Assembly: GCA_031291675.1 (NCBI GenBank) | Contig: JARLIO010000075.1 | Coordinates: forward strand, 1-64,000 | Source: Azospirillaceae bacterium | Lineage (GTDB): Bacteria; Pseudomonadota; Alphaproteobacteria; Azospirillales; Azospirillaceae | Direction: 5' to 3' | DNA: 64,000 nt | Shown: in pieces, positions 1-64,000 of the stretch | Position numbering within the stretch: the stretch's first letter is position 1 | Layout of the letters: the number at the start of each line of letters is the position of its first letter | The notes under the pieces: generated by a model | Database searches by the model: none | What the model was told of the DNA's origin: nothing | What the model saw: only the letters and a program-made list of their open reading frames with translations | Translations under genes and position numbers: made by a program

Positions 1-141
1 AATCACCCCGATGGCCGCATGACCAGATCGACAAAGTTTCTTTCTAGACCAACCGCCTCGTCGCTCGCCTGGAAAATCTCGGCTACCTCGTCGAAATCAC
101 CCCGATGGCCGCATGACCAGATCGACAAAGTTTCTTTCTAG
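1..141. repeat. 94-bp-period direct repeat, duplicated insertion-sequence end
   Basis: Bases 1-47 recur exactly at 95-141, so one 94-base unit is followed by half of a second copy. Both copies carry the last codons of the same transposase reading frame (ending I-T-P-M-A-A-stop) followed by the same 25-base tail ending in TTTCTTTCTAG. This is what a duplicated or tandemly inserted IS right end would look like. The left part of the element lies outside the window. Confidence 0.6.
48..116 (+). pseudogene. C-terminal remnant of an IS transposase
   Basis: An open frame that follows a stop at 45-47 reads T-N-R-L-V-A-R-L-E-N-L-G-Y-L-V-E-I-T-P-M and ends with TGA at 114-116. This resembles the C-terminal tail of several bacterial transposases. 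It has no start codon and no catalytic part, so it is only a fragment. The same terminal codons occur in a second frame at 2-22, showing the end is duplicated. I cannot assign the IS family from so short a piece. Confidence 0.45.
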
Positions 142-144
142 TTA

Positions 145-555
145 TTGAAGATGCTAGAATCGTTCCGTTCAAGGGGGTTGTTGGCGATGGACGACGAAGC
201 ATTCGACACTTGGCTGGCCAACGTCAGCCACTTAACCGCGGCGCAGCGCAGCCAAGGGTTCCGTGCGCTGGTGTTGGCCGAAGCATGTTTGAATGAGCCA
301 GCATTGCTCGGCATCGCGGCGGTACCGATCAAAGCGAAGCCTCAGGCGCCGGCGCGCACTACGGGATCTTTCCTTTGCCTTCAAGATCAACGATCGTCCT
401 TCGGTGCAATTTCCTATCTTGTTTCGCTGAACACCGATCTTGGCTCGCGACGACGCGGGACCGGGCGTCCAGGCCCCCCCATGGCCACAGCGCGCAAGCC
501 GAGGGCAGCCCACGAATCGCAGACGCCCGGTCGAAGACCGGGCGTCGCGTTGTGA
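145..555 (+). pseudogene. Truncated transposase N-terminus, possibly IS1595-like
   Basis: The first ~65 codons (M-D-D-E-A-F-D-T-W-L-A near residue 14, then L-T-A-A-Q-R) resemble the N-terminal segment of IS1595/ISXO2-type transposases. After about base 345 the reading loses any protein-like character and becomes low-quality, so the frame looks like a broken fragment rather than a working gene. Its position directly after duplicated IS ends supports a graveyard of mobile elements. The family call is a recollection of motif style, not a search result. Confidence 0.3.
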
Positions 556-591
556 CTGCTGACGAGAATGTTTGATGGGTTGCGGACCTGC

Positions 592-615
592 CGACCGGGA
601 TTGTCCGGCCGGTCG
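592..615 (-). terminator. Hairpin downstream of hsp20
   Basis: CGACCGG (592-598) and CCGGTCG (609-615) form a 7-bp stem with a 10-base loop, directly after the Hsp20 stop codon. There is no T-run, so factor-independent termination is uncertain. Confidence 0.3.
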
Positions 616-1074
616 TCAGGCCGCCTTACCCTCGATCGGCGCCGTCGCCGGCCGACCGGCGGCGCTGATGGTGATCCGCCTTGGTGCGACGACCTCGCGC
701 GGCTGATGGCGCAAATCGATCGTCAGAATGCCGTTCGCCAGGGCGGCCCCGGTCACGGCAACGAAGTCGGCGAGATTGAAGCGGCGCTCGAACCCGGCAT
801 CGGCAATCCCCCGATACAGGTAGTCGCCGACGGGTTCATCGGTCTTGCGCCCGGCAACGATCAACAGGTTCTGCTGGACGGTCACCGATAGAGAGTCGGG
901 CGCGAAGCCGGGCACCGCGAGTTCGATGCGATAGCTGTCGCCCGACGTCTTGATGTCGTAGGCCGGGAAAGCGCTGTCACTCTCGGGAAACTGCAAGGCG
1001 TCCTCAAGCAGACGGAACATCCGGTCGAAGCCGACGCTGGAGCGTGAAAATGGCGAGAAATCGACTGCTCTCAT
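616..1074 (-). CDS. Hsp20 / IbpA-type small heat-shock protein
   Basis: This is a cytoplasmic ATP-independent holdase that binds unfolding proteins. The alpha-crystallin domain occupies about residues 35-130: it opens with P-A-Y-D-I, continues with Y-R-I-E-L-A-V-P-G-F and has the G-I-L-T-I-D-L motif near the end. The length (152 aa) is normal for alphaproteobacterial IbpA/HspD proteins. Two ATGs lie near the Shine-Dalgarno sequence AGGAGGA (complement of 1082-1088). The first (1080) is only one base from it, while the second (1074) has 7-base spacing, so I chose 1074. The gene stands alone, divergent from ggt. The IS debris downstream suggests that the locus edge has been rearranged. Confidence 0.93.
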   Translation of the reverse strand: MRAVDFSPFSRSSVGFDRMFRLLEDALQFPESDSAFPAYDIKTSGDSYRIELAVPGFAPDSLSVTVQQNLLIVAGRKTDEPVGDYLYRGIADAGFERRFNLADFVAVTGAALANGILTIDLRHQPREVVAPRRITISAAGRPATAPIEGKAA

Positions 1075-1360
1075 AACCATATCCTCCTGTGAGCAACATG
1101 GATACAAGGGGTACCGGACAGGGTCCGGCGCCCATGCCGCCGGCCCCTGACTGGGCATCCGGCTGTTATTGATTTAGGGATTTCTTCGGCGGGTTCAAGG
1201 CCTTGACTCGCGAGAGCTTCGACGGTGAAGCACCCGTTTCACGAATCATTTCGTAAACGTTTTTATTATCATTTCGATATCGGAATTAATTTTACGCTCT
1301 GGCGCCGTGTCAGTTGTTGAGCCATCGCCCTGGTTCAGGCCATAGTACGGCGACGGTCCT
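1075..1360. promoter_or_regulatory. Divergent intergenic region hsp20 / ggt
   Basis: These 286 bases separate divergently transcribed genes. The part from 1240 to 1300 is distinctly AT-rich (runs of TTTTTATTATC and GGAATTAATTTTA) compared with the surroundings and should hold promoter elements for one or both genes. I cannot define -35/-10 pairs confidently. Confidence 0.4.
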
Positions 1361-3223
1361 GTGGAAAAGCTGACGAAGGATGCCTGCGCGATGCCTCAAC
1401 ACGGCTCAGCAAAGCAGTTGAACCGCTCCACGGTGGTCACGCGCGGTGTCACGCGCCTTGCCGCCGGGCTCACCGTGGTGATGGCGATTCTCGCGGCGCC
1501 CCTCCCCGGCCGCGCCGCCACGGGTCCGGTTGCCGCTCAGCACGGCATGGTGGTCAGCGCGCACCATCTCGCGTCCCAGGTCGGCGTCGACATCCTGCGC
1601 CGTGGCGGCAATGCCGTCGATGCCGCGGTCGCCGTCGGCTATGCCCTCGCCGTGGTTTATCCGGCTGCGGGCAATCTCGGCGGCGGCGGTTTCATGACCA
1701 TCCATTTCGCCGATGGCCGGGCGACCTTTCTCGATTTTCGGGAACGGGCACCAGCGCGGGCTCATGAGACCATGTATCTCGACACCCAGGGCAATGAGAT
1801 CCCCGGGCTGTCAACCCGCGGGTGGCTTTCCGTCGCGGTTCCCGGATCCGTCGCCGGCCTGGATGCCGCACTGGCCGCTTTTGGCACGCTGCCCCGTGAT
1901 CAGGTCCTGGCGCCGGCAATCCGATTGGCCGCCGAAGGCTTCACCTTGTCGGTTGAAGACACGGCAATGCTCAACCGGAATGACGACACTTTGAGCAAGG
2001 ATCCGGCGGCCGCGGCAATCTTTCTCAAGAATGGCACCAGCCGCTACCGGCCGGGCGACCGGCTGGTTCAGCCGGATCTGGCCGCCAGCCTGACAGAAAT
2101 CGCGACCAACGGACCCGACGCGTTCTACCGCGGTTCCCTGACCAAGGCCATCCTTGCAGCCAGCCGGCAAGGCCAGGGCATCCTGGAGGCTGAGGATTTT
2201 GCGGACTACCGGGTGCGCACGCTGGCCCCGGTGGGGTGCGATTATCACGGTTTTCACATCATTTCGGCGCCGCCCCCCAGCTCGGGCGGTGTCGTGCTCT
2301 GTGAGATCCTGACAGTTCTGGAACCGTACCCGCTGGGCTATCTTGGTTTTCATGCGGCCGAAGGTACGCACCTTATGGCGGAAGCCATGCGCCACGCCTT
2401 CGTCGATCGCAACCTCGTGTCGGCCGATCCCGATGATGCTGCCGGCACGGTGAAGCGCCTGCTGGACCGCAATTACGCCGCGCGGGTTCGTGCCACGTTC
2501 GAGCCGGATCGCGCGGCGCTATCGCGCGAACTGCTTGCCGGCCAGGTTCCTGGTGAACCCAGCGACGGTCCCGGCCTGGGCGACGGCGTCGCGGATCCGG
2601 TGCCCCATGAGGGCAGTGAAACGACCCACTACTCGATCATCGATGATGCGGGAACTGCCGTCGCGGTCACGACCACCCTCAATGGCGCCTTCGGTGCCCA
2701 GGTCGTCGCCGCAGGCACCGGCATTCTGATGAATGATGAGATGGATGATTTTACCGCCAAGCCCGGTGCGCCGAACCTCTATGGCCTGGTCCAAGGGCAA
2801 ATCAACCGCATCGCCCCGGGGAAAACGCCGCTCAGTTCGATGAGCCCGACGATCGTAACCAAGGATGGCAAGACCGTGATGGTCATCGGCAGCCCCGGGG
2901 GCCCGCGGATCATCACGGCGACGCTGGAGGTCATTCAGAATGTGCTCGATTTCGGCATGACAATCCAGGACGCGATCGATGCGCCCCGAATCCACCATCA
3001 ATGGCAGCCGGACACGCTTTTCGTCGAACCCCACGCTCTGTCGAGCGAGGCTCACCGCATCCTGACCCAGATGGGCTATCACATCGCCGAGCAGCCGCGC
3101 TGGGGCATGGCTGAAGGCATTCTGGTCGGCGGCCCTGCGCTGAACACGCCGGTACGCGGTCCTGAACGATTGTTCGGCGCCGCCGATGATCGGGGCCCCG
3201 ATGGTGCCGCGATCGGTTATTGA
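1361..3223 (+). CDS. ggt: Gamma-glutamyltransferase (glutathione hydrolase) precursor
   Basis: This periplasmic N-terminal-nucleophile hydrolase cleaves the gamma-glutamyl bond of glutathione and transfers it to water or amino acids. A signal peptide (hydrophobic stretch about residues 33-52, ending A-A) precedes the mature protein. The family signatures are visible: G-G-N-A-V-D-A-A-V near residue 87, the autoprocessing site E-T-T-H-Y-S with T421 as predicted nucleophile and first residue of the small subunit, then P-L-S-S-M-S-P-T and G-S-P-G-G. At 620 aa the length is typical. The reading can start at GTG 1361 or at ATG 1391 (M-P-Q-H-G). The convergent lrgB gene begins 28 bases downstream. 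It could supply cysteine/glutamate from external glutathione. Confidence 0.95.
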   Translation: MEKLTKDACAMPQHGSAKQLNRSTVVTRGVTRLAAGLTVVMAILAAPLPGRAATGPVAAQHGMVVSAHHLASQVGVDILRRGGNAVDAAVAVGYALAVVYPAAGNLGGGGFMTIHFADGRATFLDFRERAPARAHETMYLDTQGNEIPGLSTRGWLSVAVPGSVAGLDAALAAFGTLPRDQVLAPAIRLAAEGFTLSVEDTAMLNRNDDTLSKDPAAAAIFLKNGTSRYRPGDRLVQPDLAASLTEIATNGPDAFYRGSLTKAILAASRQGQGILEAEDFADYRVRTLAPVGCDYHGFHIISAPPPSSGGVVLCEILTVLEPYPLGYLGFHAAEGTHLMAEAMRHAFVDRNLVSADPDDAAGTVKRLLDRNYAARVRATFEPDRAALSRELLAGQVPGEPSDGPGLGDGVADPVPHEGSETTHYSIIDDAGTAVAVTTTLNGAFGAQVVAAGTGILMNDEMDDFTAKPGAPNLYGLVQGQINRIAPGKTPLSSMSPTIVTKDGKTVMVIGSPGGPRIITATLEVIQNVLDFGMTIQDAIDAPRIHHQWQPDTLFVEPHALSSEAHRILTQMGYHIAEQPRWGMAEGILVGGPALNTPVRGPERLFGAADDRGPDGAAIGY

Positions 3224-3251
3224 GCGCCGGAACCTGCCGGACGCGAACCGG

Positions 3252-3950
3252 TCAGCGCAGCAATATGGCCAGCACCGGCGCGAAGGCGACATTGGCCAGA
3301 CCGGCCAGTACCATGACCAGCCCGGCGATCGAGCCTTCCTCGACCCCGACCTCGCGCGCCTTGGCGGCGCCGCAGCCATGAGCGCCCATGCCGAACAACG
3401 CGCCACGCGAGAAGGACGAGCGCAGCGGCAGCCATTTCAGCAGCAATTCGCCCACCGCGCCACCACACAAGCCCGTCAGAATCACACAGGTCGCGGTCAG
3501 GCCGGGGATGCCCCCGATGCCGCCGGAAACCGCCATCGCAAAGGGCGTCGTGATCGACCGCGGCACCAGGCTCAGCCGGACATCGGGCGCCAGACCCAGC
3601 CAATGGGCCAGCAACAGCGAACTGATGATCGAAATCGTGCTGCCGGCGACAACACCAACGGCCAGCGTCGGCCAGTACCGACGGATCATCTCCCGTTTTT
3701 CATAGATCGGCAGCGCGAACGCCACGGTTGCCGGCCCCAGCAGAGTCCCAAGCCAGAATGTTCCACTGAGATAGTCGTGATAGCTGGCGTGCAACACCAA
3801 CGCCAGGGTGAGACAAAAACCAAAGGTCAGCAGCAGCGGCGACGTCCACCATTGGTGCAGGCGCGCGTCGATCCAGCGAGACAGGCAATAGCTGACCAGG
3901 GTCACGGCCAGCCAAAACAGCGGCACGATCTCAGGACGCACGACGCGCAC
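3252..3950 (-). CDS. lrgB: LrgB-family (CidB/LrgB) membrane protein
   Basis: This is an inner-membrane protein of the antiholin-like LrgB/CidB family, with several hydrophobic segments over 232 aa, the usual length. Family landmarks include G-P-A-T-V-A-F-A-L-P-I-Y near residue 72, S-I-T-T-P-F-A-M near 132, and the C-terminal G-M-G-A-H-G-C-G-A-A-K-A segment. It overlaps the upstream lrgA by about 20 bases and is clearly translated from the same transcript. In Gram-positives the pair modulates murein hydrolases. In proteobacteria homologues are linked to autolysis or to small-carboxylate transport, so the exact role is open. A LysR regulator is divergent from the pair. Confidence 0.92.
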   Translation of the reverse strand: MRVVRPEIVPLFWLAVTLVSYCLSRWIDARLHQWWTSPLLLTFGFCLTLALVLHASYHDYLSGTFWLGTLLGPATVAFALPIYEKREMIRRYWPTLAVGVVAGSTISIISSLLLAHWLGLAPDVRLSLVPRSITTPFAMAVSGGIGGIPGLTATCVILTGLCGGAVGELLLKWLPLRSSFSRGALFGMGAHGCGAAKAREVGVEEGSIAGLVMVLAGLANVAFAPVLAILLR

Positions 3951-4338
3951 TCCAGCGAAAACACGCCTCGACCGACAACGCGGTCCCGACCATCACCAGC
4001 ACGGTTCCGACCACAACGGCCAGCACAACCTTGAGCCCGGCGACGCCGAACAGATCACGATGGTCCAACAGCGCCATCGCGGCCGGCAGAAAAAACAGCA
4101 GCATGTGATCCAGCAGCCCCTTGGTGCCGCGGCGAAACCACGCCGCCGGCGCCCAGCCGCTGATCAACAGCACCAGCAGCGCCGCCAGTCCGATGACGGC
4201 ACCCGGCACCGGGATTTCCAGATAGCGAACCGCCGTGTCACTGAGCCACCACAGCCCGATCAGCAACCCGATCTGAACCCACCGGTTGCGCCGCATCGCG
4301 ATCCGCCCGAGCGTTGGAAAATCCCTGATGTGAACCAT
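3931..4338 (-). CDS. lrgA: LrgA/CidA-family holin-like membrane protein
   Basis: This small four-helix membrane protein of the CidA/LrgA family carries the family core Y-L-E-I-P-V-P-G-A-V-I-G-L-A followed by further hydrophobic helices and F-L-P-A. It is the first gene of a two-gene operon with lrgB, whose start lies inside its 3' end. The start is ambiguous: ATG 4338 gives an N-terminal extension M-V-H-I-R-D-F, while ATG 4296 (M-R-R-N-R-W) gives a more compact protein with a basic start typical of the family. Ribosome-binding sequences are weak for both. It probably partners LrgB in the inner membrane. Confidence 0.88.
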   Translation of the reverse strand: MVHIRDFPTLGRIAMRRNRWVQIGLLIGLWWLSDTAVRYLEIPVPGAVIGLAALLVLLISGWAPAAWFRRGTKGLLDHMLLFFLPAAMALLDHRDLFGVAGLKVVLAVVVGTVLVMVGTALSVEACFRWSARRAS

Positions 4339-4554
4339 TGCGCCACAAGGCCTTGTTCCTGGAAGAGATTGGCTCCCGGGGGGTGGTAACACCCGATGGT
4401 CGGGGCTAAACTTGGTGCAAACGGCGACCAGGGCCGCTCATCGCCAACGGGTCGCCGTCTCATTCCCGTCGACGACCGCCCTATAACGTAAGAGCCGACG
4501 CCCTATCGACAAAATGAATTGTTTGAATTCTGTTGATGCGATAATGGAATAGGG
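4339..4554. promoter_or_regulatory. Divergent promoter region lrgAB / LysR regulator
   Basis: These 216 bases lie between divergently transcribed lrgA and the LysR gene, the usual place for a LysR-type operator. ATCGACA (4505-4511) and TGTTGAT (4531-4537) form an imperfect inverted repeat around the AT-rich AATTGTTTGAATTC core. This is a candidate operator but is not a textbook T-N11-A site. Confidence 0.4.
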
Positions 4555-5445
4555 ATGGATCTGCGAGCGCTGCGCGCCTTTGTCGAAGTGGTTCGTCACG
4601 GCGGTTTCTCCGCCGCGGCACGGGTGATCCACACGACGCAACCAACGATCAGCAAGGCGATCAAACAGCTTGAGGAGGAGCTGGGCGCTCCGCTGCTTGA
4701 CCGTCTCGGTCACCGTGTCCAGATGACCGCGGTTGGTGAGGTGGTGTACCGCCGCGCCATCGCGATGTTGAGCGAGCGCGAAACCTTGATTGGCGAGCTG
4801 GCGGAACTGCGCGGCCTCAGCCGGGGCCGGCTTCGGTTGGGCCTGCCGCAATTTGGCAGCAGCTTCCTGTTCGCCCCGTTGTTTGCCGAATACCGGATCC
4901 GTCATCCGGGGATCGACATCGAGCTGATCGAGGACGGCAGCCGGCGGCTCGAGGAAGCGGTCCTGGCCGGCGAGATCGAGCTGGCGGTCTCATTACTTCC
5001 CGTGCCGATCCCGTTCGCCTGGCAGGAGGTTCGCAACGAACCGATGGTCGCTTTGTTGCCCGACGGCCATCCGCTGGCCGGACGGGACAAGGTCAAACTG
5101 GTCGAGCTTGCCGACAGTCCGCTGATCCTGTTCGAAAGCGGCTTTGCCCTCAATGAGCTGATCGAGGACGCCTGTCGGCGCCGCGGTTTCTCCCCCCGCG
5201 AGGCGGCGCGCAGCGGCCAGGCCGATTTCATCGTCGCGCTGGTCGCCGCCGGCCTGGGCGTCGCCCTGCTGCCCCGCCTGACCGCGGAGCAGCGGCACCT
5301 AGCCTCGGTCCATATGGCGCAGCTTGATGACGACGATCTGCGCTGGCACGCGGTCCTGATCTGGCGCCGCGACGGCTACCTGTCGCCGGCGGCACGGGCT
5401 TGGCTGGCACTCGCCGCCGAGGGGACGCCCGGCCAGGCCCGGTGA
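4555..5445 (+). CDS. LysR-family transcriptional regulator (CidR-like)
   Basis: The N-terminal winged HTH (residues 1-60) has the LysR pattern F-V-E-V-V-R-H-G-G-F-S-A-A-A and T-Q-P-T-I-S-K-A-I-K-Q-L-E. A periplasmic-binding-protein-like effector domain follows to residue ~290. The length of 296 aa is standard. It is divergent from lrgAB, which parallels the arrangement of CidR with cidAB in other bacteria, so regulation of the pair is the natural inference. The effector is unknown. The 3' end overlaps the 3' end of the convergent GT41 gene by about 70 bases. Confidence 0.92.
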   Translation: MDLRALRAFVEVVRHGGFSAAARVIHTTQPTISKAIKQLEEELGAPLLDRLGHRVQMTAVGEVVYRRAIAMLSERETLIGELAELRGLSRGRLRLGLPQFGSSFLFAPLFAEYRIRHPGIDIELIEDGSRRLEEAVLAGEIELAVSLLPVPIPFAWQEVRNEPMVALLPDGHPLAGRDKVKLVELADSPLILFESGFALNELIEDACRRRGFSPREAARSGQADFIVALVAAGLGVALLPRLTAEQRHLASVHMAQLDDDDLRWHAVLIWRRDGYLSPAARAWLALAAEGTPGQAR

Positions 5446-7424
5446 TCGGGATTGATCGGCCGAAAAGCATCACGGCGGGCCAGGCGTTCCTGCCACCAGC
5501 CGCGATAATCGGCGATCGTCTGCACCTCGACCTCGTCATGATGCACCTGCCTGCCCACCTCCAGATAAACATCCAGATTGGACAGATCGGGGCGTGGCAG
5601 GGTGCCGGCCTTGAAATTACGCCACATTGTCGCGTAGAGCGCCTCAAGGTGGCGCACCAGACGTGGCATGTCGAACAGGACGCAGTCCTCGCGTCCGGCG
5701 ACAAGCCGGTCGCGAAGCGGCCGGATCGCTTCACGGTCGTTGCCCAGCGCGATGGCCCGGGAGACATAGTCGGCCGCGGTGTCGCACACCATCTCCGGGA
5801 CACCGGCAGCACGCACCAGACTGCCGCACACGCGGGAGGCGAAGGAGCGACCATTGAGCGTCAGCACCGGCACGCCCATCCACAACGCGTCGGAGGCCGT
5901 GGTGTGTGCCCCATAGGGACAAGTGTCGAGGAACAAATCGGCCAGCACATAACGGGCAAGATGATAGGGGTTGGCCAGTTTCTCGGCAAAGACCAGTCGC
6001 TCCGGTGCGATGCCGCGTTCCGCCGCCAGGCGCTTCAGCCGGTCGTTGGTGGCCTCGGTATTGCTGAGCAGCCAGAGCACGCTCCCCGGAACCCCGTTGA
6101 GGATCATCAACCAGCGCTCGAAGGTAAACCGGGTGATCTTGTGCGCCCCGTTGAAACAGCAAAATACGGTGTCCGTCTCCGGAAGCCCGGCCTCGCTGCG
6201 TGTCGGACGGCGCGACGCCACGATCCGCTTGCGGTTGTTGGGCTGATAACAAGGCAGCTGCAGTACCGTCTCGGCGTAATACATCTCGTCGCCGGGCGGG
6301 ATGATCCAGTCGTCGGCGATGATGTAATGGTGATAGGGACTGGCCATCGTCCCGGGAAAACCGAGCCAGTTGACGATGACCGGGGCCGGCCGATAGGCGA
6401 TCACCTTGGTCCGCGCCTCTCTGGTATAACCGTTCAGATCGATGAGGATTTGAATCTGATCATCGGCAATGCGCCGGGCTGCGGCGGCATCGTCGAGTTC
6501 GGCGATCGAGGTCCAGTGGTCGACGGTCGCCCTGAATTGGTCATGCAGCGCATCCTGGGCCACCGGACCGCAATAATAGGCAAAGACCTCGACCGCATTG
6601 CGATCATGCAGGCCGAAGACCTCAGCCATCAGATGGCCCACGGCATGTTCGCGCAGATCGGACGAAAGATAGCCGACCCGCAGCGGCGCCATTCGTTGTG
6701 ATGCCTGAGGCCAGGCCGACAGGGCGGTGGCGGGCGTCCCGACGTCGGTCATGTTGTAGTTCCAGGCCACGGCCAACTGGAACAACGGATCATCGGTGTA
6801 GGCGGCAACCGACAAGGGGGACATGCCGATCATCAGACGATCCAGCGGTACCCGCTCCAATGGCGCCGCGACCGGCCACTCGCATTGCCGTTGGCGCAGC
6901 GCGAGGTAGTGCTGAACGACTTCGCGCTGATGGCAATCGATCTCGAGGCTCTGGCGCAGCATGTCCTCGGCGGATTCGTCCTGGCCGGCGGCTTCCAGGG
7001 TTCGGGCGATCTGATTGAGCGCCGTGGTCTTGTGGGTGATCGCGGCGCCGTTGACCGCCGCCAGCCGGCCGAGAACCGCGGACCACTGCACGATCGCCGG
7101 GCCGACCGTTCCCAGGCGCTCGTAAATCCGTCCAAGATTGATATGGGCCGGCATGAAATCGGGATTGAGCGCAATCGCACGGTCGAGCTGTTCGCGCGCC
7201 AGCGTGAGATTTCCGGAATCCGAGAGGATGACCGAGTAGTTGAACAGCACGGCATACAGAAGCGGGTTTTCCTGGTTGTGCTGGATCCAGGTCTCATAGA
7301 GCGCCGCCACCGAATTTGACTGGCCGCTTTGCTTCATGGTTTCGGCGGTATGGATGAGATCGATGACGCTGAAATCACGCGCCATCGATCGGATCAAAGC
7401 CGGCGCCAGGATATCACCCACCAT
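5376..7424 (-). CDS. TPR domain GT41-family (O-GlcNAc-transferase/SPINDLY-like) glycosyltransferase
   Basis: This is a predicted cytoplasmic nucleotide-sugar-dependent protein glycosyltransferase. TPR-like helices occupy about residues 30-175 (the clearest unit ends N-P-D-F-M-P-A-H-I-N-L-G-R-I-Y). The catalytic region tracks human OGT closely: R249-V-G-Y-L-S-S-D-L-R-E-H260, L-I-D-L-N-G-Y-T, R-P-A-P-V-I-V-N-W-L-G-F-P-G-T, C-C-F-N-G-A-H-K-I, and L-F-L-D-T-C-P-Y-G-A-H507-T-T-A-S-D. The terminal L-E-A-L-Y-A-T-M-W also matches. The length of 682 aa fits. It lies 159 bases downstream of the giant Thr/Ser-rich repeat gene on the same strand, so that protein is the obvious candidate acceptor. Donor sugar and acceptor are inferred, not shown. 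A long C-terminal extension after the OGT-like end has no assigned role. Confidence 0.93.
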   Translation of the reverse strand: MVGDILAPALIRSMARDFSVIDLIHTAETMKQSGQSNSVAALYETWIQHNQENPLLYAVLFNYSVILSDSGNLTLAREQLDRAIALNPDFMPAHINLGRIYERLGTVGPAIVQWSAVLGRLAAVNGAAITHKTTALNQIARTLEAAGQDESAEDMLRQSLEIDCHQREVVQHYLALRQRQCEWPVAAPLERVPLDRLMIGMSPLSVAAYTDDPLFQLAVAWNYNMTDVGTPATALSAWPQASQRMAPLRVGYLSSDLREHAVGHLMAEVFGLHDRNAVEVFAYYCGPVAQDALHDQFRATVDHWTSIAELDDAAAARRIADDQIQILIDLNGYTREARTKVIAYRPAPVIVNWLGFPGTMASPYHHYIIADDWIIPPGDEMYYAETVLQLPCYQPNNRKRIVASRRPTRSEAGLPETDTVFCCFNGAHKITRFTFERWLMILNGVPGSVLWLLSNTEATNDRLKRLAAERGIAPERLVFAEKLANPYHLARYVLADLFLDTCPYGAHTTASDALWMGVPVLTLNGRSFASRVCGSLVRAAGVPEMVCDTAADYVSRAIALGNDREAIRPLRDRLVAGREDCVLFDMPRLVRHLEALYATMWRNFKAGTLPRPDLSNLDVYLEVGRQVHHDEVEVQTIADYRGWWQERLARRDAFRPINPDHRAWPGVPSAASASQARAAGDR

Positions 7425-7583
7425 ATTTGGTCTCTCTTCAATACCGCCGCGGGGAACAGCACCCCGGGGGACAAGAACAGGAATGAGCCTGGGTCATAAA
7501 CACCGACACGCCCGCCGTTTCAATCCCCATTGCCACGTCAATGCGATGCTTTGGAGCGGGGCCGCCCGGCCGGAGGCGGGTCA

Positions 7584-10500
7584 TCAGGCCAGAGCCTGAT
7601 CCATGGCCGCGACCTGCGCGGTCGACATCGCGGCGATTTCCGTCGTGGTCAAGGCGCCGAGCTGCGTTGCATTCAAGGCTTCGATCTCGGTTTCCAGCAG
7701 ATAGGAAATGGTCGTCGTCGAAAGACCCGCGACCGTGGTTGTCGTCAAGGCGCTGAGCTGAACCGCTGAAAAGGCGTCAATCGTCGTTCGGTCCAGGGTG
7801 TTGAGCTGTGTCGCACTCAACGCGGCGACCTGGGTTGAGGACAAGGCCGCGAACTGCGTCGTCGTCAATCCTTCCAGGTCAGCCGCGCTCAGATTGCCCA
7901 TCTGTGTTGTCGTCAGGGCTGCGACCTGCGTCGTCGTCAACGCATCAAGTTGGGTCGTGGTCAAAGAGCGCAGCTGCGCACGCACCAGCCCGGCCAGCTG
8001 CGTCACCGACATCGCGGTCAGATCCGTCGTCGTCATGTCGCCGATGGCCGTCGTCGTCAACTCGCCGATCTGCGTGGGCGATAGTCCGGCCATCTGCGTC
8101 AAGGTCATCGTCGTGATCTGGGCATCGGTCAACCCGGCGATCCCGCTGCTCGACAAAGCACCGATGTCACTTGAGGTCAGCACGGCAAACTGGGTCGTGG
8201 TCAACGCCGCCACCTGCGCCGACGACAGACCACTGATCTCTGTCGTCGACAAGAGCCCGACCTGGCTTGTGGTCAAGCTGGCGATCTGGCTCGTCGACAG
8301 ACCGGTGATCCCCGTGGCCGACAGGCTGCTGAATTGGGTTGTCGTCAACGCGCTGATCTCGGTCGTGGTCAGGCCCATGACCGCGGTCGGCGACAGGGCC
8401 GCCATTTCCGTTGCCGTCAGTGCCGCCATTTGATTGGTGGTCAGCGCCTCGACCTGGGTCGCGGTCAAGCCCGACACCCCCGAGGTTGACAGCTCGGCGA
8501 CCTGCGTTGTCGTCAGGGCCGCCAGCTGCGTCGTGCTCAGGGTCGCGACCTGGGTCGTGGTCAACCCGCCGAGTTCCGTCGCCGACAGGGTCGCAATCTG
8601 GGTCGTGGTCAAGCCCGCGATCTGCGTCGTGGTCAGCGCTGCCATTCCCGTCGACGACAGGGCCGCAAGTTGGGTCGTGGTCAGCGCCGCCAGTTCGGTG
8701 GTCGTCAGCGCCGCGATCGTGGTGCTCGACAAGGCGGCCATTTCGGTCGCGGTGATCGCCGAGAGTTGCGCCGTCGTCAGGGACACGATCTGGCTGTTGC
8801 TCAGACCGGCGACCCCGGTCGTCGACAACGCGGCGATCTGCGTTGTCGCCAGCGCCGCCAGTTGGGTCGTGGTCAGGGTCGCGACCTGCGTCGATGTCAG
8901 GCCGCTGACTTCGGTCGTCGTCAAGGTCGAGAGCTGCGACACCGACAAGCCGGCGATCTGGGTCGTGGTCAAGGCGCCGACCTGCGTCGATGTCAGGGCC
9001 GCCAGCTGTTTTGTCGTCAGCGCCGCCAATTCCGTCGTGGTCAGGCTGGCAAGCGCGGTCGTCGACAGGGCCGCGACTTCGGTCGTGGTCAAAGCTCCCC
9101 ATTGCGCCGTCGACAACGCGCCGACCTCGGTAGAGGTCATGCCGCCGACTTGCGTGGTGGTCAGCGCCGCGATCTGAGTTGTGGTCAGCGCCGCCAGTTG
9201 CGTCGTGGTCAGCTCCCCGATCTCGGTGCTGGTCAGGCCCTGAAGCTGTGTCGTGGTCAAGCTGGCGATAACGGTCGCGCTCAGCGCCGCGACGCCGGTT
9301 GCGCTCAAGCCGCTCAACTCGGTCGCCGTCAGCGCGGCCACCTGGGTACTGGACATCGCCGCGAGGCCGGTCGCCGTGATCCCCGCCGCCGCGGTCACCG
9401 ACAAGGCGGCCAGTTGGGTCGCCGTCAGGGCGGTAATCTGGGTCGAGGTCAAGGCCGCGACCTGGGTCGAGGTCAAGCCGCCGATTTCCGTCGTGGTCAA
9501 GGTGCCGAGCTGGGTCGTCGTCAGCGCCGCCATCTGGGTGGTGGACAGTCCGCCAACCTGCGTGGCGGTCAGGGACGTCAACTGCGTCGTGCTGAGTTCA
9601 CCCAGTTCCGTCGCGGTCAGACCGGCGACCGCGGTGGTTGACAGCGCCCCGATCTCGGTTGAGCTGAGACCGCTCAGCAGCGTCGTCGACAGCGCCGCAA
9701 TCTGGGTCGATGTCAGGCCCCCCAGCGCCGTGGTCGTCAGCGCGGCGAGCTGCTTTGTGCTCATGGCGTTGATCTGGGTGACACTCAGCGCCGCGACCTC
9801 GGTGCTGCTCAGACCGCTGAGCTGGGTCGTGGTCAGCGATGCCACCTGGGTCGGCGTCAACGCCCCAAGCTGGGTCGTGTCGAGTGCCCCCAGCGCGGTC
9901 GCGGTCAACGCGTCGACCTGCGTCGTCGACATCGCCGCGATCTCGGTCGTGGTCAGGCCGCTGATCGCTGTCGTGCTCAAGGCTGCGGTCTGAGTGGTCG
10001 TCAGCGCGCTCAGCTGCGTCGTCGAGAGCGCCGCGGCCTGGGTGTCCGAAAGACCGCTGATCTCGGTCGCCGTCAACGCCGCGAGTTGCGTCGTTGTCAG
10101 GGCCGCGACCTGGGTCGTGGTCAGAGCGCCGATCTGGGTCCAGGTCAAGGCCGCCAGCTGCCTTGTCGTCAGCACCGCCAGATCCGTGGTGCTCAGACTG
10201 GCAATCGCCGTGGTCGCCAGGGCCGCGACTTGGGTCGTCGTCAGGGCTGCCATCTGGCTTGAGGTCAGGTCACCGAGTTCGGTTCCGGTCAGGCCGCTGA
10301 TCTCGGTCGGGGTTAACGCCGAAATCTGTGTCGTGGTCAGCGCCGCCAGTTGCGTCGTCGTCAGGTCGCCAATCTGCGTGCTGGTCAGCCCCTGGAGCTG
10401 TGTCGTCGTCAGATCCGCGATATCGGTTGTCGACAGGGACTCGATCTGGGTGGTCGCCAGGCCACTCAACGCGGTCGACGTCAGGGCCGCCAACTGCGTC

Positions 10501-13500
10501 GCCGACAACGAGGCGATGGCGCTCGTGGTCAACCCACTGACCGCCGTCGCCGACAAAGCCGCGACCTGCGTACTGGACAGCATATCGAGCTGCGTCGTGC
10601 TCAAGGCCGCAACCTGCGCTGACACCAGACCGCCGATCTCCGTCGTCGTCAAGGCCGCGACCTGGGTTGTGGTCAAGGCCGCGATCTGGGTCGCGTTCAG
10701 GGTTCCGATCTGTGTCGAGGTCAGCGCGGTCAACTGCTTGGTGGTCAGGGCCGCAACCTCGGTCGCGGTCAGCCCGCTGATCCCGATCGTCGACAGCGCG
10801 GCGAGCTGGGTCGTGGTCATCGCGGCGAGTTGCGTCGTCGTCAGGGCGGCGACCTGGGTGTCGACCAGCGTATTGACATCGGCGGTGTTCAGCGCCGCCA
10901 ATTGTGTCGTCGACAGGGTCGCGATTTCGGTCGTGGTCAACCCGCTGGCGCCGGTCGTTGACAGGGCGGCGACCTGGTTTGTCGACAGGGTGGCAAGCTG
11001 GGCTGGGCTCAGCGCGGCGACCTGGGTGTCGGTCAGGGCCGCGATCCCGGTCGTGGTCACGGCCGCCAGTTGCGTCGTCGTCAGCGCGGCAATCTGGGCC
11101 GTCGTCAGCGTGCCGACTTGCTTCGCGCTCAAGGCCGCGACCTGGGTCGTGGTCAGAGCCACCAGTTCGGTCGTACCCAGCGTATTGATCACCGTTGTCG
11201 TCAAGGCGGCGATCTGGGTCGTGGTCAGGGCATCGAGCTGCGTGGTCGTCAGCGCGTTGGCCTCGCTGCTGGTCAAGCCTTGGATCTGGGTCGCGGTCAA
11301 CGTGGCGAGCTGGGTCGTACTCAGCGCGCCGATCTGGGTCGTGGCGAGTTCGCCAATCTCGGTGCTGGTCAAGCCCTGAAGCTGGGTCGTCGTCAACGCG
11401 GCAACCTCGGTCGTCGTCAGGGCCGAAATCTGGGTGTAGGTCAGACCACTCAATTCGGTCGAGCTCAAGGACGCGAACTGCGTCGTGGTCAGCGCCGCAA
11501 GTTCAGCGGTCGTCAGACCACTGGCCGCCGTCGCCGTCAACGCACCGAATTGGGTGCCTGACAAAGCGCTGATCTGGGTCGCCGACAGCGCCGCAACCTG
11601 GGTCGAGGTCAGACCGGCGATTTCGGTCGTCGTCAAGGCCGAGAGCTGGGTCGTGGTCAGGCTCGCGGTCTGGGTCGCGCTGAGCGAACCCAGCTGCGTC
11701 GCCGTCAGCGCCGCGATCTGCGTGCTGGTCAGGGCGGTGACGTCGGTCGTGGTCAATCCGCTGAGCGCCGCGGTCGGCAAGGCCGCGACCTGCGTTGTGG
11801 TCATTGCGGCGAGTTGGGTCGTCGTCAGAACCGCGGCCTCGGTTGCCGTCAGACCTTGGATCTGCGTCGCGGTCAGCGCCGCAAGCTGGGTTGCCGTCAA
11901 CGCCCCGATCTGGGTCGTCGTCAGTTCGCCGATCTGGCTACTGGTCAGACCCCGGAGCAGCGTCGTCGACAGGCCGCTGATCTCGGTCGCGGTCAGCGCC
12001 GTCAACGCCGCGTCATTGAGGCCGCCGAGCGCCGTCGCCGTCAGCGCCGAAACCTGCGTTTGCGACAGCGCCGCCATTTGGGTTTCGTTCAAAGCCGCCG
12101 CCTGGGTCGCTGTCAGCGCCGCAAGCTGGGTTGTCGTCAGCGCCGCAAGCTCGGTCGTCGTCAGCGCCGCAATGTCGGTGCTGGGCAAGGCCGCAATCTG
12201 CGTGCTGCTCAGCACCCCGAGTTGCGTCGTCGTCAACGCCTCAACCGCGGTTGAGGTCATGCCGCGAACCTGGGTCGCGCTCAGAACGCCGAGTTGTGCC
12301 GTCGTCAGCGCCCCGATCTGGGTTACGGTCAACGCGCCGATCTCGGTGCTGGTCAGCCCGCGAACCTGCGTTGTCGACAGCGACGCGATTTGGCTCGCGG
12401 AAAGGTCGTTGATCTGCGTCGTCGTCAGGGCCCCGATTTCTGTTGCCGTCAGCACCGCGAGCTGGGATGTCGTCAGCGCCCCAAGCTGCGTGTCGGTCAA
12501 GTTGCTGACCTGCGTCGTCGTCAGCGCGGCAATCTGCTGGGTCGTCAAGCCTGCGATCTGCGTCACGGTCAGACTGGCGATATCCGTGCTGGTCAACGCC
12601 GCAACCTGGGTGGTGCTCAGCGCCGCAAGCTGAGTAGCATTCAGCGCGTCCAGGGCCGTCGACGTCAGGGCCGCGACCTGGGTCGCGGTCAATCCGGCGC
12701 GCTGCACCGTCGTCAGGGTCGCCAAGTCGGTCCCGGACAAACCGGCCATCACGGTCGTGGTCAGGGCGCCGATCTGGCCCGATGACAAGGTCGCGAGCTG
12801 CGTGTCGCTCAGGGCCGCGACTTCGGTCGCGGTCAGGCCTTTGACCTGGGTCGTCGTCAGCGTCGCAAGCTGGGTGGTGCTCAGCACGGCGATCTGGGCG
12901 GTGGTCAAGGCGCCCACTTCGGTCGCGGTCAGCCCCTTGACCTGTGTCGTGGTCAGGGACGCGATCTGCGAGGTCTGCAGTGCCGCCACCTGCGCCGTCG
13001 TCAAGGCCGCGATCTGCGTCGTCGTCAAGGCGTTCAGTTCGCTCCCGGTCAACGCGCCGATCTGATCGTTGGTCAGGCTCTTGATCTGGGTCGTGGTCAA
13101 GGCGCGCAGCGCCGTCGTGGTCATCGTGGTCAGATCAGTGCTTGAAAGATCACTGATCGCGCTGGTGCTGAGACCCGCGACCTGCGTCGTCGTCAGGGCG
13201 GTCAATTCCGTCGTGGTCAGGGCGTTGGCCGCGGTTGTCGTCAGCGCCGCGATTTGAGCCGCGGTCAATCCCGATAGCTGTGTCGTCGTCAGAGCCACGA
13301 TCTGCGTATCGGCCAACCCGGTGATCGCCGTGGTCGACAGGCGTGCAATCTGCTTGCTGGTCAGGCCGCCGATCTGGGTCAAGGACAGCTGACTGACTTC
13401 GGTCGAGGTCATGCCCGCGACCGCGGTCGTGGTCAGGGCCGCCAGTTGCGTCGTGCTCAACGCGGCGACCTGATCATTGCTCAGCGCGGCGATCTCAGTG

Positions 13501-16500
13501 CTGGTCAGGCCGGCAACCTGGGTTGTCGTCAGCGCCGCAATCTGGGACGTCGCGAGTTGCCCCACTTGTGACGTGGTCAGCGCCCCGATTTCGGTCGAGG
13601 TCAGCGCACTCAAGGCCGTGCCGGTCAACGCGGCAAGTTGAACGCCGCTCAGCCCGGTGATCTCGGTCGAGGTCAAAGCCCCAAGTTGGGTGGTCGTCAA
13701 CGTGTTGATCTGTGTGGTCGTCAAACTCCCGACTTGAGTGCTGGTCAATCCCCGCAGCTGCGTCGTCGTCAACGCGGCCACTTCCGTGGCCGACAGGCCG
13801 CTGACCGCCGTCGTCGTCAACGCGGCCATCTGGGTCGCGGTCAGCGCGTGGAGCTGGGTCGTCGTCAGGGTGGCAATCTGGCTGTCCGACAGGCTGGCGA
13901 GCGCCGTGGTCGAGACCGCCGCGATTTCGGTTGCCGTCAAAGCCGCCAGTTCCGTAGCGGTCATGTCGCCAACCTGGGTGCTGGTCAGGCCGCGGATCTG
14001 CGTCGTGGTCAGCGCGGCAAGCTGCGTCGTGGCCAGGGACGCCACCTGGCTGTCACTGAGTGCGGCGATCGCCGTGCTGGTCAGGCCGCGGAGCTGCGTC
14101 GCCGTCAAGGCGCTCAGATCCGTCGTCGTCAGACTGGCCATCTCGGTCGAGGTCAGGGCCGAAAGCTGGGTCGAGCTCAGGGCCGCGAGTTCAGTCGTGG
14201 TCAACGAGGCGATCTGGTCACCGGTCAGCCCCGCCAACTGGGTCTTGGTCAAGGCCGAGAGCTGGCTGGTGCTGAGCGTGCTGAGATCGGTCGCGGTCAG
14301 CACGTCCAGCGACGTGCTGGTCAAAGCGGCAATCTGGGTTGTCGTCAACGCCGCCAATTCGGTGGCGGTCAGCGAATCGATCGCGGTTGTCGACAGCGCC
14401 GCCATCTGGGTCGCCGTCAGACCGGCCAACTGGCTTGTGGTCAGCGCGACGACTTGTGTCGTCACCAAGCCACTGATCCCGGTCGTCGACAATTGCCCGA
14501 TCTGGGTCCGCGACAGCGCGGACAGTTGGGTCAGACTCAGCGACGCGACGTCGGTCGAGGTCAAGGCCCCGAGCACGGTCGTGGTCAGCCCGCTCATCTC
14601 GGTTGCGGTCAGCGCGCTCAATTGGCCGGTGGACAGGGCTCCGACCTCGGTCGAGGTCAGACCCGCCAGCTGGGTTGTCGTCAGCGCCGCGAGCTGGGTC
14701 GCCGTCAATGACCCGATTTGCGTTGTCGTCAGCGAAGCGATCTCGGTCGAGGTCAGCGCGCCCCACTGGGTCGTCGTCAGGCCGGCCAACTGGTCCGCGC
14801 TCAGCCCCGGGACCTGGGTCGCGGTCAAAGAGGCCAGCTGTCTGGTTGTCAACGTATTGAGCTGGGTCGTGGTCAGTCCGGCGATCTCGGTGCTGGTCAG
14901 CCCCTTCAACTGCGTCGTCGTCAGCGCCGTCAGCTCGGTCGCCGGCAGGGCATTGAGCGCGGTCGTCGTCAAGGCCGCGATCTGGGTTGTCCGCAACCCC
15001 GCAAGCTGTGTCGTCGAAAGGGATACCAACTGGGTATCGGCCAGGCCGCTGATCGCCGTGGTCGACAGCGCCGACACCTGGGTCGTGGTCAGCGCATCGA
15101 GCTGCGTGTTGCTCAGACCCGCGATCTGTGTGTCGGACAAACCCGAAATGCCGGTCGACGACAGCGCGGCAAGCTGCGCTGTCGTCAGGGTCGCGAGTTG
15201 GACGGTCGACAGCGCACCGACTTCCGTTTTCGTCAGTCCCTTGAGCTGCGTCGTCGTCAGCTCGGCAATTTCGGTGACGGTCAGGGCGCCGACCTGGGTC
15301 GTCGTCAGCGCGGCAAGCTGGGTCGATGTCAGCGAGCCGATCTCGGTCGCGGTCAGGGATGCAATCTGATCGGCGGGAATCCCGGCAATCTGCGTCGTCG
15401 TCAGCGCGGCCAGATCGCTCGTGCTCAAGGCACTGAGATCCGCCGCGGTCAACGCAGCCATCGCCGTCGTGGTCAGCGCCCGAAGTTGCGTCGTCGACAA
15501 CGCGTCGAGTTGAGTCGCGGACAGCGCGTCGACCGCCGTTGTGGTCAGGGCCGCGACCTGCGTCGTGGTCAAAGCCAAAATCTGGGTCGTGGTCAGGGCG
15601 GCCACCTGGGTGCCGGCCAGCCCGGCCAGCGCCGCCCTGGGGATCGCCGCGATCTGGGTTGCGCTCAGCGCGCCGAGCTGGGTCGTGCTCAGTTCCGAGA
15701 CCTCGGTCGCGGTCAAACTGGCGATCGCGGTCGTGGTCAGCGCGGCGATCTGCGTTGTCGCCAACGCCGCCAACTGGTCGGCACTGAGCGCGGCAATCCC
15801 GGTGGCGGCCAGCCCCCTCACCTGTGTCGTGGTCAGGGCGGCAAGTTGGGAAACCGACAAGTCACCGATTTGCGTTGTGCTCAGGGCCGTGATTTCGGTG
15901 GGTGTGAGCGCGGCCAACTGGGTCGCCGACAACGCGGCAATCTGGTCCGTGCTCAGCCCCCGCACCTGCGTCGTCGTCAACGCGGCAAACCGGGTGGTCG
16001 TCAGACTGTTGATCTGCGTCGTCGACAAACTGCCGATGTCGACACTGTTCATGGCTGCGAACTGGGTCGCCGTCAACGACGTCAACTCAGTCACGGTCAG
16101 GGCACCCGCCGCCGTCGTCGTCAAGGACGCGATCTGCGTGGTGGTCAACCCGGCAAGCTGGGTCGTCGTCAGCGCCGCCATCTGGGTCGCGGACAAGCCC
16201 GCCAAGGCCGTGGTCCGGATCGCGGCGACCTGGGTCGAGGTCAGGGCGCCGAGCTGGTCACTGGTCAAGGACGCCGTTTCGGTCGCGGTCAGACCGCCGA
16301 CGGCCGTCTGTGTCAGCGCGGCGATCTGCGTCGTCGCCAACGCCGCCATCTGCTCGGCACTGAGCGCCGCAACCTCGGTGGCAACCAGGCCGCTCACCTG
16401 TGTCGTGGTCAGCGCCGCGACCTGGGCGGTTGACAATTCGCCGATTTGCGTCGTACTCAGCGCGGCGATCCCGGTGCTGGTCAGGGCGCCGAGCTGGGTG

Positions 16501-17870
16501 GCCGTCAGCGCCGCGAGCTGATCACCGGTCAAGGCCCGAAGCTGCGCGCCCGACAGCGCCGCGAACTGGGTCGTCGTCAGGCTGTTGACCTGCGTCGTCG
16601 TCAGACTGGCAATGGCGGTGCTGGTCAGGCCCGCGAGCTGGGTCGTCGTCAGGGCCGTCAATTCGGTCGCGGTCAAGGCTGAAGCGGCCGTCGTCGTCAA
16701 GGACGCGATCTGGCTCTTGGTCAGCCCGGCAAGCTGGGTCGTGGTCAGCGAGGCCACTTGCGTCTGGGACAATCCCGCCAGCGCCGTGCCCTGGATCGCG
16801 GCGATCGCGGTCGCGCTCAAGGCGCCCAACTGATCACTGGTCAGGGACGCGATCTCGCTGGTGGTGAAGCCGCTGATCGCTGTCTGTGTCAGGGCGGCGA
16901 TTTGCGTCGCGCTCAACGCCGCCAGTTGATCGGTGCCAAGAGCCGCGGCTTCGGTCCGGGTCAGGCCGCTGAGTTGGGTCGTGGTCAGCGAGGCGATCTG
17001 GGTGGTCGACAATTCACCGACCTGCGTTGACGTCAGGCTCGCCACCCCGGTCGCCGTCAGCGCCGCAACTTGTGTCGGGCTCAGGGCCGCCAGCTGATCG
17101 CCGGTCAAGGCCTTGAGCTGCGTCGCGGTCAGCGCGGCAAACTGGGTTGCCGTCAGGTCATTGAGCTGGGTCGTCGTCAGGGCGGCGATGTCAGCCGCGT
17201 TGAAACCCGTGATCTGCGTCGTCGTCAACGCGGTCAAGTCGGTCGCGGTCAAGGCGGTGACCGCCGTGGTCGTCAACGCGGCAATCTGGGTCCGCGACAG
17301 CCCCGTGGCCTGTGTCGTCGTCATCGACGCGACCTGCGTTGCCGACAACTGGCGGAGCTGCGTCGCGGTCAAGGCGCCAATACTGGTCGTGGTCAGGCCG
17401 CTCAGTTGGCTCGTCGTCAAGGACGCGATTTCTGTCGTGCTGAGGCCGGCAATCTGGGTTGCGGACAGTGCCCCCAACTGCGAGGACGACAACGCAGCAA
17501 ACTGATCCGACGTCAAGGCGGCGAGTTCCGTCGTGGTCATCGCCTGCAGTTGCGTCGTTGTCAGGGCCGCGATCTCCGCGGTCCCGATCGCATCGACCTG
17601 GCCGGCATTCAACACGGCAATCTGGGCGGCGCTGAAGGAGAACTGGTTTGTCGACAAGGCGGCAATCTGGGTTGTTTCCAGGGCCGCAACCTGCTTCGTC
17701 GACAATTCCGAAATCTGGGTCGCACTCAGTTCCGTGATTTCCGTCGTCGTCAGCGCCTCGATCTGCGTCGTCGTCATGGACGCAAAATCGGTCGAGGTCA
17801 AATCAGCAACCTGTGTGGCCGTCAGGTTGGCGATTTGCAGGGCGCTATAGGACGAAATGCTTGAGATCAC
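7584..17870 (-). CDS. Giant Thr/Ser-rich octapeptide-repeat protein
   Basis: This single uninterrupted frame of 3,428 codons is built from about 425 copies of an eight-residue unit, consensus A-[AGS]-L-[TS]-[TSA]-T-[QE]-[ILV]. The unit begins within the first 20 residues and runs almost to the C-terminus (ending A-A-M-D-Q-A-L-A). About three residues in eight are Thr or Ser. I find no cysteine, and Trp, Lys and Arg are rare. No signal peptide, transmembrane segment, RTX or autotransporter domain is visible. The start is GTG 17870: an in-frame TGA lies five codons upstream, and GAGG sits 10 bases before it. The T-x-x-[QE] tetrad matches the helix N-capping box, so each unit could be a short helix in a solenoid; this is inference. 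The GT41 gene downstream may glycosylate it. Function unknown. Confidence 0.9.
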   Translation of the reverse strand: MISSISSYSALQIANLTATQVADLTSTDFASMTTTQIEALTTTEITELSATQISELSTKQVAALETTQIAALSTNQFSFSAAQIAVLNAGQVDAIGTAEIAALTTTQLQAMTTTELAALTSDQFAALSSSQLGALSATQIAGLSTTEIASLTTSQLSGLTTTSIGALTATQLRQLSATQVASMTTTQATGLSRTQIAALTTTAVTALTATDLTALTTTQITGFNAADIAALTTTQLNDLTATQFAALTATQLKALTGDQLAALSPTQVAALTATGVASLTSTQVGELSTTQIASLTTTQLSGLTRTEAAALGTDQLAALSATQIAALTQTAISGFTTSEIASLTSDQLGALSATAIAAIQGTALAGLSQTQVASLTTTQLAGLTKSQIASLTTTAASALTATELTALTTTQLAGLTSTAIASLTTTQVNSLTTTQFAALSGAQLRALTGDQLAALTATQLGALTSTGIAALSTTQIGELSTAQVAALTTTQVSGLVATEVAALSAEQMAALATTQIAALTQTAVGGLTATETASLTSDQLGALTSTQVAAIRTTALAGLSATQMAALTTTQLAGLTTTQIASLTTTAAGALTVTELTSLTATQFAAMNSVDIGSLSTTQINSLTTTRFAALTTTQVRGLSTDQIAALSATQLAALTPTEITALSTTQIGDLSVSQLAALTTTQVRGLAATGIAALSADQLAALATTQIAALTTTAIASLTATEVSELSTTQLGALSATQIAAIPRAALAGLAGTQVAALTTTQILALTTTQVAALTTTAVDALSATQLDALSTTQLRALTTTAMAALTAADLSALSTSDLAALTTTQIAGIPADQIASLTATEIGSLTSTQLAALTTTQVGALTVTEIAELTTTQLKGLTKTEVGALSTVQLATLTTAQLAALSSTGISGLSDTQIAGLSNTQLDALTTTQVSALSTTAISGLADTQLVSLSTTQLAGLRTTQIAALTTTALNALPATELTALTTTQLKGLTSTEIAGLTTTQLNTLTTRQLASLTATQVPGLSADQLAGLTTTQWGALTSTEIASLTTTQIGSLTATQLAALTTTQLAGLTSTEVGALSTGQLSALTATEMSGLTTTVLGALTSTDVASLSLTQLSALSRTQIGQLSTTGISGLVTTQVVALTTSQLAGLTATQMAALSTTAIDSLTATELAALTTTQIAALTSTSLDVLTATDLSTLSTSQLSALTKTQLAGLTGDQIASLTTTELAALSSTQLSALTSTEMASLTTTDLSALTATQLRGLTSTAIAALSDSQVASLATTQLAALTTTQIRGLTSTQVGDMTATELAALTATEIAAVSTTALASLSDSQIATLTTTQLHALTATQMAALTTTAVSGLSATEVAALTTTQLRGLTSTQVGSLTTTQINTLTTTQLGALTSTEITGLSGVQLAALTGTALSALTSTEIGALTTSQVGQLATSQIAALTTTQVAGLTSTEIAALSNDQVAALSTTQLAALTTTAVAGMTSTEVSQLSLTQIGGLTSKQIARLSTTAITGLADTQIVALTTTQLSGLTAAQIAALTTTAANALTTTELTALTTTQVAGLSTSAISDLSSTDLTTMTTTALRALTTTQIKSLTNDQIGALTGSELNALTTTQIAALTTAQVAALQTSQIASLTTTQVKGLTATEVGALTTAQIAVLSTTQLATLTTTQVKGLTATEVAALSDTQLATLSSGQIGALTTTVMAGLSGTDLATLTTVQRAGLTATQVAALTSTALDALNATQLAALSTTQVAALTSTDIASLTVTQIAGLTTQQIAALTTTQVSNLTDTQLGALTTSQLAVLTATEIGALTTTQINDLSASQIASLSTTQVRGLTSTEIGALTVTQIGALTTAQLGVLSATQVRGMTSTAVEALTTTQLGVLSSTQIAALPSTDIAALTTTELAALTTTQLAALTATQAAALNETQMAALSQTQVSALTATALGGLNDAALTALTATEISGLSTTLLRGLTSSQIGELTTTQIGALTATQLAALTATQIQGLTATEAAVLTTTQLAAMTTTQVAALPTAALSGLTTTDVTALTSTQIAALTATQLGSLSATQTASLTTTQLSALTTTEIAGLTSTQVAALSATQISALSGTQFGALTATAASGLTTAELAALTTTQFASLSSTELSGLTYTQISALTTTEVAALTTTQLQGLTSTEIGELATTQIGALSTTQLATLTATQIQGLTSSEANALTTTQLDALTTTQIAALTTTVINTLGTTELVALTTTQVAALSAKQVGTLTTAQIAALTTTQLAAVTTTGIAALTDTQVAALSPAQLATLSTNQVAALSTTGASGLTTTEIATLSTTQLAALNTADVNTLVDTQVAALTTTQLAAMTTTQLAALSTIGISGLTATEVAALTTKQLTALTSTQIGTLNATQIAALTTTQVAALTTTEIGGLVSAQVAALSTTQLDMLSSTQVAALSATAVSGLTTSAIASLSATQLAALTSTALSGLATTQIESLSTTDIADLTTTQLQGLTSTQIGDLTTTQLAALTTTQISALTPTEISGLTGTELGDLTSSQMAALTTTQVAALATTAIASLSTTDLAVLTTRQLAALTWTQIGALTTTQVAALTTTQLAALTATEISGLSDTQAAALSTTQLSALTTTQTAALSTTAISGLTTTEIAAMSTTQVDALTATALGALDTTQLGALTPTQVASLTTTQLSGLSSTEVAALSVTQINAMSTKQLAALTTTALGGLTSTQIAALSTTLLSGLSSTEIGALSTTAVAGLTATELGELSTTQLTSLTATQVGGLSTTQMAALTTTQLGTLTTTEIGGLTSTQVAALTSTQITALTATQLAALSVTAAAGITATGLAAMSSTQVAALTATELSGLSATGVAALSATVIASLTTTQLQGLTSTEIGELTTTQLAALTTTQIAALTTTQVGGMTSTEVGALSTAQWGALTTTEVAALSTTALASLTTTELAALTTKQLAALTSTQVGALTTTQIAGLSVSQLSTLTTTEVSGLTSTQVATLTTTQLAALATTQIAALSTTGVAGLSNSQIVSLTTAQLSAITATEMAALSSTTIAALTTTELAALTTTQLAALSSTGMAALTTTQIAGLTTTQIATLSATELGGLTTTQVATLSTTQLAALTTTQVAELSTSGVSGLTATQVEALTTNQMAALTATEMAALSPTAVMGLTTTEISALTTTQFSSLSATGITGLSTSQIASLTTSQVGLLSTTEISGLSSAQVAALTTTQFAVLTSSDIGALSSSGIAGLTDAQITTMTLTQMAGLSPTQIGELTTTAIGDMTTTDLTAMSVTQLAGLVRAQLRSLTTTQLDALTTTQVAALTTTQMGNLSAADLEGLTTTQFAALSSTQVAALSATQLNTLDRTTIDAFSAVQLSALTTTTVAGLSTTTISYLLETEIEALNATQLGALTTTEIAAMSTAQVAAMDQALA
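7584..17870 (-). repeat. 24-bp tandem repeat array encoding octapeptides
   Basis: Coding period is 24 bases for over 10 kb, with frequent synonymous differences between units (GTCGTCAG, GTCGTGGTCA, GTTGTCGTCAA and so on on the plus strand). Occasional out-of-register units exist, for example a 7-residue unit (S-F-S-A-A-Q-I) near residue 77. The repetition is thus conserved mainly at protein level. Confidence 0.9.
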
Positions 17871-18293
17871 GGCAGTCGAGCCTCACATGATTGTCGTCTG
17901 CGAAATGACTACCTGTTGACAGATGACGTATTTATTTCTTCGAGTTCTTGCACAGAAAGAGGGCAACAAGACAATAATTCACTCCCTCGCCGGTATCGCA
18001 GGTGACGACATTTCGATTGCTTGGTTCTCCCTGCCGGCGTCGCGCTATTCACCAGCGCCGTGGCAGGGGTCACCGCTGCAGCTCAAGAGTATGCAAGCGC
18101 CGTACCGTCAAGATGGTGGAATTTCTGGAAGGTTTCACGGTCTCAAATCGCCATCGCGCGCCGGCGATGCCGCGATATCACCGGAAGTTTCTGCCGTCGG
18201 GGAGGCATTTTTTGCCGGGCTGGCGAAACTATTTGCCGATCCGATGCGTGCACCAAACGACCGTCGTGCAGGCTTCCGGATCCCAAACGCAAA
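17871..18293. other. Intergenic region upstream of the giant gene
   Basis: About 420 bases between the giant gene's start and a strong minus-strand terminator. It should contain the giant gene's promoter. I recognise no gene: the open frames here have no family resemblance and no convincing ribosome-binding sites. Confidence 0.4.
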
Positions 18294-18324
18294 ACCCCCG
18301 CTCGCGTCGAGACGCGGCGGGGGT
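18294..18324 (-). terminator. Strong factor-independent terminator (minus strand)
   Basis: ACCCCCGC (18294-18301) pairs with GCGGGGGT (18317-18324), with an inner CGCGTC/GACGCG stem. On the minus strand the hairpin is followed by TTTTGCGTTTG, a T-rich tail. It ends transcription arriving from the 18.3-18.6 kb region or from the kinase gene beyond it. Confidence 0.75.
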
Positions 18325-18545
18325 CACTGCGGAATGTCTAAGGACACCGCGTTCCTGGGATGGTACAGGTTAAAATTCCGTAAGTTGTCTGGCCGAATAG
18401 GGTCGGCTTCCTCAAGTAAGCGCCGGTGGACTCATGAGACTGATCACCCTCCTGGCTTCGGTTTCCTATTCCTTCCGACGTTTCCGTCGGCAGGATCTCT
18501 GTCTATCTCTGTTCCCGGTCGCGGAGCCTCATCTGTATTTACTAT
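18325..18545 (-). ncRNA. Possible small RNA or long structured 3' leader, unidentified
   Basis: The stretch upstream of the strong minus-strand terminator is not recognisably coding and contains a perfect hairpin with a GAAA tetraloop (CCGACG-GAAA-CGTCGG on the minus strand, near 18473-18488). Upstream on the minus strand, TTGGTG and CATAGT are spaced 17 bases apart and overlap a 12-base palindrome AAGGTGCACCTT (about 18553-18564), a promoter/operator candidate. Together these suggest an independent transcript of roughly 220-250 bases. I compared it in memory with 6S, SRP, tmRNA, RNase P and common riboswitch cores and found no match. It could also be just the 3' UTR of the kinase gene. Confidence 0.3.
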
Positions 18546-18638
18546 GACTATAAGGTGCACCTTCACCAAACCGCTGTCAAGGGGAACGTTTCCATAAAGC
18601 GGGCGCCGCTTCCGTCATGGCGATCCGGACGCTCCGGA

Positions 18639-20183
18639 TCAGAATCCGGCCGCGGTCAACAGCGCGGTGGCCGCGGCCGCGGTCTGATTTTGTCCGCCCC
18701 CGGCGTCCACCCGATGCCACTCGATGACCCCGGGATCAATGCGTTGTTGGAAGTCAAAGACGGCGGGGGTTGCGTCCGAAGCGTCGGAGACCCGGTCACC
18801 GATCCGCTGTCGCGCCTGATCCCCGGCAATGTCGAGCCACAGGCCGAGAAAGGGGACACCGGCGGCCGCGGCGGTTGCGGCGATGGCGCCCCGTTCCGAC
18901 GGTTGCAGGAACACCGCGTCGGCGATCACCGGAAAGCCCGCCGCGAGTGCCGCCACCGTCTGCTCGATCAACCCGCCATAAACCCGCCCCTGGCTGGCCT
19001 GGTCGTAGGCGCTGGCCGGCAGGTGCTGCTCCGGCACCAGGCCAGCGGCGCGCTTGCGGATGACATCGGTCCGCAGCACCCGGGCCCCCAGCAAACCGTC
19101 GCACCGCGGTGCCAAGGCTCGGGCCAGGGTCGATTTGCCGCTGCCGCTGAGGCCGCCAATCGCGACCACGCCCCGGCGCACCGGCGCCAACGCCGCCTGC
19201 GCGGCGTCCAGGTAATGGGCGACGTCACCCGACACCGTCGCCCCGGCGGTCGCGGCCTGCGCCGCCGCGATATGACCGCGGATCACCGCACGCAACCCGA
19301 CAAACAACGGCAATGCCGGCAGCCCCGCACTGTCGCCCACGCCCTCGTCGCTCAGATCAAGATAGCGGTTGAATACCAGATTGGCCGCCGCGCTGAGGCC
19401 ATAATGCCCTAGATCCATCAGCAGGAAGGCCAGATCATAGAGCACGTCGATGCAGCCCAGGGCGGGATCGAACTCAAGGCAGTCAAACGGCGTCGGCCGA
19501 CCCTCGACCAGACACAGATTGGCCAGATGCAGGTCGCCGTGGCAGCGCCGAACCCTGCCGCCCCGGCGTCGCCGTTCCAGCAGCCCGGAGAGCCGGTCGA
19601 GGGCGCCCTGACAGGTCCGCGTTACGGCACCAGCCCGGGCCGGATCAATGCCCGCCGCAGCCATCGCGGTTTCATTGAGGGCGACCACCTGTTCGATCCC
19701 CCCGGCACCGCCATAGCGGCGCGTCGGCCGGGCGTGGCGATGCATGTCCACGATCCGCCCCGCCAGTTCGATCAACAGTGCCGGGGTCAGGTCCCCGCGT
19801 CGGGCCAGACGGTCGAACCGGGTTTGTTCGTCAAACCGGTTCATCACCACAACCCAATCGAGCACCACGCCGGTGCCAGCATCCTCGTGATCATAGGTGA
19901 TCGTGCCGTCGGCACGGCGCCACACCGCGCGGACGCCGCGATAGAGTTCGGGCGAAATGCGGCGATTCAGCCGAAATTCAGCCAGACAGGCGTTGTGCCG
20001 CAGCTCCCGGGTCGAATAGTCGAGATAGGGCCGACGGACCGCCCGCTTCAGCTTGACCACCCGCGGCCCGGCCAGAAACAGCAGCGACGCGTGGGTCTCG
20101 ATGATCTCGACCGGGCCATCGCCGTCATGGGCCGCCGGATCCGCCAGGAAAGCGATGACGTCCGCCTGCTGATCCTGTGCCAT
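18639..20183 (-). CDS. Two-domain protein: APH-like kinase plus P-loop ATPase
   Basis: The N-terminal ~330 residues resemble the aminoglycoside phosphotransferase/choline-kinase fold, with the catalytic segment H-G-D-L-H-L-A-N-L-C followed by F-D-C-L-E-F-D-P (Brenner and DFG-like motifs). The C-terminal ~170 residues are a P-loop kinase-like ATPase with Walker A G-L-S-G-S-G-K-S-T and a downstream R-T-D-V-I-R-K-R. Proteins with this fusion are widespread in proteobacteria under names such as bifunctional aminoglycoside phosphotransferase/ATP-binding protein, and their substrate is unknown. At 514 aa it is complete. It follows the DnaJ gene by 42 bases on the same strand, and the two may be cotranscribed. 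Confidence 0.85.
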   Translation of the reverse strand: MAQDQQADVIAFLADPAAHDGDGPVEIIETHASLLFLAGPRVVKLKRAVRRPYLDYSTRELRHNACLAEFRLNRRISPELYRGVRAVWRRADGTITYDHEDAGTGVVLDWVVVMNRFDEQTRFDRLARRGDLTPALLIELAGRIVDMHRHARPTRRYGGAGGIEQVVALNETAMAAAGIDPARAGAVTRTCQGALDRLSGLLERRRRGGRVRRCHGDLHLANLCLVEGRPTPFDCLEFDPALGCIDVLYDLAFLLMDLGHYGLSAAANLVFNRYLDLSDEGVGDSAGLPALPLFVGLRAVIRGHIAAAQAATAGATVSGDVAHYLDAAQAALAPVRRGVVAIGGLSGSGKSTLARALAPRCDGLLGARVLRTDVIRKRAAGLVPEQHLPASAYDQASQGRVYGGLIEQTVAALAAGFPVIADAVFLQPSERGAIAATAAAAGVPFLGLWLDIAGDQARQRIGDRVSDASDATPAVFDFQQRIDPGVIEWHRVDAGGGQNQTAAAATALLTAAGF

Positions 20184-20225
20184 GACGCGCTCTCCCGCCC
20201 CGGTCCGATCGCCCCCCGGGGCGGC

Positions 20226-21086
20226 TCAGCCCAACATCGACTGGCGTGGATCCGTGGGATTGCGCCCGGCCCACTCCCGCAACGCCGCGGACAGTGCCGG
20301 GTCGGGGGGCCCGCCCAGGACAATGCGCAAGGTCACGATCTGATCCCCGGCCTGACCGCCGTGACGGACCCCTTTGCCGCGCAGGCGCAACACGCTGCCG
20401 CTGTCGGACCCCGGCGGCACCGTCACCATCACCGGTCGGGTCACCGTCGGCACCTTGATCTTGCCGCCCAGGCCCGCCTCGGCAACCGTGACCGGCACCT
20501 CGACATGAATGTCGTTACCAACACGCGTGAACCAGGGATGGGGACGTACCGTCAGCTCGATCGTCAGCGGCGGCTTGCCGTTCAAGCGCAAGACCTGGCC
20601 GTCCTCGGTGCCGACCGGGATCGCCAGATCGATGGTCTTGCCGTCGGGCAGCGTGATCCGGCGCTTGCCGCCGTTGACGGCATCAAGGAAATCGACCTCA
20701 AGGCTGTAGCGGACCCCGGCCGGCGCACCGGCGCCCCGCCCCCCGCCACCGAACAGGTCGCCGAACAGATCACCGATATCGATATTGTGAACCGTGCCCC
20801 CCGCCCCCGCGGCCTGGCGCCAGCGAGGATCGCCAGCGGGCGGGGCCGCAGCGGTCTCACTGCCGTTCGCATCGATCTCGCCCCGATCAAAACGGGTGCG
20901 TTTTGCGGGGTCCGACAACAGCTCATAGGCCGCGGTAACGGATTTGAATTTCTGTTCCGCCTCCGGCTTTCCGGGGTTGAGGTCCGGATGATAGCGTTTG
21001 GCAAGCTTATGATAGGACTTGCGAATGTCATCGGCACTCGCATCCTGCGCGACACCAAGAATGCCGTACGGGTTTTCCACAGCCAT
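20226..21086 (-). CDS. cbpA: CbpA-type DnaJ domain co-chaperone
   Basis: An N-terminal J domain (residues 1-70) has the H-P-D motif (R-Y-H-P-D-L-N-P) that stimulates DnaK. A Gly-rich linker (D-L-F-G-D-L-F-G-G-G-G-R-G) follows, then the two beta-rich C-terminal substrate-binding domains without a zinc finger, ending in the region G-D-Q-I-V-T-L-R-I-V-L. This is the CbpA/class II layout at 286 aa. I start at ATG 21086 (M-A-V-E-N-P-Y), with GGAAG seven bases upstream; the longer frame upstream has no J-domain similarity. It is upstream of the two-domain kinase on the same strand. Confidence 0.92.
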   Translation of the reverse strand: MAVENPYGILGVAQDASADDIRKSYHKLAKRYHPDLNPGKPEAEQKFKSVTAAYELLSDPAKRTRFDRGEIDANGSETAAAPPAGDPRWRQAAGAGGTVHNIDIGDLFGDLFGGGGRGAGAPAGVRYSLEVDFLDAVNGGKRRITLPDGKTIDLAIPVGTEDGQVLRLNGKPPLTIELTVRPHPWFTRVGNDIHVEVPVTVAEAGLGGKIKVPTVTRPVMVTVPPGSDSGSVLRLRGKGVRHGGQAGDQIVTLRIVLGGPPDPALSAALREWAGRNPTDPRQSMLG

Positions 21087-21573
21087 GATTCTTCCCACTC
21101 CCCTCAGACCGGCCGCTTCCCGGGCGTCGCCGCCACACACGACGCCTGGTCATGCCGGCACCCGGCGCCGTACACCCCATCGGATCGGCCCGTCATTGCC
21201 GTTTCGATGACCGGGCTCGTCGGAAAACCGAAGCCACCATGATCAACGACCGGCGACACGGGCGAAACCCGCGGGAATGCGGCGTGGTCTGACAGATTGA
21301 TACCCTCCATCGAGCGATATCCGGACGGCGCAACCCTCGCGATCGCAACCGACCCGCGGGCATCAGACCCGATCCGGCGTCCGACCCCTGTCAAGAGATG
21401 GGCCGGCCACATCCCCGGATCAAGATACCCGCCCGAACACCGCCCAGAACATTGCCCAGAACATTGCGTGGTGTCCTGCTCCGCCGCCCCCGGGCAAGCC
21501 TGCGCCCACCAAACCGCATGACGGGTCGGCCATGATTCCCGCACGCTATTTTGCGAACACCAGGCGCACGCCA
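21087..21573. other. Intergenic region, no gene recognised
   Basis: About 490 bases lie between the coiled-coil glycosyltransferase gene and cbpA. They include a short reiteration (GCCCAGAACATT twice around 21445-21470). The open frames present look like chance frames in GC-rich DNA. The cbpA promoter should lie here. Confidence 0.4.
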
Positions 21574-24192
21574 TTAACGCCTTTCAAGCACACGCTTAAT
21601 AAGTTTCGGAATTTTTGAGACCGAATTCAGGTGAAACCCGAAGCGGAATCTCTTGGACAAAGCCTCCAGCCTGGCTGTGCGTTCGGCCAATTCTCTGCGG
21701 GTCGCAATCAGTTCATCGACGTGATCGATCAGTGCCGCCCGGGCCGCGTTGGCCTCGTCGGTTCGGCTCAGCAGATCGGCCCGGGTGGCGTCCAGATCCG
21801 CGGTACGCTCGATCAGCGCCGCCCGCGCCACGTTGGCCTCGTCGGTTCGGCTTAGCAGATCGGCCCGCGTCGCTTCCAGAGCGGCACGGGTGGCTTCCAG
21901 GTCCGCGTTGCGCTCGATCAGTGTCACCCGCGCCACGTTGGCCTCCTCGGTGCGTGCCACCAGAGCGGCCCGCGTCGCTTCAAGATCCGCGGTACGCTCG
22001 ACCAGCGCCGCCCGCGCCACGTTGGCCTCATCGGTTCGGGACACCAGAGCGGCCCGCGTCGCTTCAAGATCCGCGGTACGCTCGAGCAGCGCCGCCCGCG
22101 CTGTGTTTGCCTCATCGGTTCGACCGACCAGATCAACCCGGGTCGCTTCCAGGTCGGCGGTGAGTTCGGTTAGCGCCGCCCGCGCCGCGTCCGCCTCGTC
22201 GGTTCGGGACACCAGCACGGCCCGCGTTGCTTCCAGATCGGCACGGGTGGCTTCCAGATCCGCGGTGCGCTCAACCAGCGCCGCCCGCGCCACGTTCGCC
22301 TCGTCGGTTCGACCGACCAGATCAACCCGGGTTGCTTCCAGATCCGCGGTGAGTTCGGTTAGCGCCGCTCGCGCCGCGTCCGCCTCGTCGGTTCGGGACA
22401 CCAGATCGGCCCGCGTCGCTTCCAGATCCGCGGTGCGCTCGATCAGCGCCGCCCGCGCCGCGTTGGCCTCCTCGGTGCGTGCCACCAGATCGGCCCGCGT
22501 CGCTTCCAGGTCGGCCGTGCGCTCGACCAGCGCCGCCCGCGCCGCGTTGGCCTCCTCGGTGCGTGCCACCAGATCGGCCCGCGTCGCTTCCAGGTCCGCG
22601 GTGCGCTCGACCAGCGCCGCCCGCGCCGCGTTGGCCTCCTCGGTGCGTGCCAGCAGATCGGCCCGCGTCGCTTCCAGATCCGCGGTACGCTCGACCAGCA
22701 CCGCCCGCGCCGCGTTGGCCTCGTCGGTGCGTGCCACCAGAGCGGCCCGCGTCGCTTCCAGATCCGCGGTGCGCTCGACCAGCACCGCCCGCGCCGCGTT
22801 GGCCTCCTCGGTGCGTGCCACCAGATCGGCCCGCGTCGCTTCCAGATCGGCCGTGCGCTCGACCAGCACCGCTTCACTCACCAGAGCATTACGGTCAAGC
22901 CCATTTCGGCTGCTGTATGGAATATGCGGATAAGCCGATCGAAGATAGCTTTTGAGCAACCGAAAAGGTGTATCGATCGGCGCAAAGAAATTTTCGTCGA
23001 TACCGACGGTTCGATACCGAGCTATCCACGCAACAAAACGCTGTTCCAGCCAAGTTGAATCATATAAATGTTGCTTGTCTCCGATAAAAAAGAAATGCGA
23101 CAGAAGATAATAGAGAATATTGTCTTTTGATTGATAGGATTTACTGTCAAGACAGTCCCCGAGATCATGGATATTTTTTATATCCGCAATCACGTTGATA
23201 TGGCTGTCACCCAAAGCGCAAATCGGCTTTTCCCACAAAAGACCCTGGAAACCAAGTGTTGAGGAAACGGTGGCGACTGCATCGACATGCTGCATCAAGA
23301 ACTGCGACGAGTATTGATAGTCACCGAATTTTTCAAGATAAATATAATTCGGATAGGTTTTTCTAAGATATGTATTGACTTCTGGAGTCAGGATGCTGCT
23401 CCAATCCGAATGTTCGGTTACGACCACACCGATATCGGGACGGATATTGTCAAGAACATGGCAGAGCATATCCCATTGACTGGCAAACGAGGTGTTTCCC
23501 TCAAAGGCCACGTAATCAGAAACTTGCAGCGGCAGCAGCAGCAGGTAGCGAAACGGTTTGTCCTGGATCAGCTCAGAGCGGCTGAACGGATTTTTCGCGA
23601 TCAACAGCCGATCCAGAAATTTCTTTCGAAAAAAGTGTAGAAATTTGCGTCCATCCTCTGAAATTTCGCGATTAGTCAACGCTGCAGCATATTTCACTAA
23701 AAAACTATGTTTAAAAGAGCCGCAGGGGTCCAGGAACCATGAGCTCGGATAGGGGGCGCGCGAAAACCCGCTCACCTCCATGGTTAAGACAAGAGCATCA
23801 GGAAACAGTTCCGATAAAAAAGGAACAGAAGCCATAAAAGTAATGATAATATCAGGAATAAAGCCATCCACTTTTTGCCTTATTATCCCCTTCATTTTCT
23901 CCATTTCTTCAAATGTTGCGTCACCACGATACCAACTTAACGTCGCCGTAAGATAATCAGGAAAAATATCGCGCAATTCACGCTGCGATATTATCGAACA
24001 TTGCGTATTTTCATGAGATGTTATCCGATTGACAGCACCGCTCTGCGCGTCCCCAATCAGAAAAAAACACCTGTTTTTCGAAAACCCTCGTATTGTTTGA
24101 TATAATGGAAATATTACATTATCTATCCAAATATTTTTCCATTCTGGTTTGTTTTTTTCGATCCAGGGCTCTATATAGAAAAGAATATTCAT
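21574..24192 (-). CDS. Capsule-type glycosyltransferase-like protein fused to a 28-residue-repeat coiled coil
   Basis: The N-terminal ~430 residues resemble capsule polysaccharide transferases of the KpsC/KpsS or related kind: a Y-L-L-L-L-P-L-Q-V-S-D strand, then I-G-V-V-V-T-E-H, and A-V-A-T-V-S-S-T-L-G-F-Q-G-L-L-W-E-K-P-I-C-A-L-G-D. The assignment is by pattern and is moderate. From about residue 440 to 835 the protein is a long coiled coil of about 14 repeats of 28 residues (L-V-E-R-T-A-D-L-E-A-T-R-A-D-L-V-A-R-T-E-, then E-A-N-A-A-R-A-A). It ends in a basic tail (K-L-I-K-R-V-L-E-R-R). The DNA changes abruptly from AT-rich (glycosyltransferase part) to very GC-rich (coiled coil), suggesting fusion of an acquired gene with a host module. 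ATG 24192 begins M-N-I-L-F-Y-I. Role inferred: surface glycan synthesis. Confidence 0.75.
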   Translation of the reverse strand: MNILFYIEPWIEKNKPEWKNIWIDNVIFPLYQTIRGFSKNRCFFLIGDAQSGAVNRITSHENTQCSIISQRELRDIFPDYLTATLSWYRGDATFEEMEKMKGIIRQKVDGFIPDIIITFMASVPFLSELFPDALVLTMEVSGFSRAPYPSSWFLDPCGSFKHSFLVKYAAALTNREISEDGRKFLHFFRKKFLDRLLIAKNPFSRSELIQDKPFRYLLLLPLQVSDYVAFEGNTSFASQWDMLCHVLDNIRPDIGVVVTEHSDWSSILTPEVNTYLRKTYPNYIYLEKFGDYQYSSQFLMQHVDAVATVSSTLGFQGLLWEKPICALGDSHINVIADIKNIHDLGDCLDSKSYQSKDNILYYLLSHFFFIGDKQHLYDSTWLEQRFVAWIARYRTVGIDENFFAPIDTPFRLLKSYLRSAYPHIPYSSRNGLDRNALVSEAVLVERTADLEATRADLVARTEEANAARAVLVERTADLEATRAALVARTDEANAARAVLVERTADLEATRADLLARTEEANAARAALVERTADLEATRADLVARTEEANAARAALVERTADLEATRADLVARTEEANAARAALIERTADLEATRADLVSRTDEADAARAALTELTADLEATRVDLVGRTDEANVARAALVERTADLEATRADLEATRAVLVSRTDEADAARAALTELTADLEATRVDLVGRTDEANTARAALLERTADLEATRAALVSRTDEANVARAALVERTADLEATRAALVARTEEANVARVTLIERNADLEATRAALEATRADLLSRTDEANVARAALIERTADLDATRADLLSRTDEANAARAALIDHVDELIATRRELAERTARLEALSKRFRFGFHLNSVSKIPKLIKRVLERR
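21690..22880 (-). repeat. 84-bp tandem repeats encoding 28-residue coiled-coil units
   Basis: About 14 units of 84 bases (four heptads each) are arrayed head to tail. Two units carry an extra 21 bases (one heptad, L-E-A-T-R-A-D/V type), near 22220-22260 and 21860-21900. Units are much more alike at DNA level than those of the giant octapeptide gene, which implies recent expansion or ongoing recombination. Confidence 0.88.
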
Positions 24193-25029
24193 CTCACGAC
24201 AACCTTCACATCGTGGGGATAAGCTGGGATTTCGACTCCACAGCCGAGCGCAACAATCCCAACAAAGGTTCCACCTTCGTTGGCCCGTTGCCTTCGTCTT
24301 TTCAAGAAATTACGGACTGACATAAAGATTAGGACTCAGGCTGTTATGCATTTTGAGTATGGCGTGCGGCACGGGGGGTGATTTGCGCGAAGCCGATTTT
24401 TCTCACACTGAGAAAGAGTACAGTTCGCATTGTCGGGAAATGCGCGCATCCCCGAATGCTTCCAAGGCTGAACGCTGCGGCGCCCCGAGCCCCGTCTGCG
24501 CCAAAATTATTGGAAGGCATCCATTGGCCATCCTTGATCGCCGAGCGACGTCTTGCCGCGGCGAAGGCAGCCCGGGACGGCGGGACGGCCTCTTCGATCG
24601 GACATGGCGAACGACGACTGGTGGCTCTCAAACCGATGCAACCCGTGGCAACCAACCCATTTGCTTCTTGGAAGAGGCTGACAAGGGCGACATCTCCTTC
24701 ATACACCCGGCATGCCAACTTTACACGAAATTCGGATTGTTGCCGGTACCATTTTGTAACAAAATGTATCATCGGCACGGGTCGGGCTCAGCCGGTTGAT
24801 TCGACGTCCGTCATCGCCGGTCAGGCTGTCCCAACGGCGTGAAATCCGCCCGACACCAACGGACGCCAGGGGCCCGCCCCCCGGTCGGGATCGGTTGTCA
24901 GCCGGCTCCGCGCCGGAGACCTCACACCCGATAGATTAACCCGCGGTTCCCGGCTATTGCTGGGACGGTCAATGACGGGGCCGCACGCTGGCGCCCCCGT
25001 CGCCCGTGTCACGAGATGGCAGGTCTTTC
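24193..25029. other. Intergenic region of 840 bases, no gene recognised
   Basis: The frames here give no family resemblance, and their ribosome-binding sites are poor. Base composition shifts from AT-rich near the glycosyltransferase start to GC-rich towards the GST gene. It may hold decayed sequence brought in with the glycosyltransferase. Promoters for the genes at both ends must lie here. Confidence 0.35.
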
Positions 25030-25695
25030 ATGTATTGCCTCTATTACTCACCCGGTGCCTGTTCGCTAGCCTCGCATATCGTTCTGGAGGAGATCGGCGT
25101 CCCCTATACCCTGTCACTGCGCTCCTCGGTGCGCAGCGAAGGGACGCGGACGCCGGACTATCTGGCGCTCAATCCCAAAGGACGTGTCCCCGCTCTGGCC
25201 GGCGTCCCGGGACGCAGTGGCGGGGCCCCCGACCTTCTGACCGAGGGCCCGGCAATCTTGTTTTTCCTGGCGCGCTGCCATCCGAACGCCGGGCTGCTCC
25301 CCGCGGACCCCGCCGGTGAAGCCCGTTGTCTCGAATGGCTGAACTGGCTGTCTGGGACCGTGCATGGCCAGGCATTCGGCCAGGTCTGGCGAACCGCGCG
25401 CTTTAGCGACAATCCGGATCATCATGCCGCCATCGCCGCAAAGGGACGGGAGGATCTCGTCGCGCACTACACCGCGATCGAGGCAATCCTCGCCGATGGC
25501 CGGGATTGGGCGGTTCCCGATCGCTACAGTATCGTCGATCCTTTTCTTCTGGTGTTCTGGGCCTGGGGCCACCGGCTGGGCCTGCCGATGGCGTCAAGCC
25601 ACCCGGCCTGGGCGCAATTGACCGGGCGGACACTGGCACGGCCCGCGGTGCAACGCACGCTGGCGCAGGAAAATGTGGTGATCGAGGCGCCGTGA
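25030..25695 (+). CDS. Glutathione S-transferase family protein
   Basis: This is a soluble detoxification-type transferase. The thioredoxin-like N-terminal domain starts L-Y-Y-S-P-G-A-C-S-L-A-S-H (Ser/Cys in the usual catalytic region) and includes N-P-K-G-R-V-P-A-L with the cis-Pro, followed by the E-G-P-A-I glutathione-binding segment. An all-helical C-terminal domain follows. At 221 aa the length is normal. I start at ATG 25030 because similarity begins immediately after it; a GTG 24 bases upstream is possible. It stands alone on its strand, convergent with the cytochrome gene. The substrate is unknown. Confidence 0.9.
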   Translation: MYCLYYSPGACSLASHIVLEEIGVPYTLSLRSSVRSEGTRTPDYLALNPKGRVPALAGVPGRSGGAPDLLTEGPAILFFLARCHPNAGLLPADPAGEARCLEWLNWLSGTVHGQAFGQVWRTARFSDNPDHHAAIAAKGREDLVAHYTAIEAILADGRDWAVPDRYSIVDPFLLVFWAWGHRLGLPMASSHPAWAQLTGRTLARPAVQRTLAQENVVIEAP

Positions 25696-25751
25696 CGGGA
25701 AGGGACCGGAACCGTCGCGGCGGCTCCGGTCCCCCCGTCACCCGGCAGCAC

Positions 25752-26315
25752 TCAGGTGGCGCGCTTGTCCCCGGTGATCATGGCGCGAACCAGATTTTCC
25801 TTATGCTCGACGCTGGCGGCAAACACACCGGCCAGGTGAAGCCCGACCAGAACCAGGATCAGGTTGGCACAGATCGCGTGCACGCCGGCAACCCATTCAA
25901 CGCCCCAGAAGGCATTGGTGGTCATCATGATACCGGTGGTGCAGATCACCGTCAGCATCACGAGCAGGGCGACAACCATCGCCCCACCCGCCGGATTGTG
26001 GCCGACATAGCGCCGGGCCCGGTGGTGGACGATATCTTTCAGATAGGCGATTACGGTTCGCGGCTGATAGACGAAATCCCGGAACCGGGCCCGACGGCTT
26101 CCGACCAGGCCCCAGATCCAGCGAAACGCCACCAGCCCGGCGATCAGGAAGCCGGCGACCTCATGGACCCGCCGGATCTCGTCACCGGTCAGCCACGCGA
26201 TGGTAAAGGCGATCACCAGCGACCAGTGAAAAATGCGCACCAGAGGATCCCAGACACGCACGGTCACCGGCCGCGCGATGCCATCCTCATCATCGCGGAT
26301 CGAGAAGGTCGACAT
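25752..26315 (-). CDS. Cytochrome b561-family membrane protein
   Basis: This is a predicted inner-membrane di-haem b-type cytochrome of the CybB/Ni-Fe-hydrogenase b-subunit type. It begins V-R-V-W-D-P-L-V-R-I-F-H-W-S with a conserved haem-ligand His. The next helix follows R-R-V-H-E-V-A-G-F, and further His ligands lie in the third and fourth helices (G-V-H-A-I-C, G-L-H-L-A-G). At 187 aa it fits the family. Its start overlaps the upstream PepSY gene stop as TAATG, so the two are translationally coupled. The pair could shuttle electrons from the quinone pool to a periplasmic acceptor. Confidence 0.92.
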   Translation of the reverse strand: MSTFSIRDDEDGIARPVTVRVWDPLVRIFHWSLVIAFTIAWLTGDEIRRVHEVAGFLIAGLVAFRWIWGLVGSRRARFRDFVYQPRTVIAYLKDIVHHRARRYVGHNPAGGAMVVALLVMLTVICTTGIMMTTNAFWGVEWVAGVHAICANLILVLVGLHLAGVFAASVEHKENLVRAMITGDKRAT

Positions 26316-26626
26316 TAGTCCTCACCTTCCGTGCCGGCCACCGCTCCGGTGACCGGATTCAACACCAGTTCGACCCGGGCGCCCGCCTTGTCGATGGCAT
26401 AGAGCTCATAGCACCCCTTCTCGACTTTGACGCGGCGCACGTCATAACCCAGCGCGATTCCCTTGGCCTTGATTGCGTCCGTGCTGAGCCACTGGGCCCG
26501 GGGCGCGTTGCCGCAATCGACGGCGTTCTCGGCGCGGGCCGGCAGGCTGGTCATCAGGCCCAGAGTCAGGGCGGCCAAAGTCAGGACGGCCGGCGGTAAC
26601 ATCCGTTGTGAGAATTTCGATTGCAT
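26315..26626 (-). CDS. Secreted PepSY-domain protein
   Basis: This small periplasmic protein has a signal peptide (hydrophobic residues ~10-30, cleavage after L-P-A-R-A) and a PepSY domain of the short type (W-L-S-T-D-A-I-K-A-K-G, then Y-E-L-Y-A-I-D-K-A-G and a terminal N-P-V-T-G). The start is decided by the Shine-Dalgarno: AGGAG abuts the ATG at 26635, which is too close, but is nine bases from the ATG at 26626. It is coupled to the cytochrome b561 gene and divergent from a second PepSY protein plus two-component system. Such trios recur in alphaproteobacteria. Confidence 0.85.
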   Translation of the reverse strand: MQSKFSQRMLPPAVLTLAALTLGLMTSLPARAENAVDCGNAPRAQWLSTDAIKAKGIALGYDVRRVKVEKGCYELYAIDKAGARVELVLNPVTGAVAGTEGED

Positions 26627-26769
26627 AGGATTCATCTCCTTGACGACAACGGGGATCGATCGTTGCGTTAAGCCGGGGTTGGCGAGACGAACCCTACCGG
26701 CATCCGGCTGACCAATCGCTGAGCGCCTCTGTCAGCGTCCTGTCAGCTTCGATCTGCGAGATTGCGGTG
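26627..26769. promoter_or_regulatory. Divergent promoter with 11-bp-spaced direct repeats (OmpR-type site candidate)
   Basis: CTGTCAGC occurs at 26729-26736 and again at 26740-26747, exactly 11 bases apart. Head-to-tail half-sites one helical turn apart are the binding pattern of OmpR/PhoB-family regulators. The OmpR-type regulator encoded in the plus-strand operon is the natural ligand, giving autoregulation and control of the divergent PepSY-cytochrome pair. Confidence 0.5.
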
Positions 26770-27105
26770 ATGATCGAAAAACGCGCACTCTGGGCGCCGC
26801 TGGCGGTGGCCGCCGCCATGCTGACCGCCGCGGGACCTTGTCCTCTTCGGGCGCAGGTCCCCGACGAGCGAGAGGGGCACGCCGACCATGACCGGGCCCG
26901 CCAGGCGCGCATCCGCGGCGAGATCGCGCCGCTGGAAGAGATCATCGCAACGGTCCACCGACGCTTTCACGGTGACATCGTCTCGACCGAGCTGGAACAT
27001 AGCGGGGGGATCTGGACCTATGAGTTCAAGGTCATCGATGACGACGGCCGGCTGCGTGAGGTCAAGGTCGACGCCCACACCGGCCTCATCACCGGAGGCG
27101 AATGA
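26770..27105 (+). CDS. Secreted PepSY-domain protein of a two-component operon
   Basis: A signal peptide (about residues 5-28, ending P-L-R-A-Q) precedes a PepSY domain: I-A-P-L-E-E-I-I-A-T-V, then I-W-T-Y-E-F-K-V-I-D-D-D-G and K-V-D-A-H-T-G. The start may be GTG 26767 or ATG 26770. Its stop overlaps the start of the response-regulator gene (A-TGA-TG). Periplasmic PepSY proteins commonly accompany PhoPQ-like sensors and may modulate the kinase's periplasmic domain; this is inferred from context. Confidence 0.85.
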   Translation: MIEKRALWAPLAVAAAMLTAAGPCPLRAQVPDEREGHADHDRARQARIRGEIAPLEEIIATVHRRFHGDIVSTELEHSGGIWTYEFKVIDDDGRLREVKVDAHTGLITGGE

Positions 27106-27767
27106 TGCGTATTCTTGTGGTCGAGGATGACGACCGGATCGGGCGCGACCTGGCCACCGCGCTCGCCGCCGCCGGCTACGCCGTCGAGCGCGAAGCCGAT
27201 GGCGAAAACGCCTGGTTCCGCGGCGATACCGAGGATTTTGACGCGGTCGTGCTCGATCTCGGCCTGCCGGCGATGGACGGGTTGGCGATCCTGAAACGCT
27301 GGCGCCAGGCGGGCCGCCGTTTCCCGATCCTGATCGTCACCGCCCGCGGTAGCTGGGTCGAGCGGGTCGAAGGGATTGATGCCGGCGCCGACGACTACCT
27401 GCCCAAGCCCTTCCGCATGGAAGAGCTGGTGGCCCGGTTGCGCGCCCTGATCCGCCGCTCGGCCGGCCAGGCCTCGGCGATCCTTGTCAATGGACCGGTC
27501 TGCCTGGACACGCGGCAAATGACGGTCAGCGTCGACGGTGTGCCCGCCAGCCTGTCACCCCAGGAATATCGCCTGCTATCCTATCTGATGCACCATGCCG
27601 GTCGGGTGGTGTCCCAGCTCGAACTGACCGAACATCTCTACACGCAGGATTTCGAGCGCGAATCGAACGCGATCGAGGTTCTGGTCGGCCGGGTCCGGCG
27701 CAAACTGGGCATCGATCTGATCGAGACCCGTCGCGGTTTCGGCTATACGATCGCGGCGCGGCCGTGA
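27105..27767 (+). CDS. OmpR/PhoP-family response regulator
   Basis: The receiver domain (residues 1-115) has the acidic pocket E-D-D-D, phospho-acceptor D51 in V-L-D-L-G-L-P, and K-P-F. A winged-helix DNA-binding domain follows (L-S-P-Q-E-Y-R-L-L-S-Y-L and V-L-V-G-R-V-R-R-K-L-G, R-G-F-G-Y). Of two adjacent ATGs I choose 27105, because GGAGG (27094-27098) is six bases before it and only three before 27102. It is coupled to the PepSY gene before it and, by a GTGA overlap, to the kinase after it. Likely targets include the divergent cytochrome promoter. Confidence 0.95.
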   Translation: MRILVVEDDDRIGRDLATALAAAGYAVEREADGENAWFRGDTEDFDAVVLDLGLPAMDGLAILKRWRQAGRRFPILIVTARGSWVERVEGIDAGADDYLPKPFRMEELVARLRALIRRSAGQASAILVNGPVCLDTRQMTVSVDGVPASLSPQEYRLLSYLMHHAGRVVSQLELTEHLYTQDFERESNAIEVLVGRVRRKLGIDLIETRRGFGYTIAARP

Positions 27768-29158
27768 GACGGCGGTCGCTCCGGCTGCGCCTGTTGACGA
27801 TGGCCCTGCTGTCGACCACGGCCGCGATGATGGCATCCGGGGTCGGCCTGGTGATCCTGTTTCAACGCCATGTCGAGTTGCGGGTTGATGCCGAGCTCGA
27901 CACCTATATCCGCCAGATCGCCGGCAATATCGCCTTTGGTCGCGATGGCGAGATCACCGTTGTGCGCCCGCCCGCCGATCCCCGCTTTGATCAGCCGCTC
28001 AGCGGCCTGTACTGGCAGGTCGGCGATGACCAGGGTCGCTCGGCGCGTTCGCGCTCGCTATGGGATGTCGGGCTGACCCTGCCGGCGGACCGGCTCGACG
28101 ACGCCACACCGCACCGCCACCTCGTGCCCGGGCCCGGTCACACGACCTTGATCGCCCGGGAACGCCAGGTCACCTTCAGCACGGCGACACCGCCGCGAAC
28201 CCTGCGCATCGTCAGTGCCATCGACAGCAACGATACCCGGGCCCTGGTCCGGGACTTCGCCGGGGATCTTGTGCCGTCCCTGGCGATGCTGGGCTTGGCT
28301 CTGCTGGCCGCGGCCTGGCTGCAAGTTCGGATCGGGCTGCGTCCCCTGGAAGCGGTCCGGCGCGGGATTGGTGCGATCCGCTCCGGAACCCACCGCCGCC
28401 TGCCGCTCACCTACCCCGACGAGGTGATGCCGCTTGCCGAGGAGGTCAACACCCTGCTCGATGTCCACGACCGGATGATCGCGCGCGCCCGTGCCGCGGC
28501 GGCCGACCTGGCCCATGGGCTGAAAACACCGCTGACCGCGCTCGGCGCGGCGGCACGGAGCCTGCGCAGCCGGGGTGACACGGCCCTCGCGCAGGATATC
28601 GAGGATCTCGCCGAGACCATGCGCCGTCAGATTGAACGTCCGCTGGCCCGGGCCCGATTGCAGCATGGTCATGGCATGGCCACGCCACTGGCCCCGCTGG
28701 TCGGGCAACTGGTGACGACGATCCGCAAGACGCCCACCGGGGCGGCGCGGTCCTGGTCGATCGCGATCCCCGACGCGCTTCAGGCGGCCGTCAACCGGGA
28801 TGACCTCACCGAACTGCTGGGCAATCTTCTGGAAAATGCCGCCAAGTGGGCCCGGGACCAGGTCCGGGTCACCGCCGAAGCAGCCTCGGCGGCGATCGCG
28901 ATCACGATCGATGATGATGGCCCCGGGATTCCGCTTGTGGCGCGCCAGACCGCCCTGGAACGCGGCGCACGTCTCGATCAGGCGACCGCGGGCACCGGCC
29001 TCGGTCTCGCGATCGTCGGCGATATCATCGAGGTCTATGGCGGAACCCTGCGCCTGGACGACAGCCCGCTGGGCGGCTTGCGGGTCACCGCCACGGTTCC
29101 GCTTGCCAGTGCCGGCGCTGTGACGCCCCCACGCCCCGCCCTGGCGCGGGATCGATAA
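27764..29158 (+). CDS. Membrane sensor histidine kinase (PhoQ/QseC-like)
   Basis: Layout: short cytoplasmic start, transmembrane helix (~10-33), periplasmic sensor (~35-165), second helix (~170-190), HAMP-like linker, then the kinase core. The H box is A-D-L-A-H251-G-L-K-T-P-L-T; the N box G-N-L-L-E-N-A-A-K; the G boxes D-D-D-G-P-G-I-P and G-T-G-L-G-L-A. It begins with GTG in a GTGA overlap with the regulator stop. The signal is unknown; PhoQ-like relatives sense divalent cations or membrane stress. Confidence 0.94.
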   Translation: MRRRSLRLRLLTMALLSTTAAMMASGVGLVILFQRHVELRVDAELDTYIRQIAGNIAFGRDGEITVVRPPADPRFDQPLSGLYWQVGDDQGRSARSRSLWDVGLTLPADRLDDATPHRHLVPGPGHTTLIARERQVTFSTATPPRTLRIVSAIDSNDTRALVRDFAGDLVPSLAMLGLALLAAAWLQVRIGLRPLEAVRRGIGAIRSGTHRRLPLTYPDEVMPLAEEVNTLLDVHDRMIARARAAAADLAHGLKTPLTALGAAARSLRSRGDTALAQDIEDLAETMRRQIERPLARARLQHGHGMATPLAPLVGQLVTTIRKTPTGAARSWSIAIPDALQAAVNRDDLTELLGNLLENAAKWARDQVRVTAEAASAAIAITIDDDGPGIPLVARQTALERGARLDQATAGTGLGLAIVGDIIEVYGGTLRLDDSPLGGLRVTATVPLASAGAVTPPRPALARDR

Positions 29159-29178
29159 TCCGCTCCGGGCGCCCCGGG

Positions 29179-29985
29179 CTATGACGGCCCGGCCGCGGCA
29201 AGACGGAGTGTCAGCACCCGCCACACAGGATAGTCTTCCGGGGCCAGGGGAAACGGGCCGCAACGCGGATCGAGAAGGGCGCGCACAATGTTTTCCGCCA
29301 TGACGCTTTGCCCCGGGGCGGCCGCCCCGGGTTCGGGATCGAGGATCATCACCCGGCGCACGGTCGCGTCAGGATTGAGCGCCACTTCCACCGTGACCGC
29401 GGCCGCTCCCGGAACATCGGCCATGGCACCCGGCAAGGCCCGGCAGCGCGCCATCTGACGACGGACCGCCGCGAGCGCAGCGTCGCGCCGCCGATCGTCG
29501 GGCGGCGATGTTCTAGGAGCCGCCGACTCCGGCCGGCTCGCCAGCGGGCGCGCGGCCTTGCGTTGAAGCGCCACCGGCGGGGGACCTGCCGTGGCTTGAT
29601 CGGGCAGGCGCGCAACATCCGCCAGCAGCGCCGCCATCGCCGTGTCGGCTTGTGGCGGGGCTGTGGTGTCAGCGGGTGGTGGCGCGGGCGCGGGGGCCGG
29701 TTCAGGGGCCGGAGGGGCCGGACTTGCCGGCGGCGGCGTGGCAATCGGCGGCGCGACCGCGACCGGAAACGCCACCGGCGATCCGGCCCGGTCCGCGGCA
29801 TCGTCCGCCACCGCCCGGACGCGCCCGAATTCGGCGCGAAACGCCCAGCCCATCACCGCCAGCATGATCGCGACGGCCACCACGACCCACCACGCCACGC
29901 GCCCGTGCGACATCACCGCGCCCCCCGAAACGGAATCCGGGCCGGCAACACCGTCCGGTTCGGTCTTCGGCAGTACCCGGCGCAT
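29179..29985 (-). CDS. TonB/TolA-like single-pass protein
   Basis: A single N-terminal transmembrane helix (V-A-W-W-V-V-V-A-V-A-I-M-L-A-V-M, about residues 20-36) is followed by a Pro/Ala-rich periplasmic linker. A C-terminal domain with the pattern A-V-T-V-E-V-A-L-N-P-D-A-T-V-R-R-V resembles the TolA/TonB C-terminal fold. ATG 29985 has GGGA upstream; an upstream GTG is possible. It may transduce proton-motive energy to an outer-membrane partner. No ExbBD or TolQR neighbours are present, so the partner is unknown. Confidence 0.65.
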   Translation of the reverse strand: MRRVLPKTEPDGVAGPDSVSGGAVMSHGRVAWWVVVAVAIMLAVMGWAFRAEFGRVRAVADDAADRAGSPVAFPVAVAPPIATPPPASPAPPAPEPAPAPAPPPADTTAPPQADTAMAALLADVARLPDQATAGPPPVALQRKAARPLASRPESAAPRTSPPDDRRRDAALAAVRRQMARCRALPGAMADVPGAAAVTVEVALNPDATVRRVMILDPEPGAAAPGQSVMAENIVRALLDPRCGPFPLAPEDYPVWRVLTLRLAAAGPS

Positions 29986-30329
29986 CACGATCCCAAATAC
30001 CCCTTGCACTGTCGCCACTATAGGACCAGCGCGCTGCCATGCCCAGCCACCCCGGGATCACACCCCGGCCAGCCGTTCTCATTTTGGCTGTCGGCCCGCG
30101 GGCTGCCGCCCGCACCCGCTCGGGGTGAACTCCGAATCCCCCGCTATTTTAACAAAAACAAAGGGGTCTGGGGCATGGCCCCCGTTGGGTTTGGGCGAAA
30201 GCCCAACGCTTCGTCGCCCAAATGACAACCGCTGCACCCCGGCAACAGCCATCGCCGCGACCGGCCCCCCATGCTAGACTTGTCCCGAACGACAACCCGG
30301 CCCCTTCGTGATCCCGATCCGGAAACCCC
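29986..30329. other. Intergenic region with a paired-hairpin element
   Basis: The region has no gene I can support. It contains two adjacent hairpins: GGGGC/GCCCC (30170-30182) and TTGGGC-GAAA-GCCCAA (30191-30206) after an A-rich lead (AACAAAAACAAAGGGG). On the minus strand the second hairpin is followed by more GC and then TTTGTTTTTG, so the element could terminate minus-strand transcription. Similar paired hairpins recur between genes in Rhodospirillales as I recall. Confidence 0.4.
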
Positions 30330-31826
30330 ATGCCGACCCCGGAAATGCCTGAAGCCCCGGCGGCACCGCCTCCCGGCTTTGCCGCCCGCCTGACCGAGGC
30401 GGCAAGACTGCACCAGGCCGGTGACCTTGCCGACAGCGAACGCTGTTACTGTGACCTGTTGTGCGACAGGCCGGCCGCCGCCGAGATTGCCCCGCTCTAT
30501 GCCGTCCTGCTGCACCAGAGTGGCCGCCTGGATGACGCCCGGACCTGGGCGCAGCGCGGCACCGTGCTGCGACCGCATTCGGCACCGCATCTCGCGACCT
30601 ATGGTCACCTGTTATTGGATCAGAACCGCCTGGATGAGGCAATCGCCCCTTTGCAACGGGCCTTGAGCTGCGATCCCAATGCGGTCGCGTCCTACAACAA
30701 TCTCGCCATCGCCCTGAACCACGTCGACCAGGACACGGCAATCCTGGTTGGCACCGACGACGCCACGGTCGCATCCTGGACCGCGATCTGCCGCGAACGT
30801 CTGGTGCAAGACCCGACCGACCTCGCCGCCCTGGTCCGGCTCGGTCCGCTGCTGGAACGACAGGGCCAACCGGATCGGGCGCTGCGCGTCTACCAGCATA
30901 CCCTGCGCCTGCGCCCGGAACACAGCCGGTCCTATTCCCGGGCGGCCCTGCTGCGCCTGCGTGCCGCCTGGGGCCCCCCGCCGGCACCGGCGCCCCGCGA
31001 CGATCGCCCTGCCATCACCCTGTCGTCCCTGGGGGACAATGGCCGGTTCGGCAACCAGCTGATCCAATATGGCTTCCTGCGCTGCTTTGCCGCTGAACAT
31101 GACCTGCGCGCCGAAACCGCGGACTGGATCGGCCGCGATCTGTTCGACCTCGACGAACCGATCGTCGAACCCGGCCCGCCCGGAACCCGCCGGCCGGAAT
31201 TGACGCCGGCGGCGCTGAGCGCCGCCCAGCAGGCCGCCGGCACGCCCTGGATCCGGATCGCCGACCATGACCTGTCCGGCCTGTTCGCCGATCAGGTCCC
31301 CTATTTCGCGCGCCACCAGGCCTTGTTGCAACGGGTCCTGAAGCCGGGGCACCGCGCCGCGACACTGCTGGAGCCGGCGCTGGAACGCCTGCGCGCCGGC
31401 GGGGCCCTGGTCGCGCTGCATCTGCGTCGGGGCGATGCCGTGCGCTTCCCGACCCAGCACCCGTTCCATCGCCATTTCTGGGTGGCGCCGGAGGCTTGGT
31501 ATCTGTCGTGGCTGCACAAGCTGTGGGCGGCCCTGCCCCGGCCCGTGCTCTATATCGCCAGCGACCAGCCCGGCATCGAAGAGACCTTCGCCGCTTTCTC
31601 GCCCCGGACCGCCCGCGACCTTCAGGTCGATATCCCGGGTGCCGCGTTCTATCCGGATTTCTTCATGCTGAGCCGGGCCGACATTGTCATCGGTGCCAAC
31701 AGCACCTTTTCGACCGTGGCCGCCCTGCTCAATGAGCGGGCTGTGCTGTTCCTGCGGCCCGATGCCGCCGCCGGCGAACTGGTGCCCTACCAGCCCACCC
31801 AGCACAGCCTGCTGCCCGGTATCTGA
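30330..31826 (+). CDS. TPR protein fused to a GT11-like fucosyltransferase domain
   Basis: The first ~210 residues form TPR-like helices (A-R-L-H-Q-A-G-D-L-A-D-S-E-R, Y-G-H-L-L-L-D-Q-N-R-L-D-E-A, A-L-R-V-Y-Q-H-T-L-R-L-R-P). From ~230 a glycosyltransferase domain begins G-D-N-G-R-F-G-N-Q-L-I-Q-Y-G-F. It has the alpha-1,2/1,6-fucosyltransferase signature L-H-L-R-R-G-D and a late F-F-M-L-S-R-A-D-I-V-I-G-A-N-S-T-F-S segment, as in GT11 enzymes. Length 498 aa. The predicted reaction is transfer of fucose or a similar GDP-sugar. The TPR part suggests a protein or protein-bound acceptor. It is monocistronic, convergent with the Spy-like gene. Confidence 0.85.
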   Translation: MPTPEMPEAPAAPPPGFAARLTEAARLHQAGDLADSERCYCDLLCDRPAAAEIAPLYAVLLHQSGRLDDARTWAQRGTVLRPHSAPHLATYGHLLLDQNRLDEAIAPLQRALSCDPNAVASYNNLAIALNHVDQDTAILVGTDDATVASWTAICRERLVQDPTDLAALVRLGPLLERQGQPDRALRVYQHTLRLRPEHSRSYSRAALLRLRAAWGPPPAPAPRDDRPAITLSSLGDNGRFGNQLIQYGFLRCFAAEHDLRAETADWIGRDLFDLDEPIVEPGPPGTRRPELTPAALSAAQQAAGTPWIRIADHDLSGLFADQVPYFARHQALLQRVLKPGHRAATLLEPALERLRAGGALVALHLRRGDAVRFPTQHPFHRHFWVAPEAWYLSWLHKLWAALPRPVLYIASDQPGIEETFAAFSPRTARDLQVDIPGAAFYPDFFMLSRADIVIGANSTFSTVAALLNERAVLFLRPDAAAGELVPYQPTQHSLLPGI

Positions 31827-31841
31827 GCGATCGACCCCCTG

Positions 31842-32306
31842 TTACCGTGGCGGCTCCCCCGACGGCGGCGGCCCCATTGGCGGCGGCGGCGCCTCCCGAT
31901 CGAGAATCGCACGCTGTTGCGGCGTCAACACCGCGGCCAACGCATCCCGTGCCCGATGCAGGACGGCATGGACATCCGTCCCGCCCGCCACGGCGGCCGG
32001 CGGCGGCATTTGTCCGGCGTTCATTGCGGGGTCGGGCATCGCCGGGCGGCTGTCCCAGAGCGCCGTCACCACGGCGGCAAAGGCGGCCCATTGCCCCTCC
32101 TGGGCGCCGGTAATCCCCAACTCGTCCTTCAAAGCCGACAAGGCTGCCGGATCGAGCATGCGGCCCGGTCCCATCATGCCCGGACCGGCCCCCATCATCG
32201 CACCACCCGGTGCCATCGCGCCGCTATCGGCACTTTGCGCCAAGGCCGTGGTCAGCGGCGCCAGCGCCAGGACAACAACGGCCATGCTTTTCAACAAAAT
32301 GCCCAT
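31842..32306 (-). CDS. Spy/CpxP-like periplasmic LTxxQ protein
   Basis: A signal peptide (V-V-V-L-A-L-A-P-L-T-T-A-L-A-Q, residues ~9-24) precedes a Met/Gly/Pro-rich segment and a helical region ending in L-T-P-Q-Q-R-A-I-L-D, the LTxxQ motif of Spy/CpxP chaperones. The tail is Pro-rich. I start at ATG 32306 (M-G-I-L-L-K) with AAGG upstream; the longer frame has no signal peptide at its start. Likely an envelope chaperone or metal/stress sensor. Confidence 0.8.
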   Translation of the reverse strand: MGILLKSMAVVVLALAPLTTALAQSADSGAMAPGGAMMGAGPGMMGPGRMLDPAALSALKDELGITGAQEGQWAAFAAVVTALWDSRPAMPDPAMNAGQMPPPAAVAGGTDVHAVLHRARDALAAVLTPQQRAILDREAPPPPMGPPPSGEPPR

Positions 32307-32729
32307 GACAAGGCACCTTCCCTTCAAAAATCGGTTTGATTCCCACAGCGGATCATGATCCGGCGCCGCGAACGTCACCCGATTCACAGGGGTCAAGGGG
32401 ACTTCGTCCCTGGGCATTATGCGCGACGGCGAACTGCAAAAGGCGTCACCAGGTCCATCGCGAAAAAGCCCGCAAAACCGGCCCGAGTCAATCCGCCACG
32501 TCGGCTTACCGCGTTTACGGCTTGGACGGCGCGGGCCATGCCGGATTGCCGCAATCTCGAGCTGTGGGCCGACGCGATCAAACGGCTGGGACTGACCAAG
32601 GGCACGATGGTGCGCCGGCATCTGGCGAAGCGCGCAGGAGGCAGAGCCGGAGTCGTCGAGGCGTCGGGACGGTCCTGCGACACGCGGTTTTTCCGCCACC
32701 ACAACATCATTGCACATCGGAGCCGTCCC
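32307..32729. other. Intergenic region upstream of the PqqD/B2 pair, no gene supported
   Basis: I looked here for a lasso-type precursor. The short frames give basic, low-complexity peptides without a leader ending T-x before a core with Asp/Glu at position 7-9. Nothing convincing was found. The promoter of the PqqD-like gene should be here; GGAG lies eight bases before its ATG. Confidence 0.4.
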
Positions 32730-33020
32730 ATGAGAATTTCACGGCGAGGGGATTGGTTGACCGCCCTGGTCGGCGAAGAGTTGGTCATGATGAGCGCAAA
32801 GCACGGCAACGACATCAGTCCTACCGCGGTCGGTGCGCGCGTCTCGGCGACGATTGATCCATCGCTCACCCTGGACGATCTGGTGGCCCGGCTGACCGTC
32901 GAATTCGAGGTTTCGGACGAAACCTGTCGGGTCAAGGTGCCGTCCTACCTTGAGGAGTTGGCTGGCCATGGCGCCATCGCATTCGATCCGCCGCCGACTG
33001 GGTCGCGTCATCCGGCTTGA
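32730..33020 (+). CDS. PqqD-family peptide-chaperone (RiPP recognition element)
   Basis: This 96-residue protein matches the PqqD/RRE pattern: G-E-E-L-V-M-M-S-A-K-H-G, then S-P-T-A-V-G-A-R-V, L-D-D-L-V-A-R-L-T-V-E-F-E-V, and L-E-E-L-A-G-H-G-A-I. Such domains bind leader peptides and present them to maturation enzymes; in lasso peptide clusters this is the B1 protein. It overlaps the following B2-like gene by 53 bases and is surely cotranscribed. No precursor, cyclase or PQQ gene is nearby. The ATG at 32730 is preceded by GGAG. Confidence 0.85.
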   Translation: MRISRRGDWLTALVGEELVMMSAKHGNDISPTAVGARVSATIDPSLTLDDLVARLTVEFEVSDETCRVKVPSYLEELAGHGAIAFDPPPTGSRHPA

Positions 33021-33444
33021 CCGGCGGCAAAAGGCGCTCGTCGCCGAGGCGGTCTTTTGGCTCACCGTGGCGCGACTGGGCTTAATGGCCGTTCCTTTTC
33101 CCGTGTTGGCCCGCCGGTTGGGCGATTTCGTTCCGCCCACCGACGCGCGGGTTATCGCCTGCGCCGCCGCAGGACCGACGGCAAACGCCGAGACCGCACG
33201 CCGGGTGCGCCGCGCTGTCGCCGCGGCCGGGCGCACGCTGCCGTTCGAAGCGGTTTGCCTGCCCCGGGCCATGGCCGCCAGGGCGATGCTGTACCGGCGC
33301 GGCATCCCGAGCGCCCTGCATTTCGGCGCCGCACGGGGCCCGGAAAAGTCATTCGAGGCTCATGCCTGGCTCAACGCCGCCGGCATCGAAGTGACCGGCT
33401 ATCCGGTGGCATCGCGTTTTGCCGAAATCGCCTGCTTCGTCTGA
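32968..33444 (+). CDS. Lasso-peptide B2-like transglutaminase-fold peptidase
   Basis: This is a 158-residue protein of the Transglut_core3 type found as the B2 leader peptidase in lasso peptide clusters. The N-terminal helix is basic-hydrophobic. The catalytic triad pattern is clear: C in F-E-A-V-C-L-P-R-A-M-A-A-R-A-M-L, H in F-E-A-H-A-W-L, and the following acidic/polar strand E-V-T-G-Y-P. The start is inside the PqqD-like gene, with GAGGAG about 11 bases upstream. The third lasso enzyme (asparagine-synthetase-like cyclase) and a precursor are absent here. It could act on a peptide encoded elsewhere. Confidence 0.85.
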   Translation: MAPSHSIRRRLGRVIRLDRRQKALVAEAVFWLTVARLGLMAVPFPVLARRLGDFVPPTDARVIACAAAGPTANAETARRVRRAVAAAGRTLPFEAVCLPRAMAARAMLYRRGIPSALHFGAARGPEKSFEAHAWLNAAGIEVTGYPVASRFAEIACFV

Positions 33445-33524
33445 ACGATTGCAGAGATGTCGGCGCAATCGTCGGTCTGCAGCCCGGGGGGCGTTCCCCG
33501 GACGGTGGATTCCGCCCTGAACAT

Positions 33525-33571
33525 GTGGATACGGGAAAGATTGCTGAAGCGCGCTTCTTTCCCGTATCCAC
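33525..33571. terminator. Bidirectional hairpin between convergent genes
   Basis: GTGGATACGGGAAAGA (33525-33540) and TCTTTCCCGTATCCAC (33556-33571) are perfect 16-bp complements, and the loop itself contains the palindrome GAAGCGCGCTTC. It sits between the convergent B2-like and chemoreceptor genes and probably terminates both. Confidence 0.65.
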
Positions 33572-33586
33572 GGCGCGGCACCGAAA

Positions 33587-35275
33587 TCAGGAGGCGCGCA
33601 CGCTCCCAAGGAATGTCCGCACTTCTGAACTGAGACGTTCGGCATTCCCGGACAGATCGGTCGCCGAGACCAACATCTGTCCGGCGGCATGCCCCGTTTC
33701 GGCCGCACTTTGCGAAACACCGGTGATATTCAGCGATACCTCCTGCGTCCCCTGGGCCGCCTGCTGAACGTTGCGGGCGATCTCTTGCGTGGCCGCACCC
33801 TGCTCCTGCACGGCGGCCGAAATGGTGGACGAGATTTCGCTGATTCTCCCGATTGTGCCGGAGATATTTCTGATCGCTCCGACGGTTTGTCCGGTTGCCT
33901 TCTGCACCTCGGTGATTTGCTGACTGATTTCGTCCGTCGCCCGGGCGGTCTGGGTTGCGAGCATCTTCACCTCGCCGGCCACCACGGCGAAGCCCTTACC
34001 CGCCTCACCGGCGCGAGCGGCCTCGATCGTGGCGTTCAGCGCCAGCAGGTTGGTCTTGCTCGCGATGTCGTTGATCAGCCGGACCACTTCCCCGATGCGG
34101 TCGGCCGCCGCCGCCAGCCCCAGCACCACAGCGTCGGTCTGTTCGGCCTCCTTCATCGCCGTGGACGAGATACTGGCGGCCTCCGCCATCTGGCGAGAGA
34201 TTTCGCCGATCGACGACGAGAGTTCCTCGGTAGCGGAAGCCACCGTCTGGACGTTGGCGGTGGTCTGCTCCGCCGCCGCCGCCACGGTCGTCGCCTGGGA
34301 CGCCGATTGGTTTGCCACCGCCGACATGGATTCCGCGGTCGTCTGCAGTTCAAGCGATGAGGAGGACACGGCCTTCACGACGTCCAGGATCGTCGCCTCG
34401 AACCTGTCGGCCATCAGATTCAGCGCCTGCTTCTGCGCCGCTGCCGCCTGCTGCTTCTGCTGCTCCTGCTCGGCGCGCAGGCGTTCGACCTCCAGGGCAT
34501 TGTCCTTGAACACCTGGACCGCTCCGGCCATCGCGCCGACCTCGTCCTTGCGATCGCGGTCGGGCACCTCAACCGTGTAGTTTCCCGAGGCCAGTGTCCC
34601 CATGACCCCGGTCATGCGGCGCACGGGCGCGACGAGCGCGGCATAAAGCACCAGGCCGAAACCAATCGCCATCGCCAGATCGACGCCGACGCCGATCCGG
34701 ATCGCGCTGCCGGTGGTGTCCAGGGCGGACGCGAGATCGGCGGTGCGCTTGGTGAGCAACGATCCTTCAGCCGCGGCGATCTCGGCGTTCAAGTTGCGGA
34801 ATTTATCCATCGATTCCTTGCCCGCTCCGCTTGCCTCGAGCGCACGGGCCTGCTCGATCGTCGCGGGATTGCCCATCATGGCGATCTCCTGCTCGGCGAT
34901 CGTGGTCTGCCATGTCGTCACGAATGTCTTCAACGTGTCCAAACGCGCCTGCTGGGTCGCGTTGTCGGAGGTCGCCTGTTTGATCTTGTTCCAGGCGTTC
35001 TCGAACTGCGCGCGGCCGCCACGATAGGGCTCAAGGAAATTGTCCTTTCCGGAAACCAGGAACCCGCGCAGGCCCGTTTCCTGGTTGATCATTCCTTCCA
35101 GCATGTCGCGGGTCGTCGCCAGCACCTCATAGGTGTGCGTGTTCCACGCAGAGGTCGTACGGATGGCACTGGCCTGCCCGCCGATTTCGATACCCATGGC
35201 GATAACGGTGAGCACCAGGATGCTGAATACCAAGGAAAGTTTTATCTTTGCGGATAGGTTCCGAATCGCTTGCAT
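33587..35275 (-). CDS. Methyl-accepting chemotaxis protein with CHASE3 sensor
   Basis: This is an inner-membrane chemoreceptor. Transmembrane helix 1 (~residues 12-32) is followed by a periplasmic CHASE3 domain with the hallmark [12 protein letters not shown]. Helix 2 (~190-210), HAMP ([10 protein letters not shown]) and the signalling domain follow, with the highly conserved tip region [20 protein letters not shown]. The true start is ATG 35275, because GGAGATCACA lies directly upstream; the longer frame lacks such a site. No chemotaxis operon is adjacent. The ligand is unknown. Confidence 0.95.
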
Positions 35276-36053
35276 TGTGATCTCCGTCGACATGCAAAAT
35301 GTGGTCATGAGAAGAAGATATCGCACCTGCCGCGTGGAACGTCCACGTCTTGGCCAGGATACTATACTTTAGCTTTACTGTATTCTTCGTCTCGCATCAT
35401 GCGAGAGCCGGCGCGTCGACGAGGACATATCGATGCGTCGCTAACAGACGCCTGTCTGTTTCATTCAAGAAACATCTAATGACGTTGGAACGTCGACGAT
35501 CAGTCCTCGTCACCTGATATTTGACAATATCATGAACGAATAGATCAATGTTTTTTTGAAATGTTCTTATTCCAGGTTAAATAACAATATTATTGTGTAA
35601 AATATTATTTTTGACACATTGTAACTAAATTTTCCATTCAGCATCTTTTAGATAAATACCGAATTAAATGAATCAAATATTGTCATATTGTTCAAAATCA
35701 GCCGAATAAAACATCTTTTTATACCTTTGGTATAAGTTCCCCTATGACACATTCTATACGACATGTTTATGATAATATCACACGTATTACGCTGCCATAC
35801 CAAGCATATCACGTGACGTGGTCGCGCGTTCTGATCGATAGGCACGGAGCCGGACATTGACATCCCAACGGGCACGATTCTCCGAGACTTTCTAAAACGC
35901 ATCGCTCTTTTGACATGTGGCGCATCATCTTTGGTGACCGAATCACCCCGCCACAGACCGATCGCGGACAAGCCCTTGACCAGGACGGTCCTTTTATGTA
36001 GTTTACATTCGTAGATTACCTACCTATCTCGGTCCTGTCGATCGGGCCGGAAA
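35276..36053. other. Long intergenic region with an AT-rich island
   Basis: From about 35480 to 35780 the sequence is strongly AT-rich (runs such as AATAACAATATTATTGTG and AAAATATTATTTTTG), unlike everything around it. Frames here, including a 107-codon minus-strand frame at 35648-35971, show no family resemblance. It may be a remnant of transferred DNA or a binding region for a nucleoid protein. The chemoreceptor promoter lies at its left edge and the MarR promoter at its right edge. Confidence 0.4.
35976..36019 (+). promoter_or_regulatory. Promoter and candidate operator of the MarR operon
   Basis: TTGACC (35976-35981) and TAGTTT (35999-36004) are 17 bases apart, a good sigma-70 promoter. 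Direct repeats GTAGTTTAC (35998-36006) and GTAGATTAC (36011-36019) cover the -10 region, where a bound MarR protein would block transcription. Confidence 0.55.
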
Positions 36054-36554
36054 ATGCACGATCAATCGGACAAAACGATACCGTGGACCGGAACAGCCAT
36101 GACATCACCCGCCGACGATGCCAACGCGATCCATGCCGCGGCACTGGCCGCCGATTTGCGCGTCGTTGTCGGCAAATTGAAGCGGCGATTGCGCGAGCAG
36201 GCGCCGCCCGGGGATCTGACCTGGTCCCAGGCTGCGGTGCTCGGGCGATTGGAACGCGACGGCCCGGCCACCCTGTCGGCGCTGGCACGGGCCGAGAATA
36301 TGCGTTCGCAGTCGATGGGCGCCATCGTGGCGCCGCTCGAGGCGGCGGGCCTGGTAAGCGGCACGCCGGATCCCGAAGATGGCCGCCAGACCATCCTGTC
36401 GGTGACGCCAAAGACCAGCGACTGGATCCGGACAAACCGCAAGACGCGGGAGGATTGGTTGTTTCAACTCATCCAGATGAAACTCTCCTCACCAGAGCGG
36501 GAGGTCCTGGAAAAAGCCATGGAACTGCTCAAACGCATCGCCGACGCGCCATAG
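36054..36554 (+). CDS. MarR-family transcriptional regulator
   Basis: This is a winged-helix regulator of 166 aa. The DNA-binding part reads L-T-W-S-Q-A-A-V-L-G-R-L, then T-L-S-A-L-A-R-A-E-N-M-R-S-Q-S-M-G and the wing D-P-E-D-G-R-Q-T, all typical of MarR. A helical C-terminal dimerisation region follows. The start may be ATG 36054 or ATG 36099 (M-T-S-P-A). It leads a likely operon with the hydrolase and the AbrB-type membrane protein and probably represses it via the repeats over its own promoter. Confidence 0.9.
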   Translation: MHDQSDKTIPWTGTAMTSPADDANAIHAAALAADLRVVVGKLKRRLREQAPPGDLTWSQAAVLGRLERDGPATLSALARAENMRSQSMGAIVAPLEAAGLVSGTPDPEDGRQTILSVTPKTSDWIRTNRKTREDWLFQLIQMKLSSPEREVLEKAMELLKRIADAP

Positions 36555-36648
36555 CGCGCTCGCCGAACCGTCGGCCGCGATGCGGCCTGTTGACCGGGGG
36601 CAAGGCCGGCGCCGGCCCCATAACGTGATAATACGAAAGGACAAGGTT

Positions 36649-37212
36649 ATGACTGTGACCACACTCGATCCGAACAGCGCTCTCATCCTCATTGATCTGC
36701 AAAAAGGGATTGTTGCCCTGCCGGTCGTCCATCCGGTCGGCCCCGTGCTGGAAAACGCCCGTGCCCTGGCCGATGCGTTTCGTCGTCATCATCGGCCCGT
36801 TATTCTCGTGAATGTCGCCGGTGCGGCGCCCGGCCGAACGGAACAAACGCGCAGCACCGCTGCGCCCCCCGCCGGCTGGACCGACCTTGTTGCCGAGTTG
36901 AATGCCCAGCCCGGGGACCATATCGTCACCAAACGCACCTGGGGCGCGTTCACCGGCACCGACCTGGCCGATCATCTAAGCCGGCACAACATCACCCAGG
37001 TGGTTATTGCCGGTATCGCCACCAGCATCGGCGTGGAATCCACGGCGCGCCAGGCCCAGGAACGCGGACTGAACGTCACGCTGGCGATCGATGCGATGAC
37101 CGATCTGAACGCCGATGCTCATGACAACAGCATCAAGCGGATTTTCCCGCGACTGGGCGAAACCGGCAGCACGGCGGCGATCACCGCGCTGCTCGACAGC
37201 CCACACCGCTGA
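36649..37212 (+). CDS. Isochorismatase-family hydrolase lacking the usual cysteine
   Basis: This alpha/beta hydrolase of the isochorismatase-like superfamily has the catalytic Asp (L-I-L-I-D16-L-Q) and Lys (T-K95-R-T-W-G-A-F). The position of the nucleophilic Cys in cysteine hydrolases is glycine here (A-T-S-I-G128-V-E-S-T-A). The Cys-less form is known in true isochorismatases such as PhzD that hydrolyse vinyl ethers, so an amidase/nicotinamidase activity is unlikely. ATG 36649 has AAGG upstream. It is the second gene of the MarR operon. The substrate is unknown. Confidence 0.88.
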   Translation: MTVTTLDPNSALILIDLQKGIVALPVVHPVGPVLENARALADAFRRHHRPVILVNVAGAAPGRTEQTRSTAAPPAGWTDLVAELNAQPGDHIVTKRTWGAFTGTDLADHLSRHNITQVVIAGIATSIGVESTARQAQERGLNVTLAIDAMTDLNADAHDNSIKRIFPRLGETGSTAAITALLDSPHR

Positions 37213-37263
37213 ACCCCACCCACCGCACCGGACAGCCATATCCACTCGCGAAACCACAAAAGG

Positions 37264-38352
37264 ATGGGCGCGGTGAAACGAGTCCCCCGACAAGCATGGC
37301 AATGGGTGGCCCTCGGGCTACTGTCTTTTGTGCTCGTGGCCGGCCTGGAGTGGCTGCGGCTACCCGCCGCGCTGCTTCTCGGCGCGCTGGTGGCCGCGGT
37401 GCTGTTCGCCGTGGCGAATGCGGGCCTGCGGGTGCCGTCCCGCCTTTTTCTGGGTGCCCAGGCCGTGGTCGGCGGCATGATCGCGCAGGCCTTTCCGCCC
37501 GCGATCTTTGCCGAAATGGCGCGTGACTGGCCGGTGTTTCTCGGCGGCGTCGTATCGGTGCTTATCGCCAGTACCCTGCTGGGATGGCTGCTCACGCGGC
37601 GGAAAATCCTGCCCGGAAGCACGGCCATCTGGGGTTCCTCGCCCGGGGCCGCCACCGCGATGACCCTGATGTCGGAGAGTTACGACGCCGACAGCCGCCT
37701 TGTGGCCTTCATGCAGTATCTGCGCGTGGTCCTGGTCGCGGTCGTGGCCACGATCATGGCGCGGTTCTGGATCACAGCAACCCTGGACGCCGTGCCGGCA
37801 ATCGTCTGGTTTCCGCCGATCCCCTGGCCGTCTTTCGGGATGACCCTGGTCGTGGTCACAGCATCGGCCGTGATCGGGCGTGCGCTGCGGATCCCGGCCG
37901 GGGCCCTGCTGGCGCCGATCGCGATCGGTACCGCGCTTCAGGACGCCGGGCTGATCACGATCATACTCCCGCCCTGGCTGCTCGCCCTGGCCTATCTGCT
38001 GGTGGGCTGGAACATCGGTTTTCGTTTCAACCGGCCGATCCTGGTCCATGCCGCCAAAACGCTGCCCAGCATTCTGATGTCGATCCTGTGTCTGATCACG
38101 GTTTGCGGCGCGATGGCCGCGGTCCTTGTCCAGATCGCCCATGTCGACCCGCTGACGGCCTATCTGGCAACCAGCCCCGGCGGCGCCGACTCCGTCGCCA
38201 TCATCGCGGCCTCATCCCCGGTTGACGTGCCATTCGTCATGGCGATGCAGACGGCGCGTTTCGTGGTCGTCGTCCTGACCGGACCCGCAATCGCCCGCTT
38301 CATGACAGCCCGCAGCATGCCCGCCGCGTCGCGGACGGCCCGGGCATCGTGA
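37264..38352 (+). CDS. AbrB-family (duplicated) integral membrane protein
   Basis: This multi-helix membrane protein of the Gneg_AbrB_dup type is often misnamed ammonia monooxygenase or transcriptional regulator. It has about ten hydrophobic helices in two homologous halves. Each half has a G-A-L-V/G-A-L-L start, and G-S-S-P-G-A-A-T-A-M in the first is echoed by T-S-P-G-G-A-D-S-V-A in the second. Length 362 aa. ATG 37264 directly abuts AAAAGG; the in-frame GTG at 37273 has better spacing and may be the true start. Third gene of the MarR operon; its cargo is unknown but may relate to the hydrolase's substrate. Confidence 0.88.
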   Translation: MGAVKRVPRQAWQWVALGLLSFVLVAGLEWLRLPAALLLGALVAAVLFAVANAGLRVPSRLFLGAQAVVGGMIAQAFPPAIFAEMARDWPVFLGGVVSVLIASTLLGWLLTRRKILPGSTAIWGSSPGAATAMTLMSESYDADSRLVAFMQYLRVVLVAVVATIMARFWITATLDAVPAIVWFPPIPWPSFGMTLVVVTASAVIGRALRIPAGALLAPIAIGTALQDAGLITIILPPWLLALAYLLVGWNIGFRFNRPILVHAAKTLPSILMSILCLITVCGAMAAVLVQIAHVDPLTAYLATSPGGADSVAIIAASSPVDVPFVMAMQTARFVVVVLTGPAIARFMTARSMPAASRTARAS

Positions 38353-38501
38353 GGCGTAACCCCGGGCGCGACGGCGGCCTCCCATGACAGGCTTCGAGAC
38401 CCGTATCATCGCAGTGGTGCCGCCGCGACGCGGTCGATTGTGCGTTTTGCACCCGCCATGTTAGGGTCGCGCAACCGCTTGATTCCCGAGGCTCATTTCC
38501 G

Positions 38502-39830
38502 ATGTCTGTCGTCCACCAGCGCCCGTTGTTCCTCGGACTCGCGGTCGCCCTGCTGCCGCTATACGGGTGGTTGGCCAGCCTGGGCTACGGCACCAACACG
38601 GACAGCTACGCCATTCTGCGCAGCTGGCAGGTAATGGTCGACTCGGGCCTCTATCAACCGTCACGAGGCCAGGGATATTTCGTTCCGGAACTGGCGATCG
38701 GGTTCCTGGCATCTTTGGGGGGCTCGGCGGCGTCGAACGCTTTGTCGGTGCTTCTCGCCCTGGGCGCGCTGGCCCTGGGCTATGACCTGTTGCGCCGGCT
38801 AAACGGGACGACAGCGTTGCCCGCGACCCTGGTGGTGATGGCGAACCCGCACTGGATGATCGCCGGGACGACGTCGCTGGACTATGTCTACGGCGCGTTC
38901 TTCTTCGTGTTGGGTGTGCGGTCATTGAGCCGCGGAGCGATGGGGGTGGCGACGCTGGCCTTCGCCTTCGCGGTGGGCAGCCGCATCGTCTACGGCCCGC
39001 TGGGCTTCGGCGCCCTGACCATGATGGCCCTCGTGTCCGAGCCCACCGCACGGCATCGGCAGTGGGAGTATTTGGCGCTGTTCTGCACGGCCTCCGGGCT
39101 GTTCTACCTGCCGGCCCTGGTGAGCGCCCATGTGACACTGGGCTTTCTCACCCATTCCGGACCGCCCAACAATTACCTGATGGCGCGGATCATGCGTTTT
39201 CTGTGGAAGACGCCAAGCCTGTACGGCTTTGTCGGCTTCACCCTGCTGCTGGCGGCACTGGGGCCTCGGCTCTGGCATCTGGCTCGAGATCGGGAGATCT
39301 GGCGGCGGTGTCCGCGCGGGCGGCAGTTGGCGATCGTCGGGGCGCTGGGCGTGCTGCTGTACAACACGATGCTGTTTGCCTATCTGCCCGCCGAAATCGG
39401 CTACCAGATCCCCAGCCTCTTGGCGATCGCCACCCTGCTGGCCGCAACCGAGGTGCCGGTGGGATGGCTGGCCGCGGTGATCGCCAGCCAATTGCTGTTG
39501 GCCGTGGTGCGGCCAGACGTGTTGACCGTCCGCGCGCAACAACAACAATGTATGGGCGCCACCATCACTCTTGGGGCCGACTTCGATCCAGGGCTGAAGG
39601 CCGGCGTCCTGGTCGACCATGTCCGGGACGCGCGCTCGGCGGCCTGCGCGCTCCGCCAACTGCCACACCCGGTGGCAGATCCCTGGACGCCCTTGCCCGA
39701 CCCCGACCACGCGGCCAGGACCCCTTTGGACCGCGCCGGGATGAGACGCGACAAAGCCGTCCGAATACGGTTCTTGGCACCCCGATCCGGGACACCGTGG
39801 GAATTGGCGGATCCTGGCGCCACAGAATGA
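38502..39830 (+). CDS. Polytopic membrane protein, possibly GT-C-type glycosyltransferase
   Basis: About nine or ten predicted transmembrane segments lie in residues 8-345, followed by a ~95-residue hydrophilic tail. An early loop Y-G-T-N-T-D-S-Y-A-I-L-R-S-W-Q has the acidic residue and layout seen in the first extracytoplasmic loop of GT-C (mannosyltransferase/ArnT-like) enzymes. The similarity is at architecture level only, so the enzyme call is tentative. It stands alone between the AbrB-type gene and the sulfur cluster. Confidence 0.6.
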   Translation: MSVVHQRPLFLGLAVALLPLYGWLASLGYGTNTDSYAILRSWQVMVDSGLYQPSRGQGYFVPELAIGFLASLGGSAASNALSVLLALGALALGYDLLRRLNGTTALPATLVVMANPHWMIAGTTSLDYVYGAFFFVLGVRSLSRGAMGVATLAFAFAVGSRIVYGPLGFGALTMMALVSEPTARHRQWEYLALFCTASGLFYLPALVSAHVTLGFLTHSGPPNNYLMARIMRFLWKTPSLYGFVGFTLLLAALGPRLWHLARDREIWRRCPRGRQLAIVGALGVLLYNTMLFAYLPAEIGYQIPSLLAIATLLAATEVPVGWLAAVIASQLLLAVVRPDVLTVRAQQQQCMGATITLGADFDPGLKAGVLVDHVRDARSAACALRQLPHPVADPWTPLPDPDHAARTPLDRAGMRRDKAVRIRFLAPRSGTPWELADPGATE

Positions 39831-40061
39831 TATCAGCCAAAACCCTGGCAACGCGCACGGCCTGATCTTCGCGACTGTTGGGAAAGCCAAGAACCAGATC
39901 CGGCTCGGCGGTTGGTTCGCTGTGAAACATCGATACCGGTGTCGGCGCCAGACCGCGCCTCCGTTTCAAATGTTTCCCGAAACAGGTTGACCACGGCAGG
40001 CTCACGGCGTCAGCGCCAGGCGTGCACCTGTCTCACGCGAGGCCGTTCCGGGGTCGCGGCT

Positions 40062-41051
40062 TCAGACCGAAGCCAGATGATCGGCGACCGTGACCGGCTC
40101 GGGCAGAACCTTGCGCGCCACCAGCCAGTCGGCGGCCTTTTGCAGGGTCGCGAGGAACCCGGCATCGTGCGGCGGATACAGGCGGTACTGGCGCTTCAGG
40201 GCGATGAAATCGTCACGAATCCGATCGCTGTAACCTGCCTTGGCCTGGGCGATGGTTTCCGCCTCGACGGCATGCGTCGAGACCCATTGCGCTTCCTCAA
40301 CCAGGGCCGCATTGACCGCGCGAACCAGATCGGGATTGTCAGTGACAAAGGCGCGGGTCGACAGAAACGAGGTGAAATCGATCTGGAAGTCAAGATCGCG
40401 GCCCTCGACGAACAGGTCGTGGGCCTGATAGGCGGCCCGGGCGATATCCACCGCGGGGCTCCACATCGACCAGGCGTCGACCTTGCCCGAGGCCAGAGCC
40501 GGCGCGGCGTCCGGCGGATTGAGATAGACGAACCGGACCGCAGAGCGGTCGATCCCGTGTTTCTCCAGCGCCGCGACCAGCAGGAACTCGCCCAGCCCCG
40601 AGCGGTTCACCGCCACCGACTTGCCCACCAGATCCTCGATGCGCTCGATCCCCGATCCGTCCTTGGCGATGATCGCGGTGGTCCGCGGCTCATAGGTCAC
40701 GAACTGGGTGAACACCAGCGGCGAGCCGGCAATGATCGCCGCCAGCGCCGGGGTGGTGCTGCCGCCGAAGCTGAAATCGGCGCTGCCCCCCACGACCGCC
40801 TGCATCGTCGGGGCGTGGTTGGGGAACGGTCCCAGCCATTCGGTCTTGATCCCGTCCCGGGCCAGGCTGGCCGCAAACACCCCGCGCTCCTTGGCGATCA
40901 TCGTCAAGCCGCCCAGGCCCCAGGTCAGGCGCACCGTGTCGCTGGTGCGCCCCGCCGCCCGGATCACCCCGGGCGCCAACGCAGCCAGCCCGCCCGCGGC
41001 ACCGGCCAGGAAGCGCCGGCGTGACGGCGCCGGATGGAGTGTCATCGACAT
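40062..41051 (-). CDS. ssuA: Aliphatic-sulfonate-type ABC transporter substrate-binding protein
   Basis: This periplasmic binding protein of the SsuA/TauA/NrtA family starts with a Tat-like leader (S-R-R-R-F-L-A-G-A-A). It has the family patterns G-L-T-M-I-A-K-E-R-G-V-F, G-S-A-D-F-S-F-G-G-S-T-T-P, and K-V-D-A-W-S-M-W-S-P. I start at ATG 41051, eight bases after GGAGG. Last gene of the minus-strand operon monooxygenase-permease-ATPase-binding protein. The substrate is probably a sulfonate, sulfate ester or other organosulfur compound. Confidence 0.9.
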   Translation of the reverse strand: MSMTLHPAPSRRRFLAGAAGGLAALAPGVIRAAGRTSDTVRLTWGLGGLTMIAKERGVFAASLARDGIKTEWLGPFPNHAPTMQAVVGGSADFSFGGSTTPALAAIIAGSPLVFTQFVTYEPRTTAIIAKDGSGIERIEDLVGKSVAVNRSGLGEFLLVAALEKHGIDRSAVRFVYLNPPDAAPALASGKVDAWSMWSPAVDIARAAYQAHDLFVEGRDLDFQIDFTSFLSTRAFVTDNPDLVRAVNAALVEEAQWVSTHAVEAETIAQAKAGYSDRIRDDFIALKRQYRLYPPHDAGFLATLQKAADWLVARKVLPEPVTVADHLASV

Positions 41052-41074
41052 GAAAAAATCCTCCCGATCGGAAA

Positions 41075-41782
41075 TCAAACGGTCTCGGCAGCGACGCCAA
41101 GTTCGGCCAGCAACGCCGCCCGTGTCGGCCGGGTTCTGCCGCGAACGCCCCCGTCCCCGACCCTCCTCGTGTCGTGGTCGAAGGCGATGGCGCCATCGCG
41201 CATGACCAGAATCCGGTCCGCCAGCGCGATCGCCTCCTCAACATCATGCGTCACCAGCAGGACGCCCGGCCGATGACGGGCGACCAGGGCCGCAACCAGC
41301 GAATGCATGCGGATTCGCGTCAAAGCATCCAGGGCGGCGAAGGGCTCGTCGAGCAACAGCAGCTCCGGTTCCTGGACCAGAGCCCGGGCCAACGCGACGC
41401 GCTGGGCCTGGCCCCCGGAAAGCTGCCGCGGCCAGTCCTCAAGCCGGTCACCGAGTCCGACCTCGTCGAGCGCCGCCGCGGCCCGCTCCCGCACCGCCGA
41501 ACCGTCGAGGCCAAGGCCAACATTGCGCCACAGATTTTCCCAGGGCAGCAGCCGCGGTTCCTGGAACACGACGGCCGGCCGCCGCGGCGCATCGATGTGG
41601 CCACCCTGGATCGGGTCGAGCCCGGCCAGGGCGCGCAGCAAGGTGGTCTTGCCACAGCCGCTTTCCCCCAGCAATGCCACGAACTCACCACGGGCAATGC
41701 GGAGATCCAGGCCGGTGATCACCGGGCGCGCGCCATAGGCCCGGACCAGGCCGCTGACCACGACCGCGGGACGCGCTGTCAT
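41075..41782 (-). CDS. ssuB: Sulfonate ABC transporter ATP-binding protein
   Basis: This is the nucleotide-binding subunit. Walker A G-E-S-G-C-G-K-T-T, Q loop F-Q-E-P-R-L-L-P-W, signature L-S-G-G-Q-A-Q-R-V-A-L-A-R-A, Walker B L-L-L-L-D-E-P-F-A-A-L-D and H-loop T-H-D-V-E-E-A are all present. At 235 aa it is close to SsuB/TauB. Its start overlaps the permease stop by four bases (ATGA), and the binding-protein gene follows after 23 bases. Confidence 0.94.
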   Translation of the reverse strand: MTARPAVVVSGLVRAYGARPVITGLDLRIARGEFVALLGESGCGKTTLLRALAGLDPIQGGHIDAPRRPAVVFQEPRLLPWENLWRNVGLGLDGSAVRERAAAALDEVGLGDRLEDWPRQLSGGQAQRVALARALVQEPELLLLDEPFAALDALTRIRMHSLVAALVARHRPGVLLVTHDVEEAIALADRILVMRDGAIAFDHDTRRVGDGGVRGRTRPTRAALLAELGVAAETV

Positions 41783-42672
41783 CGCCCCGTCCTCCCCTGG
41801 CCCGCACCATCATAGCGGGGATGCCAGGCCAGCAGCCGCCGCTCGAGCAGGCGCGCCAGACTGTCGGCGGCGACGCCAATCAGGGCGTAGATCACGATGG
41901 TCAGCACGATGACATCGGTGCGCAGGAATTCACGGGCATCCATGGCCAGGAAGCCCAGACCGGATTCGGCGCCGATGGTCTCGGCAACGACCAGGGCGAG
42001 CCATGCCGTCGCCAGGGCGTAACGGACCCCCGTCAGGATCGAGGGCAAGGCTCCGGGCAGGATGATCCGCCGGATCAGCACACCGCTCCCCAGTCCCTGG
42101 ACCCGGCCCAGTTCGAGCAATTTGGCGTCGATCTGGCGGATACCAAGGGTGGTATTGACATAGATCGGGAACGTGACCCCGAGGGCGACCAGAAAGATCT
42201 TTTCCCCCTCACCGACTCCGAACCAGACGATGACCAGGGGCAGCAAGGCCAGAAACGGGATCGCCCGGATCATCTGGACGCTGCGATCGATGGCGGCCTC
42301 GGCCAGGCGCGAAAACCCGACCAGGGTGCCCAGCGTCAGCCCCACCAGACCGCCCAGGACAAAGCCCGTCGCGGCGCGGATCAGGCTGGTGCCAAGATCG
42401 GCCAGCAGGCTCCCCGAGACCGTAAGCTTGATCGCCGTCGCCAGCACCTTGCTGGGGGCCGGCAGCACCTGGGCCGAGACCCAGCCGGCGCGCGACAGCG
42501 CCTCCCAGGCCGCGACCAGGACCAACGGCGCCAGCCAGGACAGGGCGACAAGACCATATCCGGCAAAGAGACCCGCCGCAAAACGGGAAGGTGACCCGGC
42601 CGTTTTGCGGCGCGGGTCGACGGTACGCGGGGCCGGTACCGCCGTGGTGGCATTGAGGCCGGCCAGTGTCAT
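41779..42672 (-). CDS. ssuC: Sulfonate ABC transporter permease
   Basis: This inner-membrane permease of the SsuC/TauC type has about six helices. The EAA loop is visible as E-L-G-R-V-Q-G-L-G-S-G-V-L-I-R-R-I-I-L-P-G-A-L-P-S-I-L-T-G. It is 297 aa, slightly extended at the N-terminus by a basic Pro/Arg segment. Second gene of the operon, 31 bases after the monooxygenase and overlapping the ATPase gene. Confidence 0.93.
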   Translation of the reverse strand: MTLAGLNATTAVPAPRTVDPRRKTAGSPSRFAAGLFAGYGLVALSWLAPLVLVAAWEALSRAGWVSAQVLPAPSKVLATAIKLTVSGSLLADLGTSLIRAATGFVLGGLVGLTLGTLVGFSRLAEAAIDRSVQMIRAIPFLALLPLVIVWFGVGEGEKIFLVALGVTFPIYVNTTLGIRQIDAKLLELGRVQGLGSGVLIRRIILPGALPSILTGVRYALATAWLALVVAETIGAESGLGFLAMDAREFLRTDVIVLTIVIYALIGVAADSLARLLERRLLAWHPRYDGAGQGRTGR

Positions 42673-42703
42673 GTCCGGCCCTCCCGGAGGCGAGGCAGGG
42701 CGC

Positions 42704-43789
42704 TCACGCGGCTTGGCTCTGCCGCTCGCGTTCCGCGACCAGGGTGCGCAGGCGCGGGATCAACTCGCGGCCATAATCGACGACATCCTCCAGCGGGTCG
42801 AAGCCGCGGATCAGGAATGTCGTGACCCCGAGATCATAATAATCCAGCAGCGCCTCGGCGACCTGTTCGGGCGTGCCGACCAGCCCGGTGGAATTCGAGC
42901 GCCCGCCGGTTTCCCGGGCGATGGCGGTCCACAGCCGGCGGTCAACCCGATCACCACGCTCTGCCGCCGCCAGCAGACGGTGGGCGCCCGTGCTCTGCTG
43001 CGGTCCGCCGCGGCTATAGCCGGCAACGCTGCGCAGCCGGCGGGTTTCCTCCAGGATCCGCGCGGCGCGGGCCCAGGCCTCATCCTCGGTCCGGCCGAGC
43101 ACCGGGCGGAACGACACCGAAAAGCCCAACGTCCGGCCGTTCTTCGCCGCCTCGGCGCGAACCCGGCCGGTCAGGTCGCGAACCTGATCGAGGGGTTCGC
43201 CCCAGAGCGCATAGATATCGGCATGGCGCCCGGCGATCGTGACCGCGATATCCGAAGCGCCACCAAAAAAGAGCGGCAGTGACGGACTCTGGGCCGGTTT
43301 GACCTCGGAGAACCCCGCGGTGAAACGGTAATAGGGTCCGTGATGATCGAAGGGCTGGTCCGCGGCCCAGAGGCGGCGCAGGATTCCCAGATATTCGTCG
43401 GTACGCTCGTAACGCTGGTCATGGTCGAGATAGTCGCCATCGCGCTGCTGCTCGACATCCGAGCCGCCGGAAATGATGTGAACCGCGAGGCGGCCGCCGA
43501 TGAACTGATCCAACGACGCCAGCTCGCGCGCGGCCAGGGTCGGCGCGACGAAACCCGGACGGTGCGCCAGCATGAATTTGATGTGCTCGGTGTGGGCTGC
43601 GGCATAGGCGATGGTATGCGGGGCACTGGGGCCGGTCGAATGGTGCGGCACCAGAATGCGGTCGAAACCCGCCGCCTCATGCGCCTGGGCGAAGGCGCGG
43701 ACATAGTCGCGGTCAATCACCGGGCCGGTGGCGGGATGGGTCTCCGATTGTTTCTGGCTCTGGATCATACCGATGATCTGAACGCTCAT
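42704..43789 (-). CDS. ssuD: FMNH2-dependent alkanesulfonate monooxygenase-type (LLM) enzyme
   Basis: This is a class-C flavin monooxygenase of the bacterial luciferase superfamily that cleaves C-S bonds using FMNH2 and O2. SsuD-like landmarks: H-T-E-H-I-K-F-M-L-A-H-R-P-G, S-L-D-Q-F-I-G-G-R-L-A-V-H-I-I-S-G-G-S, E-Y-L-G-I-L-R-R-L-W, and G-L-V-G-T-P-E-Q-V-A-E-A-L. Length 361 aa. ATG 43789 follows AGGAG at seven bases. First gene of the transporter operon. The flavin reductase partner is not in the window. SfnG/DmoA-type substrates are possible alternatives. Confidence 0.88.
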   Translation of the reverse strand: MSVQIIGMIQSQKQSETHPATGPVIDRDYVRAFAQAHEAAGFDRILVPHHSTGPSAPHTIAYAAAHTEHIKFMLAHRPGFVAPTLAARELASLDQFIGGRLAVHIISGGSDVEQQRDGDYLDHDQRYERTDEYLGILRRLWAADQPFDHHGPYYRFTAGFSEVKPAQSPSLPLFFGGASDIAVTIAGRHADIYALWGEPLDQVRDLTGRVRAEAAKNGRTLGFSVSFRPVLGRTEDEAWARAARILEETRRLRSVAGYSRGGPQQSTGAHRLLAAAERGDRVDRRLWTAIARETGGRSNSTGLVGTPEQVAEALLDYYDLGVTTFLIRGFDPLEDVVDYGRELIPRLRTLVAERERQSQAA

Positions 43790-44043
43790 CTGACAGCTCC
43801 TTGACGGGTCCGGTGGCGCAACGCGTCGCGGCGATCGACGGTGGCAATGACAGGGTCACAAATAGATATGGCCGTTAATCGATAGATAGCATCGATTATA
43901 TCGTCTACAAATAACATTTTTGTTATGCTATTATTGAAACCACTATTTTTAGCATCATAATTTTGTTGTTTTCGGCGATTTTGCCCCTTCCGTTGCGCAC
44001 TCTTCGTGTATATCGTAGGCTTCCGAAATCCAGGGAGCGTGTT
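43790..44043. promoter_or_regulatory. Divergent sulfur-cluster promoter with two perfect inverted repeats
   Basis: This AT-rich region drives both arms of the organosulfur cluster. TAATCGAT (43876-43883) and ATCGATTA (43891-43898) are perfect 8-bp arms around a 7-base spacer. ATAACA (43911-43916) and TGTTAT (43921-43926) flank TTTT. Both are good operator candidates, for example for a CysB/Cbl-type LysR regulator, which is not encoded in the window. Confidence 0.55.
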
Positions 44044-45279
44044 TTGAGCGACCAGGCCAGAAGCCCCACCCCGCCCTTTCTGGTACGACACGAGACGCCC
44101 GGCGACGCCGTGTTGACCCGTCTGAGCGCCGATTTCGCGGCCGGGGCTGCGGAACTCGACCGCAGCGGCACCTTCCCTTTCGCCAATATCGCGACGCTGC
44201 ACCGTCACGGGCTCATTTCCCAGGTTGCGCCGGTCGCCCTTGGCGGCGCCGGGGCCGACCTCGCCAGCGCCCGGCGTATCATCACCGCCGTTGCCCGCGG
44301 CGAGCCGGCGACCGCGCTGATCCTGGCCATGACCTGGCTTCAGCACCGCCAGTTTGCCCGCCCCGGCTGCCGCTGGCCCAGCGCCCTGCAGGCCGAGATC
44401 GTGCACAGCGCCATCACCGACGGCGCCCTGATCAACACCCTGCGTGTCGAACCGGAACTGGGCTCGCCGGCGCGCGGCGGCTTGCCCGCGACCCTGGCCA
44501 GCCGCCACGGTGATCGCTGGCGCCTCAGGGGCCGCAAGCTCTACAGCACCGGCTGTCCCGGGCTGCGCTGGCTCGTGGTCTGGGCCCGCACCGATGAACC
44601 GGAACCCCGCGTCGGCAACTTCCTGGTGCCGCGGTCCGGTCCGGACACCCCCGGGATCCGCATCGTCGAAAGCTGGAATCATCTCGGCCTGCGGGCCTCG
44701 GCCAGCCATGACGTCATCCTCGACGACGTTGAAATCCCGCTTGATCACGCCGTCGATATTCGTGCCCCGGGCGCATGGGCCACCGCCGCGGCCAGCCAGA
44801 TCGACAGCGACGGCAATGCCGACCAACAGACCTGGATGATCGTGCTGCTGGGCAGCCTGTATGACGCCATCGCCCAAACCGCGCGCGATTGGCTGGTCGG
44901 TTTCCTGCGCCACCGCAGCCCGACCAGCCTGGGCGCTCCGCTTGCCACCCTGCCCCGGGTCCAGGAAGCCCTGGGGGAGATCGAGGCCCTGCTACACACC
45001 AACCGTGTTTTGCTCGATCATCCCACCGGCGAACCCGGGCTGATCAAATACACCGTGATGGCCAACGCCATCCGCGCCGTGGAACGTGCCCTGCATCTGA
45101 CCGGAAATCACGGCCTCAGCCGTGTCAATCCGCTGGAGCGGCACTATCGCGACGTCTTGTGCGGGCGGATCCATACGCCCCAGGATGATACGATCCTGAT
45201 CAACGCCGGACGCGCGGCGCTGGGCCCCGCGGCGCTGCCCCCGGCCTCCACCGGCGCCCCGGAAAGCCTGAAGCCATGA
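44044..45279 (+). CDS. Acyl-CoA-dehydrogenase-fold flavoprotein (SfnB/DszC-like)
   Basis: This is a flavin-dependent oxidoreductase with the acyl-CoA dehydrogenase fold (L-H-R-H-G-L-I, A-S-A-S-H-D-V-I-L-D-D-V-E-I-P at the middle/C-terminal junction, then a helical bundle). In sulfur clusters such proteins act as monooxygenases on organosulfur compounds. The start is TTG 44044: GGGAG lies six bases before it and no ATG is well placed; the longer frame starts in AT-rich promoter DNA. It overlaps the dioxygenase start by four bases (ATGA). The exact substrate is unknown. Confidence 0.82.
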   Translation: MSDQARSPTPPFLVRHETPGDAVLTRLSADFAAGAAELDRSGTFPFANIATLHRHGLISQVAPVALGGAGADLASARRIITAVARGEPATALILAMTWLQHRQFARPGCRWPSALQAEIVHSAITDGALINTLRVEPELGSPARGGLPATLASRHGDRWRLRGRKLYSTGCPGLRWLVVWARTDEPEPRVGNFLVPRSGPDTPGIRIVESWNHLGLRASASHDVILDDVEIPLDHAVDIRAPGAWATAAASQIDSDGNADQQTWMIVLLGSLYDAIAQTARDWLVGFLRHRSPTSLGAPLATLPRVQEALGEIEALLHTNRVLLDHPTGEPGLIKYTVMANAIRAVERALHLTGNHGLSRVNPLERHYRDVLCGRIHTPQDDTILINAGRAALGPAALPPASTGAPESLKP

Positions 45280-45872
45280 CCTTCACCCCCTTGAGGGATT
45301 TCGTGACCGGATTGACCGCGCTGATCGACCAGGCAGCGGACGAACCGCGCATTCTTGCCGAGGGCGGGGCATTGCTGGCCGCCCTTGTCGCCCACGACGG
45401 CTGGCTGCCCGCGACCCATTCCCGGCCCGATCCGGCCTTTTATCAGCAATACCTGCTTTACGCCGATCCGGCGCAACGCTTCTCGGTGGTCAGCTTCGTC
45501 TGGGGGCCGGGGCAGCAGACACCGATCCACGATCACACCGTCTGGGGCCTGATCGGCATGCTCCGCGGCGCCGAAGACGCGCAGTCATTTTCCCTCGCCC
45601 CGGACGGCCGGCCCCTGGCCTCGGGGCCGCCGGTACGCCTGATTCCGGGGCAGGTCGCGGCGGTGTCGCCGCGCATCGGCGACATCCATCGCGTCAGCAA
45701 CGCCCAGGACGACGCGGTCTCGATCAGCATCCACGTCTATGGCGCCAATATCGGAACGGTGCGGCGTTCGGTGTTGACCGAGGACGGCGTGCGCAAACCC
45801 TTCGTTTCAGGCTACGGCGACGCCCCCATCCCCGATCTCCGGGGTCCCTCCAAGGAACACCGCCCAACATGA
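45276..45872 (+). CDS. Cupin thiol dioxygenase (cysteine/3-mercaptopropionate dioxygenase-like)
   Basis: This non-haem iron enzyme of the cysteine dioxygenase family would convert a thiol to a sulfinate with O2. The iron ligands are visible as H85 and H87 in T-P-I-H-D-H-T-V-W-G and H138 in I-G-D-I-H-R-V. The P-I-H-D-H-T-V-W-G form is typical of bacterial relatives that prefer 3-mercaptopropionate over cysteine. Length 198 aa. ATGA overlaps on both sides couple it tightly to its neighbours, so it works in the same pathway. Confidence 0.88.
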   Translation: MTFTPLRDFVTGLTALIDQAADEPRILAEGGALLAALVAHDGWLPATHSRPDPAFYQQYLLYADPAQRFSVVSFVWGPGQQTPIHDHTVWGLIGMLRGAEDAQSFSLAPDGRPLASGPPVRLIPGQVAAVSPRIGDIHRVSNAQDDAVSISIHVYGANIGTVRRSVLTEDGVRKPFVSGYGDAPIPDLRGPSKEHRPT

Positions 45873-47437
45873 CCCTGGCCTATGCCCATATCCGCGCCCT
45901 GCTGCTCGCCCGGCAGGAAATCGCCCTGATTGACGTCCGCGAGGAAGATCGCTTCGCCCAGGCACACCCGCTGTGGGCGGCGAATTTCCCGTTATCGCGG
46001 CTCGAACTTGAGGCTTGGCGCCGCATCCCGCGCCGCGATACGCTGATCGTGGTCTATGGTGAGGATCGCACCGCGCGGGCCATCGCTACGCTGACCCGCC
46101 TGGGCTACACCAGTGTTCATGAGCTCGACGGCGGTCTCGACGGCTGGCGCGCGGCCGGCGGCGAACTGTTCCGCGACGTCAACGTCCCGAGCAAGGCCTT
46201 TGGTGAATATGTTGAAGCCCACCGCCATACCCCATCCCTCGACGCCACCGCGGTCAAGGAACTGATCGACCGGGACCCGGGCCTCGTCGTGCTCGATGTC
46301 CGACGCTTCGACGAATATCAGACCATGACCCTGCCGGGGTCCGTCAGCGTTCCCGGTGCCGAACTGGTGTTGCGCGCCCGCCAGCTGGCCCCCAACCCCG
46401 GCACCCGGATCATCGTCCATTGTGCCGGTCGCACCCGCAGCATCATCGGCACCCAATCCCTGATCAATGCCGGCCTGCCCAACCCGATCGCAGCGTTGCG
46501 CAATGGCACCATCGGCTGGGTCCTCGCCGGCCACACTTTGGAACAGGGCGCGTCCCGCCGTTTTCCCGCCGATCTCCCCGAAACCGTGCGCGCCATCGCG
46601 CAGGTCGATGCCCGGCAGGTCGCGGCGCGGGCCGGCGTATCACGGATCGCCGCCAGCGCGCTCGACCGCTTGGCCGAGGCCGGCCGCACCCTCTATCGCT
46701 TCGATGTTCGCAGCCCCGAGGAATTCGCGGCCGGCCACCTCCCCGGCTTCACCAATGTCCCCGGCGGCCAACTGGTCCAGGAATCTGACCACGACGCCCC
46801 GGTGCGCGGCGCCCGGCTTGTGCTGGCGGATGATGACGGCGTGCGCGCCGACATGACCGCATCCTGGCTGGCACAAATGGGGTGGGAGGTCCAGGTCGTC
46901 GACCCGGTCGACCCGGCTTATCGCACTGTGACGGGCCCGGCGGCTCCGCCCCAACCGCTTCCGCCGGCCGTGCCGTTGACCACCGCCACGGCCCTGGCCG
47001 CACGCCTTGAGGCCGGGGAGGCGGTGCAGATCCTGGACGTCACCGGCAGCGCCAATTACGTCAGGCGCCATATTCCCGGCGCCTGGTTCACGGTGCGGGC
47101 GGACCTGGCCGCGGCCGTGCGCCAGGTGCCCGCGGCAGAGCTTTATGTCCTGACCTGCGGCACGAGCCTGTTGGCCCGGTTCGCCGCCGCGGATCTGCGC
47201 GACGTGACGGATACCCCGGTCATGGTGCTGGAGGGCGGCACGGCAGCCTGGGTCGCGGCGGGACTGCCGGTCCAAGAGGGCGAGAGCTACCTGGCCTCAC
47301 CGCGCATCGACCGCTACCGCCGCCCCTATGAAGGCACCGACAACAACGCCGCGGCGATGCAGGCCTATCTTGACTGGGAATTCGGTCTGGTCGAGCAACT
47401 CGCACGAGACGGTACCCACAATTTTACTGTGATCTGA
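45869..47437 (+). CDS. Four-domain rhodanese-like sulfurtransferase
   Basis: Four consecutive rhodanese domains fill 522 residues (about 1-100, 115-225, 245-340, 370-475). Only the second and fourth have an active-site cysteine: C185 in V-H-C-A-G-R-T-R and C430 in L-T-C-G-T-S-L-L-A-R. In the first the loop is Y-G-E-D-R, and in the third A-D-D-D-G-V-R. This alternation of active and inactive domains suggests two fused tandem rhodaneses. It would move sulfane sulfur or handle sulfite/thiosulfate from the upstream dioxygenase. Last gene of the coupled operon; the window shows a GC hairpin after it. Confidence 0.92.
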   Translation: MTLAYAHIRALLLARQEIALIDVREEDRFAQAHPLWAANFPLSRLELEAWRRIPRRDTLIVVYGEDRTARAIATLTRLGYTSVHELDGGLDGWRAAGGELFRDVNVPSKAFGEYVEAHRHTPSLDATAVKELIDRDPGLVVLDVRRFDEYQTMTLPGSVSVPGAELVLRARQLAPNPGTRIIVHCAGRTRSIIGTQSLINAGLPNPIAALRNGTIGWVLAGHTLEQGASRRFPADLPETVRAIAQVDARQVAARAGVSRIAASALDRLAEAGRTLYRFDVRSPEEFAAGHLPGFTNVPGGQLVQESDHDAPVRGARLVLADDDGVRADMTASWLAQMGWEVQVVDPVDPAYRTVTGPAAPPQPLPPAVPLTTATALAARLEAGEAVQILDVTGSANYVRRHIPGAWFTVRADLAAAVRQVPAAELYVLTCGTSLLARFAAADLRDVTDTPVMVLEGGTAAWVAAGLPVQEGESYLASPRIDRYRRPYEGTDNNAAAMQAYLDWEFGLVEQLARDGTHNFTVI

Positions 47438-47458
47438 CGCCGTTGCCGCGACGCAGTC

Positions 47459-47481
47459 GGGCGGGCCCCGAAGACCCGCCC
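47459..47481. terminator. Hairpin between convergent rhodanese and ompA genes
   Basis: GGGCGGG (47459-47465) and CCCGCCC (47475-47481) form a 7-bp GC stem between two convergent genes. No T-run follows on either strand. Confidence 0.5.
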
Positions 47482-47516
47482 GCCCTGAAGGTATCAGTTC
47501 GCCGTTCGCATCAATG

Positions 47517-48578
47517 TTACGGGAACACGATCTCGACCCGCCGGTTTGACGGTTCGCGGACGCCGTCGGCGGTCGCGACCAGCGGATGCAGTTTGCCAAC
47601 CCCGGTCGCGGCGATCTCCGATGCCGGGATGCCCAAGCGGACGAACTCACCCTTGACCGCGTCGGCACGCCGGATCGACAGCGCCAAATTGTAGCGTTGG
47701 GTGCCCACGGTATCGGTATGTCCGGTCACCTCGATCCGCGATGCACCGCCCCGCTTGGCGTTGTCGGCCGCGTCATTGATGATGTGACGGGCCTGCGGGG
47801 TCAGGATCGACTTGTCGAAGTCAAAGAAGACGAGATAGTTGCGCGTGGTCTGTACCGGTGCCGGGGTCGCGGCAGCGACCGGCTCGGCAACGGGAACCAT
47901 CTCCGGCGCCGGGGCCGGCGGTGCGCCAAAGCTATAGCGCAGCCCCACCATGATGATGTTGTTGGAGTATTCGGCTTTCGCCCGACCCCCGCCGACGACG
48001 TCGAACTTCGGATCCTGCGTGCCGAGATAGCGGTAGTCGAGGGTTGCGGCCAGGTTGGGCGCAACGTTATCAAGAGCATAGGAGACACCGGCAATGCCCT
48101 GATAGGCGAACACGGTATCGGTGCCGTTGAGCGAGCTGCCGGCCGGCGTCGGCTGGATATGGTGCGCATTCAAGGTGGCGCCACCGACGCCAGCCCCGAT
48201 ATAGGGCGTGAACGCCGTCCCGGTCGGGATGTCATAGTAGAGGTTCAGCATATAGATCAGCGCACGGGTACTGCCACCGCCCTTGTCGCCCCCTGCGAAG
48301 CCCGTGGTCTTATCGACGGCATTGTCCAGATAGCCAAGCTCCAAGCCGGTACGCAGGCCATTATCGAACCCGTAGCCAACTTCGCCGCTGGCGCCATAGC
48401 CAGGCTGATATTTCAGGTCCTCGTGACCGGAACCGGGAATATGCACTTTGGCAGTGTCGGCAAAACCAACGCCGCCAGCCCCACCAATATAGAAGCCATC
48501 GGCGCGTTGGGCCATGGCCGAACCCGGCAGAACCGCGGTCAGCGCCGCACCCACCAGCACCTTGTAGTAGAACTTCAT
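47517..48578 (-). CDS. ompA: OmpA-family outer-membrane protein
   Basis: A signal peptide (residues 1-23, ending A-M-A-Q) is followed by an eight-strand beta-barrel domain (starts G-F-Y-I-G-G-A-G-G-V-G-F, aromatic strand ends, final V-G-L-R-Y-S-F). A Pro/Ala linker and a C-terminal OmpA/peptidoglycan-binding domain complete it (V-F-F-D-F-D-K-S, V-T-G-H-T-D-T-V-G, R-R-A-D-A-V, N-R-R-V-E-I). I start at ATG 48578 (M-K-F-Y-Y-K). Its upstream region has a FixJ-like box with a correctly placed -10, linking it to the stress gene set downstream in the window. Confidence 0.95.
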   Translation of the reverse strand: MKFYYKVLVGAALTAVLPGSAMAQRADGFYIGGAGGVGFADTAKVHIPGSGHEDLKYQPGYGASGEVGYGFDNGLRTGLELGYLDNAVDKTTGFAGGDKGGGSTRALIYMLNLYYDIPTGTAFTPYIGAGVGGATLNAHHIQPTPAGSSLNGTDTVFAYQGIAGVSYALDNVAPNLAATLDYRYLGTQDPKFDVVGGGRAKAEYSNNIIMVGLRYSFGAPPAPAPEMVPVAEPVAAATPAPVQTTRNYLVFFDFDKSILTPQARHIINDAADNAKRGGASRIEVTGHTDTVGTQRYNLALSIRRADAVKGEFVRLGIPASEIAATGVGKLHPLVATADGVREPSNRRVEIVFP

Positions 48579-48709
48579 AACATATTTCCCTTTTTGATAA
48601 AGGCTCGCCATCCTGAACACGGAACCACGGGGGAGCATTACGCTTCTCCCCTTCGGTTTTGCGGCGGGACGACGGCTTGATCGGATGGCCTGACGTGGGA
48701 CCGAAGGAA

Positions 48710-48757
48710 AGCATAGCGCCCGACAAGGCAGCCCCGGCAGGCTCGGAAACTACCTAC
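48710..48757 (-). promoter_or_regulatory. FixJ-like box promoter of ompA
   Basis: On the minus strand GTAGGTAGTTTCCGAG (complement of 48742-48757) is followed after 27 bases by the -10 hexamer TATGCT (complement of 48710-48715). This matches eight other promoters in the window. Confidence 0.7.
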
Positions 48758-48808
48758 TGACTTCCGATCACAACATTTGCATTCGCCGAACTATTTACAA
48801 GAGCCCTC

Positions 48809-48854
48809 TAGGTATTTCCCGATGGTATCGCTAGAGACCACAAGATCCTATTAT
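48809..48854 (+). promoter_or_regulatory. FixJ-like box promoter of the glycine-zipper lipoprotein
   Basis: TAGGTATTTCCCGA (48809-48822) is followed after 26 bases by TATTAT (48849-48854). The box is a variant of the common form but keeps TAGGTA, TTCC and CCGA and the exact spacing. Confidence 0.6.
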
Positions 48855-48958
48855 AGCATCCTGTCGATTTCCCATTGATGCCGACTGAAAGCGAAAGCGG
48901 CGATTTCGCCCTGGCGCCGATGGAGAAACCATCATGCACATGTCCTTGGAGAAAGTTT

Positions 48959-49201
48959 ATGAACCGAATCATCCTCACCACCTCCCTGTCACTCCTGATC
49001 CTCGGTCTGGGCGCCTGCGGCAACTCCACCGGTGATCGTGCCGTGAGCGGTGCCGGGATCGGTGCCGGTGTCGGTGCCGTCGGCGGCCTGATGCTCGGGG
49101 CGCCGCTTGAGGGTGCTGCCATCGGGGCCGGCGTCGGGGCCGGGGCCGGGGCGCTCACCGACAAGAGTCAAATCGATCTGGGTAAGCCGATCTGGCGCTG
49201 A
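48959..49201 (+). CDS. Small glycine-zipper lipoprotein (OsmB-like)
   Basis: An 80-residue lipoprotein. The signal sequence ends in the lipobox L-G-A-C (L-I-L-G-L-G-A-C-G-N). The mature part is a Gly/Ala zipper (G-A-G-I-G-A-G-V-G-A-V-G-G-L) repeated as G-A-A-I-G-A-G-V-G-A-G-A-G, as in OsmB and SlyB-type proteins that insert in membranes. ATG 48959 has GGAGA upstream. It is expressed from a FixJ-like box promoter. Probable role: envelope stress. Confidence 0.85.
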   Translation: MNRIILTTSLSLLILGLGACGNSTGDRAVSGAGIGAGVGAVGGLMLGAPLEGAAIGAGVGAGAGALTDKSQIDLGKPIWR

Positions 49202-49308
49202 TTTTCCCGGCAGGGCCGGTCGGCGATCGCGCTACACCCGATCAGAGCGCCGTCGCTTCCCGCCCCGTGGTATGAACCAGGACTCACGTGATCCCGTCCT
49301 GGCAAACC

Positions 49309-49332
49309 CCAACGCGTTGCCAAACGCGTTGG
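49309..49332 (+). terminator. Hairpin after the glycine-zipper gene
   Basis: CCAACGCGTT (49309-49318) and AACGCGTTGG (49323-49332) form a perfect 10-bp stem with loop GCCA, about 110 bases after the stop codon. There is no T-run. Confidence 0.4.
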
Positions 49333-49474
49333 CCCAACCCGAGCGTGACGAAATAACAGCCCGCGATGCGCTTGACGGATCGCGGGTTGGCGATCCGCGG
49401 CGATCATGAGCGGTGCAACCACGGACAGAGATGCGCATCCGCGCGATGGGCACCGCCCCGTCTGAAGGCGATCA

Positions 49475-49696
49475 TCAGGGCATGGTTTGATGTGTCGTCG
49501 TTGTGGTCGTCGAATAGGAATTCGGCGGTGGTGGTGTCATCGGATCGGGTTCCGGGACAGACTGTGTCGTGGTCCTCTGCTCGATCGTGGTCGTCCTGGT
49601 CCCCCTGTCCGGGCCCATACAACCGGCAATCAAGGCAGTACCGGCCAATAGCGTGATGACCGTCAGGAAGCGAAGGCTCGATGTCGTACTGGTCAT
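49475..49696 (-). CDS. Small Thr-rich lipoprotein
   Basis: A 73-residue lipoprotein with lipobox I-A-G-C at about residue 26 and a low-complexity Thr/Pro mature part (T-T-T-I-E-Q-R-T-T-T-Q, P-P-P-P-N-S-Y-S-T-T-T-T-T-T). No family is recognised. It has a FixJ-like box promoter, so it belongs with the envelope stress set. Confidence 0.7.
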   Translation of the reverse strand: MTSTTSSLRFLTVITLLAGTALIAGCMGPDRGTRTTTIEQRTTTQSVPEPDPMTPPPPNSYSTTTTTTHQTMP

Positions 49697-49785
49697 GGCG
49701 TGACTCCGATCTCATGATGATTTGTGCCCGTCAGCCATGATTTCGTTGTCTCGACGTTCACGACTTCCCTTCAGGGCCTCGGTGC

Positions 49786-49833
49786 AGAATAGCGCGGATC
49801 GCCGGTACCGCCACAGGATCGGAAACTACCTAC
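49786..49833 (-). promoter_or_regulatory. FixJ-like box promoter of the Thr-rich lipoprotein
   Basis: On the minus strand GTAGGTAGTTTCCGAT (complement of 49818-49833) is followed after 27 bases by TATTCT (complement of 49786-49791). The gene starts about 90 bases further on. Confidence 0.7.
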
Positions 49834-49983
49834 GCGCACAATCGGACGGAAGTTGCCATCGGAAGGGCTCCCGTCATCGCGTGGGATCACGATCCTATTC
49901 TGACAAGAGCGGCGGCACGCCTTGAACGGGACGGCCTGACAGCAGTATCCGATGGCACCCTTCCCCGCCATGACACAGGGGAC

Positions 49984-50865
49984 TCATTGAAACTGCCATT
50001 CGTAGCCCACGTCCCGGCGCCTGACCCGGCCCGCGGAGGTGGACGGAAAGTGCGACGAGCAGAACAGGGCGTCATGGTCCGCGGCATAATCCAAAGCCCA
50101 GCGCCGGGACCGCAGTGTTTTGTCCCGTTCGGGATCGAAAACCGAGAAAAGCCCGGGATCGGCGACCTGCACCGGATGATGCAGGACGTCGCCCGAAAAG
50201 ACCGCGTATTCGCCCTGGCTTTCCAGGATGATCGTGGCGTGATTCCCCGTGTGCCCCGGCGTCGGATGGAACGAGAATCCGGCGATGACCTCCTGCCCCG
50301 TGACAGCGATCATTTCCGCCAGCCCCGCTTCAATCACCGGGGTGACGCTGTCGATCTGGACCTGAAAGCTGGTTCGATTGCGTTCGCTGTGGTTCACGGG
50401 ATCGGTGAAAAACAGATATTCCTGGCGCGAAAACAGATAGCGGGCCTTGGGGAAGGTCGGCACCCAGACGCCGTTTTCGAGCCAGGTATTCCACCCGGTG
50501 TGATCGACATGCAGATGCGTGCTCAGCACATAATCGACATCGTCGGGCGCGACGCCGGCTTCGGCCAGGTGCCGGAGAAATGGTGTTTCCAGTCGATGGA
50601 AGTAGGGGGCGTAAGGCCGCTCCTTGTGATTGCCCACCGCGGTATCGACCAGGATCGTGCGACCACGGTCGCGGATCAGCCAGCCATGAACATGGAGCGG
50701 CAGATGGTTGCCGTCCGCGGTGACCGTATCGGGCAGGAGGGGCAACCGGCTGGCATGGCGCTCCGCCCAGGCCGGGAAAAGCATGGAAGGCGTGAAGTTG
50801 CCGAGCGTGAGCTCGTCGATTCGGGAGATTTCGGCGGATCCCACCCGATAGGTCTTTGCGTGCAT
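49984..50865 (-). CDS. Metallo-beta-lactamase-fold hydrolase
   Basis: This zinc hydrolase of the MBL superfamily has the signature S-T-H-L-H-V-D-H-T-G-W and downstream ligands P-G-H-T-G-N-H, F-S-G-D-V and a final S-S-H-F. It resembles AttM/quorum-quenching-lactonase-like and AHL-lactonase-related enzymes of similar length (293 aa), but the substrate cannot be deduced. I start at ATG 50865, nine bases after AGGAGG. It is divergent from a LysR regulator that probably controls it. Confidence 0.9.
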   Translation of the reverse strand: MHAKTYRVGSAEISRIDELTLGNFTPSMLFPAWAERHASRLPLLPDTVTADGNHLPLHVHGWLIRDRGRTILVDTAVGNHKERPYAPYFHRLETPFLRHLAEAGVAPDDVDYVLSTHLHVDHTGWNTWLENGVWVPTFPKARYLFSRQEYLFFTDPVNHSERNRTSFQVQIDSVTPVIEAGLAEMIAVTGQEVIAGFSFHPTPGHTGNHATIILESQGEYAVFSGDVLHHPVQVADPGLFSVFDPERDKTLRSRRWALDYAADHDALFCSSHFPSTSAGRVRRRDVGYEWQFQ

Positions 50866-50961
50866 CGTTACGTTCCTCCTTGCCTCGGGGCGCAGGATGC
50901 ACGTCTGATCCAGGCTCGGCAACGGGCTGGAATTGACAAAACTTGTGACTGGGAGTCATTA
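50866..50961. promoter_or_regulatory. Divergent promoter MBL hydrolase / LysR
   Basis: These 96 bases include TTGACA (about 50934-50939) and the inverted repeat TGACT-GGG-AGTCA (50946-50958) just before the LysR start, a plausible operator. Confidence 0.4.
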
Positions 50962-51876
50962 ATGTGGATGGGCGAGATCGCCGAGCTGAACACCTTCCTC
51001 GCCGTCGCCCGGGAGGGCAGCTTCTCGCGCGCGGCGGCTCAACTGGGCGTCACGCCCTCGGGCGTCAGCCAGTCCATCCGCCGACTGGAGCGCCGGCTGG
51101 ATGTTCGCCTGTTCGTTCGCACGACACGGAGCGTTACGCTGACCAGCGCCGGCGAAGCCCTGGCAAGCCACATCGCCCCGGCATTCGAGCGGCTGGCACG
51201 CGCGGAACAGATTGCTTCCATCGCCGGCGGAACAATGTCAGGCTGCGTCCGTATCAATGTTCCGACCGTCGCCATGGAACTGCTGATCGCACCGATCCTT
51301 GCGTCGTTCCGCAGTCAGCACCGCGCGGTACGGCTTGAGATCACGATCGAAGACCGCCTGATCGACATGGTCGCCGGCCGCTTCGATGCGGTAATCCGGA
51401 GAGGCAACCTCCTTGAGCAGGATATGTTCGCCCGCCGTCTCTCCGATGATGATCGGTTGATCCTGGTCGCCGCCCCGGCTTATCTCGATCGCGGCCGCCC
51501 GTTGGCGACAGCCGGTGAACTCCTGCATCACGAGCGGATCGTCGTCCGGCGGCCGCGCTCCGGTGCGCTTTCGCCCTGGCGCCTGCAACGCGGCGCCGAG
51601 CATGTCGAGATCCGTGCCGCCGCCGCGATTACCGCATTCGACGCCGCGGCCGCGCGCCAATGCGCCGTGTCGGGACTGGGGATCGCCTGCTTGGCGGCTC
51701 AGTTCGTCTCCGGCCATTTGGCGCGAGGCGAACTCATCCACCTGATCCCGGAATGGGGCTGGTCACTGCCCGGTTTCCACCTGATGTACGCTCACGCCCA
51801 CGGCCTTGCCCCCGTTCTTGAAGCACTGCGCGCAGCGATCATCAAACGCGGTCAAATGCCGGAATCGGCGCCATAA
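50962..51876 (+). CDS. LysR-family transcriptional regulator
   Basis: The HTH is in residues 5-65: F-L-A-V-A-R-E-G-S-F-S-R-A-A-A and G-V-T-P-S-G-V-S-Q-S-I-R-R-L-E. An effector domain follows with D-A-V-I-R-R-G, as in the group that represses or activates dehydrogenase and hydrolase genes. ATG 50962 (M-W-M-G-E) lies six bases after GGGAG. It is divergent from the MBL hydrolase gene, the likely target. Confidence 0.92.
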   Translation: MWMGEIAELNTFLAVAREGSFSRAAAQLGVTPSGVSQSIRRLERRLDVRLFVRTTRSVTLTSAGEALASHIAPAFERLARAEQIASIAGGTMSGCVRINVPTVAMELLIAPILASFRSQHRAVRLEITIEDRLIDMVAGRFDAVIRRGNLLEQDMFARRLSDDDRLILVAAPAYLDRGRPLATAGELLHHERIVVRRPRSGALSPWRLQRGAEHVEIRAAAAITAFDAAAARQCAVSGLGIACLAAQFVSGHLARGELIHLIPEWGWSLPGFHLMYAHAHGLAPVLEALRAAIIKRGQMPESAP

Positions 51877-52018
51877 GCGGACCGCCGAGCAACGGGATTC
51901 AGGCGAGACCGTTGTCGGCCAGCGCGCCAACCGGCGAAGAGATCGCGATGCCGCGGGGATCATCGTCCACGGCCCCGGTCATCAAACCGGTGCGGGTCAG
52001 ATCACAGCGGGCCGCCCG

Positions 52019-52189
52019 TCACGGCGCCGCGATGTCCTTGATCGACCCGACCAGATTCTGGGCTTTGCCCTCGGCCTGCTCGGCCTTGCCGTCGGCTTGC
52101 AACTTGGCATCACCGACAAGCTTGCCGACGGCCTCCTTGATCGAGCCTTTGATCTGTTTTCCGGCGCCAATGATACGGTTCTTGTCCAT
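52019..52189 (-). CDS. CsbD-family stress protein
   Basis: A 56-residue protein M-D-K-N-R-I-I-G-A-G-K-Q-I-K-G-S, followed by K-E-A-V-G-K-L-V-G-D and a Lys/Ala/Gly-rich helix ending N-L-V-G-S-I-K-D. This is the CsbD signature of small hydrophilic stress-induced proteins of unknown biochemical role. AGAAGG lies just before the ATG. It is the last of three small genes (DUF3309, entericidin, csbD) on one strand, probably one transcript from the FixJ-like promoter at 52713-52759. Confidence 0.9.
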   Translation of the reverse strand: MDKNRIIGAGKQIKGSIKEAVGKLVGDAKLQADGKAEQAEGKAQNLVGSIKDIAAP

Positions 52190-52253
52190 CGCCTTCTGTC
52201 TCTTCTGTTAAAAGTGGCCGCATTCCGCTGAGATCAACCGCTTGTGGCGCCGT

Positions 52254-52388
52254 TCAAGGGGCCGCCTTGTCGGCGCTCTTTTCAATGGTTGACCCGGTCT
52301 TCGAGATATCCTCGCCGACGCCCGCGGTGGTGTGACAGGCGCCCAGTGCCAACAACAGGAAAACCAACAGGATGTGTTTCCGAGGCAT
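52254..52388 (-). CDS. Entericidin-family small lipoprotein
   Basis: A 44-residue lipoprotein with lipobox A-L-G-A-C (L-L-L-A-L-G-A-C-H-T-T) and the typical mature sequence G-V-G-E-D-I-S-K-T-G-S-T-I-E-K-S-A-D. Entericidins form a toxin/antidote pair in enterics and are stress-induced lipoproteins elsewhere; only one copy is here. ATG 52388 (M-P-R-K-H) is chosen because the signal sequence starts there. Confidence 0.92.
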   Translation of the reverse strand: MPRKHILLVFLLLALGACHTTAGVGEDISKTGSTIEKSADKAAP

Positions 52389-52468
52389 GGTTCCGACCTT
52401 TCTTTCAAAGTTGCGGCCGCTCCGGCGGGTTGGCAACCGATCCACAGATTACGCGATGGCGTACCGGA

Positions 52469-52627
52469 CTAAATCCGGCCCGCCACGATCAAAATGATGA
52501 CAACGATGAGGACGACGCCGAGGCCACTGCTCGGATAGTACCCCCAGCCCATGCTGTGCGGCCAGCGCGGCAGCGCGCCGATCAAGAACAACACCAGGAG
52601 GATGATCAGGATAGACCCGATACTCAT
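52469..52627 (-). CDS. DUF3309-family small membrane protein
   Basis: A 52-residue protein with two hydrophobic helices: M-S-I-G-S-I-L-I-I-L-L-V-L-F-L-I-G-A-L-P, a short loop W-P-H-S-M-G-W-G-Y-Y-P-S-S-G, and V-V-L-I-V-V-I-I-L-I-V-A. This is the DUF3309 pattern (first helix, G-A-L-P-x-W-P, G-Y-x-P-S-G). Function unknown; it is common among stress-induced alphaproteobacterial genes. First gene after a FixJ-like promoter. Confidence 0.9.
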   Translation of the reverse strand: MSIGSILIILLVLFLIGALPRWPHSMGWGYYPSSGLGVVLIVVIILIVAGRI

Positions 52628-52712
52628 GCCTTCAATTCCTTATGCCGTAGGCAGGAAAATCCTGAATTCCAATTCAAAAGCACCATTTTCGCGCCGTTTT
52701 AGATCGTAAGAA

Positions 52713-52759
52713 ACGATATCAAAGGATTTATCCTGCCGACAGCGTCGGAATATACTTAC
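52713..52759 (-). promoter_or_regulatory. FixJ-like box promoter of the DUF3309-entericidin-csbD operon
   Basis: On the minus strand GTAAGTATATTCCGA (complement of 52745-52759) is followed after 26 bases by TATCGT (complement of 52713-52718). GTAAGTA matches the FixJ consensus GTAMGTAG even better than the commoner GTAGGTAG form. Confidence 0.65.
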
Positions 52760-52795
52760 GCGAAGTTCAGACGCCGGCCGACGCGACGCGCCCCA

Positions 52796-52945
52796 TCAGC
52801 CTCGGAACATTGGGGCCATGCCAAACACGCCGATCACGATCAGGTAGATCGCAACGATGTAGGCGAGCAAATTCGGCTGCAGCAGGATCAAGATCCCCGC
52901 GATGAGCGCGACGACGGGTTCGACCAGTATTGAGTGAAATGACAT
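52796..52945 (-). CDS. DUF3096-family small membrane protein
   Basis: A 49-residue hydrophobic protein M-S-F-H-S-I-L-V-E-P-V-V-A-L-I-A-G-I-L-I-L-L, then N-L-L-A-Y-I-V-A-I-Y-L-I-V-I-G. The P-x-L-L-x-Y-I-V-A-x-Y-L-I pattern is that of DUF3096. Function unknown. ATG 52945 follows GAGGA. Its promoter carries the FixJ-like box. Confidence 0.88.
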   Translation of the reverse strand: MSFHSILVEPVVALIAGILILLQPNLLAYIVAIYLIVIGVFGMAPMFRG

Positions 52946-53035
52946 GGCGATGTCCTCCTCGCGATTAAGCCACAGAGAGCCACTCATCCGCTATCGCATC
53001 AGACAGGGATGACCGCGGATCCTGAGCAACTTCTC

Positions 53036-53082
53036 TTGATATGATCAAATAGTCTCACCAAACAAGACTCGGAAACTACCTA
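53036..53082 (-). promoter_or_regulatory. FixJ-like box promoter of the DUF3096 gene
   Basis: On the minus strand TAGGTAGTTTCCGAG (complement of 53068-53082) is followed after 27 bases by TATCAA (complement of 53036-53041). This is the only -10 of the nine lacking the final T. Confidence 0.65.
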
Positions 53083-53167
53083 GGGTGCCAACTCTAACGG
53101 GCCGTACCCGAAGCGTTCGGTGTAACTCCTCGGTATTATTTGATTTTGTGTTCCGCCTCCGCCACGT

Positions 53168-53203
53168 TGCTGGGGATCCGGCGCCTGCGCCGGATCCCCA
53201 GCA
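53168..53203. repeat. Perfect 17-bp inverted repeat between divergent promoters
   Basis: TGCTGGGGATCCGGCGC (53168-53184) and its exact complement (53187-53203) are separated by only two bases. It stands midway between the two divergent FixJ-like promoters in the 520-base region 52946-53466, which otherwise holds no gene. It could be a cruciform, insulator or terminator remnant. Confidence 0.85.
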
Positions 53204-53257
53204 GTATCGAGGCTCATGATCACGCCCCCCGGATGCGATCCGCTCGCGTCCGAGCAC

Positions 53258-53303
53258 TAGGTAGTCTCCGAGGCTGTGTGCTGGCGGACAATCACGATAC
53301 TTT
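53258..53303 (+). promoter_or_regulatory. FixJ-like box promoter of the SYLF gene
   Basis: TAGGTAGTCTCCGAG (53258-53272) is followed, 26 bases after CCGA, by TACTTT (53298-53303). One base of the box differs (TCTCC for TTTCC). Confidence 0.65.
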
Positions 53304-53414
53304 CAGGATCGGGACGCCCTCAATCTGGCAGGTTGGGCCCCTCAACCCGCGCGACCATCACGGACCGGCTCGATGAGAGCCTCCTGATGTTCGCGGCGCG
53401 ATTGGGAAATCCCT

Positions 53415-53444
53415 CTTGTCTGTCGCAAACTTGTCTGTCGCAAA
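53415..53444 (+). repeat. 15-bp tandem duplication in the SYLF leader
   Basis: CTTGTCTGTCGCAAA occurs twice head to tail just before the ribosome-binding region of the SYLF gene. It is probably a recent slippage event in the 5' leader. Confidence 0.85.
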
Positions 53445-53466
53445 CTTTTGCAGAAAAGGCACAAAG

Positions 53467-54156
53467 ATGTTCAACAGGAACTTCGGGATCACCGGCTTGG
53501 CTTTGGCCCTGTTTGTCGGAGCGCCGGCCGCCTGGGCGGCGTCGGATCAGCAGCAGTTGGTCGATCGGGCGCGCATTACGATTGATGACGTGCGCAAGGA
53601 TAAGGAATTCGGCAACGCACCTGAATTGCTGCGGCGCGCCCGCGCCGTGATGATCGTGCCCCAACTGGTCAAGGGCGGTTTCTTCGTCGGCGGTGAAGGG
53701 GGCGATGCCGTGCTGCTGGACCGGAGCCGGGGAAAAAGCTGGAGCGGTCCGGCATTCTATACGCTGGGATCGGCGTCATTCGGTCTTCAGATCGGTCTTG
53801 AGCAGTCGGAGCTGGTGTTGTTCGTGATGTCCGACAAGGCGCTGAGCGCCCTTATGGCCGATCAATTCAAGATCGGCGCCGGGGCCGGGCTCGCCATCGT
53901 CACGCTGGGCAGCTCGGCGGAGGCGGCGACGACTGCGGCACTGCATGCCGACATCATCGTCTGGGCCTCGTCCAGCGGCGCCTATGCCGGCGTGACGCTG
54001 AACGGCACGGTGATCAAGCCGCGCGACAGCTATAACGCGGCGTATTATGGCCATCCGGTGTCGGTTTCCGACATTCTGCGCGCTCACCGGGCCCAGAATC
54101 ACCACGCCGACGCCTTGCGCCAGACGCTGGCAATCGCTGGCGGTTCCGCCTCCTGA
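53467..54156 (+). CDS. SYLF/Ysc84-domain lipid-binding protein
   Basis: A signal peptide (residues ~1-24, A-A-W-A-A) is followed by a SYLF domain: R-A-R-A-V-M-I-V-P-Q-L-V-K-G-G-F-F-V-G-G-E-G-G-D-A-V, G-P-A-F-Y-T-L-G-S-A-S-F-G-L-Q-I-G, and a Gly-rich end with A-Y-A-G-V-T-L-N-G-T-V-I. Such proteins bind phosphoinositides in eukaryotes; bacterial ones are periplasmic or outer-membrane-associated with unknown roles. Length 229 aa. Driven by a FixJ-like promoter. Confidence 0.92.
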   Translation: MFNRNFGITGLALALFVGAPAAWAASDQQQLVDRARITIDDVRKDKEFGNAPELLRRARAVMIVPQLVKGGFFVGGEGGDAVLLDRSRGKSWSGPAFYTLGSASFGLQIGLEQSELVLFVMSDKALSALMADQFKIGAGAGLAIVTLGSSAEAATTAALHADIIVWASSSGAYAGVTLNGTVIKPRDSYNAAYYGHPVSVSDILRAHRAQNHHADALRQTLAIAGGSAS

Positions 54157-54469
54157 GTCCAACGGTCATAAAGAAGGACCGTTCGTAGAGGGCCGATCCG
54201 CGATGGACTTCACTCATCGCGGATCGGCGATTGGGGATCGCAGGGGCCGAAGCCGGCGGGACGTCTGAACGCAACGATCATTGCCAAGGACCGTTGCGAC
54301 AAGATCATGGCAATCGTCCCGATGTGTCGTTCAGATGGTGGCCTTGGCAGATGGTGGCCTTGGCAGATGGGCCAGGACGGTTCCTGGCCCGAGGCACGAG
54401 CCGGGCGGCCGCTTCATCGCGCCGCCCACCGGCCCAGCCCCAGACCAGTCCAACCCAGGAATTGTCGGT
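54157..54469. other. Convergent intergenic region with a 16-bp tandem repeat
   Basis: Besides the hairpin at 54193-54227 the region carries two head-to-tail copies of CAGATGGTGGCCTTGG (54332-54347 and 54348-54363) plus a partial third. No gene is supported. Confidence 0.6.
54193..54227 (+). terminator. 13-bp perfect hairpin after the SYLF gene
   Basis: CCGATCCGCGATG (54193-54205) and CATCGCGGATCGG (54215-54227) with a 9-base loop, about 40 bases after the SYLF stop. No T-run. Confidence 0.5.
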
Positions 54470-55120
54470 TCACACGACGATGATGTCGTTTTCAACCTCG
54501 GTGGCACCCGGCGCCGCCCATGCGGTCTGTCCCGCGATCTGGCGCTCGTGAGGCGATTGCACGGTCCCGGTCAGGATGACCTTGCCACGATCCGCGCGCA
54601 CATGAACGGTGTTCGGATCGAAGAACCAGGAGCGGTGCAGCGCATGCATGATATCGTCGCTGAGATCCGCCGTATCCACGCGTGGTTTGATGGTCGTCTG
54701 GTTCGAGACGCCGAGCACGCCGTGGAGCGGCCGGACATCGATTTCAGCCGCTTCCTTCTGATACCACCAGTCGACCTGGCCGGTCAGGGTGACCCAACCT
54801 TTCTCGACCCTCACCTGCACGCTGTCCTTGGGCACGGAGACGTTCCAGGCCAGGCGCTCAATGGCCGCCGACGCGATCTCCTCGTCCGAGCGCTCGGCGT
54901 CGAACGCCAGCCGAACCTCGATCTCCTCGGCAACCGCCTTGACCCCCTTGACCCTACGGGCCGCGGCTTCGGCCGCATGCTTTTTGGCATAGCTGTCGAC
55001 ATGGCCCGAAAGGGTCACCACGCCGGCATTCGCGGTCACACCGATATGCCCCGCGGACACGCTCGGCTCCCAATCGAACTCGGCGAGAACCGCCTGCTGA
55101 AGCTGACTATCTTGAGACAT
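54470..55120 (-). CDS. Protein with three BON domains (OsmY-like)
   Basis: Three BON (phospholipid-binding) domains in 216 residues, each with the V-x-V-x-x-G-x-V-T-L-S/T-G pattern: A-G-V-V-T-L-S-G-H-V-D, K-G-W-V-T-L-T-G-Q-V-D, and R-G-K-V-I-L-T-G-T-V-Q. There is no clear signal peptide (starts M-S-Q-D-S-Q-L-Q-Q-A-V), unlike periplasmic OsmY. GGAGATTGCG precedes the ATG. A FixJ-like promoter lies upstream, and the gene is next to the hybrid regulator. Confidence 0.92.
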   Translation of the reverse strand: MSQDSQLQQAVLAEFDWEPSVSAGHIGVTANAGVVTLSGHVDSYAKKHAAEAAARRVKGVKAVAEEIEVRLAFDAERSDEEIASAAIERLAWNVSVPKDSVQVRVEKGWVTLTGQVDWWYQKEAAEIDVRPLHGVLGVSNQTTIKPRVDTADLSDDIMHALHRSWFFDPNTVHVRADRGKVILTGTVQSPHERQIAGQTAWAAPGATEVENDIIVV

Positions 55121-55179
55121 CGCAATCTCCTATGCGGACAGTGGAACCGAACGAGGAATCGGCCACTTTTGCCACCTGA

Positions 55180-55226
55180 AGACTATCGCGTCCACACCAA
55201 GGGGCTCAGACTCGGAAACTACTCAC
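55180..55226 (-). promoter_or_regulatory. FixJ-like box promoter of the BON-domain gene
   Basis: On the minus strand GTGAGTAGTTTCCGAG (complement of 55211-55226) is followed after 26 bases by TAGTCT (complement of 55180-55185). Transcription would start about 50 bases before the ATG. Confidence 0.65.
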
Positions 55227-55292
55227 GTCAATCAATCGCCGCCACCAGGTCCTGATTGCCACGCGCCAGAGTCATTGATGTCAAATCATCAA

Positions 55293-58200
55293 TCACGCGG
55301 CCCGGATCGTGTCCGCAGCCAGGGCCAACCGGGCCAGGGCGGGCAGAGACTTTGAATGGGTTCTTTTCATGATTGAAGCGCGGTGGTTCTCGACCGTCCG
55401 TTGACTGATGCCGAGATCGGCCGCGATGTTTTTGCTGGGCTGACCGGCCAGAACCATTTCCATGATCTGGCGCTGCCGCGGCGTCAGGCTGGCGACATAG
55501 GTGGCGGCCGTTTCATGCCAGCTGGACAGTTTGGAACCATCCTGTGCATGTTCGAGGGCCCGCGCGATCGTGGTCAGAAGCTCATCGACGCCAACAGGCT
55601 TTTCGATGAAGTCGAAAGCGCCCGCCTTCATCGCCTGAACCGCCATCGTGACATCGCCATTGCCGGTGATCATGATCGATGGCAATGGATGGCCGGTAGC
55701 CTGGAGATGTTGCAGCAGTTCCAGCCCGCTCATTCCGGGCAGAACGGCATCGATCAGCAGGCAGGCTTCCTGCCCGGGACGATAGAAGCCCAGGAAATCC
55801 TCACAAGAGGCAAAATCCTCAACCAGCCTGCCATCATCCTCGAGCACGCTGCGCAGCGCGCCGCGAACCTGGGCGTCGTCATCGACGACGATAATCACCG
55901 GCGCCCGCAACCCGGTAGCGGATTCGATGTGACGGGGCGCCGCCGGCGCAGGAGCCATCGCCGGTGCTGGTGCCACCGCGGGCATGCCGGCGGAAGGACC
56001 GAGAAGATCCCGGACCACTTGCGTCAGCTCCGCCAGCTTGACCGGCTTGTTGAGCTGGACACAATCCTCACGGGCGATAGTGCGTAGCGTACGGGTCGTG
56101 ATGTCGCCGGTCAGAATAATGACCGGGATCGGACGATGGAGTGTCTCGCGCAATTTGACCGTCAGCTGCAACCCGTCCATCTCATTGGGTAGATTGTAAT
56201 CGGCCAGCATCAGATCGGGCCGGATACCCCCGCGCGTCACCAGATCCAAGGCGGCGACGCCATCGGCTGCGGTCACCGTTCGATGCCCCTCGTCCTTGAG
56301 AAGAAGATCGAGAAGGTCGCGCACCTCCGGGTCGTCCTCGACAATCAGGATTCCGCCGGCCCGGTGCCCCACCGCGGCAACCTTATCCGGGAGCGCGCGC
56401 TCCGGCGGTGGCGCCCCGTCAGCAGAGGGCCGCTTGATCTCGATCATGAACACCGAACCGGCACCAAGCTTCGAGCGGACCCGAACCGGATGGCCCAGCA
56501 GGTTGCCCAGACGCTGCACGATCGAGAGGCCCAGGCCCAGGCCCAGGCTCTGCTGACGCGCCGCATTGTCGAGCTGATGATACTCCTCGAAGATAGCGTT
56601 GAGCTCGCCGGCCGGGATGCCGACACCGCTATCCCACACCTCAACCCTCAGCGTATCGCCACGACGACGGCATCCCAGCAGCACTTTGCCGCTTTTGGTG
56701 TATTTCAGGGCGTTGGACAGCAGATTGCGGATCATCTGCTCGAGCAGCCGCGGATCACTTTGGATCGAAAGACCGCACGAGACGACATGGAGCGCCAAAT
56801 GCTGATCCCGGGCATGATACGCAAATTCATCGCGCATGCGATGGAGCAAATCATTGATCGGAAAGCTGACGATTTCCGGGTGAACCGTACCGGCCTCGAT
56901 CTGGTTGATGTCGAGCAGCTTGTTCAGCATCGCCGACATGGCGTTCAACGTCTCGTCGAGTCGCTCGACCAGCTTGCGTGGCTTTTCGCCTTCCACGCTG
57001 CGTGCCAACAGCCCCTGAAGCAGGGCAAGCGTTTGCAACGGCTGGCGGAGATCGTGGCTCGCCGCGGCGAGGAAGCGTGATTTCGCCATCGTCGCCGACT
57101 GCGCCTGCCGTTTGGCGGCCTCCAGCGCATCGGCGACATGCCGGCGTTCGGTGATGTCGGCAAAGGTCATGACGACGCCCTCGACGCCGCCATCCTGGGT
57201 GCGGTAAGGCATGATGCGGCGATTGTACCAGGCGCCGCTGCGTGCCTCGATTTCCCGCTCGATCGGGGCCAGGGTCTGCAACACCGTTCTGGCATCAGCC
57301 AGAAGCACACTATCAACCGCCAGTGACGTCAGGTCGGCCAACGGCCGCCCGACATCGCTGCTGATCACGCTGAACAACAGCGTTGTTGCCGGGGTAAAGA
57401 AGCGGATTCTGAGGTTGACATCGAGAAAAATCGTGGCAACATCCGTGCTATAGAGCACATTCTGCAAATCATTGGCGGTCGTACGCTGCCGATCCAGAGT
57501 TTCATGGAGTTGCGTATTGAGCGATGTCAGTTCTTCATTAAGCGACTGCAGCTCTTCTTTTGACGTCAACAGCTCTTCATTTGTCGATTGACATTCTTCA
57601 TTGACCGACATCGCCTCTTCATTGATCGCCTTCTGTTCCTCGCTGGAAACCTCCAGATTGTGAATCGCCTCGCGCAATTCCATTCGCGTCGTATCCAGTT
57701 CGCGCTCCAGCTCGGCGATCCGCGGCAGGTCATGCGGGGCGATCGGCATCTCGGATCCGGATTCGGACTGCGGCAGCGGCTCATCGACGAAGCTGATCAG
57801 CAACAGCGCCTCGCCGTCGCCCGTGACAGGCTGCACCGTGATGCGGCACGCCGCGTCGTCACCGTCACCGGATCGGGCAACGATGACGGCAACCGGAATC
57901 CGCTCCTGCGCCGCCCGCATGATGGCCGCCCGAAGCCGGGTCCGGAGGCGCGGCGCCGCGATCGCGAGCAGATCATGTGTCGGATGTCCCGGGGCCACGC
58001 GCAGATAGCGGTCGGTCGGTCCCAGCGAATAGAGACATTCCTGCTTGCCGTTGATCAGGACCGTCGCCGGGGCATAGGCCTCCATCACCAGCCGGCGGCA
58101 TAGATCCGCGTAAGCGGCCTCGCGCGACGGCGCCGGGCCATAGCCCAGGCGCAGCGGGATACGAAGTGCACTATCGCCGGGATTCCGCGACGAACCGGTA

Positions 58201-59747
58201 TCGCCCGGCCGGGCGGACACGATATGTCGGTAGATCCGCTCGGACTTGGCGATCAGCGCGAAATGATCGGCGCCACTGCCGACAGTCTCCGCGCTGCCAA
58301 GCAGGAGAATGCCGCCCTGGCGCAACGCGAAATGGAACAAGGCAATCGCCTTGGCCTGGGCCTCGGGGCGCAGATAGATCAGAAGATTGCGACATGAAAT
58401 CAGGTCAAGCCGCGAGAAGGGCGGATCGGACAGCAGATTCTGCACCGTGAACACCAGCGTCGATCGCAGTTCGGGCGACACCCGATAATCGTGACCTTCC
58501 TTGACGAAGAACCGAACCAGTCGCGCCGGCGACACGTCTTCCGCGATTGATTCCGGGTAAAGGCCCTCGCGCGCCGCGGCCACGGCGTCCGCATCAATGT
58601 CGGAGCCAAAGACTTGCAGCTTGATGCTGCGTTTGGCCGCCGTGATCTGTTCGTAGAACAGCATGGCCAGGGAATAGGCCTCCTCCCCCGTGCTGCACCC
58701 GGCAACCCAGAGGCGCAACGGCTGGTCGGCGGTCTGATCGCGGATCAGCGCGGGAATGACGCTCTCTGCCAGCACGTCAAAGACATTCGGATCCCGAAAG
58801 AAGCGGGTGACATTGATCAACAGGTCCGTCGCAAGATGGTCGCGCTCCATTGTATCGCGGCGCAAAATGTCGAAATAGCGGGCGCGATCATGGATTTCGA
58901 CTCCGGCGATCGCCATGCGCCGCTCGATCCGGCGCAACAAGGTGCCGGTCTTGTACAGCGTGAAATCATGCGGTGTGCGGGTCCGCAGCAGCGTGATGAC
59001 GTCGGACAACCAATCGGGTGTCGCCTCGAGCGCCGGCGCCAGGTCGGGCGTCGGCGCCGCAACCCCCTGCGCCTGGTACCGCGTGATGGCCTCCGGAATT
59101 CGCGCCGCGGGCAGCACATGGTCGACCAGCCCGGTCATGATCGCGCTGCGCGGCATGCCGTCATAGCCGGCCTCCGCAGGATCCTGTGCGATCACCAGTC
59201 CCTGGTGTTCCTTGATGGACCGCAAACCAAGGCTGCCGTCGGTGCCGGTTCCCGACAAAACGACGGCCACGGCCCGGTTGCCATAATTTTCCGCCAGCGA
59301 ATACAGCAAAAAGTCGAAGGGCAACCGGGCGCCGTGTCGCGGCCGGGGCGACGACAGCTGCAACGCACCCTTGCCGACAGAAAGATAGGCGCCGGGCGGA
59401 ATGACATAGAGGTGGTCGGGTTCAATCGGCATGCCGTCCGCGGCCTGTCGCATCGCCACCACGGTATGGCCGGCCAGCAGCTCAACCATCATGCTGTCGT
59501 GGCTCGGATCGAGATGCTGGACCAGGATAAAGGCCACGCCCATGCCGACCGGCAACGCACTGACCAGCTTTCGGCAGGCGTCAAGACCACCCGCCGAGGC
59601 ACCAATCCCGACAACCAGGAAATCCGGAGGCCGGATCTCCGCGGGCAAGGCGTCGCCAACGCCAGCGTCGGGAGCAGGCGCCGGCAAAGCGCCTTGATTC
59701 GATGGCAAACGACCCGCTTTGACCGGGTCGTCACGGCGTCCAGACAT
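55293..59747 (-). CDS. CheB-CheR-PAS hybrid histidine kinase with two receivers and a FixJ-type HTH
   Basis: A single 1,484-residue signalling protein. In order: CheB-like methylesterase (~45-235; G-I-G-A-S-A-G-G, G-T-G-T-D-G-S), CheR methyltransferase-like (~255-530), a long Gln/Glu/Asn-rich coiled coil (S-T-N-E-E-L-L-T-S-K-E-E), PAS (~770-880), HisKA with H898 (S-H-D-L-R-Q-P), HATPase (N-L-L-S-N-A-L-K-Y; G-L-G-L-G-L-S), receiver 1 (D1183), receiver 2 (D1333), and a LuxR/FixJ HTH (S-L-T-P-R-Q-R-Q-I-M, then S-Q-R-T-V-E-N-H-R-A-S-I-M, K-S-L-P-A-L-A-R-L-A). The last part closely resembles S. meliloti FixJ. Fusing sensor, phosphorelay and DNA-binding output in one chain is unusual. The FixJ-like boxes around it make it the candidate activator of the local regulon. 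ATG 59747 follows AAAGG. Confidence 0.92.
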   Translation of the reverse strand: MSGRRDDPVKAGRLPSNQGALPAPAPDAGVGDALPAEIRPPDFLVVGIGASAGGLDACRKLVSALPVGMGVAFILVQHLDPSHDSMMVELLAGHTVVAMRQAADGMPIEPDHLYVIPPGAYLSVGKGALQLSSPRPRHGARLPFDFLLYSLAENYGNRAVAVVLSGTGTDGSLGLRSIKEHQGLVIAQDPAEAGYDGMPRSAIMTGLVDHVLPAARIPEAITRYQAQGVAAPTPDLAPALEATPDWLSDVITLLRTRTPHDFTLYKTGTLLRRIERRMAIAGVEIHDRARYFDILRRDTMERDHLATDLLINVTRFFRDPNVFDVLAESVIPALIRDQTADQPLRLWVAGCSTGEEAYSLAMLFYEQITAAKRSIKLQVFGSDIDADAVAAAREGLYPESIAEDVSPARLVRFFVKEGHDYRVSPELRSTLVFTVQNLLSDPPFSRLDLISCRNLLIYLRPEAQAKAIALFHFALRQGGILLLGSAETVGSGADHFALIAKSERIYRHIVSARPGDTGSSRNPGDSALRIPLRLGYGPAPSREAAYADLCRRLVMEAYAPATVLINGKQECLYSLGPTDRYLRVAPGHPTHDLLAIAAPRLRTRLRAAIMRAAQERIPVAVIVARSGDGDDAACRITVQPVTGDGEALLLISFVDEPLPQSESGSEMPIAPHDLPRIAELERELDTTRMELREAIHNLEVSSEEQKAINEEAMSVNEECQSTNEELLTSKEELQSLNEELTSLNTQLHETLDRQRTTANDLQNVLYSTDVATIFLDVNLRIRFFTPATTLLFSVISSDVGRPLADLTSLAVDSVLLADARTVLQTLAPIEREIEARSGAWYNRRIMPYRTQDGGVEGVVMTFADITERRHVADALEAAKRQAQSATMAKSRFLAAASHDLRQPLQTLALLQGLLARSVEGEKPRKLVERLDETLNAMSAMLNKLLDINQIEAGTVHPEIVSFPINDLLHRMRDEFAYHARDQHLALHVVSCGLSIQSDPRLLEQMIRNLLSNALKYTKSGKVLLGCRRRGDTLRVEVWDSGVGIPAGELNAIFEEYHQLDNAARQQSLGLGLGLSIVQRLGNLLGHPVRVRSKLGAGSVFMIEIKRPSADGAPPPERALPDKVAAVGHRAGGILIVEDDPEVRDLLDLLLKDEGHRTVTAADGVAALDLVTRGGIRPDLMLADYNLPNEMDGLQLTVKLRETLHRPIPVIILTGDITTRTLRTIAREDCVQLNKPVKLAELTQVVRDLLGPSAGMPAVAPAPAMAPAPAAPRHIESATGLRAPVIIVVDDDAQVRGALRSVLEDDGRLVEDFASCEDFLGFYRPGQEACLLIDAVLPGMSGLELLQHLQATGHPLPSIMITGNGDVTMAVQAMKAGAFDFIEKPVGVDELLTTIARALEHAQDGSKLSSWHETAATYVASLTPRQRQIMEMVLAGQPSKNIAADLGISQRTVENHRASIMKRTHSKSLPALARLALAADTIRAA

Positions 59748-60105
59748 CGTGAAACCTTTCTCGGCGAGCGGGCTCCCCACAGGAGCCGCAAAAAGAGACT
59801 AGCACGATTTGGTCCCCGCAACGATACGCCCGCGATTTTGTTTCCACCATGGCGCCCATCGCCAGGAACTCCGGATTTGGCGTTGAGTATTTTAGGAAAA
59901 ATTCGGTGCCGCCGCAGAAGGGACACCCCCTGCGTAGTTTCCGAGCCTCATAGGTTCACACGGTTTGGACTAGGGTCACAGCAGACAACTCTTCGTCGAA
60001 ACTGGTTTCGGCTTGTGTCGTCGCATCCGAAGCCCCGGGCAACACCCCGCGCGCCCGCCGGTTCGACCCGTCACACAGAAGCCCCTCATAAAGTAAGGAT
60101 GAGCC
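59748..60105. other. Divergent intergenic region, hybrid regulator / OmpA-like lipoprotein
   Basis: About 360 bases without a gene. The plus-strand side carries a FixJ-like promoter. I see no copy of the box aimed at the hybrid regulator's own gene. Confidence 0.6.
59934..59976 (+). promoter_or_regulatory. FixJ-like box promoter of the OmpA-like lipoprotein
   Basis: GTAGTTTCCGAG (59934-59945) is followed, 26 bases after CCGA, by TAGGGT (59971-59976). The first half-site GTAG is replaced by TGC. Confidence 0.6.
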
Positions 60106-60546
60106 ATGAAAACCAGCCTGATCCCGCTGCTGGCTCTCGTCGGCATCGCGCTTTCAAGTTGTACACTCCTAAATGGCAACGGCTTGTGGTCCAAAAATCT
60201 GCAGGACACGCCCAAAATGAACACGGTTGAAGTCTTCTTCGATTTCGAGCGTGCCGGCATCAGCGAAAACGCCGCGACAATCCTCCAGCAAATCGCCGAT
60301 AGCGCAAACCAGAAGACGATCACCCGGATCACGCTGTCGGTTCATACCGACGCCGCCGACCGAAGCGCTTACCGTCAAGCCCTGGCAAAACGCCGCGCCG
60401 ACGCGATCAAGACGGAACTTGTCAGGGACGGCGTGCCCGCCGACAAAATCTTCGCCGTCGACGTCGTCACCCCCGACGCGATCCTGGCGACGGCGGACGA
60501 TTTTCACGAACCGCAAAACCGCCGTGCTGAAATCATCTTCCAGTAA
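60106..60546 (+). CDS. OmpA-domain lipoprotein
   Basis: A 146-residue lipoprotein with lipobox L-S-S-C and a C-terminal OmpA-like peptidoglycan-binding domain (E-V-F-F-D-F-E-R-A-G-I, H-T-D-A-A-D, K-R-R-A-D-A-I-K, N-R-R-A-E-I). It would anchor the outer membrane to murein. It resembles Pal but lacks Tol neighbours. FixJ-like promoter upstream. Confidence 0.9.
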   Translation: MKTSLIPLLALVGIALSSCTLLNGNGLWSKNLQDTPKMNTVEVFFDFERAGISENAATILQQIADSANQKTITRITLSVHTDAADRSAYRQALAKRRADAIKTELVRDGVPADKIFAVDVVTPDAILATADDFHEPQNRRAEIIFQ

Positions 60547-60864
60547 AGCCGCCGTCGTTCATTTCCGCTTGATTGGCTGCAGCGTCATCGAAGCCATATA
60601 CCCCTGCCATGACAAAATCGGCCAAGCGACGCCGGGAGGCCGTTCACGAAGAATATTTTTGTATCTCCCACGCTGAACCCGACCTCGTCGGCGCTTCTCT
60701 CATTTGAGTATTTTCCGATGCTGCCGTCATGGCCAATGCCGGCGCTATGATACGAGGGTCATCATCGCCTCAACAAGGCATCGCTCGGGTTCCCGCCGGC
60801 CGACAGCACACCGGAATTGCGGCGCCCGGCCGGTGCTCCTGAACATCACGACATGAGGAATTCC
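60547..60864. promoter_or_regulatory. Intergenic region with FixJ-like box promoter of the Spy-like gene
   Basis: GAGTATTTTCCGATGC (60705-60720) is followed, 27 bases after CCGA (ending 60718), by TATGAT (60746-60751). The first half of the box is diverged, but spacing and the -10 agree with the other eight. Otherwise the region holds nothing recognisable. Confidence 0.55.
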
Positions 60865-61341
60865 ATGGCACCTTTTACCATCCGGGCCGGACGCACGCTG
60901 GCAGCGACAACCATTTTCGGCGCTTTCCTGGTCCTGGCGCCGCTGCAGCAGGGCTATGCCCAGGACGCCGCGTCGTCGAAACAAGCCGAGGCCGGCCATA
61001 CAATTCGCCAGGACAAGGATCACAGCGAAGACCGGATCAAAGAACTGCATGGGAAGCTGCACATCACGGCGGAACAGGAAGAGCCGTGGAGCAAAGTCGC
61101 GGAAATAATGCGCGAAAATGGAAGGGCTTTTCACGCCCTCCTGACAGTTCGGTCGGGCAAGCTCAAAGAGATGACGGCGCTCGATGACCTCAACTCCTAC
61201 CAACTCCTCGCCAACGAACATGCCGATGGACTACGCCGGCTGATTCCGGCTTTCACGAGCCTTTATGCCACCATGACGCCCGCGCAGCAGAAGATCACCG
61301 ACCATGTCTTCCGCGAGCATCAACGCCGCCATCATTCGTGA
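60865..61341 (+). CDS. Spy/CpxP-like periplasmic protein
   Basis: A 158-residue secreted helical protein. The signal peptide covers residues ~8-33 (V-L-A-P-L-Q-Q-G-Y-A-Q). The mature part has the two LTxxQ-like motifs of the Spy/CpxP fold: L-H-I-T-A-E-Q-E-E-P-W and M-T-P-A-Q-Q-K-I-T-D. GAGGA lies six bases before ATG 60865. Likely an ATP-independent periplasmic chaperone; the preceding FixJ-like promoter ties it to the stress set. Confidence 0.85.
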   Translation: MAPFTIRAGRTLAATTIFGAFLVLAPLQQGYAQDAASSKQAEAGHTIRQDKDHSEDRIKELHGKLHITAEQEEPWSKVAEIMRENGRAFHALLTVRSGKLKEMTALDDLNSYQLLANEHADGLRRLIPAFTSLYATMTPAQQKITDHVFREHQRRHHS

Positions 61342-61446
61342 TACTGCCCGCCCCGACACCGGGCCGGTCATTCCCGTCACGCGACCATCGCCAGGGCGCG
61401 ACGCCTGAAACCTGGCGCCCTGACCCGAGGGATCCGGCGATCCTGT

Positions 61447-61500
61447 TGACCTCCGGGGATCCGGGGATCCCCCTGACCTCCGGGGATCCGGGGATCCCCC
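61447..61500 (+). repeat. 27-bp tandem duplication rich in GGATCC
   Basis: TGACCTCCGGGGATCCGGGG plus ATCCCCC occurs twice in a row. Each unit contains the palindrome GGGGATCCGGGGATCCCC. It lies in the leader of the next gene. Confidence 0.9.
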
Positions 61501-61517
61501 TGACAAGGATATCCATC

Positions 61518-61811
61518 ATGACATCCGCAACGCCCTGGACCAGCAAGACGCGATGGGCTTTCGGGCCCGCCGCCTTGGCGCTCGTCATCGCAACGCTGGC
61601 CATCGGCCTGCCGACAGCACCGGCGCAGGCCCAGGACTATTACCATCACGAACGGCGTGCACCGCCGCACTATGAGCACCATCGCCACCCCTACCAGCCC
61701 GAGCCCTACTACGGACCGCCGGCTTATGCCTACCCGCCACCGCCCGTCTACTACGCCCCGCCTCCGGGCCCGCCGGTGATCGATTTCGTGTTTCCGTTGC
61801 GCCTTCGCTAG
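61518..61811 (+). CDS. Secreted Tyr/Pro/His-rich protein
   Basis: A 97-residue protein with a signal peptide (A-L-A-L-V-I-A-T-L-A-I-G-L-P-T-A-P-A-Q-A) and a mature part very rich in Tyr, Pro and His (Y-Y-H-H-E-R-R-A-P-P-H-Y, Y-A-Y-P-P-P-P-V-Y-Y-A-P-P-P-G-P-P). It ends in a short hydrophobic strand, V-I-D-F-V-F-P-L. Similar small proteins are common in alphaproteobacteria and have no known function. AAGGA precedes ATG 61518. The frame extends upstream through the 27-bp repeat, but the signal peptide fixes the start. Confidence 0.75.
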   Translation: MTSATPWTSKTRWAFGPAALALVIATLAIGLPTAPAQAQDYYHHERRAPPHYEHHRHPYQPEPYYGPPAYAYPPPPVYYAPPPGPPVIDFVFPLRLR

Positions 61812-61812
61812 A

Positions 61813-61911
61813 GCATTTTCCGCCCAAGCGGGTTCCGGTTGGACGTAGAAAATGCGACAAAACAAAGACCTCGAGCTGTTTCCGATCCAACGTGACCGGA
61901 AACAGCTCGAG
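61813..61911. repeat. Alphaproteobacterial palindromic intergenic element
   Basis: Two nested inverted repeats in tandem: GCATTTTC/GAAAATGC (61813-61820, 61848-61855) and CTCGAGCTGTTTCCG/CGGAAACAGCTCGAG (61870-61884, 61897-61911). The TAGAGCATTTTC start is typical of dispersed palindromic elements of alphaproteobacteria. It may also act as terminator for the gene before it. Confidence 0.65.
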
Positions 61912-62349
61912 TAGCTCGCGTCGCTGACAATGAGAGGATCTCTCGCCACCGCCATGCCTGCGTTCGCGAGGGTGACGGTCGCAAATTCGCTGACGCACCC
62001 CGCCAGCCCCCTGGCCGCGGCCCCCGGTCTCCGACAGAGGTCCGCGCCTGTCCAATCCGTCCAATCGGCGATCGGCGCCACGCCGGTCATCGGGCGATGA
62101 TCGCGGACGACGACAAGGACCCGGGCCCGGCCAAGACACCGCCGGCTCACGGCGCCGAACCCGTCGTTTTGACCGACCGGAAATCGGCGACCGCGGCCTG
62201 ACGCCGGGCAAACTCATGCGGCAATGGCGGAGAATTCACCCCTTGAGCAACGGCGGCGCGGTCGGATCAAAACGCGCCGCTGCGATCCAGGGCGCGATTC
62301 AGGGCGCGATCTGGGGCCGCATGGCCGCAGCGCCACGCCGTCGCCACGA
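61912..62349. other. Intergenic region, no gene recognised
   Basis: About 440 bases. Frames exist on both strands but without family resemblance or good ribosome-binding sites. Confidence 0.4.
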
Positions 62350-62775
62350 TCAACCGCCCCAGGCGATGAACAAACCGATGTCGCCGGGCATACCGTCGGG
62401 GAACGTTAAGACCCGGGCGGCCAATTTGTAGCCAAGCCCGGCCAGCTCGCTCGACCATGCTTGATAAATCTCCGCCGCTTCACCCTGCAGCGTCGCAGGC
62501 CATTCGGCCGTGTTGCTGTTGATGGCTCGACCGGAATCGGTGCAAATATCGCTGGGGAAGGTCACGACCTGGCATTCTCTTTCACCATTCTTCGCGGCGG
62601 CCTCCATGCTCTCGATTATTTTCTTCCAGTGCGGCTTGTCAAGATGACTGTTCCTCGCCTCATCGATTTCTCTTTGTCGTTGCTCAAGAAGCTTGAGGTG
62701 TTGTTCCTTATCGGTGTCCTCAAGAGCTTTTCTGCGACTTGATTCCATTTCACGCAATTGTTCGGCCGTCAACAT
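62350..62775 (-). CDS. Hypothetical protein with helical N-terminus
   Basis: A 141-residue soluble protein. The first ~60 residues are highly charged and helical (A-E-Q-L-R-E-M-E-S-S-R-R-K-A-L-E, H-L-K-L-L-E-Q-R-Q-R-E-I-D-E-A-R). The second half is globular-looking with Trp residues and ends F-P-D-G-M-P-G-D-I-G-L-F-I-A-W-G-G. I do not recognise the family. Codon use fits the genome, and the start has no competing upstream frame. It is isolated. Confidence 0.6.
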   Translation of the reverse strand: MLTAEQLREMESSRRKALEDTDKEQHLKLLEQRQREIDEARNSHLDKPHWKKIIESMEAAAKNGERECQVVTFPSDICTDSGRAINSNTAEWPATLQGEAAEIYQAWSSELAGLGYKLAARVLTFPDGMPGDIGLFIAWGG

Positions 62776-63325
62776 GGCTTTGTCCTTGATCCAGGATCCG
62801 CCGCTTCACGCGCCGCGACGGCATCGTCGTTCCTGAGTGTTACATGGCGCGAACACGCCCGCGGAACAAGGGCCACAATCATCTGGCCGGCAACGCTGTG
62901 ACGGTAACAATAACACCATAACCAGGAACTGCGATAAAACAGACAGCGCTGACGATCGATCGACATCTGTATTTCGCTCCATGACAATGCGATCAACATT
63001 CACACATCCAGCCATCATGCGGCATAATGGACCACGGCGCCGACGATCGCTGCTGCAACAGAACGGCATGTTTTCTTCGAACCTGCCGCAGACGAGATCG
63101 CTGCTTTCTCGCGCCCTCCAATTCGCTGCGGCGCAGCAATGGGCACCGGCATCGGCAACCTCACCGGGCACGAGGCGGGTCGATCACCCCAAGCCAATCG
63201 GGCGTTCGGCCGGGCGTCTCGGGCAATCCCTCGAAAACAGAGGGGACTGGTCATGGTGCCCCGATCGACGATGTTTTGTCATCGGACGCACATCGGGGCC
63301 AGGACCTGACCCGGTCTGGCGCGAC
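62776..63325. other. Intergenic region of 550 bases, no gene recognised
   Basis: No frame here gives a recognisable protein. The middle (62880-63020) is less GC-rich and could contain promoters. Confidence 0.4.
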
Positions 63326-63886
63326 TCAGCCCGCGACAGGAACCGGTTGAGCGGCAGAGTCCACCACCGTGGCACCGACATGGAGATCAAGGCGTGTGGG
63401 TTTGACCGTACCGAGAATCTCCCGGGCGCGCGCCACATCCGCCGCGGCACCATGGACCATCACCAGAAAACCGTCGGCCTTCACGGCAGCCTCATATTGG
63501 ATCACGCTGTCTTTCGGGATGCCGATACCATAGAGCGCGGCACCGACGGCACTCAGTCCGCCGACAACGACGGCGCCCTCGACCGCCGAAATCACGGTCG
63601 AAGCCAGATATCCAAGCACCACGACGTGCCCGACAATGGGAATGGTCAGGACCAGGCCACCGAAAAACAGTCCCCAGAGACCGCCCCAGAACGCGCCGCG
63701 CGAACCCCAAAACTTGACTCGATCGCCGACGCTGTAGAAACCAACGACTTTTTCTTCCGTGTGGTATCCCTTTCCGACAACACTGAGACTTTTCATCCCG
63801 AATCCCGCCGCGGTCAGTTCTTTCACCGCCCCCTCCGCGCCATCGTGATCGGCGAATACGCCGATGACAATATCGTTATCTTTCAT
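63326..63886 (-). CDS. DUF1269 / general-stress-17M-like protein
   Basis: A 186-residue protein starting I-V-I-G-V-F-A-D-H-D-G-A-E-G-A-V, the ferredoxin-like YflT/general stress protein 17M start. A Gly-rich hydrophobic hairpin (F-W-G-G-L-W-G-L-F-F-G-G-L-V and V-V-G-G-L-S-A-V-G-A-A-L) and a terminal segment Y-E-A-A-V-K-A-D-G-F-L-V-M-V-H-G follow. The role is unknown but the family is stress-induced. It fits the neighbourhood, although I see no FixJ-like box in the 114 bases left upstream. Confidence 0.85.
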   Translation of the reverse strand: MKDNDIVIGVFADHDGAEGAVKELTAAGFGMKSLSVVGKGYHTEEKVVGFYSVGDRVKFWGSRGAFWGGLWGLFFGGLVLTIPIVGHVVVLGYLASTVISAVEGAVVVGGLSAVGAALYGIGIPKDSVIQYEAAVKADGFLVMVHGAAADVARAREILGTVKPTRLDLHVGATVVDSAAQPVPVAG

Positions 63887-64000
63887 TTGCTTTTCCTTCA
63901 GGGTGAAACAGCCCGTGATGTGGGCGTCTTTTCTTGCAGCTCACTTTGAGGCGAATATGCGCGTCATTTCGCCATTCGGGATGCTTTCCCGGCCGACAAG

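Follow-up and report, generated by a model that had tools for sequence, protein, structure and literature searches.

A single open frame in an Azospirillaceae genome was found to be AT-rich, then GC-rich and then AT-rich again, with a glycosyltransferase-like head, a long stalk of in-register heptad repeats and a short basic tail following one another along the same 872 codons. The explanation we favor, and to which we give an even chance, is an acquired glycosyltransferase with an internally grown stalk and a membrane-contacting tail that holds the head at a distance. Of its two steps, acquisition of the gene with internal expansion of its linker is probable, and service of the product as a stalk or spacer at a membrane is evenly balanced. 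The gene lies in a 64,000-nucleotide stretch of DNA (the whole of which is called the window below), and its parts are as follows.

21574-24192, minus strand: the whole gene, one open frame of 872 codons
22900-24192, minus strand: N-terminal glycosyltransferase-like domain (the head), residues 1-431, AT-rich with GC 0.426, matching PF05159
22870-22899, minus strand: linker between head and repeats, residues 432-441, which holds the first change point in GC-ending codons (codon 440)
21649-22869, minus strand: heptad-repeat stalk, residues 442-848, delimited by 84-base tandem repeats and heptad register and characterized by pN/pS between units
21577-21648, minus strand: C-terminal tail, residues 849-872, AT-rich, basic and amphipathic, with 13/26 GC-ending codons for codons 847-872

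We set aside an artifact of frame or assembly, as no stop codon occurs across the 872 codons of the gene and the head domain is single-copy in its own genome.

Composition, distribution and probable acquisition of the gene

Along the gene, GC content lies at 0.38–0.48 over most of the head and at 0.63–0.76 over the repeats. An earlier note on this DNA had placed a flip in base composition near 22900, inside one frame, and the data bear it out: codon 440 is the best single change point in the proportion of GC-ending codons (GC3), its log-likelihood ratio being 50.9 against at most 9.2 in 300 permutations. Codons ending in G or C make up 190/430 of the head and 319/405 of the repeats, agreeing with the AT-rich enzyme part and the GC-rich repeat part of that note. 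With amino acid composition accounted for by stratification, a codon of the repeats has 4.0 times the odds of ending in G or C that a codon of the head has, and the ratio ranges from 1.9 to 10.4 for 11 repeat units considered singly. The eight neighboring genes have an overall GC3 of 0.79, and codon adaptation to these genes, computed in segments along the gene, is 0.24–0.67 before the repeats and 0.56–0.88 in the segments covering codons 451–840, as foreign codon use in the enzyme part had led the note to expect. What did not hold is that the gene ends with its GC-rich part. GC falls again in the final 26 codons, which differ from the repeats in GC3 (Fisher p 0.0026), and among 2,102 windows of 26 codons in the eight neighboring genes only 0.1% are as AT-rich. 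A second GC3 change point falls at codon 858 with a gain of 7.7, the permutations having been run for codon 440 only.

The head family is sparse and patchily spread. A search with the window sequence matched one of 59 genomes, that of the gene itself. A six-sequence profile had matches at E 1e-3 in 16 of the 385 class genomes searched; three of these matches were strong with E below 1e-40 (the gene's own genome, G414 and G074), and the remaining 13 had E between 2.7e-6 and 8.3e-4. The same profile matched 2 of 398 genomes in a sample of the phylum at 1e-8 (the gene's own genome and G762). With a nine-sequence profile, three of 82 genomes of the same bacterial family matched at 1e-8, namely the gene's own, G799 with a protein 34% identical to this one and G817 with a distant protein, and three of 144 genomes around G414 matched (G414, G074 and G831). 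Among 72,556 plasmid records, six matched the head. Scans of species genomes confirmed none of 93 candidate stretches in one case and one of 107 in another, the confirmed stretch belonging to Candidatus Caenarcanum, which the tree tool places in Melainabacteria.

Taken together, the patchy distribution (3/82 genomes in the family and 16/385 in the class) and the foreign codon use point to lateral transfer of the gene, much as the earlier note had proposed. A phage origin was rejected, since none of 50,697 phage records matched the head and viral contigs, scanned twice, gave no confirmed match. Neither inverted repeats of at least 14 bases nor direct repeats spanning the gene were found in two flanking stretches, each searched alone, and no tRNA was found in the 64-kb window. 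A search for defense systems gave no PADLOC family match.

The head domain and its relatives

The capsule-type transferase domain that had been read from the translation is confirmed by a match of residues 217–330 to the Pfam family PF05159 (Capsule_synth), which scores 27.7 bits for the full protein and 29.3 bits for the domain alone against a cut-off of 20. Compared with known structures, a profile of nine homologues gave a local match to KpsC (E 0.0024), and its match to the head of WbbB was not significant (E about 0.5), the chains matched being those of WbbB by their entry code 8csb, so named in PMC12887879. In retaining Kdo transferases, the Asp of a QxxxD motif is the nucleophile and the Gln of the same motif binds the carboxylate of the donor Kdo, and the His of a (K/R)xHP motif is used as well (PMC9587256, PMC10148158 and PMC12887879); the placement of the general-base glutamate varies between the families (PMC12887879).

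We aligned these motifs in 12 rows, leaving out L007, L025, L039 and L040. The Gln of QxxxD corresponds to Gln223 of this gene and is Gln in 11 of the 12 rows. The Asp is absent, its column holding Tyr227 here, and across the alignment the column is Asp in one row only (the outgroup L035), Tyr or His in nine, Val in one and Ala in one. The second motif reads Thr-Glu-His-Ser, with His261 kept but neither the Lys/Arg nor the Pro; the column of this His contains His in seven rows and Tyr in five. The five rows with Tyr (L032, L002, L003, L005 and L006) are all proteins with a large second region. In the phosphate region the head has a serine pair, as do KpsC and KpsS. Judged by its sequence, the head probably sits near the Capsule_synth/Kdo-transferase superfamily that includes KpsC and WbbB; given Tyr227 in the catalytic column and the nonsignificant profile match to WbbB, we refrain from classing it as a retaining Kdo transferase, and the absence of the QxxxD Asp makes its donor and chemistry uncertain. 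A head family in which the Gln is kept and the Asp lost would be a useful case for the change of chemistry within the Kdo-transferase fold.

To describe the architectures, we read 11 homologues at full length; L007 (S. fredii NXT3), L025 (G762), L039 and L040 (G831) and the weak matches from the class search of 385 genomes were left out of this count. Five of the 11 (L002, L003, L005, L006 and L032) are 1,153–1,185 residues long and have a large second region after the head. This region is HAD-like above the Pfam cut-off in L003 and L006 and weakly so in L002 and L005, it has no HAD-like Pfam match at E 0.01 in L032, and a stretch of the type FD-F-DT was seen by eye to be common to all five translations. 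The others are diverse: L004 (501 residues) and L010 (426 residues) are stand-alone or nearly so, the G799 protein (873 residues) has a PhyH domain after a short stretch judged helical by eye, the G831 homologue (567 residues) carries another C-terminal part, and L035 (581 residues) is a canonical-looking GT99 relative. Contig 57 of G831 holds a further head-family copy (L039 and L040), apparently split between two frames, which may be a decayed duplicate. Comparison with homologues, which the earlier note had suggested for the coil, turned out negative, as none of the 11 has a long repeat stalk and the nearest relative has a short helix only.

This nearest relative found is the alphaproteobacterial homologue of G414 (L009), a protein of 493 residues that is 46% identical in the head and pairs with this gene at 99/99 support in the head-domain tree, a tree that resolves almost none of its other forks. 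Its order of parts, first the enzyme, then a short helix, then a basic tail, matches that of this gene. The earlier note had named orthologues with the same full-length architecture and uniform composition as evidence against its chimera; the G414 gene has the layout and an even composition, with GC3 of 0.63 and 0.60, but it has no long repeats. The two genes differ also in their surroundings. The neighbors of the G414 gene are a KdsA/NeuB-like synthase, a fusion of cytidylyltransferase and HAD phosphatase, a CBS-domain epimerase and an RraA-like protein, a neighborhood that likely represents a CMP-ulosonate pathway cluster and fits a CMP-activated acidic sugar.

Constraint and proposed growth of the repeat stalk

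The stalk consists of 13 in-register units of 28 residues, about 407 residues in all, a copy number that is given as assembled and could be wrong, the source being a draft assembly of 99 contigs. Two units carry an insertion, in both cases of exactly seven residues, and the first five units are 0.93–0.98 identical in DNA. Of 58 heptads, 45 have Leu and 13 have Ala at one register. Four residues further lies the second core position, which is Arg in 29 heptads and Thr in 26, and the predominance of these two residues (55/58) makes the helix core atypical and unusual for a stable coiled coil. That the stalk forms a coiled coil is a prediction only, and if wholly helical it would be up to about 60 nm long. 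Structure prediction gave a low mean pLDDT, 36.5 from one sequence and 40.9 from two.

Between the 13 units, pN/pS in the coding frame is 0.35, which argues against free drift of the repeats. A long antisense frame over the repeats (21749-22933, plus strand) is attributed to third positions that coincide between the strands and was set aside; pN/pS in that frame is 0.31, and a low value alone thus does not choose the strand or the frame. Still, with insertions of seven residues, Leu or Ala in 58 of 58 heptads and the pN/pS of the coding frame, the stalk is kept in heptad phase. These observations bear on the view that the array is a product of slippage during replication of GC-rich DNA, has little function and belongs to a gene that may be in decay. 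The near identity of the first units, the orphan position of the gene and the missing catalytic Asp would all agree with such a by-product, but the constraint between units, the lack of stop codons and the whole-heptad length of both insertions go against it; the Asp is missing in other homologues too, and its absence is therefore not decay of this copy. We consider a by-product of this kind very unlikely. Near-identical repeats in phase would nevertheless let the length of a ruler or spacer change by slippage. In the literature searched, no paper linked tandem repeats to coil rulers, the one match being apparently a coiled-coil modeling tool.

The earlier note had described the gene as a transferred enzyme fused to a local repeat module. 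A fusion at the end of the gene was rejected as the simplest reading. The codons after the repeats are AT-rich again, and G414 has the same order of parts with a short helix and no stalk, so the stalk more probably arose by expansion or insertion within the acquired gene. Two routes are compatible with this. A local coil may have replaced or seeded the linker and undergone amplification, or the linker itself may have expanded, its composition drifting to that of the host. The residues of the G414 helix are no more similar to the stalk than shuffled sequences are (142/500 shuffles reach the score), and its position only suggests that the stalk descends from that helix. The supposed local origin of the coil gained support from a Methyltransf_24 protein on contig 27 of the same genome (L027:70-1731), which ends in a stalk-like coil. 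Identity to the stalk is 56% over 66 residues (E 3.1e-10), and only one of 1,000 heptad-preserving shuffles of the contig 27 coil reaches the observed score of 158 (shuffle mean 117.8).

The same coil would allow a different role for the stalk, that of a scaffold for clustering or localization that binds enzymes such as the contig 27 methyltransferase through matching coils. The neighbor of the methyltransferase (L029:8563-10143) contains Glycos_transf_2 and RMNT_CmcI domains, which together with the similarity of the coils would suit a scaffold. The methyltransferase gene lies on another contig than this gene, however, the coil on contig 27 is only about 85 residues long, and its similarity may reflect a common coil idiom or gene conversion; a scaffold is, in our judgment, unlikely.

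Besides the gene's own genome, only G781 among the 82 genomes of the family had a stretch comparable to the stalk at 1e-10, with 21 candidates scored per genome. The G781 protein (L055:2482-4521, minus strand, the same gene as in L041) has an AT-rich N-terminal part, a GC-rich stalk and an AT-rich end, with GC3 of 0.36, 0.73 and 0.14, respectively, and its stalk is made of heptads of a 14-residue type. The N-terminal part, with a weak match to DUF6270 below the family cut-off, is unrelated to this gene, and the neighboring genes read, from their translations, like surface-sugar genes. By its sequence, the G781 gene is a parallel case of a GC-rich stalk inside an AT-rich gene in the same bacterial family. 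One could go further and suppose an evolvable stalk, in which slippage by an 84-base unit lengthens or shortens the array by whole heptads without a frame shift, and the host tunes the reach of an acquired enzyme and the length or position of a glycan. The gain of a stalk by two unrelated AT-rich proteins would then be a repeated adaptation of foreign surface-sugar genes, and the head a branch of the Kdo-transferase fold without the Asp nucleophile. This idea we regard as quite doubtful.

In the account that we prefer, of an acquired enzyme with an internally grown stalk, the starting point would be a laterally acquired glycosyltransferase of the Capsule_synth/Kdo-transferase superfamily, with an ancestor most likely laid out as the G414 protein: a catalytic head, a short helical linker and a basic amphipathic tail. 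Within a GC-rich host, the linker would have grown through in-phase tandem duplication of the 28-residue unit, or a local coil would have seeded it before duplication, the result in either case being the present stalk.

Genome context and comparison with coil-bearing enzymes

The most likely function of the stalk is that of a membrane-anchored stalk or spacer. The last 18 residues of the tail have a hydrophobic moment of 0.56 and a net charge of +5, and there is one proline within the tail, which is a possible membrane-binding segment. According to the preferred account, the tail would most likely touch the inner membrane, the stalk would hold the head off the membrane or cluster several heads, and the enzyme would act on a lipid-linked surface glycan at some distance from the membrane.

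Neighbors of the gene are a DnaJ, a kinase-like and a GST-like gene. Within the window, no glycan cluster surrounds the gene and no polymerase gene is nearby; the nearest sugar gene, a Glyco_transf_41 gene, is about 14 kb away. The gene's own genome, 97.71% complete, has no match to Wzt_C (PF14524) at E 1e-3 and five matches to ABC2_membrane on four contigs. Translations on three of the four contigs (without the two matches on contig 37) suggest that the ABC2 membrane loci there are not polysaccharide exporters. The cytidylyltransferase family PF02348 has matches on contigs 48 and 85. The first we take from its translation to be KdsB-like; the second presumably lies among genes of molybdenum-cofactor type, going by their translations, and with this match set aside the contig 48 gene is the one CMP-sugar candidate that PF02348 yields.

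Other genes of the window include one for a protein of 3,428 residues (7584-17870, minus strand), the first 623 residues of which, the part scanned, match the ALTTAQ repeat family PF20080. It is adjoined by a gene for a TPR protein with a Glyco_transf_41 domain (5376-7424, minus strand), and the large protein is possibly a glycosylated giant surface protein. A further gene (55293-59780, minus strand) encodes a single chain of 1,495 residues with CheB, CheR, PAS, histidine kinase, response regulator and LuxR-type DNA-binding domains.

Rulers made of coiled coils have been described in a few enterobacterial systems. As portrayed in PMC11231755, WbbB of Raoultella terrigena and Klebsiella O12 is a GT99 beta-Kdo chain terminator and a prototype of the coil-bearing terminators; WbdD of E. 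coli O9a and Klebsiella O3 has a methyltransferase-kinase head, a coil ruler and a C-terminal membrane-associated amphipathic segment; and serotype O4 has a terminator dependent on CMP-Kdo, ORF7, with a C-terminal coil on a separate polypeptide. All terminated examples, according to this paper, have a carbohydrate-binding module on the exporter Wzt.

By analogy, the present protein might be a true molecular ruler, with the head capping a membrane-bound polysaccharide and the length of the stalk setting the minimum chain before capping. Such a role would be in keeping with insertions that retain the heptad phase and with the order of head, coil and basic amphipathic tail described for WbdD, as well as with the coils of WbbB, there joined to a Kdo-transferase head, and of the O4 terminator (PMC11231755). 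It is at odds with the lack of a Wzt_C match in the genome, given the module on Wzt in the terminated examples of PMC11231755, with the apparently non-polysaccharide contexts of the ABC2 membrane loci, with the orphan position and with the missing catalytic Asp, and we think a ruler improbable. The role in glycan length advanced by the earlier note hence stays an analogy, set against an orphan gene, a genome with no Wzt_C match and an atypical helix core. WbdD, the example cited there, resembles this gene in layout but not in its head, and WbbB is the closer analogue.

In detail, this gene shares with WbbB an N-terminal head of Kdo-transferase type followed by a coil (PMC11231755), with the Gln for the donor carboxylate conserved. 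It differs in having none of the two polymerase modules described for WbbB (PMC11231755) and in the Tyr at the position of the catalytic Asp232 of WbbB (PMC9587256). With WbdD it has in common the succession of N-terminal catalytic head, coil and C-terminal amphipathic segment, whereas a Capsule_synth domain takes the place of the methyltransferase-kinase head (PMC11231755) and Wzt_C was not found in its genome. KpsC and KpsS (GT107 and relatives) are similar in PF05159, in the profile match to KpsC and in the serine pair; their QxxxD nucleophile and full (K/R)xHP motif are missing here. The order of parts and the heptad register agree with the terminators WbdD, WbbB and O4 ORF7, but the helix core is atypical and the protein would be a putative terminator only. 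The gene is real and unusual, and it is best filed with the known coil-bearing glycan enzymes.

Follow-up and report, generated by a model that had tools for sequence, protein, structure and literature searches.

A widespread hybrid histidine kinase with a FixJ-type DNA-binding domain is probably a one-protein switch for stress genes

Introduction

Single-chain proteins that unite a kinase with a transcription factor are already known from the Bacteroides HTCS, as are FixJ sites and CheB-CheR-PAS kinases. In the Bacteroides HTCS, transfer from kinase to regulator takes place within one chain (PMC11253607). FixJ protects the fixK promoter from -57 to -31 (PMC4999443), and the site it selects in vitro is GTAGTTTCCC (Ferrieres and Kahn 2002, via PMC4999443). 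The open-access literature searched yielded no description of CheB-CheR-LuxR hybrids or of the box letters reported below, nor did it show such a hybrid together with a stress regulon and a conserved promoter class of its own; it is this combination that we regard as new. Here we analyse a 64,000-nucleotide stretch of DNA from an Azospirillaceae bacterium (the window), in which a hybrid of this kind is encoded. We propose that it is probably a widespread and so far undescribed stress-gene switch.

Domain architecture of the hybrid

Translation of the hybrid gene from the ATG at 59747 gives one uninterrupted open reading frame (Table 1). GAAAGG before this ATG is a plausible ribosome-binding site; an alternative GTG start 33 bases upstream would give 1,495 residues. 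The GC content at the three codon positions (0.68/0.45/0.75) is typical of a real gene. The domain order is directly observed as CheB-CheR-PAS-coiled coil-PAS-HisKA-HATPase-REC-REC-LuxR/FixJ HTH, and none of the catalytic residues is missing. A preliminary description had read this 1,484-residue chain as a kinase continuing through two receivers (D1183, D1333) into a LuxR/FixJ HTH, which the intact frame and the Pfam matches confirm, and had suggested that the kinase has a DNA-binding domain of its own, which the GerE HTH in the same frame supports. Since a single unbroken frame encodes the histidine kinase, the receivers and the DNA-binding domain, the protein is a single-chain hybrid two-component regulator of transcription in the general sense.

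Conservation of the active sites is likewise observed directly. Across 62 full-length relatives H898, D1183 and D1333 are invariant, T1213 and K1234 are conserved beside D1183 in receiver 1, the CheB triad S51/H78/D170 is invariant or nearly so, and the CheR SAM-binding motif is conserved in nearly all. The HTH helix SQRTVENHRA is nearly invariant in the same set and differs from the recognition helix of FixJ, SPRTVEVHRA. The best solved-structure match to receiver 2 and the HTH together is FixJ (5xso, E=4e-40), in keeping with the earlier view that the HTH is close to FixJ, though the score against the NCBIfam FixJ equivalog NF006900 (225.1 bits) lies below the curated cut-off of 255. The NahK/ErcS model NF041832 also scores below its cut-off (350.7 bits, cut-off 400).

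An AlphaFold2 model of residues 505-885, built with 47 relatives, predicts an extra PAS fold (~542-657), missed by Pfam, and a long helix (675-767) ahead of the Pfam PAS domain. The best Foldseek matches to the modelled region are PAS sensors, including DosP, FixL and LOV proteins. FixL-type oxygen sensing was considered for the hybrid and set aside, as the FixL heme histidine pattern is absent by eye from both PAS domains. Along the coiled coil, Glu-Glu pairs recur at an exact 7-residue spacing (E703, 710, 717, 724, 731 and 738); the last four are invariant or nearly so in the 62 relatives, and S/T/A mostly follows the pair.

The linker between the receivers (1250-1285) is Pro/Ala-rich, and the Pfam scan found no HPt or second His domain between them. 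Because the hybrid has no HPt, a phosphorelay in the strict His-Asp-His-Asp sense, the term used in the preliminary description, is unsupported. No membrane segment is evident from the Pfam domains, which were not supplemented by a dedicated membrane-helix predictor. There is no che operon beside the gene; a CHASE3-HAMP chemoreceptor gene (33587-35326, minus strand) lies 20 kb away.

Table 1. Features of the hybrid locus, in window coordinates (aa, residues of the hybrid).
Feature	Position	Strand	Basis or detail
Hybrid sensor kinase/transcription factor gene	55293..59747	-	1,484 aa, ATG 59747
CheB methylesterase domain (aa 46-221), triad S51/H78/D170	59085..59612	-	PF01339 4e-54
CheR methyltransferase (aa 250-501)	58245..59000	-	PF03705/PF01739; CheR_N 250-298, CheR 312-501
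First PAS-like domain (aa ~542-657)	57777..58124	-	AlphaFold2 model, pLDDT mostly >85; Foldseek
Coiled coil (aa 675-767), six Glu-Glu pairs	57447..57725	-	AlphaFold2 model
Second PAS domain (aa 771-866)	57150..57437	-	PF13596 5e-26 (Pfam PAS 761-866); AlphaFold2 model
HisKA (aa 888-953), phospho-acceptor H898 in ASHDLRQPLQ	56889..57086	-	Pfam
HATPase_c (aa 998-1106)	56430..56756	-	Pfam
Receiver 1 (D1183)	55998..56357	-	Pfam Response_reg
Receiver 2 (D1333), FixJ-like	55566..55895	-	Pfam Response_reg; structure match
LuxR/FixJ-type HTH (aa 1420-1475)	55323..55490	-	Pfam GerE
Box and -10, facing OmpA gene	48737..48756	-	Box TAGGTAGTTTCCGAGCCTGC, TATGCT at +41
Box and -10, facing glycine-zipper lipoprotein gene	48809..48828	+	Pattern search
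Box and -10, facing small lipoprotein gene	49813..49832	-	Pattern search
Box and -10, facing DUF3309 gene	52739..52758	-	Pattern search
Box and -10, facing DUF3096 gene	53063..53082	-	Pattern search
Box and -10, facing Ysc84 gene	53258..53277	+	Pattern search
Box and -10, facing BON gene	55206..55225	-	Pattern search
Box and -10, between hybrid and divergent OmpA-like gene, away from hybrid	59931..59950	+	
Box and -10, facing Spy-like (LTXXQ) gene at ~60853	60705..60724	+	Pattern search
OmpA/beta-barrel outer-membrane protein, predicted target	47517..48638	-	
YMGG-like glycine-zipper lipoprotein, predicted target	48959..49201	+	
Small lipoprotein, predicted target	49475..49696	-	
DUF3309 protein, predicted target	52469..52627	-	
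Entericidin-like gene	52254-52385	-	Same strand, after DUF3309
CsbD gene	52019-52189	-	Same strand, after DUF3309
DUF3096 protein, predicted target	52796..52951	-	
Ysc84-domain protein, predicted target	53416..54156	+	
Triple-BON-domain protein, predicted target	54470..55120	-	
OmpA-family protein, predicted target	60106..60546	+	

A promoter box with fixed geometry and direction

A FixJ-like box had been proposed at 48742-48757, and its reality is borne out by counts: GGCTCGGAAACTACSYA with at most three mismatches occurs six times in the window against 0.43 expected, a number reached in 0 of 100 shuffles. With flanking sequence, the box is found at nine window sites, all within 48737-60724, against 0.07 expected for the box pattern alone; two extra variants in the window are picked up by this looser pattern (core and 3' CTG flank). 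The bacterium's own genome holds 16 core sites, of which five belong to the cluster in the window and a sixth lies a little past the window's end, at C42:64034. On the other strand the core reads GTAGTTTCC, of the class of the in-vitro-selected FixJ site GTAGTTTCCC. A FixJ-equivalog criterion, a site of the GTAGTTTCC / TAAGTAATTTCC kind near a promoter, is met by the box, which lies at a fixed distance from a -10.

This geometry is seen directly in an alignment of 266 box sites, taken from the own genome and from the loci of the hybrids. In 140 of them (3.9 expected) the start of a TANNNT hexamer lies 39-41 bases past that of the box, and at this distance it is found on one strand only; no -35 hexamer is evident in the aligned promoters. 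If the hexamer is the -10, the fixed distance places the box at about -52 to -33, in agreement with the FixJ footprint at fixK (PMC4999443). Since the -10 occurs on one strand only, the promoter has a direction, with GTAGTTTCC reading toward the gene. We infer that the box is an activator site overlapping the -35 region, mediating activation rather than repression. As a search pattern, the promoter signature is TRRGTAGTTTCCGANNCT-N21-23-TANNNT.

Predicted targets

Observed target families extend beyond the window (Table 1). Elsewhere in the own genome, box targets include a second CsbD gene, PRC-barrel and YflT-type stress genes and, to judge from the look of the sequence alone, slipin, KaiC-like and GlgX-like genes. 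Around the relatives, 121 genes lie in the promoter direction, among them receiver-only regulators (11), OmpA (9), DUF3309 (6), ECF sigma factors (6), CsbD (5), Ysc84 (5), ferritin-like (4) and PRC (4) genes; no family occurs more than twice among the 66 genes on the wrong side of the promoters. The tally was restricted to the promoter direction, as a tally without it is diluted by spurious open reading frames.

Two long frames were recorded in addition. A 2,872-aa frame just past the window (L069 6678-15293; C42 66677-75292) lies ~320 bp downstream from a box promoter and by eye resembles a cyclic beta-glucan synthetase. Within the window, a 3,428-aa frame with a GTG start (7584-17870, minus strand) has opposite-strand frames with strong third-position GC periodicity.

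The presence of receiver-only regulators and ECF sigma factors among the targets beside the hybrid leaves room for another regulator on the same mobile stress island, signalled by the hybrid, to be the one that reads the box. We hold this to be improbable: the receiver-only proteins lack a domain for binding DNA, the annotated neighbourhoods show no further FixJ-type regulator that recurs, and the box fits a FixJ-type specificity, for which the hybrid itself has the matching HTH. Direct reading by the hybrid remains the preferred explanation.

Autoregulation by the hybrid is a further possibility. A position matrix built from the sites in the window alone located a box ahead of the CheB motif, at a distance of 200-470 bp, in 41 of 61 relatives, and 38 of these boxes are on the coding strand. 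The direction of the promoter decides against it. Boxes beside the hybrid gene point away from it in 45 cases and toward it in five, with a -10 in 30 of the 45, and autoregulation through the upstream box is therefore rejected for most loci, leaving little chance that it is the general rule. The adjoining box is instead predicted from its sequence to drive the divergent neighbour, here the OmpA-like gene; in the relatives these neighbours are receiver-only regulators, USP or PRC-barrel genes.

Distribution of the hybrid and co-occurrence with the box

The preliminary description implied that the architecture is rare, which proved wrong: a search for the same domain order in other species found it at full length (>1,300 aa with CheB motif and HTH) in 58 of 80 loci, and several of the others end at contig ends. 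The full-length architecture occurs mostly in Alphaproteobacteria and in some Beta- and Gammaproteobacteria, and full-length relatives with 52-65% identity are present in the bacterium's own family and in another. The 80 named loci include Nitrospirillum, Skermanella, Xanthobacter, Rhizobium, Paraburkholderia and Dyella. The hybrid is also found on plasmids of Methylocystis, Phyllobacterium, Caballeronia, Polymorphobacter, Sphingomonas, Acidiphilium, Asticcacaulis, Agrobacterium, Roseateles and Roseicitreum, where it is annotated as CheB or CheR.

Some relatives stand out. In two proteins of 1,593-1,631 aa (L061 and L062, from G029 and G005) the match to the hybrid is split around residue 880, which points to an additional segment ahead of the kinase. 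These genes have no box upstream, but L061 contains several at other positions. The Phyllobacterium and Caballeronia plasmid hybrids (L029, L030) lie amid phosphoketolase, acetate kinase, alcohol dehydrogenase, arginine deiminase and USP genes, a setting reminiscent of the Burkholderia lxa (low-oxygen-activated) locus. This low-oxygen link is a lead only, because the lxa literature (PMC9104464, PMC3759415) names no such regulator.

Co-occurrence of box and hybrid was scored with the exact core TCGGAAACTACNYA in 289 alphaproteobacterial genomes. Of the 17 genomes that encode the hybrid, 12 have the core, as against 6 of the 272 that do not (Fisher p=1.8e-13, not tree-corrected); leaving out the own genome gives 11/16 versus 6/272 (p=2e-12, likewise uncorrected). 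The 12 genomes span nine GTDB families, and of the five hybrid genomes without the exact box, G018 and G049 carry variants of it next to the gene. In a phylum-wide sample of 397 genomes, none of the 395 without the hybrid has at least three box sites, while 0.97 Mb around the 80 named hybrids contains 214 boxes against 10 in a reversed control. Boxes in hybrid genomes are also more complete, with the downstream CT in 16/20 and the -10 in 15/20, compared with 2/17 for each in hybrid-less genomes. No box lies upstream of those CheB-CheR kinases of the own family in which a FixJ-type HTH is not recognisable.

Genomes with the box and no such regulator would have counted against the hybrid as reader. 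Only one of the 17 sites of this kind combines the conserved CT with the -10, a full box at L193 (G256:C83:16375-16388) in a 96%-complete genome with no hybrid detected; it is unexplained and could reflect a missing contig or an orphan promoter. In G093, which has a true FixJ and no hybrid, a box with a -10 lacks the conserved CT. Taken together, co-occurrence gives strong computational support, without binding data, to the earlier proposal that the hybrid is the best candidate reader of the neighbouring boxes.

The same sample bears on whether stand-alone FixJ reads the boxes, the hybrid merely sharing the island. In the own genome a true FixL-FixJ locus also encodes an additional receiver protein and contains a Crp/Fnr gene (L003, G000:C5 2725-6321); its FixJ (G000 C5:4213-4815, beside FixL) exceeds the curated cut-off that the hybrid misses and could read the same site, since FixJ selects GTAGTTTCCC in vitro (PMC4999443). 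However, FixJ above the cut-off, present in 25 of the 289 genomes, does not predict the box in the 272 hybrid-less genomes (1/19 with FixJ versus 5/253, p=0.36), and the box occurs in 7 of the 11 hybrid genomes without such a FixJ. The own FixLJ-crp/fnr locus also lacks the box and has only a diverged TTAGGTACTATTCCC before the crp/fnr-like gene, possibly a FixJ site distinct from the stress box. FixJ as the main box reader is rejected on co-occurrence, and we now give that reading scant credence beside reading by the hybrid. That the box is the -35 element of an alternative sigma factor, as its fixed spacing to the -10 would allow, is barely conceivable, as the box is ~20 bp long and reaches about -52, the -10 is the sigma-70-type TANNNT, and the box both matches the FixJ site and tracks a FixJ-type protein.

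Proposed mechanism

We consider it highly likely that the hybrid is a soluble one-protein two-component system in which phosphorylated receiver 2 and the HTH activate the box promoters of envelope and general-stress genes. Box binding by the HTH, its dependence on phosphorylation, activation itself and the signal are all inferred, there being no binding or expression data. The two PAS domains would gate the histidine kinase, possibly tuned by the fused CheR/CheB. Phosphate from H898 may pass to receiver 1 and/or receiver 2, most likely to receiver 2 directly, by analogy with the Bacteroides HTCS (PMC11253607), with receiver 1 as a putative modulator or sink. Phosphorylation of receiver 2 would free or dimerise the FixJ-type HTH, allowing it to bind T-R-R-GTA-G-TTTCCGA-NN-CTG at about -52 to -33 and to activate sigma-70-type promoters (-10 TANNNT, no evident -35) in a class II manner, like FixJ at fixK. 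The predicted regulon comprises envelope and general-stress genes and, in relatives, may also include ECF sigma factors and receiver-only regulators.

A speculative extension, which we think possible though rather unlikely, is that the hybrid is a self-adapting transcription factor, its fused CheR/CheB methylating and demethylating its own coiled coil while the hybrid controls a mobile stress regulon. The idea is attractive because the Glu-Glu heptad ladder sits in this coiled coil, which is like chemoreceptor methylation helices in having S/T/A mostly after the Glu-Glu pairs. If true, it would be a chemotaxis-style adaptation of a DNA-binding kinase, feeding the general stress response via ECF sigma factors.

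Significance and comparison with known systems

A family whose members are labelled 'chemotaxis protein CheB' or 'CheR family methyltransferase' appears to work instead as a transcription switch contained in one protein and provided with a promoter class of its own. It extends over Alphaproteobacteria, Burkholderiales and at least one gammaproteobacterium and is often carried on plasmids. The box and -10 at fixed spacing make the regulon predictable in any genome, and the signature provides a function-linked address for the unknown small proteins DUF3309, DUF3096 and CsbD. The ECF sigma targets suggest that general stress circuits run by ECF sigma factors receive an input under the control of phosphorylation, and the hybrid makes a role of CheB/CheR outside chemotaxis testable.

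Among known systems, FixJ of Sinorhizobium/Bradyrhizobium is alike in its REC-HTH fold, recognition-helix sequence, GTAGTTTCC site and activator position by the -35 (PMC4999443). FixJ is, however, a stand-alone REC-HTH protein paired with FixL and controlling fixK/nifA, whereas the hybrid is fused to its own kinase, has no evident heme PAS or FixL partner of its own, and has a predicted envelope and general-stress regulon. The hFixL-FxkR system of Rhizobium etli is likewise a hybrid-kinase replacement of FixLJ, but it uses a separate response regulator and another box, GTTACA-N4-GTTACA (PMC4999443). CheB-CheR-PAS kinases annotated 'chemotaxis protein CheB' share the N-terminal CheB-CheR-PAS region and coiled coil at ~40-45% identity; those examined differ in having no recognisable FixJ-type HTH and no box upstream. 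The NahK/ErcS kinases (NF041832) are the nearest group to the HisKA-HATPase-REC1 module and differ in input and output. Bacteroides HTCS such as BT4663 also join a histidine kinase and a receiver to a DNA-binding domain in a single chain, but they are transmembrane proteins with an AraC-type output that serve polysaccharide utilisation (PMC11253607), whereas the hybrid has PAS domains and CheB/CheR at its input end, a pair of receivers, a LuxR/FixJ HTH and no evident membrane segment.
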